From assembly GCA_900498245.1 (NCBI GenBank), contig LS998015.1, positions 1,247,864-1,301,214 of the forward strand: a stretch of 53,351 bases of DNA, given 5' to 3'. The DNA comes from Candidatus Zixiibacteriota bacterium. Its GTDB lineage: Bacteria > Zixibacteria > MSB-5A5 > GN15 > PGXB01. This document shows positions 1-53,351 of the stretch, one piece after another (position 1 is the first letter of the stretch; the number at the start of each line of letters is the position of its first letter). Under the pieces are notes generated by a model. The model saw only the letters and a list, made by a program, of their open reading frames with translations, had not been told where the DNA came from and searched no databases. The position numbers were made by a program, and so were the translations under genes.

Positions 1-377
1 AATTTTTCCGGCAACGGCCCCGATTCCCGCAGGATATGCCCTCCGTCCTTGCCATCAATGAATGGCACCACCAACGCCCCTTCATCAGGCAGATAATCGA
101 TAATTCTCAGAATATTGGGGTGATCCAGAAGGCACAGGATTTTGGCCTCCTTGGCGAATTTATCCCGCGACTGGACCCGCTTGAAGAATTTTATTACCAG
201 CCGCTGTTCCGGAAGATTGACGTTGTAGCCATCGTAAACTTCGCCGAAGCCCCCTCCCCCGATATAAGATCGAATCTTGTACTTTCCCCCAATCAGCCAG
301 CCCAGGATTCCCAGCGGATCATTACCGCCTCCGGGGCCGGCCTCTTCGGGAGAAGTCTTAGAAAAATCATCTGACAT
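1..377 (-). CDS. Ser/Thr protein kinase, N-terminal fragment (runs off window)
   Basis: The reverse strand opens with ATG at 377 and stays open to the window edge, giving 125 codons of an unfinished protein. After a Gly/Pro-rich leader of about 30 residues comes the start of a Hanks-type kinase domain: a glycine loop IGGGGFGEVY, the invariant lysine in LVIKFF, and the C-helix glutamate in KFAKEAKIL. The catalytic HRD and DFG motifs lie outside the window. Kinases of this family phosphorylate Ser/Thr on cytoplasmic partners. PpkA-type kinases are known to control some T6SSs post-translationally. This gene is divergent from the T6SS locus, so a link to it is only an inference from position. The kinase-fold assignment is firm; the substrate is unknown. 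Confidence 0.9.
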   Translation of the reverse strand, partial: MSDDFSKTSPEEAGPGGGNDPLGILGWLIGGKYKIRSYIGGGGFGEVYDGYNVNLPEQRLVIKFFKRVQSRDKFAKEAKILCLLDHPNILRIIDYLPDEGALVVPFIDGKDGGHILRESGPLPEK

Positions 378-672
378 ATTGGTTCCCCGCTTCTTCCCCG
401 ATAATATTCGATGTTAAAGACATCGGGCCATCTCGCTGCCGAATGCATAACTAATATTGATTGGCCCTTGGAACTCCCGATAAACTAACCAATTCCCGAT
501 ATTTTACGCAAGTTTTTTTTGCGTGACAGTATTTTGAGCCCGGAATCGGATTTTTCCCTAATAGATTACAGTATTCCCCGATTTGGGATAGCTGAAACTC
601 TTCAAATTTAAATCTTGATTCCGGGCCCCGGTTTATCTATGATAATTCTGTCTAATCAAGTAAGGAGGAGAA
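378..672. other. Divergent intergenic region, kinase / DUF4412 gene
   Basis: About 295 bases lie between the divergent starts at 377 and 673. I see no ORF or RNA gene. The part next to 673 carries a promoter-like pair and a strong Shine-Dalgarno (AAGGAGGAG, 662-670). The part next to 377 is AT-rich with a run of eight T near 513-520. Any promoter for the kinase should lie here, but I could not place it convincingly. Confidence 0.5.
615..643 (+). promoter_or_regulatory. Sigma70-like promoter for the DUF4412 gene
   Basis: TTGATT (615-620) and TATGAT (638-643) are separated by exactly 17 bases. Each matches the sigma70 consensus in four to five of six positions. The predicted transcript would start near 650, just upstream of the ribosome binding site at 662-670 and the ATG at 673. 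This is read by eye; no start-site data exist. Confidence 0.45.
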
Positions 673-1611
673 ATGAAATATCTATGGTTGGGCACGGCAA
701 TTCTCTTTTTAGCCGGATTGATTCCGGTGGCCCACGCCGATGTCACGATTAAAAAGACCATGTCTTTCGAAGGAATGATGGGGATGGGCGGAAATGTTAC
801 CGAGGAAACAGAATATATTAAAGCCAATATGAGTTGTAGCGACAAGACAAATAAAACGACCGGCGGAATGATGGGCAAAAAGGCCAAGGAATCGAAAGAT
901 GTCCAGATCACCCGGTTGGATAAGGGACTTATCTGGAACCTTGATATCGCCAAAAAGACCTATACGGAAATGCCTCTTCAATCCATCAAAGACATGATGG
1001 ATCAGGCCAAGGATGCCCCTGACATGCCGGAAAATGAAGAACCCTCTGAGTCCGACGATTACGAATGGACTACCGATATTAAGACGGTTGAGGGGACCAA
1101 AGATATAAATGGATTCCCGTGCCACGGAATTATCGGGACGGCCATTGGAATAAATAAGAGAGATCCCTCTGATAAAATGCGTATCACCTATGAATTCTGG
1201 GGGACCGATAAGGTTCCCGGCAACCAGGAATTGGATGATTATTACAAGGCCTATGCCAAATCCCTCGGAGTGGATGAATTCCAGAGCCAGCAGGCGATGG
1301 ACCAGATGACGCGGAAATATTCCTCACAATTCGGCGGAATATTTACCGACAAAATGAAGACCGCCGGCGGATTTCCCATTAAAGTGACGATGAAGGTCGA
1401 AAAATCGGGCGGCGGCGATCAAGAAGGTAACGAAGCTGCCGCCAAAGCGATGGCCAAGATGAGCGGTCTATTCGGCGGAAAAAAGGGAGCGGAAAAGTCG
1501 GCTGACGGCATGATGACCATGTTTTCCACCGATACCGAGGTGATCGGTGTCGAGGCCGGCTCCATCCCGGACAGCAAATTCGAGGTTCCCGCCGACTATA
1601 AGAAAAAATGA
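673..1611 (+). CDS. Secreted DUF4412-type protein
   Basis: The 312-residue product starts with a classical signal peptide (MKYLWLG..., hydrophobic core, AHA-D cleavage near residue 22), so it should be periplasmic or exported. The body has the pattern of DUF4412 proteins: an early EETEYIKANM stretch, a later segment in which a metal- or ligand-like word (KGLIWNLDIAKKTYTEMP) describes a beta-rich fold, and a C-terminal half rich in Met, Gly and Lys. The start is fixed by a near-perfect Shine-Dalgarno three bases upstream. It reads in the same direction as the T6SS locus but is separated from it by a palindrome and a second candidate promoter, so it may be an independent gene. Function is unknown. 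Confidence 0.75.
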   Translation: MKYLWLGTAILFLAGLIPVAHADVTIKKTMSFEGMMGMGGNVTEETEYIKANMSCSDKTNKTTGGMMGKKAKESKDVQITRLDKGLIWNLDIAKKTYTEMPLQSIKDMMDQAKDAPDMPENEEPSESDDYEWTTDIKTVEGTKDINGFPCHGIIGTAIGINKRDPSDKMRITYEFWGTDKVPGNQELDDYYKAYAKSLGVDEFQSQQAMDQMTRKYSSQFGGIFTDKMKTAGGFPIKVTMKVEKSGGGDQEGNEAAAKAMAKMSGLFGGKKGAEKSADGMMTMFSTDTEVIGVEAGSIPDSKFEVPADYKKK

Positions 1612-1627
1612 AGCGTTCCGAACGCTT
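1611..1627. terminator. Palindrome at the end of the DUF4412 gene
   Basis: AAGCGTTC and GAACGCTT form perfect 8-base arms around a single C, starting in the stop codon. In RNA this would fold as a stem of about six pairs with a five-base loop. No U-run follows, so as an intrinsic terminator it is weak. A protein-binding dyad is equally possible. Confidence 0.35.
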
Positions 1628-1636
1628 GATTTAAGG

Positions 1637-1675
1637 TTGACTTAAATTTCCGCAATTTTTAGTTTGTAGCGGAAA
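1637..1675 (+). promoter_or_regulatory. Candidate T6SS promoter overlapped by an inverted repeat
   Basis: TTGACT (1637-1642), a 17-base spacer and TAGTTT (1660-1665) form a plausible though weak -10 sigma70 promoter. An inverted repeat TTTCCGC (1647-1653) / GCGGAAA (1669-1675) is laid over the spacer and the expected start site (about 1672). That is where a repressor would act. It is the only promoter-like element I see directly before the first T6SS gene, which starts at 1702 behind an AAGAGGGTGG ribosome site. Confidence 0.35.
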
Positions 1676-1701
1676 TATCCTGAAATTCAAGAGGGTGGAT
1701 A

Positions 1702-2763
1702 ATGGGTAAACCTGCGGCCCGCGTGGGGGATATGACGACCCACGGCGGATCCATTGTTGGTCCCGGCGCTCCGACCGTACTGATTGGAGGCATGCCGGCG
1801 GCTCTGGTCGGAGATAATCACGTCTGCCCCATGCAAACGCCCGGTACTCCGCCAATCCCGCATGTCGGCGGGCCAATCATGCCTCCGGGGGCCCCGACCG
1901 TGCTCATTTGCGGCAAACCGGCGGCCTGCGTCGGAGACATGTTAGTATGCACCGGTCCGCCCGATTCTATCGCTCCGCCCGGCTGTCCGACCGTCCAGAT
2001 CGGTGCCGGGGGAGGTGGTGGGGGCGGAGCCAGCGGCGGCGGGGGAGGAGCCAAAGCCAAAGCCGCCGAATCCAAAGTAGACGAGAATCATTATCTTGAT
2101 GTCAAGTTTGTCGACAAGGGAGGCAAACCGATTACAGGTGTCGGATATATGGCCAAGGCGCCCGATGGCGGTGTTACGCAGGGGGCGGTCACAGGACAGG
2201 TCAAACAAAGCGGAATTCAATCCGGGAATTATGAAATAACTCTCAAAGCCGTGACTAAGGCGGCCTGGTCCGCCAAGTCGGCGGCGGTTGGGGATAAAGT
2301 CAAATTGATCGCGGAGACAGCCGGTATCGACGCCGGCGAAAAGGCCGAATTGCAGATTTTCATTCGTGATACCGGTCACGCCGACACTCTCCTGGCCACC
2401 CTGCAGGGATCGGTACAAAGCGATAAAATTGAGGCCCAGTGGGAACTGCAGCTGACTGACGAATATCTCAAAATTCAGCAAGCCAAAGACGAAAAAGGAA
2501 GTTATTCCTCGCCGACCTTTTACTATATCGTCAAGACCGCCGGAGTTATCGGGCGCTCTTCGGTTCTCGAATATAAAGACTATATCGAACTGGAATTGAA
2601 AGACGAAGACGGCAATCCGGTCAAAGGCGCCGGTTACAAGATATTTCTTCCCAACGGGGCGGTTAAAGAAGGAACGCTTGATTCCAACGGCTATGCCAAA
2701 GTTGATAAAATCCCCCCGGGAAATGTCAAAGTTGTCTATGATGTGAGAAAAAGCACGCGATGA
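1702..2763 (+). CDS. Double-PAAR T6SS spike-tip protein with Ig-like extension
   Basis: This 353-residue protein caps the VgrG spike of a T6SS. Residues 1 to about 105 hold repeated PAAR elements: KPAARVGDMTTHGG, GAPTVLIGGMPAALVGD.HVCP, then GAPTVLICGKPAACVGDMLVC and CPTVQIGAG. Cys/His residues are spaced as for the zinc at the needle tip. A glycine-rich linker (about 106-125) joins it to a 220-residue C-terminal extension. The extension ends in a transthyretin-like module (DEDGNPVKGAGYKIFLPNG...IPPGNVKVVY). The same extension is found in the product of 7952-8839, so the two are paralogous. In other bacteria such extensions dock effectors on the spike. The gene is first in the T6SS operon and lies 19 bases before the metallopeptidase gene. 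Confidence 0.93.
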   Translation: MGKPAARVGDMTTHGGSIVGPGAPTVLIGGMPAALVGDNHVCPMQTPGTPPIPHVGGPIMPPGAPTVLICGKPAACVGDMLVCTGPPDSIAPPGCPTVQIGAGGGGGGGASGGGGGAKAKAAESKVDENHYLDVKFVDKGGKPITGVGYMAKAPDGGVTQGAVTGQVKQSGIQSGNYEITLKAVTKAAWSAKSAAVGDKVKLIAETAGIDAGEKAELQIFIRDTGHADTLLATLQGSVQSDKIEAQWELQLTDEYLKIQQAKDEKGSYSSPTFYYIVKTAGVIGRSSVLEYKDYIELELKDEDGNPVKGAGYKIFLPNGAVKEGTLDSNGYAKVDKIPPGNVKVVYDVRKSTR

Positions 2764-2782
2764 CAGGATTAATTGCTTTTCT

Positions 2783-5700
2783 ATGACCAAGTCAATAAAT
2801 ACGCTCGCAAAAAAAAATCTGGCGACCACGCACGAAAAGTACTCCGAGCAGGTGAAACGCGCCAAAGTCGAAATCCTGGAGATGGAAGATGTTCTCTTCC
2901 ATCTTAACAGCGCCGTTATGCTTCCCGACAAACCGGAAGGAAAAAGCTCTTCACAGGGGGACAAAGACAAGGAACTCGATAAAAAGCAGCAGAAATTGAG
3001 CGGCTTGAGGGCCCTGGCGATAGTCTTTCGTCAGTATGAATTTGATCCCCGCAAAAAAATTCTGATCGCCGCCCACACTGATACTTCGGGCGAGGTAGAA
3101 CCGAATTTTGTTCTTTCCGACAAACGCGGCAAAAGTGTGGTCAGTCTTTTATCGGGCGACAAGGAAACCTGGGCCAAGACCTGCGCCGTTCAACACAATG
3201 TCGAAGACTTCCAGCAGATAATGAAATATTTTTATCGCAAACGGGGCTGGGAATGTAATCCGGGGAGTATCGACAATAAATGCGGCGACAAAACCAAAAA
3301 AGCGGCCAAAAATTTCTTCGATGCCTATCGGACCCTTCACGATGATCCGAAAAGAAAGGCCGAGTTTTCCGAATCGCTGCCGCCCGGACTGCATGAGAAT
3401 ACCAAATGGCCGGAAATCGCCTGGAAAGCCGTCTATGACTTCTATATGGATGAACTGTGCCAGATATTGCAGATAAAGCGATCTCATCTGGAAGGTATGC
3501 GCAAGGACCGGATCAACGCCCGCTGGGTCGATCCCAAACGACCGTATGTGGCCTGCGGCGAGTCGTTCCCGCTTCAGCATCCCGAAAAAAGCAATTATCG
3601 TTCTCAAAAGAACCGCCGTGTGGAATTTTTGTTTTTTAAGGACAAAGAAAGTCCCGAGAAGATCGACTGTCCCGCCCAAATAAAGACCAAGCATGTGGCC
3701 TCGGAATGCCCCCTTTGGTACGACCAGCATATGACAGTCGAATATGTGAATCCCGATTATCTTGATTGCGCCGCCTTTCATCTGAAATTCAGTTACTATG
3801 ACCGCATACAGCAGGACTTTCTTCAGGTTCCCGAAGGACTGCACCTGTACGCCTATAAGGTCGGTGACGCCAAACCCCTGGAAACGGGACATGATTACAG
3901 CGACGGGATATACACGATCCGGGTCCTCAATCTTAAAAAAAATGACACCCTCTATTTTGCTTTCAGCACCATTAAGTCCAGCGGAAGTCCGATCAGACAA
4001 TGGGTATATACCAAGGATAAGACGGCCACGCCCGTTCTGGTAGAAAAAACCGCCGATGAAATCTCCAAACTCGACTTCACCGCCCGGTTGAATTATTACG
4101 ATCTTCCCCCGGAGTGGCAGTCACGCAACTACTTTACTCGTCACGACGGCAAGGAAGAGGCGGGCGACAGTTTTGAAACCATTTTGAAAAATTATAAGCC
4201 GTTCGGGGGCAAAGCAACCGCGCCTGATAAGCCGCTGGTTTTTTCGCTCGATGACATTATCCTGGTCGATGATCAATTCGGTCAGGATATAAACAACGCG
4301 GCCGGGGATAAACCGCAGGATCTGGATCATACCGATACCAAAGTGGATCTTTCGGCCAATTCACGGGTGGCGATCCTTTACCTTGACGGACAGAAAGATT
4401 ACGATATTGATATATTTAAACCGCTGACCAGCCATCCCTATTTCAGCGATATCAAATTCACAAAAAACCTGATCACCGACAGGATAAATGAAAAGGGCAA
4501 ATTACGGTTTCCTCTAACGGCGATTTTTTGCAGTTCGTTTTACTTAATCAGCGACAAACGGACCAAAATTACGCCAAAATTCAAATTCGCTCAGGGGCAT
4601 ATTCTGGGAGCACGGGCGGCGGTTCTGAATGATGCGGCCATTCATTCTTTTTCGGCAGTGAGCGCCAACCCCAACGATGGTACCGTTGCCGCCGATATGA
4701 AAGATTATGTCCAGTCTTGGTGCGGCAATTATGAACTGCACTATGTGCATAAGTGCGGGGTGCGCAAAAGCAATATCGACGGCAAGGAAAAACCCCTGTC
4801 ATATTTGATAATTTATTGGAACGGGCGATACGCGGTCCGCTCCGACAGCACGGCCGCCGAACTGGGGGCCAATTGGCGGGAAAATCATGAGAAGTTCGGA
4901 ATCACCAATTCCATGACCCGCACCAACCGTCCCTATCTGATCGAGAAAAAGGACGGATCGGCTGATATTATCATCAGACCATATTATTATTATGAGGCAA
5001 AACTGGTAACAAAAGAGACGGCACCCGCGGCCGCCGGCGGTAATTGGGCTATCGAGGGAGTCGGCGGCAAACATAAGTGCCGGGTGGAGGTATCCAAAGT
5101 CGCCGGGGCCTGGATGCAGCCGGCCCTGGCCAAGTTTCATTTCGCCAATTATCAGGCCGAAGCCGGGTATTATGGATCGGATGCCTATGTCGATGTCGAT
5201 GGCGCCACTTATACTCCCTTAACCAATCATCATGAAATGGGCCACGCCACCGGCCTGTTTGACGATTATCTCTATAATGCCGAAATTTATAAAATTGCCG
5301 ACGGCAGTACGCTCCATACCTTTTTCGGATTGCCCCGATTTAGTCACCCCTTTACGGCGCCGGGTGGGCCGTACAGCCTTGATTTTCTCGCCCGCATGTA
5401 TAACAATAGATCTCCCCGTATGCGCGATTACTGGCATTTTATAAACTGGATTAACGACGAATCGGGCGACGCCACCAATAAGAAATTAAAGAAATTCCTC
5501 GACGGGACCGTGTTTAAACTATCATACAAGTATAAAAAGGATGCCGCCGACAAATTGCTTCTGCTCGATCTCTGGGATACTAAATATCGCGACACCTGCA
5601 AGCCGGCTTATGAGACCGATAACTTCGGCTTTACCGGGGGCGGAACCGGAAAGGCCGACCTGTTGCTCTATCGGTTGGGTGGGGGAGAGACGGCCAATAC

Positions 5701-6265
5701 GCTTGATCCGAAACAATTGGATGATCCGGCGCGGGTCATGAATCCGCGGGTTGTATTTGACGGCATCCTGGTGGTCCGCCATAAGCTGGGCATCCGATTT
5801 GCCAACGATACCCATGTCTGGAATCTGGCGGCCCTGTCAACTTGGCTCAAGCAGTTTACCCAGAAACCGCTTCGCGACCTGGACAAATTTTATCTGGAAT
5901 GCAGCCGCGACAATGATTTCAAACGAATCATAATGCTGTTTATGCCGCACTATCAGGTCTATAATGCCCCTGTTCCGACACCGACGGCCGATTGGGTGAC
6001 AGCGGCGCCGGCCGATTCCCATTTTAATCTGATAATCAAAGCCAATCCGGGGAAAGCCGGGCCGACTCTGACCGCGGCGGGGAAAAACCTTACGGTTGAT
6101 TACGATATTGATAAGACCACTCTGGTCAAATACCTGATCGGGAAGACGGCCGCCGGCGCGATAGATAAGAATGATTTTCCGTCAATATTGACCTGGGCGA
6201 AAAACACTTTGGGGCTTACCCCGGCCTCCGGTGGCGGATGGTTCAGCATGAAGGATTTGCCTTGA
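2783..6265 (+). CDS. OmpA-like / zinc metallopeptidase protein, candidate T6SS effector
   Basis: The 1160-residue product has no signal peptide, as expected of cargo loaded from the cytoplasm. Residues about 35-285 resemble an OmpA C-terminal peptidoglycan-binding domain: a beta strand, AHTDTSG.....N..LSDKRGKSV near residue 98, and a closing NRRVEFLFF near 277. It is interrupted by an insert that looks like a PG_binding_1 motif (GDKTKKAAKNFF, about 175). The middle is beta-rich and unrecognised. At residues 817-829 is HEMGHATGLFDDY, which fits HExxHxxGxxD: two zinc histidines (817, 821), catalytic Glu818 and a likely third ligand Asp827. The gene sits between a PAAR gene and a lipoprotein gene inside a T6SS locus. 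I infer an anti-bacterial effector acting in the periplasm or cell wall; the substrate is not known. Confidence 0.8.
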   Translation: MTKSINTLAKKNLATTHEKYSEQVKRAKVEILEMEDVLFHLNSAVMLPDKPEGKSSSQGDKDKELDKKQQKLSGLRALAIVFRQYEFDPRKKILIAAHTDTSGEVEPNFVLSDKRGKSVVSLLSGDKETWAKTCAVQHNVEDFQQIMKYFYRKRGWECNPGSIDNKCGDKTKKAAKNFFDAYRTLHDDPKRKAEFSESLPPGLHENTKWPEIAWKAVYDFYMDELCQILQIKRSHLEGMRKDRINARWVDPKRPYVACGESFPLQHPEKSNYRSQKNRRVEFLFFKDKESPEKIDCPAQIKTKHVASECPLWYDQHMTVEYVNPDYLDCAAFHLKFSYYDRIQQDFLQVPEGLHLYAYKVGDAKPLETGHDYSDGIYTIRVLNLKKNDTLYFAFSTIKSSGSPIRQWVYTKDKTATPVLVEKTADEISKLDFTARLNYYDLPPEWQSRNYFTRHDGKEEAGDSFETILKNYKPFGGKATAPDKPLVFSLDDIILVDDQFGQDINNAAGDKPQDLDHTDTKVDLSANSRVAILYLDGQKDYDIDIFKPLTSHPYFSDIKFTKNLITDRINEKGKLRFPLTAIFCSSFYLISDKRTKITPKFKFAQGHILGARAAVLNDAAIHSFSAVSANPNDGTVAADMKDYVQSWCGNYELHYVHKCGVRKSNIDGKEKPLSYLIIYWNGRYAVRSDSTAAELGANWRENHEKFGITNSMTRTNRPYLIEKKDGSADIIIRPYYYYEAKLVTKETAPAAAGGNWAIEGVGGKHKCRVEVSKVAGAWMQPALAKFHFANYQAEAGYYGSDAYVDVDGATYTPLTNHHEMGHATGLFDDYLYNAEIYKIADGSTLHTFFGLPRFSHPFTAPGGPYSLDFLARMYNNRSPRMRDYWHFINWINDESGDATNKKLKKFLDGTVFKLSYKYKKDAADKLLLLDLWDTKYRDTCKPAYETDNFGFTGGGTGKADLLLYRLGGGETANTLDPKQLDDPARVMNPRVVFDGILVVRHKLGIRFANDTHVWNLAALSTWLKQFTQKPLRDLDKFYLECSRDNDFKRIIMLFMPHYQVYNAPVPTPTADWVTAAPADSHFNLIIKANPGKAGPTLTAAGKNLTVDYDIDKTTLVKYLIGKTAAGAIDKNDFPSILTWAKNTLGLTPASGGGWFSMKDLP

Positions 6266-7497
6266 GACTTTCAAGGATTTATAAAATAAGCGTCGTTATC
6301 AATGTGCTGGCGATGTCATTATTGGGAGCCGGATGCAACGGCAGTGACACGAGAAAGAGCCATGATAACGGAAAGGAACAGATAACAAATATGGAAGATT
6401 TATACCCTGTAATATTCGGTGACCCCGCCCGAACCTCATTCATCGATGCCAGATCATCCAGCAAAGGCGAGGTCGGCTGGGAGATTCCCCTTAACGATAA
6501 GGCTTCGCCGCCTTTTGGTCCCCGGGCCATTCTGGTCTCGGGAAGGCAACTTTTCGTCTATTCTGATTCGATGCTAAGTTCTTTTAATACCGAGGGGAAG
6601 TTGATCTGGTCGCGCCCCATCAGGCCGGAGTCCCCGGTCGGCATTGCCGGCGGCAATATATATTTTCGCAAGAAAGACAAAATCGACTTAATCCAGGGCG
6701 TGACTTTAGCCGGTCAGGATTTGCCCGGTACATATTGGCTCCTGGAATCGGATATTTCCTGTCGCCCCATTTACTTCCAGCCCCTGGATAGTGATTTTCT
6801 ATCCGTTTCATTGTGTATCGGCCCACCAGAAGGACAGCCGCCGGTCTCTATTCCGTATCGAAAAAAATATGAAACCGAATCGTACCTCTGGTCGGATCAG
6901 GTTAATGGCACGCCGCCGCTCGCGCCGTTGTACATTATTTCTCTGAATAGATTCATTCTATTTGCGCAGGAGGAAGTAGTCGTCTATAACGCCGCCAAGA
7001 CCGACTGGCAGGCCGACATATTCGGCCGTTTTAAATATCCTTTTGAAAAAATAATTCAGGCCGGCGCCGATAAAAACGGTACCATTTATCTGATTGGGGT
7101 AGCCGAGGGGAAAATTAATCTGGTTACCATGTCATCGCAGGGCGAAGAAATGTGGCGCTGGATCGGTGGTTCGCCGGATAGCTATCCGAGCGCCCAGCCC
7201 CCCATAATTGGTATTGACGGTTTGGTTCATCTCCCCTTCGGGCGTACTCTGAATTCCATTAAAAATGGCTCAGTGGTTCGCGAATTCTCCATAGAGAAAA
7301 AATTAATCACGTATTGCACGGCATTGGCCGACGGATCGATTCTTATCGTTGCCGAAGATGAACTTCACCGGGTCGATGGCGAAGGAAAACAAATTTATGG
7401 ATTGGCATTTGAGCACCGTCTATTGACCCCGCCGGTCATCGATCAAAACGGAAATGTATATGTTGCCACGGCCGATTCTCTCATACGGATTGAATAG
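6262..7497 (+). CDS. Beta-propeller (PQQ-like repeat) lipoprotein
   Basis: I start this gene at TTG 6262, giving 411 residues. It overlaps the previous stop (TTGA) and has AAGGA at 6251-6255 with ideal spacing; the upstream in-frame ATG 6238 lacks a ribosome site. The N-terminus is then a clean lipoprotein signal, with hydrophobic core and lipobox LGAGC. The mature part contains repeated short beta units such as LFVYSDSMLSSFNTEGKLIW, GTIYLIGVAEGKI and GNVYVATADSLIRI, typical of PQQ/WD-like propellers. It is probably anchored in a periplasm-facing membrane leaflet. Being translationally coupled to a candidate toxin, it could be its immunity protein, but propeller lipoproteins are also common scaffolds. 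The fold is likely; the role is open. Confidence 0.75.
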   Translation: MRLSRIYKISVVINVLAMSLLGAGCNGSDTRKSHDNGKEQITNMEDLYPVIFGDPARTSFIDARSSSKGEVGWEIPLNDKASPPFGPRAILVSGRQLFVYSDSMLSSFNTEGKLIWSRPIRPESPVGIAGGNIYFRKKDKIDLIQGVTLAGQDLPGTYWLLESDISCRPIYFQPLDSDFLSVSLCIGPPEGQPPVSIPYRKKYETESYLWSDQVNGTPPLAPLYIISLNRFILFAQEEVVVYNAAKTDWQADIFGRFKYPFEKIIQAGADKNGTIYLIGVAEGKINLVTMSSQGEEMWRWIGGSPDSYPSAQPPIIGIDGLVHLPFGRTLNSIKNGSVVREFSIEKKLITYCTALADGSILIVAEDELHRVDGEGKQIYGLAFEHRLLTPPVIDQNGNVYVATADSLIRIE

Positions 7498-7509
7498 GGG
7501 GACAGATGT

Positions 7510-7938
7510 ATGAGCAATCAGAATGATCTCTTCAAAATAACCCTGCCTGATACCTGGAAGGACAGGACCGTGCATACTTTCATGGGCCCCGAAGACAGCG
7601 GCGTCCAGCACAATATGACGCTTGTTATCGATAAGGAAGATGAATATTTCGACCTTCAGGGATACGCCGCGGAGCGCCGGGATCAAATTCTGGAAACATT
7701 GCAGGGCGTTGACATTTTAAAGGACGAGCAAAAATCACTGGCCAACGGCACCGTCGCGTGGGAATTGGTCTATAAATGGATTCCAGTGGAAGGCACTGTA
7801 ATTTTTCAAAAGATGCTTTTTGTCCTGGTCGATAACGCGATTTACACTTTTTCCGGCAATTTTTCAAAAAAGACGATTAAGACTATCGGCGTAGAATTTG
7901 AAAAGATTGTGGAAACGTTCACCCCGATGAAAATATAG
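7510..7938 (+). CDS. DcrB/DUF1795-like T6SS chaperone (Eag-like)
   Basis: The 142-residue protein has no signal peptide and shows the DcrB/DUF1795 pattern. It opens with FKITLPDTWKDRTVHTFMGP, has a central QGYAAERRDQILETL helix, and then alternating strands ending in FEKIVETFTPMK. In T6SS loci this family includes the Eag chaperones, which hold the hydrophobic segments of PAAR- or membrane-type effectors until they are loaded on the spike. That fits the neighbour two genes downstream, which encodes a large protein with several hydrophobic segments. The gene starts 12 bases after the lipoprotein stop. Family assignment is good; the exact client is inferred. Confidence 0.82.
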   Translation: MSNQNDLFKITLPDTWKDRTVHTFMGPEDSGVQHNMTLVIDKEDEYFDLQGYAAERRDQILETLQGVDILKDEQKSLANGTVAWELVYKWIPVEGTVIFQKMLFVLVDNAIYTFSGNFSKKTIKTIGVEFEKIVETFTPMKI

Positions 7939-7951
7939 CCGATGAGCAATT

Positions 7952-8839
7952 ATGCCGACCAAGTTCAACAAATCCACCGATAGCGAGCATAAAGAGAAAC
8001 TGGATTCCAATCTTCTCTCGGCACTCTGGCGGACCGGAATCGCCATCGCGGGCGAGAAAGCCGAATTTGAAATTCTGACTTCATTTGTTGGACAGGGGGC
8101 CGAGGTGAAGGTGACCGGGAAATCGGAAAAAGGGAAAAAACTGGGCAAAGTCAGCGGCCAGATGAAAAACAATAAGTTTATCGGCTCCCTTGACATCCCC
8201 GACGAACTAAAACGCGATGACGCCGTTTATTTCGAAGTGGAACTTTCCAAGAACGGCATTAAGGATGAATCGAATCATATTCCGGTTCTGCCGATTAAAG
8301 TCTCCAATATGAAATGGAGCGCCAAGGAGGCCCGCCGCGGAGACCTTCTCAAACTGACGGCCGACGTGAAAGGGTGCTACGACGGGACGGAAGTAGTCAT
8401 CACCATTTACCAATTCGACCGGGACAATATTCATGATAAGATTGTCGAAATTCCCGCTGAGATCAGTAAGGAAAAGCTGGAACTTCTCTGGGAATTTCAA
8501 TTTTATGAAGATACCGGCGAAATCCCGACCGATGATGAGATGAAAAATTATGGCGGGAAATACAGTAACCCCGAATATTTTTTCACCATAAAAATCGCCG
8601 GTGTTGAATTTGGGAAGAAACAGGAATCGGGGCTTCTAACATTCAAAGATTCCTTTGAAACCCAATTGGTTGATCGGGACGGTCAGCCGATTCCCGATCG
8701 CGATTACGAACTTACACTGCCGGACGGCACCAAACAGAAAGGCAAGACGGACAAAGAGGGGAAGATCTTCCTGAAAGATGTTCCTCCCGGCAATATAACC
8801 ATTGAATTTCCGGAACCGCCGGAAAACGCCAGTCAATAG
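7952..8839 (+). CDS. Spike-extension paralogue, Ig/transthyretin-like adaptor
   Basis: This 295-residue protein lacks PAAR repeats and a signal peptide, but its C-terminal two thirds parallel the extension of the PAAR protein at 1702-2763. Shared features are a W-S-A-K segment followed by GD.LKL.A.., a LLWEFQF/AQWELQL strand, the YSNPEYFFTIKIAGV/YSSPTFYYIVKTAGV stretch, and a final D.DG.P....Y.L.LP.G..K.G...PPGN module. The protein seems built of three beta-sandwich domains. Lying between an Eag-like chaperone and a large membrane-active protein, it may be an adaptor that joins that cargo to the spike. This is an inference from paralogy and position. The first 100 residues match nothing I recognise. 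Confidence 0.7.
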   Translation: MPTKFNKSTDSEHKEKLDSNLLSALWRTGIAIAGEKAEFEILTSFVGQGAEVKVTGKSEKGKKLGKVSGQMKNNKFIGSLDIPDELKRDDAVYFEVELSKNGIKDESNHIPVLPIKVSNMKWSAKEARRGDLLKLTADVKGCYDGTEVVITIYQFDRDNIHDKIVEIPAEISKEKLELLWEFQFYEDTGEIPTDDEMKNYGGKYSNPEYFFTIKIAGVEFGKKQESGLLTFKDSFETQLVDRDGQPIPDRDYELTLPDGTKQKGKTDKEGKIFLKDVPPGNITIEFPEPPENASQ

Positions 8840-8852
8840 GTGCAGGACCATA

Positions 8853-11201
8853 ATGGGTGATCCATTTAAAAATAAGACCGGGAAACCGAAAACTGTTGTC
8901 TCGGAGTGCAAACTCCTGGATAAATGTCCGGTGCGCAAAGCAATGGATCTGCACGCCTCCTTTCTTCAGGCGGTGGCGGCCCTGGAGGAACGTAATCGCA
9001 CCCACGGTTCATACCTGGAAATGGCCTATTTTGTCAAGCAGGTGGCGGAGCAAACGATAGCCGGGGGAAAGAGCAAAAAGGATGTTTGGAAGGAATTTCG
9101 GCCTAAATCCTCCGGAAGCACTCCGCAGAAATATGAAGACACCCTACTCTATGCGGAAATAGATAAGAGGGAAAAACAGGCCAAGAAATTAAAAGATGCC
9201 ATTGATCAGGAATGCGGCAAGCTGGTCGATTATCTGGCCGACAAAAAATTTCAACAGCATCTTCTCAATTATCATAAGAATATTGAGATTTCTCCTGATA
9301 TCGCTCAGGAAGTCTATGGCATAGAACCTGGCGGCAAGAGAGCCAAAGGGGGCGCCAAGAATCGGGAATTGGATCATATTATCGCGGTTCTCACTGAAGG
9401 ATTATCGGTCAGCACCAAGGGCCAGGAATTTCTCGATAAGGTCGCGGATGATTCGTGGGTCCAAAGTCATGTCGCCTTCGCTGATATCTGGGGCTATATG
9501 TCTCAGGTCAACAGCATCACCGATCCGGTGGGGAAGTTTTTCTCGAATGTCGCGCCGATCATCGGCATCAGGGCCGGGGAGATGATCCGCTCCGGCCAGG
9601 CCAAGTCGGTTCAGGCGGTGCTGAATGACGCCAAAATCAGCAAAACGCTGACCTTTCTTAAAAAGAAATTGAAAATTGATTTTGCCGCCTATCTGGAAAA
9701 GCGGTCCGATTTTTTCGTCGCCCGGGCGACGGCCAAGAGGGATTTTCTTCAATCATACAAAAATATACAGAAGGAAATCGCCGGTTGGTCGGCGGAAGGG
9801 GGCGCCGCTTTCGACCCTCATTTTGCGCAGAAGATCGAGAAAATCGAAGGACGCGCCTACCTCGATAATGCCTGGATCGGCCTCACGCTCGATTCCGTGA
9901 CCCTTACAATTTCAGTTGTCGGTATTGCTTCGGATTTGAAAAAGGCGGGATTCAAAGATTATGTCGGTGCTATCCGGGATCTCTCCGGTCTGGCCAAGAC
10001 CATCGGCGAGACGGTCGAGGCCAGAATGAAATATACCGGTGCGACCATAAGCATCAAATCGGCCCAGACTTTTATCAGAGTCACCGGGGTAATTGGATGT
10101 CTGGCTCAGGCCGTCTTATACACTGCCGACATCATCGGCGGCGCCCAGAGCGGTGACGCCGACATAGTAATCCTGAATTCCATGGGACTGGCCCTGACCG
10201 CCTATGGGGCCTACGCCATAATCGTGGCATCATCGCTGCACACCGGCATTTTTGCTATTCTGGGAATCGCCCTGGCAATTCTGATGGCTCTCATTCTGGA
10301 CCCGAAAATCATCGATTACCTCGAGGATACTTTCTGGGGGGAACATAATAAATTCAAAATTGCCGAGACGAAAAACGAATATTATAAACTCTTTGAAGTG
10401 AAAGTCGAATTTATTTTCGAGGAATTCGATTCCAATCAATCCTACATTCAGGTCGAGAGCGATCTTCTGGCCGACGATTCCGCGGTGGCCGTCGAAATTG
10501 TCCATAAAGGAAGCGGTAACACGCTCGGTGTCAAAATGGCGTACCCCAATCACAAGGATATCGACGGCAAAGGCATCGTCCAGAAAGACGATTTCAGCTG
10601 GTGGCAGGGACGGTCCTCCACATATTCCAAAAGGATAAGAATCTTGAAGGCCTGGGATATCTGGTCCGGAATTGTCAGAGACGGAAACACGCCATATGAT
10701 ATCCTGGCCGGTTCGGACCCGAAGATCAGCCAGATGAAAAAAGTCAGCGAGATGGTTCTCCATGACACCAAAACGGCCAAGTTCCCGCAACCGCAAAAGC
10801 CGAAATTGCTGACAACTTTCGCCGGCGGGAATGGCGCCTTCAACGTAAATTATACCCACCGCGAACCCCCCTCCACCTATTATATCGCCTATCCTTCGGG
10901 GGGAAAATTCGGATTAAAAGTCTATTCGATGTATGGTGATAACTGCAAAGTCGATATCTTCGGATTTGACTCCGGATTCTTCGGACGAAAACAGATTGTC
11001 GAGATCAGCAAGGCGGCAATAAAGGGAAAGGAAACGCTGGTCATGATGTCCCTTCCGGCCCCGGCGGCCGATGATTATTACAAATTGGAGTTTGATGTTG
11101 TTTTATATGACTCTGCCGGGGCCAAGGTGGAATCCAAGTTTCAATATGCTGTAACCAGAATTGCCGGGAATGAATATGCCAAAAAATTGGACCCGGTCTG
11201 A
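8853..11201 (+). CDS. Large candidate T6SS effector with central hydrophobic segments
   Basis: I begin at ATG 8853 (782 residues), 13 bases after the preceding stop; the longer frame from 8802 would overlap that gene by 38 bases. Residues 1 to about 400 are mostly charged helices (many KK/EK runs). They are followed by a cluster of membrane-compatible segments: about 408-428, and 445-483 containing YAIIVASSLHTGIFAILGIA. The last 270 residues look beta-rich. There is no signal peptide. The order soluble helical head, hydrophobic hairpins, beta tail recalls pore-forming T6SS effectors such as VasX in general layout; I see no firm sequence match. A DUF1795 chaperone and a spike-like adaptor directly upstream support a cargo role. 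No immunity gene is obvious immediately after it. Confidence 0.65.
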   Translation: MGDPFKNKTGKPKTVVSECKLLDKCPVRKAMDLHASFLQAVAALEERNRTHGSYLEMAYFVKQVAEQTIAGGKSKKDVWKEFRPKSSGSTPQKYEDTLLYAEIDKREKQAKKLKDAIDQECGKLVDYLADKKFQQHLLNYHKNIEISPDIAQEVYGIEPGGKRAKGGAKNRELDHIIAVLTEGLSVSTKGQEFLDKVADDSWVQSHVAFADIWGYMSQVNSITDPVGKFFSNVAPIIGIRAGEMIRSGQAKSVQAVLNDAKISKTLTFLKKKLKIDFAAYLEKRSDFFVARATAKRDFLQSYKNIQKEIAGWSAEGGAAFDPHFAQKIEKIEGRAYLDNAWIGLTLDSVTLTISVVGIASDLKKAGFKDYVGAIRDLSGLAKTIGETVEARMKYTGATISIKSAQTFIRVTGVIGCLAQAVLYTADIIGGAQSGDADIVILNSMGLALTAYGAYAIIVASSLHTGIFAILGIALAILMALILDPKIIDYLEDTFWGEHNKFKIAETKNEYYKLFEVKVEFIFEEFDSNQSYIQVESDLLADDSAVAVEIVHKGSGNTLGVKMAYPNHKDIDGKGIVQKDDFSWWQGRSSTYSKRIRILKAWDIWSGIVRDGNTPYDILAGSDPKISQMKKVSEMVLHDTKTAKFPQPQKPKLLTTFAGGNGAFNVNYTHREPPSTYYIAYPSGGKFGLKVYSMYGDNCKVDIFGFDSGFFGRKQIVEISKAAIKGKETLVMMSLPAPAADDYYKLEFDVVLYDSAGAKVESKFQYAVTRIAGNEYAKKLDPV

Positions 11202-11332
11202 TGAAAATGGATGGAGTCCGCTTGGATATTTTTAATTGATTTATCTAAAATGTTTTGGTTTATTAACTTCGTCCCTTTGGACACAGCTTCAATGCGGTAA
11301 TTGATAAACTTTCTATCTTTGGGCTAAATTAT

Positions 11333-12787
11333 ATGGATATTGCCAGTTATTCATCGGATTCACGGGCTGTCATTAAGAATGCCCGCGAAGTCGCGGCGAC
11401 TTTTCGCCATCCGGAAATCGATATCGAACATCTCCTGATTGCGACTATCCGGAGCGAGAGTTCCGGAATTGAGAATATTCTCAACCAATTGAAGAAAAAT
11501 CCGTCGATAATCGAATCGATGGTCGAGGAGTATATCAAGGAACAACCGCGCAAAACAACCGCGCGCGACAACTTGACAATTTCTCCGGCGGTCCAGGACA
11601 CTCTCAATCAGGCCATTGAGGAAAAGACCAAACTATATGACGCCCTGATTGAGCCGGAGCATATCTTCATCGCCATTTTTGACCCCAAATCAAAATTGGC
11701 GCCGTACCTGCGCGACAAGATTGACATAACCAAAGAAGATATTTATCGCGCCATTGCCGAGAGCAAATCGGTACAGGAAATTGCCTCGAAAGTCACTCCA
11801 TCCGCCGAGGGCGAGGCCGAAGGGGTGAAAGAAGTTGCCGGGACCCTCAAATATTGCATCGATATGACCAATCAAGCGGCCGCCGGTGAATTTGACCCGA
11901 TGATCGGTCGGGAAAAAGAACTCCAGCAGGTCATTCAAATATTACTTCGCCGCCGCAAGAACAGCCCCGTATTAGTTGGCGGGGCAGGCGTAGGTAAATC
12001 GGCCATTGTCGAGGGATTTGCCCAGGCTGTGACGGCCGGAAAGATTCCCAAGGCTCTCGAAGGGGTCAAGGTTATGTCAGTCGACATGGGTTCTCTTGTC
12101 GCCGGGGCTAAATATAAGGGTGAATTCGAAGAGAGATTTAAAGGTTTGGTCGGGGAGGTCGTGAAATCAGGCGGAAAGATAATTTTGTTTATCGATGAGA
12201 TTCATACTATCGCTGGTGGGGGCGCTTCCGGCGGCGGGATGGATGCTGCTAACCTGATCAAACCGGCCCTCGCCAGGGGTCAAATTCGGCTGATTGGTGC
12301 GACGACGGAAGAGGAGTATATTAAATATCTCGAAAAGGATAAGGCCCTGGATCGCCGGTTTGAACGGGTCCGGGTGGAAAAACCGAATTTCGACGAGGCC
12401 GTCAGGATTGTCAAGGGTGTCGTATCGAAGTACGAAACTCATCATAAGATCAAATATACTGAGGCGGCCATAGTCGGATCGGTGAAATTCTCCCAGCGAT
12501 ATTTGAGCGAACGAAATTTGCCGGATATTGCCTTGGACATTATTGATGAAGCCGCTTCGGAATTCAGTGTCAAGGAAGAATTCGGTACTACCGAAATCCC
12601 GGCCCTCTCAAAACAGATGACGGAAATTGAAAAGATGATCGCCGCTTGCGAAGGGAAGAGCCCTGATAAAAACAAAGAGGATTTTGACAAACTATATTCG
12701 GAATACGGCGAATTTACAAGAAGATTCGAGCGACTGTGGGGCTTCTGGGGGCACCGCATAGAGACGGTGGAAGGAGGGAAGAAATAA
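11333..12787 (+). CDS. tssH: ClpV/ClpB-type AAA+ unfoldase, N-terminal half (N domain and D1)
   Basis: This 484-residue protein carries a Clp_N repeat domain (about 1-150) and a complete first AAA+ module. It shows Walker A GGAGVGKS at 216-223, Walker B LFIDEIHT with Asp288/Glu289, and an arginine-finger region (DRRFERVRVEKP). The chain ends shortly after D1, within what would be the start of the middle domain, where full-length ClpV and ClpB (about 850-900 residues) continue into D2. In T6SS, ClpV disassembles contracted TssB/TssC sheath for reuse. The stop codon overlaps the next ATG (TAATG), and a strong AAGGAGGG lies within its last codons, so the second half is translated by coupling. 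No Shine-Dalgarno is visible before its own ATG. Confidence 0.92.
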   Translation: MDIASYSSDSRAVIKNAREVAATFRHPEIDIEHLLIATIRSESSGIENILNQLKKNPSIIESMVEEYIKEQPRKTTARDNLTISPAVQDTLNQAIEEKTKLYDALIEPEHIFIAIFDPKSKLAPYLRDKIDITKEDIYRAIAESKSVQEIASKVTPSAEGEAEGVKEVAGTLKYCIDMTNQAAAGEFDPMIGREKELQQVIQILLRRRKNSPVLVGGAGVGKSAIVEGFAQAVTAGKIPKALEGVKVMSVDMGSLVAGAKYKGEFEERFKGLVGEVVKSGGKIILFIDEIHTIAGGGASGGGMDAANLIKPALARGQIRLIGATTEEEYIKYLEKDKALDRRFERVRVEKPNFDEAVRIVKGVVSKYETHHKIKYTEAAIVGSVKFSQRYLSERNLPDIALDIIDEAASEFSVKEEFGTTEIPALSKQMTEIEKMIAACEGKSPDKNKEDFDKLYSEYGEFTRRFERLWGFWGHRIETVEGGKK

Positions 12788-13890
12788 TGGCGGCCAAGAA
12801 GATGACACTTGAGGATTTAAAAAAGGATTTCGCCGAAAAGAGCCGCACCTTTTCCGCTCTAAAAAATGTCGCGGAACATCTGGAGCGGAATATAGATGAT
12901 TCCGATGTAGCCGCGGTGGTGGCGCGACGCACCGGAATCCCGCTTTCAAAAATGCTGACCGCGGAAAAGGATCGTCTGGTCAATATGGAGGCGTTCCTCT
13001 CAAAGAAAATAGTCGGTCAGGAAAAGGCCATACAGGCCATCGCCAATGCCGTCAGAAAGGCGCGCGCCGGCTTGAAACTCCCCAATCGGCCGGTCGGTTC
13101 TTTTCTGTTCCTCGGGCCCACTGGCACCGGCAAAACCTACCTGCCCAAACTTCTGGCGGAATTTCTATTCGATGATAAAAACGCCATGGTTCGCCTCGAT
13201 ATGTCGGAGTTCATGGAATCACATTCGGTCGCCAAAATGATCGGGGCGCCTCCCGGTTATGTCGGCTATGAGGCCGGCGGCCTTCTGACCGAAGCGGTCC
13301 GAAAAAAACCTTTTTCGATCGTACTTTTTGATGAAACGGAAAAGGCCCATCCTGATGTTTTTAATGTTCTGCTGCAATTGCTCGATGATGGACGCTTGAC
13401 GGACGGACAGGGGAGAACCGTGGATTTTGCCAACACCGTTGTTGTCCTGACCTCCAATTACGCCGCCGACAAAATCCTTGATGCCGACCGCGAGGGGCGT
13501 GAAGTTGATATGGATGAGGTTCGATCCTTCCTCTTTTCCAAGTTCCGCCCGGAGTTCTTGAATCGCCTGAATGATATAATCATATATCACTCTTTCACTC
13601 AGACCCAGATTGAAATAATCGCCGGTCTGGAATTCGACAATGTCAATGCTCTCCTGAGAGAACAAGATATTGCGGCCACTCTGTCGCCGGAAGCCAAACA
13701 CAAACTGGCAGTCGACGGCTATACTTTTGAACTCGGCGCCCGGCCGATTCAGCGTATAATAGAAAAGGAAATTATAAATAAGATATCGGTTGACATCATA
13801 ACGGGAATAATATCGCCCGGCGATGAAATTTCCATTGATGTCAAGGACGACAACTTTGTTTTTACGAAAAAAGCGAAATCCAATAATTGA
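12787..13890 (+). CDS. tssH: ClpV/ClpB-type AAA+ unfoldase, C-terminal half (D2)
   Basis: The 367-residue product starts at ATG 12787, chosen because AAGGAGGG lies about ten bases upstream; the in-frame GTG at 12736 has no such site. It begins with a short coiled-coil-like stretch and the ARRTGIPLSKM linker typical of the join between middle domain and D2. It then has a full second AAA+ module: Walker A GPTGTGKT at 110-117, the pore-loop GYVGYE, Walker B VLFDETEKAHP (Asp182/Glu183), sensor VVLTSN, and the D2-small domain (FELGARPIQRIIEKEI). With the upstream gene it makes up one ClpV in two subunits. The reading frame differs from the first half by one base, but the dedicated start signals argue for real gene fission and not an error. 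Confidence 0.92.
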   Translation: MAAKKMTLEDLKKDFAEKSRTFSALKNVAEHLERNIDDSDVAAVVARRTGIPLSKMLTAEKDRLVNMEAFLSKKIVGQEKAIQAIANAVRKARAGLKLPNRPVGSFLFLGPTGTGKTYLPKLLAEFLFDDKNAMVRLDMSEFMESHSVAKMIGAPPGYVGYEAGGLLTEAVRKKPFSIVLFDETEKAHPDVFNVLLQLLDDGRLTDGQGRTVDFANTVVVLTSNYAADKILDADREGREVDMDEVRSFLFSKFRPEFLNRLNDIIIYHSFTQTQIEIIAGLEFDNVNALLREQDIAATLSPEAKHKLAVDGYTFELGARPIQRIIEKEIINKISVDIITGIISPGDEISIDVKDDNFVFTKKAKSNN

Positions 13891-13906
13891 AAAACCGGAG
13901 GAATAA

Positions 13907-14347
13907 ATGGCAAAATTTATTCTTGGTGCTTCTGAGAGAATCCAGAAGGATGATTCTATCCCGGTCGAACTTCTGCCGTCCAATAAGATCCTCTATGCGG
14001 CAAAACTCAATAATGACCAGGATGCCGACGTAATGCCGGTCAAATGCACCAACATGAAAGAAGTCTTCGAGAAGTTCCGGCCCGCATTTGCCGCGGAACT
14101 GGAATCGCCCGAGGGACAGCAGGTCAACGCCAATTTCGAAGTCACGTCCATGAAGGACTTCACCCCCAAGGAACTGATCGAGAAAAACGATCATCTCTCG
14201 TCGGTTTATTACGGCAAAGAAATGCTCGATGACCTGGAGAAGCAGTTAAAGAAAAACAACGCCCTTAAAAAGACGGTTGAGGACAAGGAAAAGAAAGAGG
14301 CTCTTCTTAAGGTGATGCGTTACTATATCGACCTTTTGAGCGAATAG
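13907..14347 (+). CDS. tssB: T6SS sheath small subunit TssB (VipA-like)
   Basis: At 146 residues this is slightly shorter than most TssB proteins (about 160-180). It has the recognisable layout: N-terminal strands ending in SIPVELLPSNK, then VNANFEVTSMKDFTPKELIEKNDHLSSV, where TssB proteins contact TssC, and a long C-terminal helix rich in Lys/Glu. TssB and TssC interleave to form the contractile sheath in the cytoplasm. The helix contacted by ClpV in other systems is normally in TssC. The gene has GGAGG five bases before ATG and sits between the clpV pair and tssC, a standard T6SS arrangement. Confidence 0.9.
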   Translation: MAKFILGASERIQKDDSIPVELLPSNKILYAAKLNNDQDADVMPVKCTNMKEVFEKFRPAFAAELESPEGQQVNANFEVTSMKDFTPKELIEKNDHLSSVYYGKEMLDDLEKQLKKNNALKKTVEDKEKKEALLKVMRYYIDLLSE

Positions 14348-14363
14348 AAAAGAGGTGAGTCTA

Positions 14364-15785
14364 ATGGGTGAAGAAGAGAAAAAAGAAGTCCAGCCTCAGG
14401 AAGCCGCCGAGGCCCGGCCGGCCATGGAGGCCGAAAAGGTATCCGATTCCGAGTTTGCCTCACTGATGGGGGCCAATTTCGGCGATTTCAGCAAACTGGC
14501 CGCCCTCCTGCCGTCATTCAAAACGGTCGATGGTGATCTGGTGCGCGGTGTTGAATGGCTCGATCCGAAGAAGGATTTTCAACGCAAGGAATTTCTTACA
14601 AAAAAGGATTTTGCCAAACAGAGAAAACTTCTGGCGCAACGTCTGAAAATGTGGCACGACCATCTCGCCAAGGCGGGTTCGCCCGACGATATCAGGAAAA
14701 CATTGAGCGAGGAATCGGCCAAACTCCAGACCAATCTGGAAAAAAACATGAAAAGAGTGTTCGAATCCAGCCGTGATCTGGAAACGACCTACCGCGCCAT
14801 TGACAAATTTTTCGCCAACGCGCAGCAGGAGCCGGACGAGAAAGTAAATGCCTATTTTGCCAATGTTTCGGCAGAAGAGCTCTCCAATCCGGATGACAAA
14901 GAAAAATTCGAAAACCTCTGCAAAGCGATCGCTGATCTTTACCGGGAATGGAGCATCAAGGAATGTTTTGCGATGTGCGTGGTTCCGGGTTATCTGGGGA
15001 GTGTCGAAAACATCGATACTTTCGCCCGTCAGTTGGGATTCCCCAACAAGGTCCATATCCTGACCGATCTTCCCAATTTTGAGAAATTTGAGGAAGTGAT
15101 GGACATGCTGGATGATCCCAATTATGCCAACCTGATGGGGATTGACAATTTCAAGCAGTATGTTTCGGTCTTTGCCAACTATGTTCTGGCCCGTAACTCC
15201 AATCAGTATGAAGATCAGGATATGTGGATTCCGCCCTCGGCGGCGGTAGCGGGGAAAATGTATCAGGGAGACCTTACGGTAGGTATGCAGCAGCCGATGG
15301 CCGGCTTCAAGTTCGGCAAGATAAACGATGCCAAGTACCTCCGCTTCAAAGCCAATCAGCCGGACGCCAGCAAGATCAACGAAAAGGGCGTCAATCCGCT
15401 GGTCAATTTCGAAGGCACGGCGGTGGCCATGGGTGCGGCGACGCTATTTTCCAAGGAAACCTTCAATGTCTATTCGATTCGCCGGACCTATGATTATGTT
15501 TATAAGACCATGCGCAACTATCTGAATAAGCAGACCTTCACGGTGATCGATCAGAAATTCATCGACACCATGCGGAAAGATATCGATAAGTTCATGAAGG
15601 CCATTACCGGCGGCGATAATATCCTGCAGGATTACAAGGTGGACATTTTTGCCGACGAGGAAATGAGGAAACGGCAGGAGGTCGATGTCAAAATAAGTCT
15701 GAATCCCAAGTATCCGGCGCGCTCCTTCAATATCGAATTTGTGGCCTGGAACGAAGGCAGTCAGACCAATGTCAAGGACAAATAA
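14364..15785 (+). CDS. tssC: T6SS sheath large subunit TssC (VipB-like)
   Basis: I use ATG 14364 (473 residues) with AGAGGTG at 14351-14357; an upstream GTG at 14355 is part of that ribosome site. The protein contains the TssC core: MGIDNFKQYVSVFANYVLARNSNQYEDQDMW-type text in the middle, an aromatic/glycine segment with FKFGKI, and a C-terminal domain ending in RSFNIEFVAWNEG. Together with TssB it forms the contractile tube around the Hcp tail in the cytosol. Length and order match the family. The first 40 residues are acidic and low in complexity (EEKKEVQPQEA...), which may be the flexible N-terminus through which ClpV extracts the sheath. Confidence 0.93.
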   Translation: MGEEEKKEVQPQEAAEARPAMEAEKVSDSEFASLMGANFGDFSKLAALLPSFKTVDGDLVRGVEWLDPKKDFQRKEFLTKKDFAKQRKLLAQRLKMWHDHLAKAGSPDDIRKTLSEESAKLQTNLEKNMKRVFESSRDLETTYRAIDKFFANAQQEPDEKVNAYFANVSAEELSNPDDKEKFENLCKAIADLYREWSIKECFAMCVVPGYLGSVENIDTFARQLGFPNKVHILTDLPNFEKFEEVMDMLDDPNYANLMGIDNFKQYVSVFANYVLARNSNQYEDQDMWIPPSAAVAGKMYQGDLTVGMQQPMAGFKFGKINDAKYLRFKANQPDASKINEKGVNPLVNFEGTAVAMGAATLFSKETFNVYSIRRTYDYVYKTMRNYLNKQTFTVIDQKFIDTMRKDIDKFMKAITGGDNILQDYKVDIFADEEMRKRQEVDVKISLNPKYPARSFNIEFVAWNEGSQTNVKDK

Positions 15786-15837
15786 AGAAGTTGCAATAGG
15801 ATGATTAAAACCAGATTAAATCAGAGGAGAATCTGTT

Positions 15838-16242
15838 ATGGCACGCAGACCAATTCTTGAGATTGACGGTGTCGTCTACAAGAACGTATATGAAGTAGGG
15901 TACGAGCTGTACACGTCCAAGGATGAAACCGGCCGTCCCTCGGATCGAGCCCATGCGGGTGTCATCAAAATTACCCGTGAATCGGATGAGAATGCCAATA
16001 TCGCGCGCTGGGCGATGGATTCCAGCAAACCGAATTGGAAAGCCGGAAAAGTGACCTTCAAGAATCCCGATGATGCCACCATGAAAGAATTATCGTGGGA
16101 AGAGGGTTTCATAACCCGTTACGAAGAACATATTCCGCACGTCAAATTGCGTCCGGATGATCAGGTTTTTGAATATTTCGAAATCTCCTGCCATAAATTA
16201 TCTATCGGCGACGCCGAAATCGATAACCGCTGGCAGGAATAG
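15838..16242 (+). CDS. tssD: T6SS tube protein TssD (Hcp), Bacteroidetes-like short form
   Basis: The 134-residue product is the inner-tube subunit that stacks as hexameric rings and is propelled out with the spike. It resembles the short TssD proteins described for Bacteroidetes T6SSiii: opening ILEIDGVVYKNVYEVGYELY, DETGRPSD followed by GVIKITRESDENANIARW, and closing ISCHKLSIGDAEIDNRW. Proteobacterial Hcp proteins are longer (about 160-170). A strong GAGGAG precedes the ATG, consistent with high expression. Right after the stop comes an 11-pair hairpin that separates it from vgrG. Confidence 0.9.
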   Translation: MARRPILEIDGVVYKNVYEVGYELYTSKDETGRPSDRAHAGVIKITRESDENANIARWAMDSSKPNWKAGKVTFKNPDDATMKELSWEEGFITRYEEHIPHVKLRPDDQVFEYFEISCHKLSIGDAEIDNRWQE

Positions 16243-16254
16243 TTCCATTAATTT

Positions 16255-16286
16255 GCCGGGCGGGACATTACCCGCTCCCGCCCGGC
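16255..16286 (+). terminator. Perfect 11-pair hairpin between tssD and vgrG
   Basis: GCCGGGCGGGA (16255-16265) and TCCCGCCCGGC (16276-16286) are exact reverse complements around a 10-base loop. Only a short weak T-rich stretch follows (TTAATTGTCTTG), so it should be a partial terminator, or a 3'-end stabiliser of tssD mRNA, and not a full stop. Either action would raise Hcp output relative to VgrG. Confidence 0.7.
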
Positions 16287-16308
16287 TTAATTGTCTTGTC
16301 CGAGGAAT

Positions 16309-18033
16309 ATGGAAATACAGGGAAAAGCAGGTTCAAAGGAAAGGGCCGAATTGGAAACCGCGGCTATTTGCACGGTTCGTATCGATAACAAGGAAATCAA
16401 GCAGACCCTTTCATCGATTCAGCTGGATCAATATATCGACAGACATCATATGTTGCAGGTTCGGATCAAGCAGGTGGGCACGGCGCAGAGCGGTCAGGAT
16501 TTTGACGATCCCGCCGATTACACCGCGTTTCTCGGAAAATCGATCTCATTGAATGTCAAACCGACCGGCGGCATGGTCGATTCCTCCCGCGAACTGGAAT
16601 TTATCGGAATTGTCACTCAGGTAAGTCTCGACAACAGCATCGACGGTCTTAATACGGTTCTTATAACCTCGCACAGTCCGACCATAGGTCTGGATAATTC
16701 AAAGAAAAACGCTTTTTTCTTTGACCAGTCGGCCAGTGATATCATCGGCTCCACCCTGCGGAATCATCCCATTACCCTTGGCAATGTCGATTCCAGCAAA
16801 GGGGTTTCCAAATTTACGGTTCAGTACCGCGAGAGCGATTATGATTTCGTGAGACGGTTGGCATTTCATTACGGAAAATTTGCCTTTTACGACGGCAAGG
16901 AATTTTGTGTTGTCAAGGCCTCCGGTTCCGGAGCCGAGGAATTGACCTGGCGCGAAACGCTCGGTTCATTTTCCTTCGGACTGGGAACCGCCGATCCGGA
17001 ATTTACATCGTCCGCCTATAACTACGAACAAAGCAAAATTTTTACCCAGGATTCCAAATCCCTTCCGGCCCAATCATCATTGCCCGCCATGCTTAAGACC
17101 TCGCCCGATGCCTCGAAAAATATTTTCAAAAATTCAGGATTCACGGTCTCTTCGCGCTTCATCCCCGATGCTCAGAGTCTCGACGAAATACTCCAGGTCG
17201 AAAAGAACGGCAGTCTGGGGAAAATGATTCAATGTCAGGGGTATTCCATCGTTCCCAAAGTCGCCGTGGGCCACAGTGTGAAAATCAAGGGAATGTCGAA
17301 ACTCGACGGTACTTTCTGGGTGAATTCTGTCAGGCATATTTTCAACGAAAGCGGCAAATATCACAATACTTTTATCTGCACCCCGGTCGATACCGCCTTC
17401 CCCTCGACGCGATTTAATTTGCAGCCCTTTACCGATTTGCAGTCGGCAGTGGTCGTCGATAATGACGATCCGGAAAAACTGGGACGTATCAAAGTTAAAT
17501 TCCCCTGGATCCAGGATAGTACTATCTGGGTCCGCTATCTCAGTTTCAATGCCAGCCAGACCGGAGGATGGTATTCCCTGCCTGAAATCGATGATATTGT
17601 TCTGGTTGGATTCGAGATGGGGAATCCGGAAATGCCGGTCGCTCTCGGCTCTCTTTATGACAAAAACAATCCGCCCGATTCCAAAGCGGTCGATTCCAAG
17701 AACGATATTCGCCAATTTTTGACCAAGGGCGGCAGTCTGATTCAAATCAAAGATACATCGGGGAGCGAAGAAATCAAAATTTCGATGAAGGACGGTAAAA
17801 ACAGCATCGTCATGCAGACTTCGGGCCCGAGCATCACTATTGAAAGCCAAAACGGCGATATCAGCATCAAAGGAAAGAGTGTCACGATAAATTCCGATCA
17901 GAACATTGAAATTAAAGCCGGCGGAGATCTTAAGGCGGAAGGAAGCGCCAATTTGAAGCTTAAGGGCGGCATGCAATCCGACCTTGAAGGCAATATGGTC
18001 AATGTCAAAGGATCGATGATAAAACTTAATTAA
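16309..18033 (+). CDS. vgrG: T6SS spike protein VgrG (TssI)
   Basis: This 574-residue protein has the gp27/gp5 layout of VgrG. Residues 1 to about 380 form the gp27-like hub (SIQLDQYIDRHHMLQVRIKQ, YRESDYDFVRRLAFHYGKFAFYDG). An OB-fold with DPEKLGRIKVKFPW, WVRY and GFEMGNPEMPVALGSLYD follows. The C-terminus is a triple-stranded beta-helix needle of short repeats (DISIKGKSVTINSDQNIEIKAGGDLK). No extra toxin domain is attached, so cargo must ride on PAAR or adaptor proteins. I choose ATG 16309; its GAGGA is only two bases away, which is tight. A TTG at 16291 is the alternative start. The trimer should sit on the baseplate and carry the PAAR tip. Confidence 0.93.
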   Translation: MEIQGKAGSKERAELETAAICTVRIDNKEIKQTLSSIQLDQYIDRHHMLQVRIKQVGTAQSGQDFDDPADYTAFLGKSISLNVKPTGGMVDSSRELEFIGIVTQVSLDNSIDGLNTVLITSHSPTIGLDNSKKNAFFFDQSASDIIGSTLRNHPITLGNVDSSKGVSKFTVQYRESDYDFVRRLAFHYGKFAFYDGKEFCVVKASGSGAEELTWRETLGSFSFGLGTADPEFTSSAYNYEQSKIFTQDSKSLPAQSSLPAMLKTSPDASKNIFKNSGFTVSSRFIPDAQSLDEILQVEKNGSLGKMIQCQGYSIVPKVAVGHSVKIKGMSKLDGTFWVNSVRHIFNESGKYHNTFICTPVDTAFPSTRFNLQPFTDLQSAVVVDNDDPEKLGRIKVKFPWIQDSTIWVRYLSFNASQTGGWYSLPEIDDIVLVGFEMGNPEMPVALGSLYDKNNPPDSKAVDSKNDIRQFLTKGGSLIQIKDTSGSEEIKISMKDGKNSIVMQTSGPSITIESQNGDISIKGKSVTINSDQNIEIKAGGDLKAEGSANLKLKGGMQSDLEGNMVNVKGSMIKLN

Positions 18034-18040
18034 TGCAACC

Positions 18041-18421
18041 ATGGAATACCTGGCGCTACCATTTGTTCTGAGAGAAGGTTATTTGAGCAAGGCGACTCTG
18101 GAAGAGTCGCTGACCTATTCGATCGGCCTGATACTCAGCACCCGTCTGGGATCATTGCCCTTCGATCCCGAATACGGCTGCGATATCTGGGATAAGGAAT
18201 ATTCGGATTTATATACGGCTAACAAGGCGGAAATACGCGCCAGTCTGCGTAACGCCATCGACCGCTCCGAAAAGCGTCTTTATAATTTATCGGTTTCGTT
18301 CGTTAGTGCCGCGGAGTCTCAGGGGGCGCGTCAAATTCTGGGCATGGCGGTCAAGGTGACCGGCAATTTCAGGGAGGATTCCGAAGAAAAAAAATATGAA
18401 GGAACCTTCTATTTAGGTTAG
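18041..18421 (+). CDS. tssE: T6SS baseplate wedge protein TssE (gp25-like)
   Basis: The 126-residue product fits the GPW/gp25 family: an N-terminal SLTYSIGLILSTRLGSLPFDPEYGCDIWD, which contains the conserved glycine/proline turn, followed by IRASLRNAIDRSEKRL and a beta-rich C-terminus. In phages and T6SS, gp25/TssE forms the inner wedge ring that holds the sheath's first disc. The EPR-type signature normally seen in proteobacterial TssE is not present in that exact form; the sequence is closer to the FCB/phage branch. It begins seven bases after vgrG and precedes tssF by 16 bases, inside the same transcript. Confidence 0.85.
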   Translation: MEYLALPFVLREGYLSKATLEESLTYSIGLILSTRLGSLPFDPEYGCDIWDKEYSDLYTANKAEIRASLRNAIDRSEKRLYNLSVSFVSAAESQGARQILGMAVKVTGNFREDSEEKKYEGTFYLG

Positions 18422-18437
18422 GCTTAAAAGAGATAAT

Positions 18438-20108
18438 ATGGAAATAAAAGCGACCCCTTCCCGTTCCCCGGAGAAAATATTCGCTGATATGCATCGCGAA
18501 CTTCGGGCCTGGAATCAGCAGGTGCCGGAATCCCCGGAACGTCTCGACCCGATCCTTAAAATTCTGATGCGGCTTTATGCCCATCAATTGTCACTCATTG
18601 ATAAGCGGATCGACTCGGTTTGGGAAATGGCCGCCAATTCCCTCATACGGGCCGTTTGCCCCGAAAGCAAGCGCTGGCCGGTACCTTCCTTTACCGTGAT
18701 GCGTTGCCAGCCGGGGGATCCGGTGGTCGAAGTTGACCCTCATCTGCGATTCTTTTACAAGGAAAAGCGTGAAGGCGGACAAACCTTCTTTTTTTCCCCT
18801 CTCCGCAAGGAGCGGCTGATTGCCGCCCGGATCAAACATATCTATCTGACGGCGGGGAGCACCGTAATGGATCTCTCTCCAAATCCCGAGAGTACCGGCT
18901 ATTCGAGACAGCCGCTTTCTTTCCCTGCCACTGATCCCGGGAAAATATTTATCGGGGTGGAGTATGAGGGCATTCCCTCCGATCTGGCCGGCGCCGTCCT
19001 TTTCATCAAAGGCGCCGTCGAAGTGCTCAAGCAACTGCGCTGGGGGCATTGGCGCGCGGCCGATTCGTCGGGCAATTTTTTGGAGGAATCCCGCTTTTGC
19101 CCCGGGCTGATCGACAGCCTTTCGGACATTTTGTCGATTGATGGGCGCCGCATCGATTGGGGCGGGCTTCGAACGAGCCGAGATTTATTTAAGACGCTGG
19201 AAGACAATTTTATCCTCTTGCCCCGAAACTTCTCGACCGGATGGGCGGCCGGACCGATCGATAAGGAACTGGCGGAAAAAATGTTCACGGCCGGTATCAA
19301 TCCCCCTCCCGCCGGCGAAAAAGTCTATTGGCTCCGTATTGACCTGCCGCGCGGCGGTGATAAGACCAAATTGCAGTCATCGTTCGAAATCCATTTCAAT
19401 TGCTTTATTGCGATTAATAAAAACGAATTGACGCTGTTCAAGCATACCGGGGGAAATCGTCTGGTGGAAGTGGAACTGCCCGAAGATATCGCCAACATTC
19501 TCGAAATCGCGCGGGTGGTAGATTCCGGCGGGCGCGAATACGTCCCTCGCTTTACGGTACAGACCAGCCGGGCCCAGAAGGCATATTCCCTCGAAGAACG
19601 CAATAATAAGATTGTTCTCTGGTTCGACTTTTCCTCCGACATAGAGCTTCCGCCTGATTCCATTTCCGTGAATTATTCTATTACGGCCGGGGTAAGCGGC
19701 AACGGTATCGAAGCGGCCAAAATAAATGAATTGTATGAGGCTCATCCGGGCATCGTCGCGATCGAAAACATCGTTCCCACGGGCGGAGCGGTCCCGGCCA
19801 AGACGGAGAAGCAGATTGTCAACGAGGTATCGGCGCGTCTTCGCAATCGCGACCGGGCCATGAACTTCGCCGAAATCTCCAATTGGGCCATGACTTTCGA
19901 TCCGCGCATTTTGTCGGCGGAATGCCGCAACGGGATCGAGCGGGCCGCCCGCGGTGTCAGGCGATGCATTGAAGTTATTATCAGAGTCAAAAAGGATGGC
20001 TTTTATTCCGACGAGGAAACGGATTTGCTGGAGCGGCGCCTCAATAGTTTCCTGAAATCCCGCTCGCCGATTAATACTCATTTTAAAATTGAGATTGTAA
20101 AGCAATGA
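18438..20108 (+). CDS. tssF: T6SS baseplate protein TssF
   Basis: The 556-residue protein matches the length and tone of TssF/VasA. It has a helical start with ERLDPILKILMRLYAHQLSLIDKRIDSV, the typical AVCPESKRWPVPSFTVM(R) patch in which acidic/Pro residues lead into a beta domain, a central strand-rich region with LPEDIANIL, and a C-terminal gp6-like end (VSARLRNRDRAMNFAEISNWAMTFDPRI). TssF with TssG forms the wedge of the baseplate around VgrG. It overlaps tssG by four bases (ATGA), so the two are translationally coupled, in keeping with their fixed stoichiometry in the complex. Confidence 0.88.
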   Translation: MEIKATPSRSPEKIFADMHRELRAWNQQVPESPERLDPILKILMRLYAHQLSLIDKRIDSVWEMAANSLIRAVCPESKRWPVPSFTVMRCQPGDPVVEVDPHLRFFYKEKREGGQTFFFSPLRKERLIAARIKHIYLTAGSTVMDLSPNPESTGYSRQPLSFPATDPGKIFIGVEYEGIPSDLAGAVLFIKGAVEVLKQLRWGHWRAADSSGNFLEESRFCPGLIDSLSDILSIDGRRIDWGGLRTSRDLFKTLEDNFILLPRNFSTGWAAGPIDKELAEKMFTAGINPPPAGEKVYWLRIDLPRGGDKTKLQSSFEIHFNCFIAINKNELTLFKHTGGNRLVEVELPEDIANILEIARVVDSGGREYVPRFTVQTSRAQKAYSLEERNNKIVLWFDFSSDIELPPDSISVNYSITAGVSGNGIEAAKINELYEAHPGIVAIENIVPTGGAVPAKTEKQIVNEVSARLRNRDRAMNFAEISNWAMTFDPRILSAECRNGIERAARGVRRCIEVIIRVKKDGFYSDEETDLLERRLNSFLKSRSPINTHFKIEIVKQ

Positions 20109-21010
20109 ACCAGCCCTTAATGCCGGACCTCTGCAATCGGCGTTACCCCTTCCATTATACCACCGCTCTCTGTCTGTTGATAAAATTGGGCATTGATATT
20201 TCTCAAATCGAAATCCTTGCCATAGGCGAATTCGAAAACTATAAAGGCGAAATTTTGTGGCAGGAGCCTGCTCCGGGAGCGGTTCTCACTGCCGACGCCA
20301 GAATACGTCTTAAAGTCGGTTACCCGAGCGCCATTGATTTTATGCCGTATCAGTTTTTTTACGGCTTGGCGGGAAGCGAGCGCCACTCTGCATCGTGGGA
20401 AGAACAGGCCCGGGAAATACTGGCCCCTTTCGATTCATCGGTAATTCGTCACAATGCCGCGGCCGAATATCATACCCTTAAATTTAACCTCGGACTCGTT
20501 GACCGGAAACAACTATCCGACTTTCTACAACTCTTCAATTTTGAACTCTCCGCTGAATCAGACGAAGATCAGAAGGCGCTCATCTGGACCACGCTCATGC
20601 CGTTCTTTCACTTTTGGGCGGGCAACGGCGGACTGACGGAGAAGGCCTTGGAATTGATCTTCGGTTACGAATTTGACATCATTGAAAATACTTTCGGGCA
20701 ATTTGTAATTCCCGAAGAAATTCGCTACATTCTCGGTTCACCGTCGGGGAGACTGGGTCGTGAAACCGTCCTTGGCAATCGATTTCATGATTACGATTCG
20801 AACTATGAAATAATAATAAAGGGAATTTCTTCGGAAGAGGTTCGAAATTTCCTCCCGGGCGGACTTAACCGAAAACGGCTTGATGCTATTCTCAGATTCT
20901 GTATGCCCAATCATCTTGATTACCGGCTGAAGTTTGAAGTTAAAAATAAAAATACGATTATCGGCAGGGAAAACCGGGCCGCATATCTTGGATATGCCGC
21001 TCATATTTAA
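20105..21010 (+). CDS. tssG: T6SS baseplate protein TssG
   Basis: At 301 residues and directly coupled to tssF, this is the expected TssG position and size. Sequence features are modest: an N-terminal helical domain (RRYPFHYTTALCLLIKLGIDISQI), a central RQLSDFLQLF-like helix, then ITFGYEFDI, a strand with a Gly-rich loop, and a C-terminal RKRLDAILRFCMPNHLDYRL with an alpha/beta character. In T6SS two TssF and one TssG make each wedge. Assignment rests mainly on synteny plus general similarity to FCB-type TssG; it is less certain than for tssF. Confidence 0.78.
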   Translation: MNQPLMPDLCNRRYPFHYTTALCLLIKLGIDISQIEILAIGEFENYKGEILWQEPAPGAVLTADARIRLKVGYPSAIDFMPYQFFYGLAGSERHSASWEEQAREILAPFDSSVIRHNAAAEYHTLKFNLGLVDRKQLSDFLQLFNFELSAESDEDQKALIWTTLMPFFHFWAGNGGLTEKALELIFGYEFDIIENTFGQFVIPEEIRYILGSPSGRLGRETVLGNRFHDYDSNYEIIIKGISSEEVRNFLPGGLNRKRLDAILRFCMPNHLDYRLKFEVKNKNTIIGRENRAAYLGYAAHI

Positions 21011-21070
21011 TGGCCTTGACAATAAAGTTTGAGAGATTTACATTATAAAATTGGGATTTGAGGCAAGATA

Positions 21071-22519
21071 ATGAGTGACTTGAACTTATATTCGGTGAAC
21101 TGGCAGGACGGGATGCTTATAACCCGTCAGCATTTAAAAGATCAGGAAAAGTACTTCGAGGATCTGATACGCTGGCACCATCTCGATGTCGGCGACCGTT
21201 ATGGATTGGTGAAAAAATCATTCGACGGCAAAGCGGCTCTCGCCCTGAACAGTCTGGTCAGCGGGAATCGGCTCCGCGTCGAGATGCTTCGATGCCAGGC
21301 CGTCACCCCCGATGGTACATATATTAATATTCAGGAATCCGGACAGAATCCGGTCCGGGCCGATTTTTCCATCAGTGGAGCGGCCGTCCCGGTCTTTATA
21401 AGTGTTGATGCTTCCGGAAAACAACCGGTCGGCGATCCCGATCCGGGCGAAGACCTGCCCCGGGTGCCCTATATGGTGAATGGTTACGCCATTCATTTGG
21501 GTGCTCCCCCGAATTTGCCGGACGGATCATTTCTTCAAGTGGCCGAATTGCTCATAAATGGCAGCGAGGTTAAACCCTCGCCGAATTACTTTCCGCCCTG
21601 TTTAAGTGTCGGGGCCGATGAACAGCTGGCGGCCAAGGTTTCCGACTTTCGCAACCGCCTTGAAAACCTCCTCTCGCTGTCGTCACGCGCCTATATGGCG
21701 GTCTCGGCCACCGGAGCTCTGGCGGGGGAGAGCACTAATTTGCAGGTCGCTTTCAAGGAGACGACATACTTATTGGTATATCATTTGGCCGCCACCATCG
21801 ATGACTTCGTGGTCGGTCGCAACGCCATTCATCCTATGCACCTGGTGATTCAGTTCAAGAAATTGTTCCGCATTTTCTCGACCTTGATGAATCTTCAACC
21901 CGGTTTGAAAGACTATTTGAACGAAAAATTTTTCAGCAAAGAACTCAATTCCGAAATCGGCCGTTTTATGGCCGCCGTCGATAATTTCATTCTGGCCGAA
22001 TATAATCACCGTCAACTCGGCGGGCACATTCAGGCCATCGATAATCTCCTCAATATCCTGCGGGGAGCGATCGGATTTTTGGCCCAGACCAAGCGTGAGC
22101 AGTTGGGCGAGCAGGCCGTGGCCACCGACAGTCTGACATATCAGGGGCGTACCTATCGCGTTTCGCCGTTCAGTTCGACCCGATTGGAGCAAATCGGGGA
22201 ATTGAGTTATTTGATGGTCGATGTCGCCTCCCCTCGCGCCGTAGCCGACTCGGTCGTCTTGATGTCGAAGGATCTTTTCAGTGTGGCCGAATGGAACAAT
22301 ATGCAGGTTCGCCTCGGGCTGAATGACGCCCGGGGGCTCGGGGAAACCGATCCGGTCGATGTCGATGTCACAACCTTCGGTAACAAGGTAGCCTTGCATC
22401 CCCGTGATATGATGCGCTCCTCGGCAGTTCGCCAGATTACCCTTATCTTCCGCGGAGCGCGGGATAACACCAAGTTTCAGAATTTGGGAAAAATGGATTT
22501 GATAATTTACACCATGTAA
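21071..22519 (+). CDS. tssK: T6SS baseplate connector TssK
   Basis: The 482-residue product opens with VNWQDGMLITRQHLKDQEKYFEDLIRW, a hallmark of TssK, which starts with a (V/I).W.eGm.l..qHfq motif. The middle holds a shoulder/beta domain (VFISVDASGKQPVGDPDPGED) and a helical neck (YLLVYHLAATIDDF). The C-terminus is the receptor-binding-like domain (RQITLIFRGARDN), which binds the membrane complex. TssK bridges baseplate wedges to the TssL/TssM cytoplasmic domains. It is followed within 20 bases by a tail-anchored protein gene, so its partner here is probably that non-canonical membrane complex. Confidence 0.9.
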   Translation: MSDLNLYSVNWQDGMLITRQHLKDQEKYFEDLIRWHHLDVGDRYGLVKKSFDGKAALALNSLVSGNRLRVEMLRCQAVTPDGTYINIQESGQNPVRADFSISGAAVPVFISVDASGKQPVGDPDPGEDLPRVPYMVNGYAIHLGAPPNLPDGSFLQVAELLINGSEVKPSPNYFPPCLSVGADEQLAAKVSDFRNRLENLLSLSSRAYMAVSATGALAGESTNLQVAFKETTYLLVYHLAATIDDFVVGRNAIHPMHLVIQFKKLFRIFSTLMNLQPGLKDYLNEKFFSKELNSEIGRFMAAVDNFILAEYNHRQLGGHIQAIDNLLNILRGAIGFLAQTKREQLGEQAVATDSLTYQGRTYRVSPFSSTRLEQIGELSYLMVDVASPRAVADSVVLMSKDLFSVAEWNNMQVRLGLNDARGLGETDPVDVDVTTFGNKVALHPRDMMRSSAVRQITLIFRGARDNTKFQNLGKMDLIIYTM

Positions 22520-22538
22520 GAATTCTCCGGAACTCGCT

Positions 22539-23462
22539 ATGGAAATAAAAACATATATTGAAGATCTCTTTAAGTACCTTGAATCGTTCGAGAAAGGCGC
22601 TGTCGAATTTGAGACCGAGGCCTTTTTGCAGACGTACAACGGTATCTATGCGGTCTTTCAGGCTCTCCGCCAGCAACGCAACGAGGCGGTCGATGTGGAT
22701 CAATATTTTTTAAGTCGCATCGAGAGAACACCCCTCAACAGCTCCGATCTCCGCCAGTTATCCATACAGATAATGATAACATATTTCGAGTCGGAGGCCG
22801 ATACCGACGGTCAGTCGAATCAATCCTATCTTTACTGCCGGGGACTGAGGGCCGTCAAACAGGACATTCCCTTTTTTGAGCAACACCTCATTCCTTTGCT
22901 TTTCAAAGAAGGGGCCCTGGGAAGTAATTTCCGTCTGCATCAATTCTTCCTCAATGAAATCGGCCGTTATATGGGAAAATTCGGGAAAAAGGTGATCCCG
23001 AACTTGAACCCGGAAGAATTCGGTGCCCTCAATGACAGCATGAAAATCCTGGAATTGATCCGGCGCCGTCTGGAAATGGGCAATGAATTGCTCAAGGATC
23101 GCACCAGTCTTGAATTTCATCTGCAGCGGATCAATGCCTTTACGAAATTGGGGCAGAAGAGCAAACTATATGAACGTTATTTGACAGAATGGCAATATCT
23201 CCGCAAGACAAGTTTCTGGGCCGCGGTCAAAAGATTTCTTTCCGAATTGGGCGGGAAATTCCGCGGCGCCTTTTCGTCTTCGCGTTACTTCCGGCTCGTT
23301 ATGACACAGCGGACACCGGCCTACTTTTACTATTTCTTTCTTATTGTCCTCTTCATTTTCCTGGCCATTTATGTACCGATGAAATGGAGCAGTTATTCCA
23401 GGAATAAATTGAATGAATTAAATAATCGCGCCACGGCGGTACAGTCCGGGACCTTGAGGTGA
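22539..23462 (+). CDS. Tail-anchored T6SS membrane-complex protein, TssL-like by topology
   Basis: The 307-residue protein has a helical cytoplasmic part (about 1-260) and one hydrophobic segment near the C-terminus (about 268-288, YYFFLIVLFIFLAIYVPMKW), leaving a tail of about 20 residues outside. This is the architecture of TssL/DotU, and the order tssK-this gene-GTPase gene copies tssK-tssL-tssM. I do not find the usual DotU sequence signature, so the label rests on topology and place. Many helices are amphipathic (LRQLSIQIMITYFESEA, LNDSMKILELIRRRLEMG). Whether it is a diverged TssL or an unrelated replacement cannot be settled by eye. Confidence 0.55.
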   Translation: MEIKTYIEDLFKYLESFEKGAVEFETEAFLQTYNGIYAVFQALRQQRNEAVDVDQYFLSRIERTPLNSSDLRQLSIQIMITYFESEADTDGQSNQSYLYCRGLRAVKQDIPFFEQHLIPLLFKEGALGSNFRLHQFFLNEIGRYMGKFGKKVIPNLNPEEFGALNDSMKILELIRRRLEMGNELLKDRTSLEFHLQRINAFTKLGQKSKLYERYLTEWQYLRKTSFWAAVKRFLSELGGKFRGAFSSSRYFRLVMTQRTPAYFYYFFLIVLFIFLAIYVPMKWSSYSRNKLNELNNRATAVQSGTLR

Positions 23463-23473
23463 TGGGTTGAAAT

Positions 23474-25678
23474 ATGAGTTTGGGAAAAGTATTTAATATT
23501 TTCAAAAAGGGTGCCAAAGGGGCTTCCGGTCAAAAAGGCAAAAAAGGCGGCGGAATCGAATGGCCCCCGGGGCTGCGGATCGGCGTCTATGGGCACGCCA
23601 ATTCAGGCAAGACCGTTTATTTAACCGTTTTGAATGAAGAGTGCAAAATTGCCAAGGATCTTCAAATTTCGGTTATCGATAACGCCACGGCCGGGGAATT
23701 CCTTTCCAATTACAGAATGATCTGGGGTCTGGCCAGCGGGGCCTCTTCAGGCGGCGGTACCGTGGTCGATATGCGCGGGGAAAAGAAATTTCCCGAATCG
23801 ACCATCTCCGACAAGATTCTCAAGTTCAATGCCATTCTCGACCATAAGAAACGGGTTTCGGTGGTTACCTATGATTACAGCGGACGGTCCGTCTCCATCC
23901 GGGAACGGACCGAGCAGACCGACAAGGTTATTGACTTCATGTCCGGCTGTCATGGGTTGATGTTCTTCTATGACCCCAAGACACTGGCGGCGGAACTCCA
24001 AAGTCAGGAACATGTTGCCTCATTCGTAAGCATGATCGAACGTCTGGCGCCTCTCAATAAAAGCCGCCTGCCAATCCCAATTGCTCTGGTCATCACGAAA
24101 TCCGACATCCTGCCGGGTTTCAAAGGGGAAGATCAGGTCGTTTTGATCCGGGCGGAAGATGAGAGTTTCGTTTCCGAGGACTTTGAATTATTTCTGGATA
24201 AAATCCTGACCAGTAATAACATTGCCTCCAATTCCGCATGGGCGGGTACGGTTCGGGAGATACTTATTAAATTGAAGGATTTTCTGAAAGTGGTCACCGG
24301 GCGCACTCTTGACTTTCAGATTTTCTTCACCTCCAACACCGGTGAGGCCCCCGATAAGATTGGCACCGATATCGGCCGTTCCCTTTATGCGCCGCCGGCG
24401 AAAATCAGACCGGTCGGCATCCGGGAGCCGTTTTACTGGATATTGAAATCCATTATGCGGAGCCGCAAAATCTCACGGATGCGGACGGTGGCCCGCTTCG
24501 TCACTCTCATAAGTATTATCTGGATCATTTTGTACTCGTTGCCGAATCTCTATCATTTCAAATTCCTCCTGTCCGGTGCCTATAGAACCGAAAGCAGCAT
24601 ACTCCAGGCCTATAAGGGCAATATTTATAATACCTCGGTCGAAGAGAGGCGGAAAATTGTCCGTGCCTACGATGACTATTCCCGCTCCTGGACCGTAAAG
24701 TGGCTATTTCAGCCTTTTCAGGCTCCGGCGGAACGAATTAAAAACAGTTATTCTTCGCTGAATGTGGAAGCGGCCGCGTCCAATCTTAATCAGGTTATAA
24801 AGAATTTTACCGCCATTGTTTCCGACACGTCGGCATGGCCCAAAGTCAATCCTTCCGATTCGCAATTAATAGAAAACGAGCGCCACCAAAAACTCGTGGA
24901 AGATCTCAATGGTTTCCACCAGGGCGATGAGACTTCGATACTGTATAAACGCAGCGATCGCGCCCTGCGTCTCTGGGACATGTTTAAAAGGGCCGTGGCC
25001 GCGCCCAATGATACGACCGTCTGGGTCACTATTCAGAAACAGGTGCAATTGGACAAGGATATGTATGGCAATCAAATGAGCGCCGAGGAAGTTGACCTTG
25101 GGAAGGCCCTGTCGAAATATAAAGCCAAGCAGATTCAAATCGTTACCGCTCAGAAGGCCGCCGCCGAACTGACCGGTTTGATACAGGAAATAAACGGCAA
25201 TCCCAACGGCGCGTTCCGTCTGGACACCGCCGTCACCATTTTGAAACAAACCCTGGCCAACCTCGACCCGGCAGTCGACAAAAACAATATCGCCATGATA
25301 AACCGCTATCTGCAGGCGGTCGCGAGATGGAACAAAACCCAGAAATATACCGCGAAAATCGAGGTTCTTCCGGAAAAGGCCCATCTCCATATCGAAATCA
25401 CTGAAAATGGAAAGGCCCCTCTCTGGGAGAAACATACGCAGATATTCGAAGGCGATGAGGTCCCGATATTCTGGAAAGTGGGCGACAATATCAATATCGC
25501 CATCGACCTCAAAAAGCAGAAGTGCAAGTGGGGAAAAGAATCCAGCGATCGTGTCATATTGAAAGACAAATATGCATTGTTTCAAATGGACGGAGAAGTA
25601 ACGTTTGATAATATAGGCAAGAAAGCCGGTATCAGTTTCAAACCGCCGCTGGTGGATCTGCTGCCGGTTTTGAAATAG
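23474..25678 (+). CDS. Membrane-anchored TRAFAC-like GTPase in the TssM position
   Basis: This 734-residue product begins with a GTPase domain: P-loop GHANSGKT (40-47) with hydrophobic strand before it, a switch-2-like TYDYSGRSV, and a G4 motif TKSD at 208-211. The style is that of the TRAFAC-type GTPases found fused to other modules. A single membrane segment follows (about 337-358), then about 375 residues, mostly helical with a beta-rich end, that should lie in the periplasm. Canonical TssM/IcmF is about 1100-1200 residues with an N-terminal membrane hairpin before its NTPase domain; both are absent here. It is the last large gene of the machine, 11 bases after the TssL-like gene. Confidence 0.7.
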   Translation: MSLGKVFNIFKKGAKGASGQKGKKGGGIEWPPGLRIGVYGHANSGKTVYLTVLNEECKIAKDLQISVIDNATAGEFLSNYRMIWGLASGASSGGGTVVDMRGEKKFPESTISDKILKFNAILDHKKRVSVVTYDYSGRSVSIRERTEQTDKVIDFMSGCHGLMFFYDPKTLAAELQSQEHVASFVSMIERLAPLNKSRLPIPIALVITKSDILPGFKGEDQVVLIRAEDESFVSEDFELFLDKILTSNNIASNSAWAGTVREILIKLKDFLKVVTGRTLDFQIFFTSNTGEAPDKIGTDIGRSLYAPPAKIRPVGIREPFYWILKSIMRSRKISRMRTVARFVTLISIIWIILYSLPNLYHFKFLLSGAYRTESSILQAYKGNIYNTSVEERRKIVRAYDDYSRSWTVKWLFQPFQAPAERIKNSYSSLNVEAAASNLNQVIKNFTAIVSDTSAWPKVNPSDSQLIENERHQKLVEDLNGFHQGDETSILYKRSDRALRLWDMFKRAVAAPNDTTVWVTIQKQVQLDKDMYGNQMSAEEVDLGKALSKYKAKQIQIVTAQKAAAELTGLIQEINGNPNGAFRLDTAVTILKQTLANLDPAVDKNNIAMINRYLQAVARWNKTQKYTAKIEVLPEKAHLHIEITENGKAPLWEKHTQIFEGDEVPIFWKVGDNINIAIDLKKQKCKWGKESSDRVILKDKYALFQMDGEVTFDNIGKKAGISFKPPLVDLLPVLK

Positions 25679-25707
25679 ATTTCAGGGGCCTGTTGGAAGG
25701 AGTGATT

Positions 25708-26232
25708 ATGAATTATCATACATACAAGCGATCCATATTTGCGGCACTTTTGGGAATTATATTTGTTCTCTGCTTATCGGGACCGGTCCGGGCGGGCCGT
25801 GTCCTTCTCCCCGATAGTCTTGAAATTAAAGTAAAATTTGATTCCACGATGCAAATCACATCGGGGAAATTAGTCAAAGGCGCCCCGGTCGCCATTTATT
25901 TGGCCGAACCGATTGAAATCGGCGGGGTGACCATTGTCGAGCAGGGTGCCCCCGGTACGGCCGTGGTATCCGAGGTAAAAAAGGCGGGCGGCGGGGGAAA
26001 ACCGGGCCTGATTAAAATTGATTTTACCGAGTTGGAGCCCAAAGGCGAATATATGACCGAGGACAGTGCCAAAATTAAAATCTTCGGATCGGTGGAAAGC
26101 AAAGGCAAGAAAAAGGGTATTTTCCCGTACCTGTTTTTTATCCTGCTGGTAAAAGGCGGTGAGGGTCAGATCAAAGTCGATTCCGTTTATTCCGCTACGA
26201 CGGCCGAATCGATTATGCTGTCAAATGACTGA
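25708..26232 (+). CDS. Secreted protein of unknown function closing the T6SS locus
   Basis: ATG 25708 is chosen because GGAAGGAG lies five bases upstream, giving 174 residues. A signal peptide ends at about residue 29 (VRA-G). The body resembles small periplasmic proteins with a repeated beta pattern: KGAPVAIYLAEPIEIGGVTIVEQGAPGTAVVSEVKKAG, then GLIKIDFTELEP. There is also a hydrophobic stretch near residue 130 (IFPYLFFILLV). There is no lipobox cysteine, so it is not an obvious TssJ lipoprotein, though it occupies a position where an outer-envelope partner of the membrane complex might be encoded. Function is unknown. Confidence 0.6.
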   Translation: MNYHTYKRSIFAALLGIIFVLCLSGPVRAGRVLLPDSLEIKVKFDSTMQITSGKLVKGAPVAIYLAEPIEIGGVTIVEQGAPGTAVVSEVKKAGGGGKPGLIKIDFTELEPKGEYMTEDSAKIKIFGSVESKGKKKGIFPYLFFILLVKGGEGQIKVDSVYSATTAESIMLSND

Positions 26233-26257
26233 TCGATAACGATAATAATCAGAATTT

Positions 26258-26285
26258 GAGGGCCGTCACTAAGGCGGCTCTTTTT
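26258..26285. terminator. Terminator at the end of the T6SS locus
   Basis: GAGGGCCG (26258-26265) can pair with CGGCTCTT (26275-26282) across a nine-base loop, including two G-U pairs. The right arm runs into TTTTTATT. It lies between convergent genes and could serve both strands, although its U-run is on the plus side. Confidence 0.6.
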
Positions 26286-26289
26286 ATTG

Positions 26290-27186
26290 CTATTCTGAGC
26301 GCATTACAAATGATTGTTTCGGTGCCGTTATTCCGATTGAATCACGATAAATTTTAATTGTACTGGGACCGAACCGGAGATCGTATGGTATTGTCGCCAC
26401 CCCGGAAATCTGAAGGAAACACCAGATGGATATATCGGTCGAGTCGATTGTCTGCGCGGAGTCGAAAGCCGCCATATCTCTGAAATATATAGTGGCCAGC
26501 CCGGCGAAGCCGGTGCTGTCGGTCAATGGCTGGTGTACCGATATGCTCTTGATATCAATGATATAGTATTGAAGACTGTCTGAAACGGCAAAAAAGGCAT
26601 TTTCCGGGAGGTCCTTGTAGCGGACAATGCTGTCCACCCGCAATTGCCCTCTCGCATACCGCAGTTGAGTGGTGAGGGAGGTCAGGTTCTGAAGATTATA
26701 GGCCCTGAGGTCAAGTGAAAACTCGTCCCCGAGCGTAATCGACCTGAAACGAGGAGCCAGTCTGACCATGGGCACAGCAGGATAAAGACCCATGTTGATT
26801 GAGACGGTTGTATTGGGGATAATATCCACTATTGATTCCCCCCTGTAAATCACCAGCCCTTGACCGCTTTCGGTGGTTTCGCGGGCCTCGATTACCAGGC
26901 GACGATTCAATCCGGTCGGGACGTCAACGGTGCCGCTTATTACGGTTCCTTCAAGATTCAAGGTATCTACGATTGGTGAAAGGATCCCCGGCCCCGTAAT
27001 GGTCAATTGCACCACACCAATCCAGTTCGACGCCAGGGGAGAGGCCATTTTGAAAATTAATTGGGCCGGTTCATTGCTTCCCTGTCCGCTGATATTTTTT
27101 TGCGAGCATCCGGGCAATAAGAGAAAAACCGGCAAGACGGCCGCAAAAGCAATAATTAATCCCCTGAATTTATTACTATATTTCAT
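26290..27186 (-). CDS. Lipoprotein with cohesin-like domain
   Basis: I start at ATG 27186 (298 residues), where the protein gains a lipoprotein signal: MKYSNKFRGLIIAF... with lipobox LLPGC. The longer frame from 27270 adds 28 residues with no such logic. After a beta region (residues about 40-140), a cohesin-like domain follows: a strand-rich VRLAPRFRSITLGDEFSLDLRAYN, then LTSLTTQLRYARGQLRVDSI, and a GLATIYFRD closing motif. Cohesin folds bind dockerins in cellulosomes but occur widely in other surface proteins. It is the last gene of a minus-strand set beginning with two CsgG-like proteins, and the closest paralogue is the gene next to it. Probably on the outer membrane; ligand unknown. Confidence 0.72.
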   Translation of the reverse strand: MKYSNKFRGLIIAFAAVLPVFLLLPGCSQKNISGQGSNEPAQLIFKMASPLASNWIGVVQLTITGPGILSPIVDTLNLEGTVISGTVDVPTGLNRRLVIEARETTESGQGLVIYRGESIVDIIPNTTVSINMGLYPAVPMVRLAPRFRSITLGDEFSLDLRAYNLQNLTSLTTQLRYARGQLRVDSIVRYKDLPENAFFAVSDSLQYYIIDIKSISVHQPLTDSTGFAGLATIYFRDMAAFDSAQTIDSTDISIWCFLQISGVATIPYDLRFGPSTIKIYRDSIGITAPKQSFVMRSE

Positions 27187-27273
27187 AAATACCCGAACTT
27201 GTTTATAGTGAATAGCCTGCATCATAAAATTCGCCCGTAAGCCGCACAAATTCTCTTCGATTCCAGGCACCTT

Positions 27274-28077
27274 CTAATAGATATATATTTCTCCACTCCC
27301 GGCATATATGTAGTAATTGATAGAATCATTGACATAAAAATTACCGGTATACAAATATATCGTTCCGGGTGTCCTCAGTGTCGAGCAATAAACCGTGGCA
27401 TAGTGCCCGCTTCGCGGCAGAAGGGATGACACATTGACGATCCAACTGTAATATAAATCCGTTTCATAGGTACCGCCGGAAGCGTAATCAAAACCGATAT
27501 TACCGCTGATATCTATACCGGGTCTGATACTGTCGATGGTCACATTTGAATTGTAATAATTATAAATTCCTATTCTCAGGCTGCTCATGCTGTCAACATT
27601 ATAAACATATACATCGAGTGCAAAATTATTCAAAATCGGCACTTCAATATAGTGCGGCGATAATGTTATCATCGGCACCACGGGGACCAGTTTGATATCC
27701 AACTTTATTTCCGCGTCGGGGACAACGTCAGCTGTCGTTTCCCCGCGATAGAGAACCTCACCGGGGGCGACTTCACCAAATTGTCTGACCTCCAAGACAA
27801 ATTTCCTGTCTCTTCCGGCCGGCACTTCTATTCTGCCGATTAGATAGCCGGTCGTATCCTTAATCAGGGTGTCAATTATGGGAGTATCGATGCCCGGGCC
27901 CGTAATTGTCAGTTGAATGTAGCCAACCGCTTGAATATCGCTGACTCCCGCAATTTTCATTTGTATGGTCACGGGGCCGGAGTTGTTTGGATTGGTAACC
28001 TGCTTCGCGCATCCAATAAGAAATGCCGTGACTATTAACGATATCAGGAGGCCTTTTATTATCCTATTTGCTCTCAT
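27274..28077 (-). CDS. Lipoprotein, paralogue of the downstream cohesin-like lipoprotein
   Basis: The 267-residue product has a lipoprotein signal (MRANRIIKGLLISL..., lipobox LIGC) and a strong AGGAGG five bases before its ATG. The first half shares a plan with the next gene's product: GYIQLTITGPGIDTPIIDTL, then V.AGRDRKFVLEVR, GEVLYRGETTADVVP, and KLVPVVPMITLSP. The second half corresponds to the cohesin-like domain but is more divergent and unusually rich in Tyr, Ser and Asn. The two genes evidently arose by duplication. I infer outer-membrane attachment with the C-terminal domain outside or in the periplasm; no catalytic residues are seen. Confidence 0.7.
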   Translation of the reverse strand: MRANRIIKGLLISLIVTAFLIGCAKQVTNPNNSGPVTIQMKIAGVSDIQAVGYIQLTITGPGIDTPIIDTLIKDTTGYLIGRIEVPAGRDRKFVLEVRQFGEVAPGEVLYRGETTADVVPDAEIKLDIKLVPVVPMITLSPHYIEVPILNNFALDVYVYNVDSMSSLRIGIYNYYNSNVTIDSIRPGIDISGNIGFDYASGGTYETDLYYSWIVNVSSLLPRSGHYATVYCSTLRTPGTIYLYTGNFYVNDSINYYIYAGSGEIYIY

Positions 28078-28086
28078 TCCAACCTC

Positions 28087-29205
28087 CTAAAATCCGGCGT
28101 TGATGCCGGCCGAGATTTGATAGCCGGAGAGATCAATATTGTCCGCGTCGGCTTTACCGGTGTACAACTTGATCCCCATGCCTGCGCTGGAATTCCTTCC
28201 GATCGTCCGGCCTAAATCCGCTCCGAATGTATAGACATGAGATTTCCCCACCGGCTGGTCATTGGCGGCAATGAAGCGAGCTTCCATCGAAGGGGCCAGC
28301 GACCATTTTTGGGCCATCCGGAACATTGTCCCGCCGCCAATAATAAATTCGTCGCCGAATATTTTAAGTTCCTTGGGACTGCTGTTCGACAGGTATGTCT
28401 TATTGTGGCCGCGCGAGATATATTGGATGGCGGCGTTCAAACCCCATGTCCTCTTACTGTAAATCCATCCGAAGCGCGTGTCAAATTGCGGGGCCTGCTT
28501 GAAACTGTTTACATCATTGAACTTATCCGTGGTGTAAATGGTCAGGATCCCATCAAGTGAAAACGATGAAAATCCGCTGCGCCAGTCGGCGCCGGCGTTG
28601 GCGCTGAGAATATCACCCGGATTATAATCCCCGGCGGTGTCATACGGCTGATAGGTGCCGGTATATTCATACATCAAGCCCGCCCCGGTCCGGACCGTCC
28701 CCAGCATCGTGGCGCCGCCGACCAGCAGATTGAATCCGAATCCTTCCCCGAAACGGCTCATGGGAAAATCGAAATAATCATACGACAATCTTTGCAGAAC
28801 ACTCCATTCCTCGACTCGCGTCAACTTCTTTTTGCCGACCGGAAGGTTCAATCCGCCGCTCAGAAGCACGCCGTCATTATAAAAAGAATGACTGAATTGG
28901 ACACGGCAATCGCTCAGTCCATTAAGAGTATTATCCTTCTGATGAAAATTCAGCGTGTTCGATGAATTCGCCAGAGTGACCGTGGCTTCAAAGCCCGGTC
29001 CTAAAGCCGCAAGGCCGCTAATCGGAAACATCATTTGATGAAGTTTACTTTCCTCTCCATTACTTTTCATCGTCCAACTGCTGTAAATCATCTGTAATCC
29101 GGCCGATGATGGCTGGCCGTAAATAATTTGGCCAAATGCCGGCATCGTCATTGCCAGCACCATCACGGATAGAAGGGAAATCCTATATAAGTTTTTAGTG
29201 TGCAT
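28087..29205 (-). CDS. Outer-membrane beta-barrel protein
   Basis: The 372-residue product has a signal peptide ending near MPAFGQ and a C-terminal phenylalanine (SAGINAGF), the usual signal for barrel insertion by BAM. The mature part is rich in alternating short strands with Gly, Tyr and Ser, such as FEATVTLANSSNTLNF, TGAGLMYEYTGTYQ and TWGLNAAIQYISRG, as in transporter-type barrels. It overlaps the upstream CsgG-like gene by 11 bases and has a GGGGGG ribosome site. A CsgG-like protein coupled to a barrel suggests the two work in one envelope complex. The substrate or ligand is not evident. Confidence 0.7.
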   Translation of the reverse strand: MHTKNLYRISLLSVMVLAMTMPAFGQIIYGQPSSAGLQMIYSSWTMKSNGEESKLHQMMFPISGLAALGPGFEATVTLANSSNTLNFHQKDNTLNGLSDCRVQFSHSFYNDGVLLSGGLNLPVGKKKLTRVEEWSVLQRLSYDYFDFPMSRFGEGFGFNLLVGGATMLGTVRTGAGLMYEYTGTYQPYDTAGDYNPGDILSANAGADWRSGFSSFSLDGILTIYTTDKFNDVNSFKQAPQFDTRFGWIYSKRTWGLNAAIQYISRGHNKTYLSNSSPKELKIFGDEFIIGGGTMFRMAQKWSLAPSMEARFIAANDQPVGKSHVYTFGADLGRTIGRNSSAGMGIKLYTGKADADNIDLSGYQISAGINAGF

Positions 29206-30493
29206 CGATATCCCCCCTTATGACGACGGTTCCTGTTCCGCTCGTGGTCGGAGGAACAAGGTTATTGTGCCTTTCGATCCAATCGCGAACCGCCCCGGTA
29301 TTTTGCAGGAGATCCTGCAGACGAGGCTGCAAATCAATCGTGCTTATCTGCTCCAATTCAGTTTGACTCGAAACCGAGGATTGGAAATTGCCGAATCCGC
29401 CTTCTCCCGAGCCCGAAGCCGCCTTTGGCGGAGTGGATTTGAATTGGGTTTGTGCCTCCTGGAAGTTTCCGTCGGCTTTGGCCGCCTGACTGAATTCGGC
29501 CCTCGCCTGGCCGTACATCCCGCGTTTCTTATAATCGAGCCCGCGGCAATAGGCCATAAAGGCCAGATATGATTCGGTCGGGACTTTCTGAATGGAATCC
29601 CGCTCCGCCGCCGTTAACTTTATACCCAGGTCGTCGATTACTTTAAAGACAAAGTCCTTTTGCACTTTGAAGAAGGTCTTCAATTCTCCCTCGGTGGTTC
29701 CGGTCATTTCAGCACTGCTGTCGACCGTATTGACAATAGCACCGTCGATTCTCAATCCCTGGTCCCCGACATTCAATACGGAACCGGTTACCACCCGACG
29801 GCTTCCTATAATCCGTCCCAGACGGGGAGCCGTGGCGGGGTCGGCATATTGGGAGGAACTCAATTTCAACTCATTCAGAATGGCGTCGATTTTCATTCTG
29901 TCGACGACTTTCAGGGATTGCACCTTCGATAAATCGGATGCCGTGAATTCCGCAAATCCGTCGCTCAAAGGCGCCAGATTGGCGGGTAGATGCGAACCGT
30001 CGAAGTCGACCACGGCCACGGTGTTTTCTGGAATGGAAGAGGCTTTGATATTTTCCTCATTCTTGATGGCACGCGATGCTTCCCTCTTCAATCTGGCCGT
30101 TACCAGTTGATCCAGATGCGATTGAATCAACCTCCTGGTTTCCCCCTTCGGCTCAAGATTGAGTGACGCCGTATAGGCGTCGATGGCCTTGTCGATTTCA
30201 TTTCCCTGCTCGTAAATCATCCCGATATAAAGATTTGAAGACGCGTCGGGCGCGATTTGATTGGCCTGCTTGAAGGCATCTTCGGCCTTGATAAAATCCC
30301 CTTTTTTATAATTGGCTATTCCTATTTCCCGCCAGGCCACGGCATCCTTGGGATTGACCGTAATCTGCTTATAGAAACTCTCAATGGCCCGGTCGTACTG
30401 GCCCTCGTCGACATACCGGCGGCCTTGCATGTAGATGTTTTGCGAACAGCCTATCAGGGCTGGCAGGAAAAGAATAAAAAATAATCTTCGCAT
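29195..30493 (-). CDS. TPR lipoprotein with CsgG/FlgO-like domain
   Basis: The 432-residue protein carries a lipobox (LPALIGC). It then has TPR repeats from about residue 20 to 130 (YDRAIESFYKQITVNPKDAVAWREIGIANYKKGDFIKAEDAFKQA...), with a second TPR-like part near 330. Between them is a CsgG/FlgO-like domain: VAVVDFDGSHLPANLAPLSDGFAEFTASDLSKVQSLKVVDRMKID. CsgG forms the curli-secretion pore; FlgO-like relatives are periplasmic or outer-membrane proteins of unclear action. The transmembrane loop of real CsgG is not evident, so pore formation is uncertain. It has GAGG five bases before the ATG and follows a close relative by nine bases. Confidence 0.83.
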   Translation of the reverse strand: MRRLFFILFLPALIGCSQNIYMQGRRYVDEGQYDRAIESFYKQITVNPKDAVAWREIGIANYKKGDFIKAEDAFKQANQIAPDASSNLYIGMIYEQGNEIDKAIDAYTASLNLEPKGETRRLIQSHLDQLVTARLKREASRAIKNEENIKASSIPENTVAVVDFDGSHLPANLAPLSDGFAEFTASDLSKVQSLKVVDRMKIDAILNELKLSSSQYADPATAPRLGRIIGSRRVVTGSVLNVGDQGLRIDGAIVNTVDSSAEMTGTTEGELKTFFKVQKDFVFKVIDDLGIKLTAAERDSIQKVPTESYLAFMAYCRGLDYKKRGMYGQARAEFSQAAKADGNFQEAQTQFKSTPPKAASGSGEGGFGNFQSSVSSQTELEQISTIDLQPRLQDLLQNTGAVRDWIERHNNLVPPTTSGTGTVVIRGDIDAH

Positions 30494-30502
30494 AATTTCC
30501 TC

Positions 30503-31552
30503 TCATCCCGCCAGGGGCCGATAGATTTCCATTTTTCGCTTGGCCTCGACAAAACTGTTGTCCATATCATAGGCCTTCTTGAAGCAGTCGTAGGCGTTCT
30601 TATAATCATATTTATCCATATAATCCAGACCCTGGGAATAAAGTGTCGTTGCATCGAGAGAACGAGTTCCGCCTTCCTGCAGTAAACCGCGGGCCTTGTC
30701 GCTGATATCGATTTTCAACTGTGAGGCCAATTCCTCGACCAGTTCCTTTTCCATCTTGGAATAATCCGGCTTTCCCTCTTTGTCGACCGAGGCGATTATT
30801 TCGGATGTTTCGGTTTTTACCGCCCTGACAATCATACGGGTGTTTTTGTCATCCAGTTGAGTAATGCTGCCGAAAACCATGATCTGGGCGCCGAGTATTT
30901 TTCCGACTTTGACGGCCGTGGCGGCATCGACCATACCCGATTTCTGCAATTCCAGTTCCTTTAATACGAAATCGATCTTGTCGCGCTCGACAACCCTGAG
31001 GGAACTCAATTTGGCAAAATCATGCTGAAAGAAGTCAGCCAGACCCTTGCTCAATAGGCCCAGTTCCTGCTGATACTTGCCGACCGAGTAATTATCGAAT
31101 TCCATTATTGCAATAGTTTTTATATCGGACTTATCGCCCTCATCGCAGGTAAGAGCCTGCTTCGCTTTCAGCAATTCATACCACTTATCCCTGAGTTCCT
31201 TGGGCCATATGTCATGCGGAAGCGGCACCACGCACGGACCAATCTGAGAAATCTTGTTTAAATAATCAACCGCTCGACGCAAATAATCTTCGCCCTTGGC
31301 GTAGGTAATGATTCCCAGGACCTCATAAATGGCAATGCTGTCTTTGGCCGTGAGGCCGGGCCGAGCCAGAAGTTCATTGGCCGCCGTCAGGCCCCTATCG
31401 AAATCAAGGTTGCTGTAATATTTAAGGGCCTCCGAGAGCTTGTCGGCGATTGATGAATCCGCCTGGGCACGCACCGAACCGGCCGCGGTCAGCAGGACAA
31501 GTCCCATAAGGACCGGTCCCGCCCATTTGGAGATGAATGATTTGCGGAACAT
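30503..31552 (-). CDS. CsgG/FlgO-like protein with TPR repeats
   Basis: This 349-residue product has a signal peptide (cleavage near SVRAQ) instead of a lipobox. N-terminal helical repeats precede a CsgG/FlgO-like core with IKTIAIMEFDNYSVGKYQQELGLLSKGLADFFQHDFAKLSSLRVVERDKIDFVLKELEL, followed by an allied strand region (GKILGAQIMVFGSITQLDDKNTRM). A TPR-like pair ends the chain (YSQGLDYMDKYDYKNAYDCFKKAY). It is the first gene of the five-gene set 31552-26290 and has AAGGAG six to eight bases before the ATG. It is paralogous to the next gene, the two differing in anchoring (soluble versus lipidated). Confidence 0.82.
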   Translation of the reverse strand: MFRKSFISKWAGPVLMGLVLLTAAGSVRAQADSSIADKLSEALKYYSNLDFDRGLTAANELLARPGLTAKDSIAIYEVLGIITYAKGEDYLRRAVDYLNKISQIGPCVVPLPHDIWPKELRDKWYELLKAKQALTCDEGDKSDIKTIAIMEFDNYSVGKYQQELGLLSKGLADFFQHDFAKLSSLRVVERDKIDFVLKELELQKSGMVDAATAVKVGKILGAQIMVFGSITQLDDKNTRMIVRAVKTETSEIIASVDKEGKPDYSKMEKELVEELASQLKIDISDKARGLLQEGGTRSLDATTLYSQGLDYMDKYDYKNAYDCFKKAYDMDNSFVEAKRKMEIYRPLAG

Positions 31553-31597
31553 AGTGTCTCCTTAAAAAAATTAATCTGATTTTCAAAAAATGGGCTC

Positions 31598-31627
31598 GCC
31601 GGACAAAATCAGAGCGCCATGTCCGGC
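31598..31627 (-). terminator. Hairpin after the PEGA kinase gene
   Basis: GCCGGACA (31598-31605) and TGTCCGGC (31620-31627) are perfect arms around a 14-base loop. On the minus strand the stem is followed seven bases later by six T. This fits a moderate intrinsic terminator between the kinase gene and the CsgG-like set. Confidence 0.55.
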
Positions 31628-31676
31628 TCCGTTCTACCTGTTGAAATATAATCCAAATATTAAATTATATACGCAA

Positions 31677-33227
31677 TTAATTTTCAAAATTAAAAATGGC
31701 TTTAACCGTGCTGTCCGCTATCGCCGTCAAATTCTGATCGCGGGATATTTCCTTGCCCCCAAGGTTGAGTCTTACCGAAATCCTATGTGCCCCGGGTCTT
31801 ACTTTGAAAGTATAGGGGGTCTGCTGTTCCTGCAATTCCCCGTCAATAAATATATCGGCACCTCTTGGATTTGATCCGATTATGATACTTCCCAGCGCCG
31901 CAGCCGGCATTGTCGCCGGTTTCTGGGTCACAGCTTCTTCCGGCGGTTTCTTCGCAATGTTGAAATTATAGTTTTTATGCAGCGGAATCGATGAAGTGAT
32001 ATCCACGGTATCAAGCAAGATTTTATTCACCGCCTCATCGTTTTCAATCCTGATCACGTGCCGGCCGGAGTCGGCCGAGAAAGACAAGGATGACGTTTTT
32101 CCACCCATTAGAGCATCATCCATATAAATATCGCCATATGGCTTGATAGACGCAATTATCTGGGCGGAAATCGGGGTGGGGGTGCTGTTGGTTGAAATAT
32201 CTGTCGATCCCGGTGAATTCTGAGTCTGAAGAGTATCGGCAGTTTTAGATTCAACCACCGGCGGTTCAACCCGCGAGTTCATTTTTAAAAATAAAAATAC
32301 GGCAATGATTATGATGACAGCAGCACCGCCCAGATAGTACGGCATTCGCGATCGGCGGGAAGCGGGTCCCTTTGCTTTTGCGACTGTCCCCGTTTTCTCC
32401 AGGGCGGACACATCCAATGTCTTCAGAATAATATCGATGGCGTCTTTCATCTCGCGGGTAGTTTGATAGCGCTCCTTTGGCTCCCTTTTAATTGACTTAA
32501 GAATTATTTCCTCGATGGCCTTGGGTATATCGCTGTTAAGATCCCTCGGCCGGCGCGGCTCCCGGAAGAGTTTTGCATCCCGCAAAGCGAATACATTATC
32601 TTCGACAAAAGGACACGCCCCGGTCAGCATCTGGTACAAAGTCGAGCCGACCGCGTATATGTCGACTCTTGCGTAATCAATATCTTCCGTCGGGGCGAAT
32701 TGTTCCGGCGCCATATAAGCCGGTGTCCCACAAGCAGTTCCTGCCGTTGTTAAATTGGGGTCGGTCTTGGCTTTGGCGATGCCGAAATCGATTATTTTGG
32801 AGTTGCCGGATCCGTCCATCATGATATTGCTGGGCTTTATATCGCGGTGATAGATCCCCTTTTGATGTGCAAATTCCAGTGTGCCCAAAACGTCGGAAAT
32901 AATCTTAAGCGATTCGGCCATCGACAGCCGGTTCTCTTCTTCAATCTTCTGTTCCAGAGTGACACCGTCGATATATTCCATGGCGATCACGATGTCGTCG
33001 CCGTGGTTGAAGAAATGCTTTATTTGACAGATATGGGAATTGCCGTCCAGAAGCGCCAATTTGTCGGCTTCCTGCTTAAATCTTTCCACCATTCGGGGAT
33101 CATCAAGTATTTTTAAAACTACTTTAAGATTGGGGACATCCTTATGGACGGCCAGAAAAACCCTGGCCATGCCCCCCGCGCCGATTTTCCGAAGGATTCT
33201 GTAACTGCCGATTTGTTGGTCTTCCAT
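31677..33227 (-). CDS. Ser/Thr protein kinase with PEGA domain
   Basis: The 516-residue protein begins directly with a Hanks-type kinase domain (about 8-270): IGAGGMARVF glycine loop, VVLKIL lysine, HRDIKPSNIMM catalytic loop and DFGIAKA, all intact. A low-complexity linker leads to one transmembrane segment (about 297-317, YLGGAAVIIIIAVFLFL), then a Ser/Thr/Pro-rich stretch and a C-terminal PEGA domain (GSIIIGSNPRGADIFIDGELQ...PYTFKVRPGAHRISV). The kinase part should be cytoplasmic and the PEGA part outside, as in receptor-like kinases sensing envelope state. It sits at the head of a minus-strand region of envelope proteins and is a candidate regulator of them. No Shine-Dalgarno is seen before the ATG. 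Confidence 0.93.
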   Translation of the reverse strand: MEDQQIGSYRILRKIGAGGMARVFLAVHKDVPNLKVVLKILDDPRMVERFKQEADKLALLDGNSHICQIKHFFNHGDDIVIAMEYIDGVTLEQKIEEENRLSMAESLKIISDVLGTLEFAHQKGIYHRDIKPSNIMMDGSGNSKIIDFGIAKAKTDPNLTTAGTACGTPAYMAPEQFAPTEDIDYARVDIYAVGSTLYQMLTGACPFVEDNVFALRDAKLFREPRRPRDLNSDIPKAIEEIILKSIKREPKERYQTTREMKDAIDIILKTLDVSALEKTGTVAKAKGPASRRSRMPYYLGGAAVIIIIAVFLFLKMNSRVEPPVVESKTADTLQTQNSPGSTDISTNSTPTPISAQIIASIKPYGDIYMDDALMGGKTSSLSFSADSGRHVIRIENDEAVNKILLDTVDITSSIPLHKNYNFNIAKKPPEEAVTQKPATMPAAALGSIIIGSNPRGADIFIDGELQEQQTPYTFKVRPGAHRISVRLNLGGKEISRDQNLTAIADSTVKAIFNFEN

Positions 33228-33235
33228 AGATATTA

Positions 33236-33264
33236 AATATATCGGTTAAAATACTCTCTTGCAA
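33236..33264 (-). promoter_or_regulatory. Promoter for the PEGA kinase, implying a leaderless mRNA
   Basis: On the minus strand TTGCAA (33264-33259) and TATATT (33241-33236) are 17 bases apart. Transcription should start about seven bases after the -10, within a few bases of the A of the ATG at 33227. That, and the lack of any ribosome site there, points to a leaderless or near-leaderless transcript. Confidence 0.4.
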
Positions 33265-33457
33265 TAGGAAAGGCGGTCAAATATACCGAATTAAATTATG
33301 GCAAATCCATCACTAATCCGTCTGATTCCCTTAAAATACGATAGATTCGGTTCCTCTAATTTGACACAACTCAGGATGGCCCAAGTTCCCGGTTTTATTA
33401 TTCAATTGCGGCAATTCAGCAAAAATGTTATTTTCGATTGCCGGGATATTTATTAAT

Positions 33458-33531
33458 GCCCCCGTAGCTCATCTGGATAGAGCATCTGCCTTCTAAGCAG
33501 AGGGTAGCAGGTTCGAGTCCTGCCGGGGGTA
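33458..33531 (+). tRNA. tRNA-Arg (anticodon TCT)
   Basis: The 74-base sequence folds as a cloverleaf: acceptor GCCCCCG/CGGGGGT (with a terminal G-U), D-arm GCTC/GAGC, anticodon stem TCTGC/GCAGA with loop CTTCTAA, and T-arm GCAGG-TTCGAGT-CCTGC. The loop gives anticodon TCT, reading AGA (Arg). The discriminator is A; CCA is not encoded. An A followed by seven T (33532-33538) starts right after it and acts as terminator. A weak TTGCGG-17-TATTTT (33406-33434) may be its promoter. Confidence 0.95.
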
Positions 33532-33606
33532 TTTTTTTGGCGCCTTTTCCCCAATAAAATCGAACGGGTCCGAAACCCTTATCGGGAACGTCCGTAAATA
33601 TTTATT

Positions 33607-34101
33607 ATGCAATATCATATAAGACCGGTACTGGATATCGATGCCTCGTCCATAATCGAAATATTCAATTGTTATGTCGATAATTCATTTGCCGCTTTCC
33701 CTGATAAAGAAGTCGGCATCGAATTTTTTGACACTCTGAAAAACCTGGCCGCCGGTTATCCTTTCTATGTTGCCGAGTCTGAATCCCGCGAAGTGGTCGG
33801 CTTCGCCCTGCTTCGACCGTACCATCGCGCCGCAACCTGCCGACGAACCGCGGAAATTACCTACTTTCTGGAACCCTCACATACCGGTCGGGGGATCGGA
33901 TCGATGCTCCTTTCCAGACTGGAAAATGAGGCGCGGGCGAAAGGAATAGATAATATTCTGGCGTGCATTTCATCGCGGAATGAAAAAAGTATAAAATTCC
34001 ATGAGCGCCACGGTTTTGTTGAATGCGGGCGCTTTCGAAAGGTCGGTTTCAAGTGCGGCCTTGATTTTGATATGCTCTGGATGCAAAAATTATTGTCATA
34101 G
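33607..34101 (+). CDS. GNAT acetyltransferase, phosphinothricin-acetyltransferase-like
   Basis: The 164-residue protein is a GNAT enzyme that moves an acetyl group from acetyl-CoA to an amine. It shows the family order: IRPVLDIDASSIIEIFNCYV at the start, the beta-strand VVGFALLRPYH, the acetyl-CoA binding loop HTGRGIGSMLLSRLENEARAKG, and the C-terminal NEKSIKFHERHGFVECG. The overall pattern resembles the PAT/YncA branch, which acetylates phosphinothricin or methionine sulfoximine-type amino acids. The true substrate is not predictable. No Shine-Dalgarno is obvious; the gene begins 75 bases after the tRNA. Confidence 0.85.
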   Translation: MQYHIRPVLDIDASSIIEIFNCYVDNSFAAFPDKEVGIEFFDTLKNLAAGYPFYVAESESREVVGFALLRPYHRAATCRRTAEITYFLEPSHTGRGIGSMLLSRLENEARAKGIDNILACISSRNEKSIKFHERHGFVECGRFRKVGFKCGLDFDMLWMQKLLS

Positions 34102-34102
34102 T

Positions 34103-34118
34103 GCCGACTCCGGTCGGC
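34103..34118 (+). promoter_or_regulatory. Hairpin abutting the DUF4097 ribosome site
   Basis: GCCGAC-TCCG-GTCGGC is a perfect six-pair stem with a tetraloop, two bases after the GNAT stop and directly before AGGAGG (34119-34124). It may insulate the two cistrons or expose the ribosome site. There is no U-run, so it is not a terminator. Confidence 0.4.
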
Positions 34119-34130
34119 AGGAGGTGGTCA

Positions 34131-35093
34131 ATGAGATGTTTACTGTGCACGGCAACCATAACCGTTGGGGTGCTTTTCCTGGCGCTTAATTGTGCGCTGG
34201 CGGGAGGGGGGGAACAACTTGTGAAAACCTTTGAAGCGGCCGAACGGCTTGAAATCAGGACCGTCAGCGGCGACTGCATTATTAAGACGGCCAATACCGA
34301 CAAGATTGAAATCGACCTCACATATAATTATAAACCGGCCTCATCCTTTGAGCCGATTTTTAGGGAGCGGGGCAAAAGAATTATTCTCGAAGAAATCATG
34401 AGAGGATCGAATCGCGGATCCTCCGTCTGGAGAATAACCGTCCCGCCCAAAACCGAAATCGATTTTGAATCGGCCTCGGGAAATTTTGATGCCGAGGGTT
34501 TGAAGAGCAGACTCAGCATCGAAACCGCCTCGGGAAACATTACGCTCCATGATATTAAGGGAGAAATAAATGCGTCCTCGGCCAGCGGCGATCTGAGATT
34601 GACAGAAATTTCCGGAGAAATATATGTGCGCACGGCCAGCGGACAGATTACCGCCGACAATTTGGACGGCAGAGTGGAATTGCAGGCGGCCTCGGGCAAC
34701 ATAGATATAACCGAAACCAGAGGGACCTTGAAAGTCAGTAACGCCAGCGGCAATATCGATGCTTCCCGAATCGCCATAGAAGGGGAAAGTGCCTTTGCCA
34801 GTGCCTCCGGGGATGCCCGGATACGGCTTTCAGAATCCCCCGACTTTGATCTCGAGATATCTTCCGCTTCAGGTGAGGCGAGACTCGATTTCGGCGGCAA
34901 TGCCATTAATGGCGAGATTGAAATGACGGCCAGACTCGATAAAGGCACCATCGAATCTCCGGTAAAATTTGAGAAAGAAGAGACCTTCACCAAGGGGCGC
35001 CAGGAATATATTCGCAAGAGTTTTGTCAAGGGGACCGAATCGCCTTTCATTCAGATTCGTACCGCTTCCGGCAGTGCTGTGCTCGACGAATAG
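34131..35093 (+). CDS. DUF4097-type beta-repeat exported protein
   Basis: I start at ATG 34131, six bases after AGGAGG, giving 320 residues; the GTG at 34101 is an ORF artefact. A signal peptide (MRCLLCTATITVGVL..., cleavage near ALAGG) is followed by a beta-solenoid-like repeat of about 17-20 residues. It reads as variations of S/TASG-d-i-t-l-x-d-i-x-G-e-i: IETASGNITLHDIKGEI, NASSASGDLRLTEISGEI, RTASGQITADNLDGRV and so on. This is the DUF4097 fold, found in periplasmic or surface proteins of unknown function, some near anti-sigma factors. No partner gene of that kind is nearby. It ends before a strong terminator, so the GNAT gene and this one may form a short unit. Confidence 0.83.
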   Translation: MRCLLCTATITVGVLFLALNCALAGGGEQLVKTFEAAERLEIRTVSGDCIIKTANTDKIEIDLTYNYKPASSFEPIFRERGKRIILEEIMRGSNRGSSVWRITVPPKTEIDFESASGNFDAEGLKSRLSIETASGNITLHDIKGEINASSASGDLRLTEISGEIYVRTASGQITADNLDGRVELQAASGNIDITETRGTLKVSNASGNIDASRIAIEGESAFASASGDARIRLSESPDFDLEISSASGEARLDFGGNAINGEIEMTARLDKGTIESPVKFEKEETFTKGRQEYIRKSFVKGTESPFIQIRTASGSAVLDE

Positions 35094-35128
35094 CGGCATC
35101 TGAAATGTGAAATGCATATCTTTCTACT

Positions 35129-35156
35129 AAAACCGAATCCGGAAGGATTCGGTTTT
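35129..35156. terminator. Perfect 12-pair terminator hairpin
   Basis: AAAACCGAATCC (35129-35140), loop GGAA, and GGATTCGGTTTT (35145-35156) form an exact stem ending in a T-run on the plus strand and a T-run on the minus strand. It is a good intrinsic terminator for the DUF4097 gene. Confidence 0.85.
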
Positions 35157-35227
35157 GCATTTGTATCAAATTATCTTGCAAAATTGACCGGGATGCCTAA
35201 ATTGACATCTATAAAGCGGAGGATATT

Positions 35228-35620
35228 ATGCCATTCTGTCCCAAATGCCGCTACGAATATCGCGAGGGGGTCGCCTTATGTCCCGATTGTAACGAAAAAT
35301 TGGTACCCCATCTGGCCGAGTCATCCGGTACTGAGAATGTCAATGATAATGAGACTCCAAAGGACTGGATTCCTCTGGTCCGGCTGACATCTCTCGCATC
35401 AGCGGAAATGATAATCGATATCCTTCGATCCAAGGGCATTCCGGCGGTTCTTCTTTCCGGCACCGGGCACTTTGGATTTACCGGACAGATGGGAATCAGT
35501 TCGTTTCGCCCGATGGGGGGAGCATATACAATCATGATTTCAAAGACATCTGCCAATGACGCCGCGGGTGAGGCCGCCGCTATCCTTGGCGACGAGTGGG
35601 AAAAAGTCAGACTGGTATAG
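35228..35620 (+). CDS. Zinc-ribbon protein with DUF2007-like domain
   Basis: The 130-residue protein begins with a four-cysteine zinc ribbon (PFCPKC...ALCPDC). An acidic spacer follows, then a DUF2007-like part: WIPLVRLTSLASAEMIIDILRSKGIPAVLLSGTGHFGF, with further GGAYTIMISKTSANDAAGEAAAIL. DUF2007 proteins are small and often called putative signal-transducing proteins, without a defined reaction. It has GGAGG before the ATG and is probably transcribed from a promoter just after the terminator at 35156, where TATAAA (35210-35215) is visible but with poor -35 spacing. It is followed 14 bases later by a GNAT gene. Confidence 0.82.
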   Translation: MPFCPKCRYEYREGVALCPDCNEKLVPHLAESSGTENVNDNETPKDWIPLVRLTSLASAEMIIDILRSKGIPAVLLSGTGHFGFTGQMGISSFRPMGGAYTIMISKTSANDAAGEAAAILGDEWEKVRLV

Positions 35621-35634
35621 GTTTGGTATTTTCT

Positions 35635-36048
35635 ATGATAATTTATACTGATTCTGTTCGGGAAATTTCGCCTGCCCAAATTCAAGGTTTCTTTGTCGGC
35701 TGGAAAAATCCTCTTTCTCCGGAAAAGCATTTGGTCATTTTAAAAAACAGCTATTTAAGAATTCTTGCCGTCGACGGCGATTCAAAGCGTGTCGTGGGAT
35801 TCATTAACGCCATTTCCGATGGCAGTTTCTCGGCTTATATTCCGCTTCTTGAAGTCTTGCCTGAATTTCAAAATCGGGGAATCGGTTCGCGATTATTACG
35901 GATGATGCTTGATAGGTTGAGAGATTTTTATATGGTGGACCTTACCTGCGATGCCGGCAGGACGTCCTTTTATTCAAAATTCGGCTTTATCGATGGAACA
36001 GCTATGATGCTTCGGAATTATGAGCACCGTTTCAGGGATGAAACCTAA
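35635..36048 (+). CDS. GNAT-family acetyltransferase
   Basis: ATG 35635 gives 137 residues and avoids the 25-base overlap of the longer frame starting at 35596. Motif A is clear: LEVLPEFQNRGIGSRLLRMMLDRLR, the acetyl-CoA pyrophosphate loop, followed by the TSFYSKFGFIDGTAMMLR C-terminal strand typical of small GNATs. The N-terminal part (ISPAQIQGFFVGWKNPLSPEKHLVIL) includes a hydrophobic helix. The acceptor is unknown, and no ribosome site is strong. Related GNATs act on small amines or proteins. Confidence 0.83.
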   Translation: MIIYTDSVREISPAQIQGFFVGWKNPLSPEKHLVILKNSYLRILAVDGDSKRVVGFINAISDGSFSAYIPLLEVLPEFQNRGIGSRLLRMMLDRLRDFYMVDLTCDAGRTSFYSKFGFIDGTAMMLRNYEHRFRDET

Positions 36049-36088
36049 ATGGTCTGTCAGCGTTTAATAAAAAGAAGGTGATGACAAA

Positions 36089-36283
36089 ATGCTGAAATTT
36101 CTACTCTGGCTGATATTGCTGTTTCTGTGCTGGCCCCTGGCCATCCTGGCCTTCATTCTCTATCCTTTCGTGTGGTTGATTTCGATTCCCTTTCGGCTGG
36201 TCGGCATTACTGTGGAAGGGTTATTGGGACTTTTCAAGGCTCTTATATTTCTACCGGTGCGAATTTTGGGCGGCCGCAAATAG
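36089..36283 (+). CDS. Small hydrophobic membrane protein
   Basis: The 64-residue product is almost entirely hydrophobic, with two or three membrane-compatible stretches (LKFLLWLILLFLCWPLAILAF, LYPFVWLISIPFRLVGI, LLGLFKALIFLPVRIL) and a basic end (GGRK). AAGGTGA lies upstream of the ATG. I recognise no family. It lies downstream of the GNAT gene, with 40 bases between, so it may be cotranscribed. Confidence 0.6.
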   Translation: MLKFLLWLILLFLCWPLAILAFILYPFVWLISIPFRLVGITVEGLLGLFKALIFLPVRILGGRK

Positions 36284-36339
36284 AACTACTGTCAAGTTTC
36301 TTCGTCTTCAGTGTAACGGCATTCCGGCCTGGGGTACTG

Positions 36340-38358
36340 CTACCTGGGGATTTTGCGGAGATTTCCCGGAAATGAATTTTCGTAAATATCGATTATTTCC
36401 TTGATAGGATGATAATCATATCCTATCCGCCAATAATATGATCTGATCTCTCTCGAATTAAGACTGACCGGAACGGCTTGTGTGGAATCCAATCGTCCAA
36501 AACTGGCTTCAATAACTTTGCTCTGAAGTTGATCCTCATTCCGAGCAACCATAATGATCGTCTTGCCGGTGCATGATTCAGGCGGATTCCAGTAGGCATA
36601 CATCAGGCTCCCGAAGCCGAATAGATGCGAGCCGGTCGTATATTGGGGTCCGCTCACAGAATTATAAAATGCCAGTTCGCTGGCTATATTATACTTATCC
36701 ATCCCCGCCACCAGCGGCATTTCCCCGCTTTCCCGCTCCACCTTCTCTGCCACCACCGCCATTTTTGCGCCCAGATCCGGCCACCCCGCCACATCGGAAA
36801 TTCCCTTCGGGTAAGACAGACCCGGGAATCCGGGTGTCAGGTAATTAAGCAAACCGCCGTAAAGAAGAGTAAAAACTACGACTGTAATTATCCAGCCCTT
36901 TCGAATTATTATCTCGGCCCTTGAGACCGCCCTACTTTCCAGCCGCGCCAATATGGCGCTCAAGCCGGGAATTATCGCCAGCCATAGGGGACCCGTCCAA
37001 TTCAATTTCGGCTGATGTGTCAAACTGAAAGTAAAAAAGACGGTTAAAGGCACGGCGATCATTAAAGTCACGAAATGCCGGGTCCTTTCTTGATATCCCA
37101 TGACATCAGGAAGTCGCGATTCTCTCGAAAATATAACCTGACCGGCGCCGTATAGACCGAAGGGAGTTATCAAAAACAGGATTGAACCTAGAAGCAGATG
37201 GGGCGAGAAATGAATAGATTCACCTATTCGTCGTGACGTCTGAAACAGGAACGAGACCCAGCCGTTCTGCGAGTTCCAATATATTACCGGCGCGAAAAGG
37301 AGACCAGCGACTGCCAGAGCCAGGTACGGTTCCGGGCGTTTTAACCACTTACGCGCGTGCGGTTCAAATAGGACATATATCAGCACCGCCGGTCCCAGAA
37401 GAGCCATGGTATATTTTGAAAGCATTCCCAGGCCAAGGCATATCCCGGAGAGCCACCAGCCATATTTTTTCTCCGCCAATAGGGCCCTCTGAATGAAGAA
37501 TAGCCCTCCGGCCCAAAATGCCGTCAGAGGGGCATCAGGGGTCATAATGGCGCCGATCCCGAAGAAAAAAGGAAGGATTGATAATAGCAAAGTCGAAACT
37601 AATGCCGCACGACGATTAAACCAATCGGCCGTGAGACGATAGACAAAAAATGCCGCCGCCGCCCATGAGGCCAAAGCACCGGCGCGCACTCCTATTTCGG
37701 AATGTCCGAATAAGATTGTCCCCAATTTGATGAGCCAGGCCACCATCGGCGGATGATCCAGATAGCCCCAATCGGGATGCCGGGAATAATTCCAATAATA
37801 CGTCTCCTCAGGGATAAGGCCGACCTGACCGATATAAACCAGACGAAGTGCCAATAGATAAAAAATCAGAGACGCAATCAGCCAATCTCCATAGTTGTTA
37901 AAATGCAAACCTGAGTTTCGCTTCCCCGCCGCCAATAACCGAATTCCTGTATAGAGAACTACGGCGCCTCCCAGCGAAGCCGGGATGATTGAAAGAAATA
38001 GGGGCAGATTACATTTGTATATGGCCAGAGAGAAGAGACCGCTTCGAAGAAAAAGGATCGACAGTGATATCAAAATGTATTGAGTAACCGTTCCCGCTCG
38101 TATTACGAACACCTTCGCTATAAAGAGAATGAACATCAGAACAATGAGACTGATCCCAAAGGAACAAATCTGGGCCGCGTTGGCAGGTAGATTAAAATTC
38201 TTGAAAATTATGAAGAGAACGATATCCAAACAAATTTGAATCAACACCGCTTTAACTAATTTTCCGGCAATAAACGGGGCCAGAGAGATATCGGCCGGCC
38301 CGCGGCTTTCGGAGCCGCCATTTTTGGATAATATGAAATTGCCCTGGTTGATCAACAT
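36340..38358 (-). CDS. GT39-like glycosyltransferase with GtrA-like N-terminal domain
   Basis: I take ATG 38358 (672 residues); the frame also has an upstream TTG (38376). The protein has about a dozen membrane helices. The first 115 residues hold four helices in the GtrA style (LDIVLFIIF, AKVFVIRAGTVTQY...), a family of small flippase-linked proteins. The rest has the GT39/PMT_2 signature: EETYYWNYSRHPDWGYLDHPPMVAWLI in the first loop with acidic catalytic residues, many GT-C helices, and a polar C-terminal domain. Such enzymes use polyprenyl-phosphate-linked sugars to modify lipid A or protein on the periplasmic side. A GtrA-GT39 fusion implies that flipping and transfer are coupled. Acceptor is unknown. 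Confidence 0.85.
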   Translation of the reverse strand: MLINQGNFILSKNGGSESRGPADISLAPFIAGKLVKAVLIQICLDIVLFIIFKNFNLPANAAQICSFGISLIVLMFILFIAKVFVIRAGTVTQYILISLSILFLRSGLFSLAIYKCNLPLFLSIIPASLGGAVVLYTGIRLLAAGKRNSGLHFNNYGDWLIASLIFYLLALRLVYIGQVGLIPEETYYWNYSRHPDWGYLDHPPMVAWLIKLGTILFGHSEIGVRAGALASWAAAAFFVYRLTADWFNRRAALVSTLLLSILPFFFGIGAIMTPDAPLTAFWAGGLFFIQRALLAEKKYGWWLSGICLGLGMLSKYTMALLGPAVLIYVLFEPHARKWLKRPEPYLALAVAGLLFAPVIYWNSQNGWVSFLFQTSRRIGESIHFSPHLLLGSILFLITPFGLYGAGQVIFSRESRLPDVMGYQERTRHFVTLMIAVPLTVFFTFSLTHQPKLNWTGPLWLAIIPGLSAILARLESRAVSRAEIIIRKGWIITVVVFTLLYGGLLNYLTPGFPGLSYPKGISDVAGWPDLGAKMAVVAEKVERESGEMPLVAGMDKYNIASELAFYNSVSGPQYTTGSHLFGFGSLMYAYWNPPESCTGKTIIMVARNEDQLQSKVIEASFGRLDSTQAVPVSLNSREIRSYYWRIGYDYHPIKEIIDIYENSFPGNLRKIPR

Positions 38359-38405
38359 CGTCGATAAATATAGCAAATATTAAATCGCTTTCGCCACTGG
38401 GGGGA

Positions 38406-38442
38406 CACAAAAATAGGCCGGGCGTATATTGGTCACCCGGCC
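38406..38442 (-). terminator. Terminator after yceI-like gene
   Basis: GGCCGGG (38416-38422) and CCCGGCC (38436-38442) form a perfect stem. On the minus strand the stem is followed by TATTTTTG, the U-run of an intrinsic terminator, just after the yceI-type gene's stop at 38467. Confidence 0.75.
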
Positions 38443-38466
38443 CCGATCCGCCGTAAGTTCGTAGAC

Positions 38467-39060
38467 CTATTGTTTCTTATTGACGGCTTCTATATTCAGG
38501 TCGATTTTTACCTCATTGCCGACCACCAGGCCGCCGTTATCCAGGGCCTTGTTGAAGGAAATCCCATAATCCTGGCGATTAATGGTCAGCCCCCCTTCGG
38601 CGCCCATTCGCATATTTCCGTACGGGTCCTTAATTGTCCCGAGAATATTAAACGGTATTTGGACCTCCTTGGTCACGCCACGCATCGTCAGGTTGCCGGT
38701 CATCACGAAGCCGTCGACCGCCTTCTCAATTTTAGTACTCTGGAAAGTGATTTCGGGGTACTTCTCCGCTTCGAAAAAATTGCCGCTTTTGAGATCGTTA
38801 TCGCGGTACTGGTTGCCGGTATTTATGCTGATTGTTTTTATGGTGACGTTCACTGAAGATTTACTGATATCTTTGTCGTCGTAAACTATGGTCCCCGAAA
38901 AGTCGGAAAAATTCCCTTTGACATTACTGATTACCATATGCTTGACCGTAAATCCGATATTAGAGTGAACCGGGTCAATCTGATAGGTGTCGGCGCCCAG
39001 GACCGAGACTCCCGCCATCGTGATGGCCATTACCAGCATGGCTAAGATTTTGCCTCTCAT
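38467..39060 (-). CDS. YceI-family periplasmic protein
   Basis: ATG 39060 with AAAGGAGT seven bases upstream gives 197 residues with a signal peptide (MRGKILAMLVMAITMAGVSVLGAD). The mature part is a clear YceI lipocalin-like barrel: TYQIDPVHSNIGFTVKHMVISNVKGNFSDFSG, SSVNVTIKTISINTGNQYRDNDLKSGNFFEAEKYPEITFQS, and a C-terminal NNMRMG..LTINRQDYGIS.N. YceI proteins bind isoprenoid-like lipids (polyprenyl chains or ubiquinone relatives) in the periplasm and are often stress-induced. The gene follows the CDGSH gene by four bases in one operon. Confidence 0.92.
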   Translation of the reverse strand: MRGKILAMLVMAITMAGVSVLGADTYQIDPVHSNIGFTVKHMVISNVKGNFSDFSGTIVYDDKDISKSSVNVTIKTISINTGNQYRDNDLKSGNFFEAEKYPEITFQSTKIEKAVDGFVMTGNLTMRGVTKEVQIPFNILGTIKDPYGNMRMGAEGGLTINRQDYGISFNKALDNGGLVVGNEVKIDLNIEAVNKKQ

Positions 39061-39064
39061 AGAA

Positions 39065-39337
39065 TTACTCCTTTGATTGAAAATGCTTGTCTTCTTCCGA
39101 TAAGGTTTTATGCGTTCCGTCACAGAATGGGGCATTTTTCGTATGCTTGCACTGGCAATAGGAACGCCTCAATTTTTCCCGAATCGTGAATTCGAGCGGG
39201 GTAAAATCTGTCCCCTGCTCATGAGATCTATCGCAAAAGGGCTGATTTTTGGACCTTCCGCACCGGCACCATAAATACCTGCCCGGCTCCAGTTCCAGCG
39301 GAATTGATTTTCTTGCGGCAATATGGGGCTCACCCAT
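39065..39337 (-). CDS. Double-CDGSH iron-sulfur protein
   Basis: The 90-residue protein holds two CDGSH-type motifs: CRCGRSKNQPFCDRSH near residue 24 and CQCKHTKNAPFCDGTH near 61. Each offers the three-Cys, one-His set that binds a 2Fe-2S cluster. MitoNEET-type bacterial proteins with two copies are small cytosolic electron-transfer or redox-sensing proteins. Its cysteines are all in place. The gene shares an operon with the YceI-type gene, with only four bases between. Redox or stress control of both is an inference. Confidence 0.92.
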   Translation of the reverse strand: MGEPHIAARKSIPLELEPGRYLWCRCGRSKNQPFCDRSHEQGTDFTPLEFTIREKLRRSYCQCKHTKNAPFCDGTHKTLSEEDKHFQSKE

Positions 39338-39399
39338 GATTTCTCTTCCAGAATATAGAGTTAAATACTACAATTTTGGGCCATTGATTTAGACAGTAA

Positions 39400-39423
39400 A
39401 ACCGCCAATCACTTCCGGCGGTT
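39400..39423 (-). terminator. Terminator of the usher gene
   Basis: AACCGCC (39400-39406) and GGCGGTT (39417-39423) form a seven-pair stem with a ten-base loop. On the minus strand, TTT follows. A second stem, CCGGGGC (39506-39512) / GCCCCGG (39528-39534), lies just after the usher stop and has no U-run. The 201-base gap at 39338-39538 contains nothing else I can identify. Confidence 0.5.
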
Positions 39424-39538
39424 CCCGTTGGCTCGGGCTTTTTGAAGGAAATGCTATAATGGGACCGTCTGGAGGGCCACCGCTGTTACAAAATTGAACT
39501 AATTCCCGGGGCTCGGGCGGGGTCGGTGCCCCGGATGT

Positions 39539-42106
39539 CTACTGCCTGGGAACGATCAGGAAATTGATCTTGTCGATATAATCGCCGCCGCTGACGGTTT
39601 TTATTTGGAACGATATATCGGCCGGTTCGGAAACGTAACCGTACTTTTCCAGTTGCTCGCGGTCAAGGTAGGCGCGATACATCCCGGGAACCAGTCCCAG
39701 GTAATAATATTCGCCGTTGTTGAAGGTTGTAATTGAGAGCTCTTTACCGGTGGCTTCACTGACAATCATTACTTTAATTCCGCCCACACCGACCTTGCCG
39801 TCCGGAATTTTGCGGTCGACCGTTCCGGTAACTTCCCCTGCCGTCACTACGGGGATCTGAATGTCGGTTATGACGTTCGGATTGACCATGACCTTGAAAT
39901 TCTCATGAGCCGGTTTCAATTGCGGATTATCCAGACTATAGGGGTCGATTTGCACGACCTGCTCGTCATAGGGACGCAGGCCGTCATAATAATATAATTT
40001 GTCATTATTATTTTTAGAGCCTCCGGCGCCTCCGACTCGCCCCCTTAAATCGGTCAGAATTTCCTCCCCCGGATCGAGTTTTCCATTGAAATTGTCGTCA
40101 ACAAACGGAGTAATAACGGCTGATCCATAGCCGAGACCGGCCTTGCGGTTGAAGCGGAAAGAATGCTCATCCTGATCGAATCGGACCGAACCCCGTTGCA
40201 TCTGGCTCAGGGCCATCTGCCCGCCCGATGAGTAAAACTTCGTGGAAAAGTCGGCGAACGGAGAAAAGATGTTAAACGAAACCATTATCAAGTTGGATCG
40301 GGTGCGAATATTTCTTTCGAATGAAAAAGATAATTGTCCGCTGCGAAAAATTCTTTTATTGAAATAGGCCCCGATGGCCGATAACTGCCGCAGGCTGTGG
40401 TCATAGGTCAGCCGTACCTGGGGCCGGATAAAACGAAGGAAGGTGGTCGACAGAAACAGTTGGCTCGTCATTTCACTTTCATGGCGTGAGTTGTACCGGG
40501 ACATTTTATAGCTGCCCATATAGTTGAAGAAAAATCGATAGAGGGAGCTGTTGAAACCGTAATTCATATTGATTTGATCGAACGCCTTGTACCTGTCCAT
40601 CGAAATATGATATCTCATTCCCAGGCGGCGGCTGCCGATTCTCAGGGGAGAAGATATCGATAGATTCAGATTACTCAACTGTCCCAGCCGTCCGCGATAA
40701 CTCTCTTCGAAAAATTTCGTATAGGTTCCGGAAATTCCCACCAGTGACGGTTCGTTGAAATTGAACGCCATCCGATAGGAATTATTGGGGGCATATGCTC
40801 CGTTGAGGATAAAATCGCCCAGGGGCTGGTATGTAATCTCGCCCGCCTCCGCCAATTTTTCTCCCTGCCGCGGTTCGATCGGCGCCTCGACATTTACACC
40901 CGCCGTCAGACGGCTCAAAAGCCCATAATAAACCGTCCCTTCCAGATATTTCCCGTGCTTGAATTGCCCGTCCGTTGTCCCCGCCGCCACGGAGTACTGG
41001 ATGACATTTTTAGGAATCAGATTGAAGGGGATCGAGATATATTTTTCTTCGGTCTCGATTTCACCGTTGGGGCCGTACTTTTTAAGCAGTATCCGCGAAG
41101 ATCCATAAAGCACATCGACCAGGAAATTATAATCACCATTGGCGTCGGCATTCGCATAATCGGTTAATTTATTATTTACATAAAGTTCGATTTCCCATCC
41201 CTGCCCGGCGTTTCCCGTGACATCTATTGTCTGAAAATAGCGCCGGTCCACCTGCGGCCTATTGGTAATAAGGGCCCCTTTCATGCTGGTGGCAAAGTAT
41301 CCGGTGGTATTAATCTCACCTAATTCGGCCTGAGTAAAATAGGCGTTATTGTCAAAGTAGTAATGCCAGCGATAGCGCATTTGATCGCTCTCAAAACCGG
41401 TTTTGCTGTTGAAATCGCTCTGGACACTAAAATCTCCGCCCATTAACATTCCGCCCAAGCTCAGATTGCCATAATGGCCGCTTCCACCCAGGGGGCTGGC
41501 CGTGGCGGTCCAGTCAATCACACCGGTCTTGAAATATTCCCGTTTCAAGGGCATCGCGTATAAATCCTTTTTTGCCGCTAGAGCGTCGCTCAATTCCTGA
41601 TGGGCGATTTTGCGAACCATTTTCTGGTAAGCCGGAAAGTCTTTGTTAAGCGGCAGATAAACGCTCAAAGTCGAAAAATTGAAATACATTCTCAGGCTGA
41701 AAACGGAATCGTAAAGGTCGCTGCGAAGGTATAAATCGGTTGGGGTTAAGACATAATCTCCGCCTGTCAGATCAATATTTTTGCCGGCGCACGACGCTCG
41801 ATTCTTGGCAATATTGACTTCAAACTTTTGATCGGCGGCCAGAAATTTGCCCGAAAAGATTCCATTCGCCATATCGCGCTGGACATTTATATCCAGCATC
41901 GAAAAAATCTCGGTAATGGGAAGATATAGTTGCTCATGCCCATATTGGGCACTGATATCTCTTTGAAACAGCCGCGGAACCTCGAACCGGATCACAATTT
42001 CCTCATATCCGGCCGTCTGGCCCGGAGATGAAGCGGGAGACAGGGATATTAATGTGACCAGTGCAGAGAGCAGGATTGCCCGATAAATATATTTCCCTTT
42101 GTCCAT
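39539..42106 (-). CDS. Usher-like outer-membrane protein
   Basis: ATG 42106 gives 855 residues with a signal peptide (cleavage near SPGQT). An N-terminal domain (about 25-150) has the pattern EQLYLPITEIFSMLDINVQRDMANGIFSGKF, resembling the entry domain of alternative chaperone-usher systems. A long Tyr/Gly/Asn-rich barrel follows, with the usher-like stretch RRYFQTIDVTGNAGQGWEIELYVNNKLTDY and later GPNGEIETEEKYISIPFNLIPKNVIQYSVAAGTT. The C-terminus has a DDNFNGKLDPGEE calcium-type loop (about 690) and a carboxypeptidase-regulatory-like module (from about 770). It lies 38 bases downstream of a PapD-like chaperone gene. Its role would be to accept chaperone-bound subunits and extrude a fibre. 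Confidence 0.83.
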   Translation of the reverse strand: MDKGKYIYRAILLSALVTLISLSPASSPGQTAGYEEIVIRFEVPRLFQRDISAQYGHEQLYLPITEIFSMLDINVQRDMANGIFSGKFLAADQKFEVNIAKNRASCAGKNIDLTGGDYVLTPTDLYLRSDLYDSVFSLRMYFNFSTLSVYLPLNKDFPAYQKMVRKIAHQELSDALAAKKDLYAMPLKREYFKTGVIDWTATASPLGGSGHYGNLSLGGMLMGGDFSVQSDFNSKTGFESDQMRYRWHYYFDNNAYFTQAELGEINTTGYFATSMKGALITNRPQVDRRYFQTIDVTGNAGQGWEIELYVNNKLTDYANADANGDYNFLVDVLYGSSRILLKKYGPNGEIETEEKYISIPFNLIPKNVIQYSVAAGTTDGQFKHGKYLEGTVYYGLLSRLTAGVNVEAPIEPRQGEKLAEAGEITYQPLGDFILNGAYAPNNSYRMAFNFNEPSLVGISGTYTKFFEESYRGRLGQLSNLNLSISSPLRIGSRRLGMRYHISMDRYKAFDQINMNYGFNSSLYRFFFNYMGSYKMSRYNSRHESEMTSQLFLSTTFLRFIRPQVRLTYDHSLRQLSAIGAYFNKRIFRSGQLSFSFERNIRTRSNLIMVSFNIFSPFADFSTKFYSSGGQMALSQMQRGSVRFDQDEHSFRFNRKAGLGYGSAVITPFVDDNFNGKLDPGEEILTDLRGRVGGAGGSKNNNDKLYYYDGLRPYDEQVVQIDPYSLDNPQLKPAHENFKVMVNPNVITDIQIPVVTAGEVTGTVDRKIPDGKVGVGGIKVMIVSEATGKELSITTFNNGEYYYLGLVPGMYRAYLDREQLEKYGYVSEPADISFQIKTVSGGDYIDKINFLIVPRQ

Positions 42107-42143
42107 TACCAATTGCCCGAATTAGGACTTAATTCCCCTCATG

Positions 42144-43013
42144 TCATTTTATCTCGGCCGAATAGGCGATGACATTTCCGGTTATCATATCCTGCTCCGG
42201 AATGTCTTTGCGTCCGGCCGTCGTTATGGAAATATCGACTTTGTAGGGGACACTGTCTTTCCCCGCAAAGGGCAGTCTGACCCGACGCGTTAATTCTGAG
42301 TAAACCGCCAAATCGATATCGTCACTGCTGATTACCTTTCCGGCCTTATCCAGAAGTCGGCACAAGAGAATGCCCACATAGGAGACATTACCGCGGTTTG
42401 TCATCGATATCGTCACCTGCACTGTCGAATCGACCTTCTCCACATCGGTTTTGGTTACTTCCAGCTTTGATACAAGATTCCCCGTCCGGTATTTGAGCAT
42501 TATCGCTGTTTGCATAACCATATTCAGTTTGGTGGTAATTTTGTCTTCGCTCGACGGGGCCGGAATAGCGGTGGCCCCTTCCTGCGATTTGACCACGATT
42601 CTGGCCCAGTACTCGCCGTCTGGAAGGTTTTTGGGTGGATTGGCCCGTAGCCGAACCACCTGCGTCGCCCCCGGCGCCAGAACCATTTTTTCCGGAAAGG
42701 CCTTGATCCAGGTGAGGGCCGAGCGGGGATCGGTTATGCCGGTATCCTGAAGAATCATCTGGATGCCTCCGGCGCTGTCCGAGGTCGGCAGGCCGTAGCT
42801 CAGATAGACCGTTATTTCCTTCGGCTTATCGGAGGGGTTTTGAACCGTGATACGGCCGGTTCGATCCTTTTCCGAAAGAAAGACCACGGTGGGAGCCACC
42901 AGGACGCTGGCGAAAAGATCGGCCGAAGCGATAAATAAAATTAAGATAAAAACAAAAAAACCCCATGATTTTGTCGTTCCGACAAAACGGGGAGACTCTC
43001 TTTTACTATCCAT
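42144..43013 (-). CDS. PapD-like periplasmic pilus chaperone
   Basis: The 289-residue protein has a long N-terminal signal (hydrophobic core about residues 18-35, WGFFVFILILFIASADLFAS) and two Ig-like domains. The first has VAPTVVFLSEKDRTGRITVQNPSDKPKEITVYLS, and later LAPGATQVVRLRANPPKNLPDGEYWARIVV, which is the G1-type strand and Arg-bearing loop of PapD-family chaperones. The second continues with LKYRTGNLVSKLEVTKTDVEK and so on. Chaperones of this family hold fimbrial subunits for delivery to the usher, the next gene. It has GAGG before the ATG and is preceded by a hairpin separating it from the subunit genes. Confidence 0.85.
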   Translation of the reverse strand: MDSKRESPRFVGTTKSWGFFVFILILFIASADLFASVLVAPTVVFLSEKDRTGRITVQNPSDKPKEITVYLSYGLPTSDSAGGIQMILQDTGITDPRSALTWIKAFPEKMVLAPGATQVVRLRANPPKNLPDGEYWARIVVKSQEGATAIPAPSSEDKITTKLNMVMQTAIMLKYRTGNLVSKLEVTKTDVEKVDSTVQVTISMTNRGNVSYVGILLCRLLDKAGKVISSDDIDLAVYSELTRRVRLPFAGKDSVPYKVDISITTAGRKDIPEQDMITGNVIAYSAEIK

Positions 43014-43051
43014 AGTAACCTCATCCTATGTTTATCCAATCTTATTTCCTC

Positions 43052-43077
43052 AAGGGATCCGATATTTCGGATCCCTT
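43052..43077. terminator. Hairpin between subunit and chaperone genes
   Basis: AAGGGATCCGA (43052-43062), loop TATT and TCGGATCCCTT (43067-43077) give a perfect 11-pair stem. No U-run follows on either strand. It sits after the abundant-subunit gene and before the chaperone and usher genes, where it would lower downstream expression or protect the subunit mRNA's 3' end. Confidence 0.6.
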
Positions 43078-43124
43078 AAGAAATAGACTCAAAGAATTTT
43101 CATCAAGTCAAATCCATGCTTCCA

Positions 43125-43673
43125 TTAATTGCCGGTATACGATACTGTCAAAATAATGTCGGCACTGTATGCGGCCGCCCGCTGATCCACGGTCGGGAAG
43201 ACCGTTCCGCCCATGAATAACTGAAGGATGTTATCGGCGGCGCCGATAGCTGTCTCCGGCAAATGGTGCGGGTCAAGATTGGCTATCGCACCGGCACCAT
43301 GGGCCGCCGGGGTTCCGGCCGCCGTTGTGTCGATATCAGCATCGGTGGCGCTGAAAGAAATCACGAGACGATCCGTGTTGGTCGAATTCCAGAGATAATC
43401 GGGCAACTGCATATACATGGCGACTTCCTGTCCGCCTTCACCGGTGATCTGAAAGACGCCGGCGTCGGCCACGACCGTCTTGTCGGCGACATGGGGAACA
43501 CCCTGAAGAACATCGCCAAAAGCCAGATCATGAGTCGCCGTGACCTGCAATACCGCTAACACGTTGGCGGTGGCGGATCCGGTAGCCACATCCTGCGCCA
43601 TCACATTCGCAAACCCTGCGAACAGAACCACGGCCAATAGGCCGGCAAATTTAACTAGATTTTTGAAACGCAT
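43125..43673 (-). CDS. DUF4402-type secreted subunit (copy A)
   Basis: The 182-residue product has a signal peptide (MRFKNLVKFAGLLAVVLFAGFANVMAQ) and a DUF4402 domain: ATGSATANVLAVLQVTATHDLAFGDVLQGVPHV, a middle VFQITGEGGQEVAMYMQLPDYLWNS, and a C-terminal ADIILTVSYTGN. The last strand, ending Y-T-G-N, is shared by the subunits here and may complement or be complemented in fibre assembly. A near-duplicate follows upstream (43734-44294). These are probably the building blocks of the fibre made by the chaperone and usher downstream; that role is inferred from synteny. GAGGGAG precedes the ATG by eight bases. Confidence 0.83.
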   Translation of the reverse strand: MRFKNLVKFAGLLAVVLFAGFANVMAQDVATGSATANVLAVLQVTATHDLAFGDVLQGVPHVADKTVVADAGVFQITGEGGQEVAMYMQLPDYLWNSTNTDRLVISFSATDADIDTTAAGTPAAHGAGAIANLDPHHLPETAIGAADNILQLFMGGTVFPTVDQRAAAYSADIILTVSYTGN

Positions 43674-43733
43674 CTGACAAACTCCCTCTTATTATTTGAA
43701 TAATCCCTTTTTTATTTTCTCATCCTTGTCTTT

Positions 43734-44294
43734 TCAATTCCCGGTATATCCGACTGTCAGGATTAAATCGGCTGAATAGGCGTCCGCCCTCTGATCGATC
43801 GTCGGGTGAACCGTTCCCCCGATATATATCTGAAGGATATTATCGGTTGCTCCCAGAACTGTTTCCGGCAGGGCATGCGGGTTGATATTCGCAATTGCTC
43901 CCGCACCGTGGGCCGCCGGTGTTCCCGCCGCCGTGGTATCAATGTCCGCATCGGTGGCGCTGAAGGCGATTACCAAGCGATCGGTATTGGTGCTGTTCCA
44001 GAGATAATCCGGCAGCTGCAGAAACATTGAAATCTCTCGTCCTCCTTCCCCCGTAACCTGGAAAACGCCGGCATTGGCGATAACATCCTTGGGCGCGGCT
44101 TTGGGCACGCCCTGAAGAACGTCACCGAACGCCAGATCATGTGTTGCGGTAACCGTGAGAATAGCCAGCACGTTGGCCGTGGCGTGACCTACCGCGACAT
44201 CCTGCGCCTCAACGGCCGCCGTCATCGTCAGCAGGAAAAGGAACGCCGCCAGCAGACTTCGCCGTGGCCATTTCATCCTTGAATAAAGATGCAT
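43734..44294 (-). CDS. DUF4402-type secreted subunit (copy B)
   Basis: I choose ATG 44294, with AAGGAG at the right distance; the ATG at 44300 directly abuts the ribosome site. The 186-residue product has a signal peptide and matches copy A over nearly all of the mature protein: AFGDVLQGVPKA, AGVFQVTGEGGREISMFLQLPDYLWNSTNTDRLVIAFSATDADIDTTAAGTPAAHGAGAIAN and LTVGYTGN. The pair is a recent tandem duplication. Differences concentrate in a few positions (for example PHVADKT versus PKAAPKD). Transcription may start from TTGCGG-17-TATTAA near 44330-44370, but this promoter is uncertain. Confidence 0.83.
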   Translation of the reverse strand: MHLYSRMKWPRRSLLAAFLFLLTMTAAVEAQDVAVGHATANVLAILTVTATHDLAFGDVLQGVPKAAPKDVIANAGVFQVTGEGGREISMFLQLPDYLWNSTNTDRLVIAFSATDADIDTTAAGTPAAHGAGAIANINPHALPETVLGATDNILQIYIGGTVHPTIDQRADAYSADLILTVGYTGN

Positions 44295-44431
44295 ACACAT
44301 CTCCTTTTCACATATCCGAAAAAAAATATATTCTCTGTTTAGGTTCTTTAATAAATCTAATCGACAGTTGCCGCAATTACTTGACCCTGCCGATTTAAAA
44401 AAATTCCGGAGATCAAAAACTCAAATTGGCT

Positions 44432-44458
44432 CAAAAAGAAAGCGGGACCATTTCCCGC
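44432..44458 (-). terminator. Terminator between subunit genes
   Basis: GCGGGA (44442-44447) and TCCCGC (44453-44458) form a six-pair stem with a five-base loop. On the minus strand TTTCTTTTT follows. It therefore separates the 44515-44985 gene from copy B, so the subunit cluster is at least two transcription units. Confidence 0.7.
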
Positions 44459-44514
44459 CCCATATTTATTCCGGGCGGTTCTGATTGTAAGTTGCTGATT
44501 TACAATGGAATGAA

Positions 44515-44985
44515 TTAGTTTCCGGTATAGGCGACCGTAAGAACAATGGTGGCGGCATAACTCCCCTGATTCTGACGTAATTTGGGGATAGCCATTCCTC
44601 CCAACCAGATTGTCAAGCCGCCCGAACCGAGACGATAAGTGATCGTATGCCACGGATCTAGATTATTATAATGAGGATTGGTTTGATCCGGGGAAGCACT
44701 GGAATCCATGGCGCAATCGGTTTTGGTGAAAACCAGTTGCATATTATTAAAACCGGAACTCATATATGTAGGGAGTGCGAAGTCAATTGTCACTTCGGCC
44801 CCCGGAGTTCCCGAAACATAAAATTCCGCCGCGAACCCCGGGGTGGCCTTTGATATTGTTTTCGGAACCCCCGGAAAAATATCGCCGAAATTCAGGTCAT
44901 TGTTTACGGTAATGCTCTGGCTGCAAGCGGGTTGGGAAAAACAGAAGACAAGAAAAAGAATAACCAGAAGGCCTTTTAGATTCAT
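44515..44985 (-). CDS. DUF4402-like secreted subunit (short)
   Basis: ATG 44985 (156 residues) follows a TGGAG ribosome site. A signal peptide (cleavage near ACSQS) precedes a reduced DUF4402-like body: ITVNNDLNFGDIFPGVPKTI, then FYVSGTPGAEVTIDFALPTYMSSGF, LTIWLGGMAIPKLRQNQGSYAATIVLTVAYTGN. The FGD..(P/Q)GVP phrase, the glycine-flanked WLGG strand and the final LTVAYTGN match copies A and B. It lacks the ATANVL opening found in those. It may be a minor or tip subunit. A terminator follows it. Confidence 0.78.
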   Translation of the reverse strand: MNLKGLLVILFLVFCFSQPACSQSITVNNDLNFGDIFPGVPKTISKATPGFAAEFYVSGTPGAEVTIDFALPTYMSSGFNNMQLVFTKTDCAMDSSASPDQTNPHYNNLDPWHTITYRLGSGGLTIWLGGMAIPKLRQNQGSYAATIVLTVAYTGN

Positions 44986-45059
44986 CAAAATACTCCAGTA
45001 TCCTGTTGCGGAAACTAAAGTATTTCAAACCGGCAAGTCAACAGAAAGAATCCCGGTCT

Positions 45060-45455
45060 TCAATTCTCGGAATAAATTAAAGTGACAATGCACGTATCGG
45101 GTCCTGGATGTAATTTAGTGATAAGGGCGGTCAAATCGAATGATGTAGCCGACGAGATAACTTTGTTTTCGCGGGTTCCACGGTCATTACTGTGCCCGTC
45201 GAAGCGGAGAGAAAGATCTTCGTCGCCCCCATATCTTATATTGCAGACCATTCCCATATTCTCGGCCAACCGGATGGCTGGAATTAATTCGATGAACCCC
45301 GTCGTATTCGACTTTAATATCGGTTCCCGCTCGAATCCGATTGCCGGCACAACCGTCGCCGTGGCCCGGATCACGCCACTATCGCCGCCCAGTGTATCCG
45401 GCCCGAAGCAGAATAACAAGCATAAAAAGACAAATATCCCAAATATCTTCGGCAT
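45060..45455 (-). CDS. Small secreted protein, diverged DUF4402-like
   Basis: The 131-residue product has a signal peptide (MPKIFGIFVFLCLLFCFGPDTLGG) and the opening SGVIRATATVVPAIGFE, which matches the start of the next subunit (SGTIQATATVLPAM). Its body is shorter and diverged, ending LHPGPDTCIVTLIYSEN, in the place where the others end with Y-T-G-N. It has two cysteines (CNIRYGG, DTCIV). Its promoter is the most consensus-like I saw in the window, lying inside a dyad at 45456-45501. There is no Shine-Dalgarno; the leader would be about 30 bases. Confidence 0.65.
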   Translation of the reverse strand: MPKIFGIFVFLCLLFCFGPDTLGGDSGVIRATATVVPAIGFEREPILKSNTTGFIELIPAIRLAENMGMVCNIRYGGDEDLSLRFDGHSNDRGTRENKVISSATSFDLTALITKLHPGPDTCIVTLIYSEN

Positions 45456-45501
45456 TGTGGTATCTGATGTATAAAATGCAGTACATCATAATAATACCAC
45501 A
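45456..45501. promoter_or_regulatory. Nested inverted repeat over the promoter and leader of the 45455 gene
   Basis: Two pairs of perfect arms are nested: TGTGGTAT (45456-45463) with ATACCACA (45494-45501), and TGATGTA (45465-45471) with TACATCA (45482-45488). The outer right arm overlaps the -10 and spacer of the promoter; the outer left arm ends one base from the ATG. Because the start site is expected near 45484, the whole dyad would not be transcribed. This favours an operator on DNA over a single RNA hairpin. Confidence 0.55.
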
Positions 45502-45518
45502 TGGACCGAAATTGTCAA
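45491..45518 (-). promoter_or_regulatory. Near-consensus sigma70 promoter for the 45455 gene
   Basis: On the minus strand TTGACA (45518-45513, six of six) and TATTAT (45496-45491, five of six) are 16 bases apart. The predicted start is about 45484, giving a leader of about 30 bases before the ATG at 45455. Confidence 0.6.
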
Positions 45519-45560
45519 GGTGCATTATTTCGGTTTGAATTGCCCCCCTGGCTTCTTCCG

Positions 45561-46091
45561 CTAATTGCCGGTATAGGTCACGGTCAACGTTATATCGGCC
45601 GCATAGTCTCCGCCGGTTTGCGTTATGGTGGGATAAACCGTACCGCCAATCCAGATTTCCATGGTACCGGCGGGGCCGAGGCGAAGCGTCAGCGGGCCAT
45701 TGGGATTGATAACACCGACCGGGACCGTCTGCCCGCCGCCGGTGCCGTCATCGTAGGAAGCATCGGTATTGCTGAATCCGATCCTCATAAAGGCGGTCGA
45801 ATCCTGCAAAAGAGAATCCGGAAGAATAAAATCAAGGGAAATTTCTGCCGCATCATGACCCATAATTTCAAATTCCCCGGCCAATCCGATCGTGGCCTTG
45901 TCAACCGCTTTATCGATTCCCGGAATTACCGTCTCAAATTGCAGATTGTTGACTCCGCGGACCGTCATGGCCGGCAGGACCGTGGCCGTCGCCTGAATTG
46001 TCCCGCTTTCCTGAGCGCTTGCGGACATCGCCGAAATAATTATGAAAGAAGATAAAATCAGAGGTCGTAAAATTGATTTGCGAATTGCCAT
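45561..46091 (-). CDS. DUF4402-type secreted subunit (distal member)
   Basis: ATG 46091 with AGGGAG upstream gives 176 residues; a longer frame from 46151 has no logic. The signal peptide (MAIRKSILRPLILSSFIIISAMSASAQ) is followed by SGTIQATATVLPAMTVRGVNNLQFETVIPGI and, further on, FEIMGHDAAEISLDFILPDSLLQDS. The C-terminus is VYPTITQTGGDYAADITLTVTYTGN, the DUF4402 ending. Its ribosome site lies in the loop of a small hairpin (TACAG-GGAG-CTGTA on the minus strand, 46093-46106). It lies at the head of the minus-strand subunit series and could be an initiating subunit. Confidence 0.8.
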   Translation of the reverse strand: MAIRKSILRPLILSSFIIISAMSASAQESGTIQATATVLPAMTVRGVNNLQFETVIPGIDKAVDKATIGLAGEFEIMGHDAAEISLDFILPDSLLQDSTAFMRIGFSNTDASYDDGTGGGQTVPVGVINPNGPLTLRLGPAGTMEIWIGGTVYPTITQTGGDYAADITLTVTYTGN

Positions 46092-46462
46092 ATACAGCTC
46101 CCTGTAAAATTGCCCGGGCATTCCTTTTTGAAACGAAAGAGGCAAGCGCAATGCCGCACCATAGTAATTGTTGTAAGTCGCTGTAAATTAACATATTAGC
46201 ACAACCACCGGGCGGAACGTATGTCTGAAATGAGGAAGCGAGTATGGGGAAATTGCCATATGTCAGGCGTTAATATCTTGTGAGACAGTCAATTATCCCG
46301 TCGGGGAAAAGTCCTCGGGAATCGGCCCGATAAATGTCCCGGGACAAATTCACCGTAAATGCGGCTAATGCCTTGATTACATATTAGTTGCTCAACCTCA
46401 AAATTGCCCATCTATAAACTTTCCGGCTAAAGAGTTGGGGGAGACTGCCGATACTGCCACTG
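46092..46462. other. Divergent 371-base gap with a nested hairpin
   Basis: No ORF or RNA gene was found between the DUF4402 gene (-) and the propeller gene (+). Near its middle GTCCTCGGGA (46311-46320) pairs, with one bulge, with TCCCGGGAC (46337-46345), and the loop holds a second palindrome, ATCGG-C-CCGAT (46321-46331). On the minus strand the stem is followed by TTTTCCCC, as in an attenuator or terminator. A TATAAA at 46413-46418 may be the -10 of the propeller gene, with a poor -35 (TTGCTC, 19 bases upstream). Confidence 0.45.
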
Positions 46463-47965
46463 ATGAAACCTGTTCAAAAAATAAACAGACAAGTTCTGAT
46501 TGCCGTGATTTGTACTCTGATTCTTATCTCCTGCAGCATCAATAATTCTCAGGCTCAGAGCCTGGTCTGGTCCTCCAATCTTGGAGGTGCCTATAATGAA
46601 GTCGCCTATTCCGGATTGCAGGCGGCCGATGGCGATTTCATTGTTCTTGGCAGTACCTTTTCATTTGGTTCAGGCGATTTTGATATTTACTTGCTGAAAC
46701 TCAATTCCGCCGGTGATACGGTTTGGGCGAAAACTTTCGGCGGTCCTCTTACGGAATACGGCAATGATATTAAAGCCACCCATGACGGCGGGTACATTAT
46801 AACCGGATCAACTAAATCGTACGGGGCGGGAAAGAAAGATGTCTACCTTCAAAAAATTGATTCCCTCGGAAATTCTCTCTGGGCAAAAACCTATGGAGGT
46901 GTGGAGGACGACGAGGGCTGGTCGGTGCAGGCCACGTCCGACGGGGGGTATATCATTTGCGGCACGACAAATTCCTTTGGAGCCGGCTACAGCGATCTTT
47001 ACTTAATAAAGACCAATGGAAGCGGCGATACCTCTTGGACCCGGACCTTTGGCGGAAGCGGGGGAGAATCGGGCGCCGGTGTGGCTGAGATTCCCAACGA
47101 CGGCTATCTCGCCATCGGCTCCACCGGCTCTTTCGGCGAGGGGTATAGCAGCATCTATGCCGTGCGCGTCGGGGCTTCAGGCGACTCTCTCTGGTCGGCG
47201 ATTTATGGCGGCACCAAGGCCGATTTCGGGCGGGCGCTGGCGCCGACGCTTGATAATGGCTTTGTTATTGCCGGTTCCACCAATTCCTACGGCGCCGGAT
47301 ACTCCGATGCCTATCTTATAAAAATTAACGCGGCCGGAATGGTGGCATGGGAACAGACTTACGGGAGCACCAGGGATGACATTGCTTATTCCGTCTGCGC
47401 GGCAAGAGATGGGGGCTATATGCTGGCCGGTACCACCGAATCTTTCGGGGCGGCCATGATCGACGCCTATGTTATTAAGACCGATCCGGCCGGTAATCTA
47501 ATCTGGAATCATAACTACGGCGGCAGCAAGTCCGATTATGGCCGGATGATTATTCAGACCCAGAGTCGTGACTACATGTTGTTCGGTTACTCTTATTCAT
47601 TCAGTTCTTCGGGGAGCGATGTTTATGTCGCGAAAATTAAAGGCGATGCCACCCCGGTGCCGGAGTCATCCGAAAATAATCTCCCTTCGGGTTTTGCTTT
47701 GTATCAAAACTGGCCTAATCCCTTTAATCTTTCGACCACTATTCAATTCTCTCTTCCGCGCCGGTCGCCTGTCGCCTTAACCATATATAATATCCTCGGT
47801 CAAACGGTTCGACGATGGACTTTCCCGTCGCTTCCCCCGGGAACGCATTCGGTGTCATGGGATGGTCGTACTTCGACTGGAATCGAGTCGGGTTCGGGCA
47901 TTTATTTATATCAAATCAGAACGCCTGAATACGGCAGTAGCCGGAAGATGGTACTCGTCAAATAG
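46463..47965 (+). CDS. Seven-repeat propeller-like surface protein with T9SS-type tail
   Basis: The 500-residue protein has an export signal, possibly a lipobox (LILISC). It then has seven repeats of about 50 residues of the form W.k.yGG...D.g.sv..t.DGGyii.G.T.SfGaG..D.YLiKi...Gd..., as in delta-60 or Kelch-like propellers of FCB bacteria. The tail (about 410-500) is a FlgD-like/T9SS type A sorting domain: FALYQNWPNPFN, then TTIQFSLPRRSPVALTIYNILGQTVR and GIYLYQIRT. In T9SS-bearing bacteria such tails lead to secretion across the outer membrane and surface attachment. No T9SS genes are in the window. The Shine-Dalgarno before ATG 46463 is poor. Confidence 0.87.
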   Translation: MKPVQKINRQVLIAVICTLILISCSINNSQAQSLVWSSNLGGAYNEVAYSGLQAADGDFIVLGSTFSFGSGDFDIYLLKLNSAGDTVWAKTFGGPLTEYGNDIKATHDGGYIITGSTKSYGAGKKDVYLQKIDSLGNSLWAKTYGGVEDDEGWSVQATSDGGYIICGTTNSFGAGYSDLYLIKTNGSGDTSWTRTFGGSGGESGAGVAEIPNDGYLAIGSTGSFGEGYSSIYAVRVGASGDSLWSAIYGGTKADFGRALAPTLDNGFVIAGSTNSYGAGYSDAYLIKINAAGMVAWEQTYGSTRDDIAYSVCAARDGGYMLAGTTESFGAAMIDAYVIKTDPAGNLIWNHNYGGSKSDYGRMIIQTQSRDYMLFGYSYSFSSSGSDVYVAKIKGDATPVPESSENNLPSGFALYQNWPNPFNLSTTIQFSLPRRSPVALTIYNILGQTVRRWTFPSLPPGTHSVSWDGRTSTGIESGSGIYLYQIRTPEYGSSRKMVLVK

Positions 47966-47979
47966 ATCTTTCGAAATTC

Positions 47980-49476
47980 CTAACGCCCTTTATCGACGTT
48001 TGGCTGCCAGATATTGGTAGTATAATTGCTGTCCGGAAGATATTGGAAATTCTTATCCGCCCTCGCATAAATGTTGATTCCGTCAAATGACTTGATTTTG
48101 ACAAAGCCGCTCGATGGATCCAGGCTTTGCTTCGTTATAATATGGCTTACATAGGCGGGCGAGGGGGGCGGATTCACGGAAAAATACAACGGTACCTTAT
48201 GGTGAAGGTAGTAAAAACCACCGCTCCGAAACCAGAAATCGGCTTCATCATACACTCCGACAACATTATTCAATCGGCTCAGAAAAAGATACGCCTCAAG
48301 ATGAGGATCTTTATAAAAGATGCCGTGTTGCATAGCTTCGACGGCCTTATTTTCATAGACTTTTTTTTGTCCCGGCAAAAGCGCCATCGCTCCGGCCGTG
48401 CTCCAACCGATAAAAATCAGCAAAATTAGCCCGAATGCAGTTGCTTTGATCTTGGGGCTACTGATTCGATCCAGTAGGGCCGCGGCTTCAATTCCCCCTA
48501 TAATCATTATTAGAGGCAGTACCAGATAAATGTGCCGATAAGCGATTTCCTGTGATCGCGCCGGGATCAACATGTGAGTCGCCAGCACGAGTAATATGAT
48601 AAAGAGCACCTTTCGACTTGACCGAAGTACCATAAACCCGGCCGCGATGATGAACCAATAAAGAAATAGGGAAGCCCACCCAGTCTGCATAAAGTATTCA
48701 GAACTGAAAACGGACCCCACTTTTCCGGCCATGAAATAGGTGCGATTTATCTCATAAAAATTGATATAGGATATAAAGGGTTTTCCATATGTCAATAAAT
48801 CCAGCCCCCCCACAAGTATGAGACCTGATAGAATTCCGGCAACAAATCGTATGATTTTTATTTTTTCCAACTTCCATGAAGCTATGACCCCCAAAAACAG
48901 GACTCCGGGCAGATAATTGATTCTAATCGCCCCCGCCATTAAAATTAACACTCCTGTAAAAAACAACTTTACCGCGTTGTCGTGATCAAATGAGAGGGCC
49001 ATCCCCGCCAGGAAAAATGTTGTCGCCCATACTTCGCCTAATGGCCTGATGGAAAAATAGGCGATTTCAAACCAGGCCGCACAAAAAAAGGCCGCCCATA
49101 ACCCGGCACGACCGGAATGCAATCGTTTGCCGATTTTATATGCTGCCAGGATCGCTATCAAAGATATTAGGCCCAATTCAATTTTAACTCCCGGCACATA
49201 AATTGGCGGCGAAGCGATGCCAAGGACTCTGAAAGGATAAAGGAGAATCGCCGTTAGACCGGGAACCAGCCAGGAGCGAGCGTCGTGCCGAAATTCCCAA
49301 GGGATAATTCCATATCCGAAAACCAGCCGATGGGCTTGCTCCAAAATCTGAAAGTTCTCGTCAGGATGATTCAATTGATCAGAATAAAGCCCCAGAGCCG
49401 CCCGCATAATAAATGCGGCAATTAATATAAAAAGCAGAATCGTCTTTTCACTTTTGACTGTCGCCCGATTGGCCAT
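47980..49476 (-). CDS. GT22-like (Alg9/PIG-B type) mannosyltransferase
   Basis: The 498-residue integral membrane protein has around ten helices. The first loop after helix 1 contains the GT22 (Alg9-like) signature HPDENFQILEQAHRLVFGYGIIPWEF...RSWLVPGL, which in eukaryotes marks ER mannosyltransferases and PIG-B using dolichol-phosphate-mannose. Bacterial members exist but are few. The aspartate and glutamate needed for catalysis are in place (HPDE). The C-terminal 120 residues are polar (FKSFDGINIYARADKNFQY) and probably periplasmic. The gene converges on the propeller gene with 14 bases between. Substrate is unknown; a cell-envelope glycan or lipid is likely. Confidence 0.83.
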   Translation of the reverse strand: MANRATVKSEKTILLFILIAAFIMRAALGLYSDQLNHPDENFQILEQAHRLVFGYGIIPWEFRHDARSWLVPGLTAILLYPFRVLGIASPPIYVPGVKIELGLISLIAILAAYKIGKRLHSGRAGLWAAFFCAAWFEIAYFSIRPLGEVWATTFFLAGMALSFDHDNAVKLFFTGVLILMAGAIRINYLPGVLFLGVIASWKLEKIKIIRFVAGILSGLILVGGLDLLTYGKPFISYINFYEINRTYFMAGKVGSVFSSEYFMQTGWASLFLYWFIIAAGFMVLRSSRKVLFIILLVLATHMLIPARSQEIAYRHIYLVLPLIMIIGGIEAAALLDRISSPKIKATAFGLILLIFIGWSTAGAMALLPGQKKVYENKAVEAMQHGIFYKDPHLEAYLFLSRLNNVVGVYDEADFWFRSGGFYYLHHKVPLYFSVNPPPSPAYVSHIITKQSLDPSSGFVKIKSFDGINIYARADKNFQYLPDSNYTTNIWQPNVDKGR

Positions 49477-49543
49477 ATTGCGAGGAAAGATAGCATTTAA
49501 CCGGAAGAAGAGAAACTATTTTTTGCCGGACTAAATCTTCATT

Positions 49544-50389
49544 TCAGAATCTTATTAGATTCCTTATGGTCTGATATATATATTTTATCTTAAGGACCCG
49601 ATCACGATCTTTTCCTGAAATTTCCTCAATTCTGATTTTGGCAAAATTCCCGTCGGCTGTCTTAACCAAGTAACTTTCTCCGGCCAGAATCGGAATTCTT
49701 TCTTCGGAGGGAATATCAATGTCAAATTTTTGGTACTGATAAATATCTGTCGTCTTTCCCAAAGAATAGAATTTCGACTTTCGTAGGAATCCGTTAAGGC
49801 GGCTGGGCGATGCCAGAAAGGCGAAACCGTCTTTTTCGAAAAAGTACAGGTCGTTGGCGCTGGCATCGGCACGGACACTTTCTCCTCTGGCAAAAGAAAA
49901 TCCGTCATTCAAATCGGAATAACGGAAAGCCAGTGTAAATTCACCCTCGGGGCGGCAAATAGCGCCTACCTGATTGGAAAATCCCGACATCATGCCGTCA
50001 GGGAAGACGGTCCGCACCAGGAAATAGTAGTCGGCTCCGTTCCGGAGATTATTTATCGTTATGGTTTCAAATCCCCTCTCCGGATTGGTATCGCCGGGAT
50101 ACGGTTCTGCATTGTACGGTTTGAGTCTCTCGCCGGCATTGGACTGCAAATCCTTCTGCTTGAGAGAATCCTCGAGCAGATAAATGTTGTAACCCGATAA
50201 AATCACCCCGCGCGGGCAATTTGTCTCCCATTTCAGGAGAACCTGCTGATTCCCCGGACGAACCACCAAATTTTCCGGAGTACAGGGAGGAGGGGCTGTT
50301 TCCTCTTTGCCCGGCAGTTCCTTCATTGGGGCCGGACCGCATTGAATTAATATCAATGACAAAAGTATGAGTAATAGTAATTTTTTCAT
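49544..50389 (-). CDS. Lipoprotein with fibronectin type III domain
   Basis: The 281-residue product has a lipobox (LILIQC, then GPAP). The first half contains an FN3-like domain: ENLVVRPGNQQVLLKWETNCPRGVILSGYNIYLLED and ITINNLRNGADYYFLVRTVFPDGMMSGFSNQVGA. The second half is a charged beta-rich region (SKFYSLGKTTDIYQYQKFDID, IPILAGESYLVKTADGNFAKIRI). It is translationally coupled to the M24 peptidase gene upstream through an ATGA overlap (50386-50389). It is probably on the periplasmic face of a membrane; no catalytic motif is seen. Confidence 0.8.
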   Translation of the reverse strand: MKKLLLLILLSLILIQCGPAPMKELPGKEETAPPPCTPENLVVRPGNQQVLLKWETNCPRGVILSGYNIYLLEDSLKQKDLQSNAGERLKPYNAEPYPGDTNPERGFETITINNLRNGADYYFLVRTVFPDGMMSGFSNQVGAICRPEGEFTLAFRYSDLNDGFSFARGESVRADASANDLYFFEKDGFAFLASPSRLNGFLRKSKFYSLGKTTDIYQYQKFDIDIPSEERIPILAGESYLVKTADGNFAKIRIEEISGKDRDRVLKIKYIYQTIRNLIRF

Positions 50390-51555
50390 AGCACCACTAA
50401 TTCCGTTTGCCTCGGGCAGAGGAACTTACCACCCTTTTCCGTGACCGCCAGATCCTCTTCCAGACCGACATATCCTATCCCCTCCAATTCTATCCCTAAC
50501 TCAACCGTAAAGATATTGCCTTCTTCCAGCGGGATGGTCGGTGTGCGGCCGTACCGTTTCCATTTCGGCCCTACTATCGAAGCCCCGTCATGCACCGATC
50601 GCCCCAACTGGTGCCCCAGAGCGTGCTGGTACTCCGGATATCCGTCGGCGCGAAGCATTTTCCGGGCGACAGTATCGATTTGAAATCCTTTGGCGCCCGG
50701 CCGATAGAGTTTCGATGTCTCATCAATTATCTCCCGAACTTTGTTGAAGGCCTTTATGAGAATTTCCGGCGCACCCGTTTCGCCGGGCCTTCTAATATAA
50801 GCCAGTCGCTGAATATCGGAGCAATAATCATCCAGTTTCGCGCCGAAATCGACATGCAGTAAATCGCCCCCTTCCAGAACGGCCGCGGACGGCCCCCCGT
50901 GTCCCGGATTTGATTTGGCCCCGGCATTGACTATTGTTTCGAAGGAATTGATCGCCCCCAGTTTGCGCATATTGCCGTCGATAATATCAGCGATCTGAAT
51001 TTCGGTCAAGCCTGCTTTTATGTCCTTTAATGATTGTCTCCAGCAGTCGGCCGCCAGGAAAGCGGCTGCGGATAGCCGTTCGATTTCCTCTCTGGTCTTT
51101 CGCCCGCGCAGCAGCGCCATCAGGTTCTCCGAGGATACGAAGCGGCGCGCATACGCCGTTCCCTCAAGATATTCTTTTAAAAGCAAGAACATTCCATGCG
51201 TCAGGCCATCGGCGGCATCGTCATTTTGTGAAAAATTGAGAGCAATCTTCCGGGGATCGATTTTTTTTATAATTTTCCGGATTTCTTTGCCGCAATCTTC
51301 AACATAGGGCTGAACCTTTTTGAATCGGCCGGCCCGTTCAAAATTGGCCGTGTCGTAACTTCCGACCAAAGCGATCGTGTCCCCATCCCGGGTAAAGAAG
51401 AACGCGGATTGCCAGACAACTTTATGTCCCACTACCAGCGATAATGACGGATCGGCCATCATATCCGATTCCCGGCAGAAAATTAGCCACAGATCGATAT
51501 CCAGTTCATTCAGTATTTCGACGGTCTGCTCAATTTTGGTCTTTATCAAATCCAT
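50386..51555 (-). CDS. M24-family metallopeptidase (Xaa-Pro aminopeptidase-like)
   Basis: ATG 51555 with AGGA six bases upstream gives 389 residues. The N-terminal third is the creatinase-like lid (LDIDLWLIFCRESDMM...). The pita-bread fold follows, with the metal ligands visible: VDFGAKLDDYCSDIQR (two Asp, about 234 and 245), GHQLGRSVHD (His, about 315), FTVELGIE (Glu, about 350) and VGLEEDLAV (Glu, about 363). Enzymes of this group hydrolyse the first bond of peptides with proline in position two, using a two-metal centre in the cytosol. It lies eight bases after rmuC and overlaps the lipoprotein gene downstream. Confidence 0.92.
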   Translation of the reverse strand: MDLIKTKIEQTVEILNELDIDLWLIFCRESDMMADPSLSLVVGHKVVWQSAFFFTRDGDTIALVGSYDTANFERAGRFKKVQPYVEDCGKEIRKIIKKIDPRKIALNFSQNDDAADGLTHGMFLLLKEYLEGTAYARRFVSSENLMALLRGRKTREEIERLSAAAFLAADCWRQSLKDIKAGLTEIQIADIIDGNMRKLGAINSFETIVNAGAKSNPGHGGPSAAVLEGGDLLHVDFGAKLDDYCSDIQRLAYIRRPGETGAPEILIKAFNKVREIIDETSKLYRPGAKGFQIDTVARKMLRADGYPEYQHALGHQLGRSVHDGASIVGPKWKRYGRTPTIPLEEGNIFTVELGIELEGIGYVGLEEDLAVTEKGGKFLCPRQTELVVL

Positions 51556-51562
51556 ATATGTC

Positions 51563-52753
51563 CTAAAAATCCTCTTCCGATTTCTTGCTATTTTGTCTAC
51601 TGCCGTCGGGTAGAGCCGCCGGCTGCAATTCATCACTCGATTCCGCCGGATGTCTTTGCCGGTACAACTGATCGATCTGCTGAAGCGGCCGCTCCAGTTG
51701 ATTGCGGCGAGTGGTCACCAGATTGTTGAAAACACCGTGAAGGTCATCGATTTTTTTCCCCATCTTATCCATTTCCGTCACATAGTTGTTCCACTGCTTG
51801 TAAAACGCTGTCATCAACTCCAAAATCCTGTTGGCTGATCTCTCCAGGTTGAAATTGTCTATCGACTGACGGATCACCGCCAGCATGGCGTAAAGCGTCC
51901 AGGGGGAGCAAACAATCACCCGGGATCGCAAGGCGTCATCCATGAAATTGCCGTCCTGTTCCATGATAAAAGTATAGGCCTGCTCGAGGGGGATGAAAAC
52001 AATGGCGTAATCGAGCGTATCGGCGTCCGTGTTGATATAGTCACGTGTCGTCACCTGCTTCACCATGGTCCGGGCATCTTTGAGAAACTGGGTTTTGTAT
52101 CCCTGACGCGACGGCTCATTGGTTTCCTCTATATAACGGCGGAAATTATCAAGCGGGAACTTGACATCCATGTTGATAATTTTTTTATTCGGCAAAAGAA
52201 AAGTGAAATCGGGGCGTCCCGGGGCGATCGCCATCCCTTTCTGCTGATGATAATTAATTCCTTCCTGCATTCCAATCATTTGAAGAATATCTTCGGCAAT
52301 CTTCTGCCCCCAAATTCCCCGCTGGCGCGGGTCGGCCAGAATACGGCTCAAATTCTGGGTGATTTCCTGCAGGCGAGCCGTCTGCTGGGAATGGTTCTCC
52401 AGTCCCTTGCTGATGGCGCCGAATTTTAGATCGCGGTCCTTTTCAAAAGCCGTGATCATTTCCTGCACTTTGCCCATTTCCAATTTCATTTGCTGCAGGG
52501 TGTTGTCGATCAACTCTTTCTTGCCGTTCAGTTCCCTGACATTGCCCTCTGTCTCTTTCGAAAGGAGTTCTTTGGCCCATTTCAGGAATTGCTCGGAATT
52601 TTTCGAAATGGCCTCGAGCGACGCCCGGCTGAATGAGTCTTCCATCTTGGCCAGGACATTATTTTCAATTCGTCGGGAGAAAATTCGTACCACCACAAAA
52701 GTCGAAAGGGCAATTGAAACTACGGCCGTTATTATAATGAGCAGGATTTCCAT
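51563..52753 (-). CDS. rmuC: DNA recombination protein RmuC
   Basis: ATG 52753 gives 396 residues; the longer frame to 52852 overlaps murI. An N-terminal membrane segment (EILLIIITAVVSIALSTFVVV) is followed by a long coiled-coil (residues about 40-140). The RmuC core comes next: RGIWGQKIAEDILQMIGMQEGINY, FTFLLPNKKIINMDVKFPLDNF, and later NTDADTLDYAIVFIPLEQAYTFI, which belong to the nuclease-like RmuC domain. The gene limits inverted-repeat-associated rearrangement in E. coli. The end has a charged tail. It starts two bases after the murI stop, so the two are probably cotranscribed. Confidence 0.93.
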   Translation of the reverse strand: MEILLIIITAVVSIALSTFVVVRIFSRRIENNVLAKMEDSFSRASLEAISKNSEQFLKWAKELLSKETEGNVRELNGKKELIDNTLQQMKLEMGKVQEMITAFEKDRDLKFGAISKGLENHSQQTARLQEITQNLSRILADPRQRGIWGQKIAEDILQMIGMQEGINYHQQKGMAIAPGRPDFTFLLPNKKIINMDVKFPLDNFRRYIEETNEPSRQGYKTQFLKDARTMVKQVTTRDYINTDADTLDYAIVFIPLEQAYTFIMEQDGNFMDDALRSRVIVCSPWTLYAMLAVIRQSIDNFNLERSANRILELMTAFYKQWNNYVTEMDKMGKKIDDLHGVFNNLVTTRRNQLERPLQQIDQLYRQRHPAESSDELQPAALPDGSRQNSKKSEEDF

Positions 52754-52754
52754 G

Positions 52755-53351
52755 TCAGTAACGAGTAATATCGACCCGGGTAATATTGTTGATGTTCTGT
52801 CCCAAAAACTGTTGTGCAATCTGCGAGAAACGGTCGGGGACATCCGAAACATAAAATTTGTGAATCACTTCCTGTCCTTCGGGTCGAAGGAGATTCTTGG
52901 CCGCGAGAACGGCGGCCGCCTCGCGAGCGGTTTCTTCGGCGGAATCGACCAGGCGCACAGCCGGCCCCATAACTTTGCCGATGACCCGCTTCAGAAGGGG
53001 ATAGTGGGTGCATCCCAATACCAGGGTATCGATATTGACATCAATCAACGTCTGAAGATAATCATGGGCAATCAAACCGGTGGCATCCCGGTCTATATAT
53101 CCTTCTTCGACAAGCGGCACGAAAAGCGGGCAAGCCAGCGAAAAGACCTTGATTTTGATATCTTTCGATCCGATCGATTTTGCGTAACTGTCAGAACTTA
53201 TTGTCGCCACTGTTCCGATAATGCCGACCCGGCTGTTGCGGCTGTAACTTACCGCCGCCTTTGAACCCGGTTCAATTACGCCCAGAATGTCTATATCAAA
53301 CTCCTTCCGCACCGTATCCAGCGCCACCGCCGAGGCGGTATTACAGGCGGC
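52755..53351 (-). CDS. murI: Glutamate racemase, C-terminal part (start outside window)
   Basis: The reading frame is open from the window edge to a TGA at 52755, showing 198 residues of glutamate racemase, which converts L- to D-glutamate for peptidoglycan. The first codons at the edge read AACNTAS, the first catalytic-cysteine motif. The second, LGCTHYPLL, lies near residue 110 of the fragment. Between them are GVIEPGSKAAV and VGIIGTVATISSDSY, typical of MurI. The missing N-terminus should be about 70 residues. It heads an operon with rmuC. Confidence 0.96.
   Translation of the reverse strand, partial: AACNTASAVALDTVRKEFDIDILGVIEPGSKAAVSYSRNSRVGIIGTVATISSDSYAKSIGSKDIKIKVFSLACPLFVPLVEEGYIDRDATGLIAHDYLQTLIDVNIDTLVLGCTHYPLLKRVIGKVMGPAVRLVDSAEETAREAAAVLAAKNLLRPEGQEVIHKFYVSDVPDRFSQIAQQFLGQNINNITRVDITRY

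Follow-up and report, generated by a model that had tools for sequence, protein, structure and literature searches.

A membrane-bound GTPase in place of TssM is judged to mark a new variant of the T6SS membrane anchor. The protein is encoded in the window (the whole 53,351-nucleotide stretch of Candidatus Zixiibacteriota DNA that was analysed), within a T6SS gene cluster of a genome in which profile searches found neither TssJ, TssL or TssM nor any PF06761 domain. Quite probably it forms the core, at the inner membrane, of a T6SS membrane complex built without these three proteins. The features of the operon are listed in Table 1.

Table 1. Features of the T6SS operon in the window, followed by GAP1-N2-like genes of distant lineages (positions of the latter are those of the respective loci)
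Feature	Position	Strand	Basis
ClpV as two genes	11333..13890	+	ORFs, conserved in relatives; identity read from sequence
TssB, TssC (PF17541), Hcp/TssD (PF17642), VgrG, TssE, TssF-like, TssG	13907..21010	+	profile matches, except VgrG and TssF-like (position and sequence by eye); order conserved in relatives
TssK (baseplate), upstream neighbour	21071..22519	+	PF05936 / TIGR03353
OrfL, 307 aa, all-helical cytoplasmic protein, C-terminal TM 261-279	22539..23462	+	model pLDDT 87
Membrane-anchored DO-GTPase2-type protein, 734 aa, TssM position	23474..25678	+	ORF; PF19993 2e-7; model pLDDT 84
Predicted cytoplasmic G domain, residues 34-306	23573..24391	+	AF2 secondary structure; Foldseek GTPases, probability 1.0
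G1/P-loop GHANSGKT, residues 40-47	23591..23614	+	G40 and K46 invariant in 53 homologues
G3/switch-2 DYSG, residues 134-137	23873..23884	+	D134 and G137 invariant
G4 TKSD, residues 208-211, then ILPGF	24095..24106	+	K209 and D211 invariant
G5-like SNTG, residues 287-290	24332..24343	+	F284, F285 and G290 invariant; S287 nearly so
Single transmembrane helix, residues about 336-354	24479..24535	+	hydropathy; within model helix 317-379
Predicted periplasmic part: helical 389-620, C-terminal beta domain 623-729	24611..25675	+	model
OrfS, about 174 aa, exported, signal peptide, candidate periplasmic partner	25708..26232	+	ORF; TM/signal prediction
GAP1-N2-like gene, L041	8458-9291		
GAP1-N2-like gene, L042	7213-8049		
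GAP1-N2-like gene, L045	8808-9617		
GAP1-N2-like gene, L046	4097-4924		
GAP1-N2-like gene, L047	8548-9363		
GAP1-N2-like gene, L049	1021-1848		

Co-occurrence and gene order

GTPase homologues are present in 65 of the 132 genomes of the same phylum (Zixibacteria), TssC (PF17541) is likewise present in 65, and 63 genomes have both. When only genomes of 90% completeness or more are counted, the GTPase and TssC sets coincide (40/40); the four mismatches all fall in genomes less than 90% complete, the locus in G095 being cut by a contig end. IcmF (PF06761) occurs in 11 of the 132 genomes and TssJ (PF12790) in five, none of them GTPase-positive. Fisher p values of 2e-32 for GTPase with TssC and 6e-4 for the exclusion of IcmF are descriptive, since the genomes share ancestry and significance is overstated. 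DotU was found in 12 of the 132 genomes, one of which (G084) has both kinds of T6SS, a classical one with TssL and TssM and a GTPase-type one, on different contigs (L109, G084:C160, and L115, G084:C208); the TssM of this genome was missed by PF06761.

In a named collection, homologues carry the labels Zixibacteria, Krumholzibacteriota, Latescibacterota and Eisenbacteria, and Candidatus Parabeggiatoa supplies two remote members. They fall into a near group, with about 40-90% full-length identity, and a far group, with about 21-30%; a profile-profile comparison joins the two groups at E 5e-83 across residues 9-729.

The T6SS genes of the window form a run on one strand, from tssK (ending at 22519) through OrfL (22539-23462) and the GTPase gene (from 23474) to OrfS (from about 25708), with gaps of only 11-20 bases between tssK, OrfL and the GTPase gene. 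OrfL, the GTPase and OrfS are the conserved non-canonical genes of the cluster, each with a clear predicted TM or signal segment. VgrG and the TssF-like protein were assigned by position and by reading the sequence by eye, not by profile. The gene at the TssF position (18438-20108) matches no Pfam or T6SS NCBIfam model; its position is conserved and it is very divergent. The TssC and TssD families matched by the window, PF17541 and PF17642, are ones that we take to be Bacteroidota-type. ClpV is split into 484 aa and about 365 aa in the window operon and in near-group loci, and is a single 813-aa gene in the far-group loci L111 and L112.

In the classical T6SSs of sister genomes of the phylum, tssK is followed by a DotU/TssL gene of 220-273 aa and then by a TssM gene of 1106-1142 aa; the present type has tssK, then OrfL, the GTPase gene and OrfS. 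Of 44 testable loci, 38 have OrfL adjoining the GTPase gene. In the other six, either the GTPase has been relocated (L059, L091, L092), an unassigned 349-aa ORF fills the slot (L095), or the locus is one of the two from Parabeggiatoa. Relocation was seen in three genomes, to about 0.4 Mb from the T6SS cluster in G079 and about 0.6-0.7 Mb in G114 and G115. In all three the cluster still ends with tssK-OrfL and the OrfS homologue stays beside the relocated GTPase, so the GTPase-OrfS pair is retained with the T6SS even when unlinked. Since the GTPase gene is not strictly operon-bound in these genomes, there is also room for a regulatory role.

GTPase fold, family and catalytic residue

The set of GTPase motifs in the 734-aa protein is far beyond chance. 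The features of the TRAFAC class, namely a G1 of the form GxxxxGK[ST], DxxG, [NT]KxD and a G-domain fold, are all found in it. G40, K46, D134, G137, K209 and D211 are invariant in 53/53 aligned homologues, down to about 21% identity; one homologue (L083) has Ser at the position of G45. T72, invariant in both T6SS GTPase groups, may be the switch-1 Thr. The Pfam match for residues 36-214 is DO-GTPase2 (PF19993; 2e-7, 31.4 bits against a curated cut-off of 27), and a genome scan gives this protein as the sole DO-GTPase2 match of the 3.5 Mb genome.

An AF2 model built from the 53-sequence alignment (mean pLDDT 84) consists of a G domain (34-306), a long helix (317-379) that holds the TM (336-354), a series of helices (389-620) and a beta domain (623-729). 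The best Foldseek matches in the PDB include the GTPases G-alpha, SR-beta, YcjX, Arf/Rab and MglA, with a probability of 1.0 and TM-scores (target length) that reach about 0.7. A sequence search of the PDB with the GTPase profile returned short matches to P-loop GTPases, chance coiled coils and nothing else. By hydropathy the protein has one TM, C-terminal to the G domain, and a basic stretch immediately precedes it, which suggests that the N-terminus and the G domain are cytoplasmic and that the C-terminal part of ~350 aa is exported. The initial annotation had read the protein as a TRAFAC-type GTPase fused to a membrane anchor. The first part is upheld by the PF19993 match, the invariant residues and the GTPase folds found with Foldseek, and the second by the model and the single hydropathy TM; the motifs it named, GHANSGKT (40-47) and TKSD (208-211), are present, and its switch-2-like segment is DYSG (134-137).

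DO-GTPases are reported to pair with GAP1 and to conserve a glutamate of the Walker B segment, and have been proposed to act as switches (PMC7159879, eLife 2020). The residue after DxxG was taken as the position of this Glu, which the text of PMC7159879 does not spell out. In the window protein switch 2 reads DYSGR, R138 replacing the usual catalytic Gln/Glu, which makes GTP hydrolysis by this protein doubtful. Among near homologues, position 138 is K/R in 30 of 41 and E in three; of the 10 distant homologues, seven have E. Because the residue is mostly Lys/Arg, hydrolysis in the Zixibacteria of this type is probably slow or in need of a residue in trans or other external help.

The distribution of GAP1 follows that of the glutamate. 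GAP1-N2 (PF20013) has no match in the window's genome, and the near group is without GAP1. Six far-group genes directly downstream of the GTPase match GAP1-N2 at 1e-4 to 8e-4, below the cut-off (Table 1), and a genome scan with PF20013 picked out exactly these six genomes and one other. A GAP1-N2-like gene also stands in an Eisenbacteria locus (E 1.5e-13 against the far-group profile). DxxG is followed by E in all seven far-group GTPases that have a GAP1-like neighbour, and by K or S in the three that have none (L091, L092, L048). Loss of the GAP1 partner and loss of the Glu thus coincide, as would be expected if GAP1 acts on hydrolysis. A true cycling GTPase switch is more likely in the distant lineages, since they keep both the GAP1-N2-like protein and the Glu. 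The window protein, which passes the PF19993 cut-off and has neither a Glu after DxxG nor a GAP1 partner gene, is therefore called DO-GTPase2-type by domain and is not counted as a member of a DO-GTPase/GAP1 system.

In Candidatus Parabeggiatoa, two loci (L098, 8711-14789; L099, 7743-14546) each encode a related GTPase, preceded by a helical TM protein and followed by a coiled-coil protein, and are possible non-T6SS relatives of the GTPase module. Similarity of the downstream gene to GAP1 is weak and homology is not claimed. For the upstream gene, homology to OrfL is unsupported; what agrees is its position and topology.

Proposed GTPase anchor

OrfL is TssL-like in topology (helical with a C-terminal TM). 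No homology to TssL was detected, as it matches neither a DotU/TssL profile nor a solved fold in the PDB. OrfS has a signal-peptide-like N-terminus, and its homologues stand beside the GTPase in distant lineages too; no lipobox was found in the 13 homologues inspected.

In the proposed arrangement, the DO-GTPase2-type domain would lie in the cytoplasm beneath the TssK baseplate, one helix would span the inner membrane, and the helical and beta-domain tail would extend into the periplasm. OrfL would take TssL's place, and the exported OrfS would be the likely periplasmic or outer-membrane partner, linked across the periplasm to the TM and exported domain of the GTPase. Binding of GTP would set an assembly-competent conformation of the G domain, which would then dock the TssK baseplate via OrfL. 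In the Zixibacteria type, GTP may be a loading checkpoint rather than fuel. The joint anchor of OrfL, GTPase and OrfS, contact of the G domain with OrfL/TssK, the setting of docking by the GTP state and the direction of the signal are what we infer from these data; GTP control of assembly is plausible. Some points run counter to an anchor: a structural core gene is rarely found outside its cluster, yet the GTPase is in three genomes; OrfL lacks a TssL fold or profile match; and the GAP1-N2 matches lie at or below the curated cut-off.

A DO-GTPase/GAP1 switch may have been captured as the core of the T6SS membrane complex, with its GTP state licensing baseplate docking. One branch would later have lost GAP1 and the catalytic Glu together, freezing the switch as a structural GTP-binding anchor, and the classical TssM NTPase would be a sister of the same GTPase family. 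This fuller scenario is possible and is offered tentatively.

Relation to TssM and to other systems

The TssM position given to the gene in the initial annotation agrees with the tssK-tssL-tssM order of sister genomes, with the co-occurrence with TssC and with the lack of TssJ, TssL and TssM matches in the genome. The contrast it drew with an often degenerate NTPase in classical TssM is not supported. Classical TssMs of the phylum keep GxxxxGK[ST] (9/9), DTAG (8/9) and [TNS]KCDLxxGF, as TKCD, NKCD or SKCD (9/9), and GTP-specific motifs have likewise been reported for Vibrio TssMs (PMC8508121). What is new is therefore not an intact GTPase site but the architecture, the family and the exchange of the whole TssJLM set.

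The protein shares with TssM/IcmF (PF14331 + PF06761 + PF06744) the operon slot (behind tssK and a gene at the tssL position), a cytoplasmic NTPase with G1, DxxG and TKxDxxxGF, a TM after the NTPase and a large exported part. It differs in having a single TM, an exported part of about 350 aa without IcmF domains and another best family. The two TMs before the NTPase, which the same hydropathy method found in most classical TssMs of the phylum, are absent from it, and it has no IcmF-related (PF06761) or IcmF_C (PF06744) match. The GTPase lacks these defining TssM features and most likely works in TssM's place.

Descent from a TssM that lost TM1 and TM2, kept the NTPase and TM3, and had its IcmF periplasmic domains replaced or diverged is unlikely. 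The operon slot is the same, and profile comparison gives a weak, collinear alignment of G1, G3, G4, G5 and the TM, in which the G4 spacing TKxDxxxGF is common to both (TKCDLxxGF in TssM). Past G3, and only there, profile similarity to TssM sets the GTPase apart: it is weak but specific, with a score of 48.7 for the GTPase versus 31.3 for Der, 32.1 for Obg and a maximum of 22.8 in 150 shuffles. Weak matches to IcmF-related_N (PF14331) were found in 22 of the 53 homologues (best 8e-4), the window protein itself having none. When the domain is compared in full, however, Der and Obg score as high against TssM as the GTPase does, so the whole-domain similarity is not taken as special kinship, and DO-GTPase2 is a far better family (53/53 at E <= 0.1). 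The Parabeggiatoa GTPases, in whose fetched flanks no T6SS genes were recognised, are much closer than TssM to the T6SS GTPases (E 5e-18 and 9e-27). Moreover, the fold of OrfL is not TssL-like, some sisters have GAP1-N2-like partners, and TssM homology of the exported part was rejected, as the TssM periplasmic region gave no significant match to it. A TssM profile match of E 1e-22 was discarded, because the profile contained L117, itself a member of the GTPase family.

The initial annotation had named a fold matching the IcmF NTPase and periplasmic domains as evidence against its reading. This held in part: the G domain may be a distant relative of the IcmF NTPase, and the exported part has no TssM match. 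Of named families, DO-GTPase2 fits best, ahead of IcmF/TssM. The G domains of the GTPase and TssM may share a remote branch, and a co-opted DO-GTPase is favoured over a remodelled TssM. In genomes of the Parabeggiatoa family (L122-L125), IcmF-related_N domains lie inside open frames of 1560-2564 aa, which are probably not ordinary TssM.

It is still less probable that the GTPase is a regulatory accessory that licenses or represses firing, as PpkA/Fha/TagF do, the anchor being OrfL/OrfS or unrecognised genes. Such a role would suit the proposal that DO-GTPases are switches (PMC7159879), and the unlinking of the GTPase and OrfS in G114/G115 and G079 while OrfL stays with tssK. Against it, the GTPase is found in every near-complete genome with a PF17541 T6SS, its large exported domain is conserved in the full-length homology between the lineages, and no other conserved trans-envelope protein was recognised in the cluster. 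A DO-GTPase conflict (defence) module merely adjoining T6SS genes, suggested by the family and by the GAP1-N2-like neighbours in distant lineages, is highly improbable given the near-perfect co-occurrence with TssC in 132 genomes, retained when unlinked from the cluster, and the short gaps downstream of tssK-OrfL.

The anchor proposed here has a parallel in TssNQOPR, the membrane complex of the Bacteroidota T6SSiii and another T6SS without TssJLM. No GTPase is mentioned for that complex, and TssN has five TM helices versus one in the GTPase (PMC10781749). The TssN family PF17555 had no match in the 132 genomes, nor in any control genome. With the DO-GTPase2/GAP1-N2 systems, known only from genome context and previously linked solely to predicted conflict systems (PMC7159879), the present type shares the domain family, membrane association and, in distant T6SS lineages, the downstream GAP1-N2-like gene. 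It differs in its T6SS context, in being a single GTPase with no N-terminal zinc ribbon match and, in the window lineage, in lacking GAP1 and the Glu after DxxG. YcjX (DUF463) is among the closest solved folds (6nz5); we know of no TM-exported fusion and no T6SS association of YcjX. A literature search whose scope left out most subscription journals and all bioRxiv preprints returned no report linking a DO-GTPase with a T6SS and no T6SS study of Zixibacteria.

If correct, the GTPase anchor would be a further T6SS anchoring mode beside TssJLM and TssNQOPR, with three candidate membrane or exported genes only. What the TssM NTPase does is a question of long standing, and a compact single-TM GTPase, occurring in natural lineages with different catalytic residues and with or without a GAP1-like partner, would make it directly testable. 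The DO-GTPase family would gain a setting for measurements of its physical role.

Upstream of the operon, at 1702-11201, the window has a PAAR gene with an extension, followed by candidate effector genes. One (2783-6265) encodes 1160 aa with a HEMGH zinc-protease-like motif, and another (8802-11201) encodes 799 aa with three TM segments.
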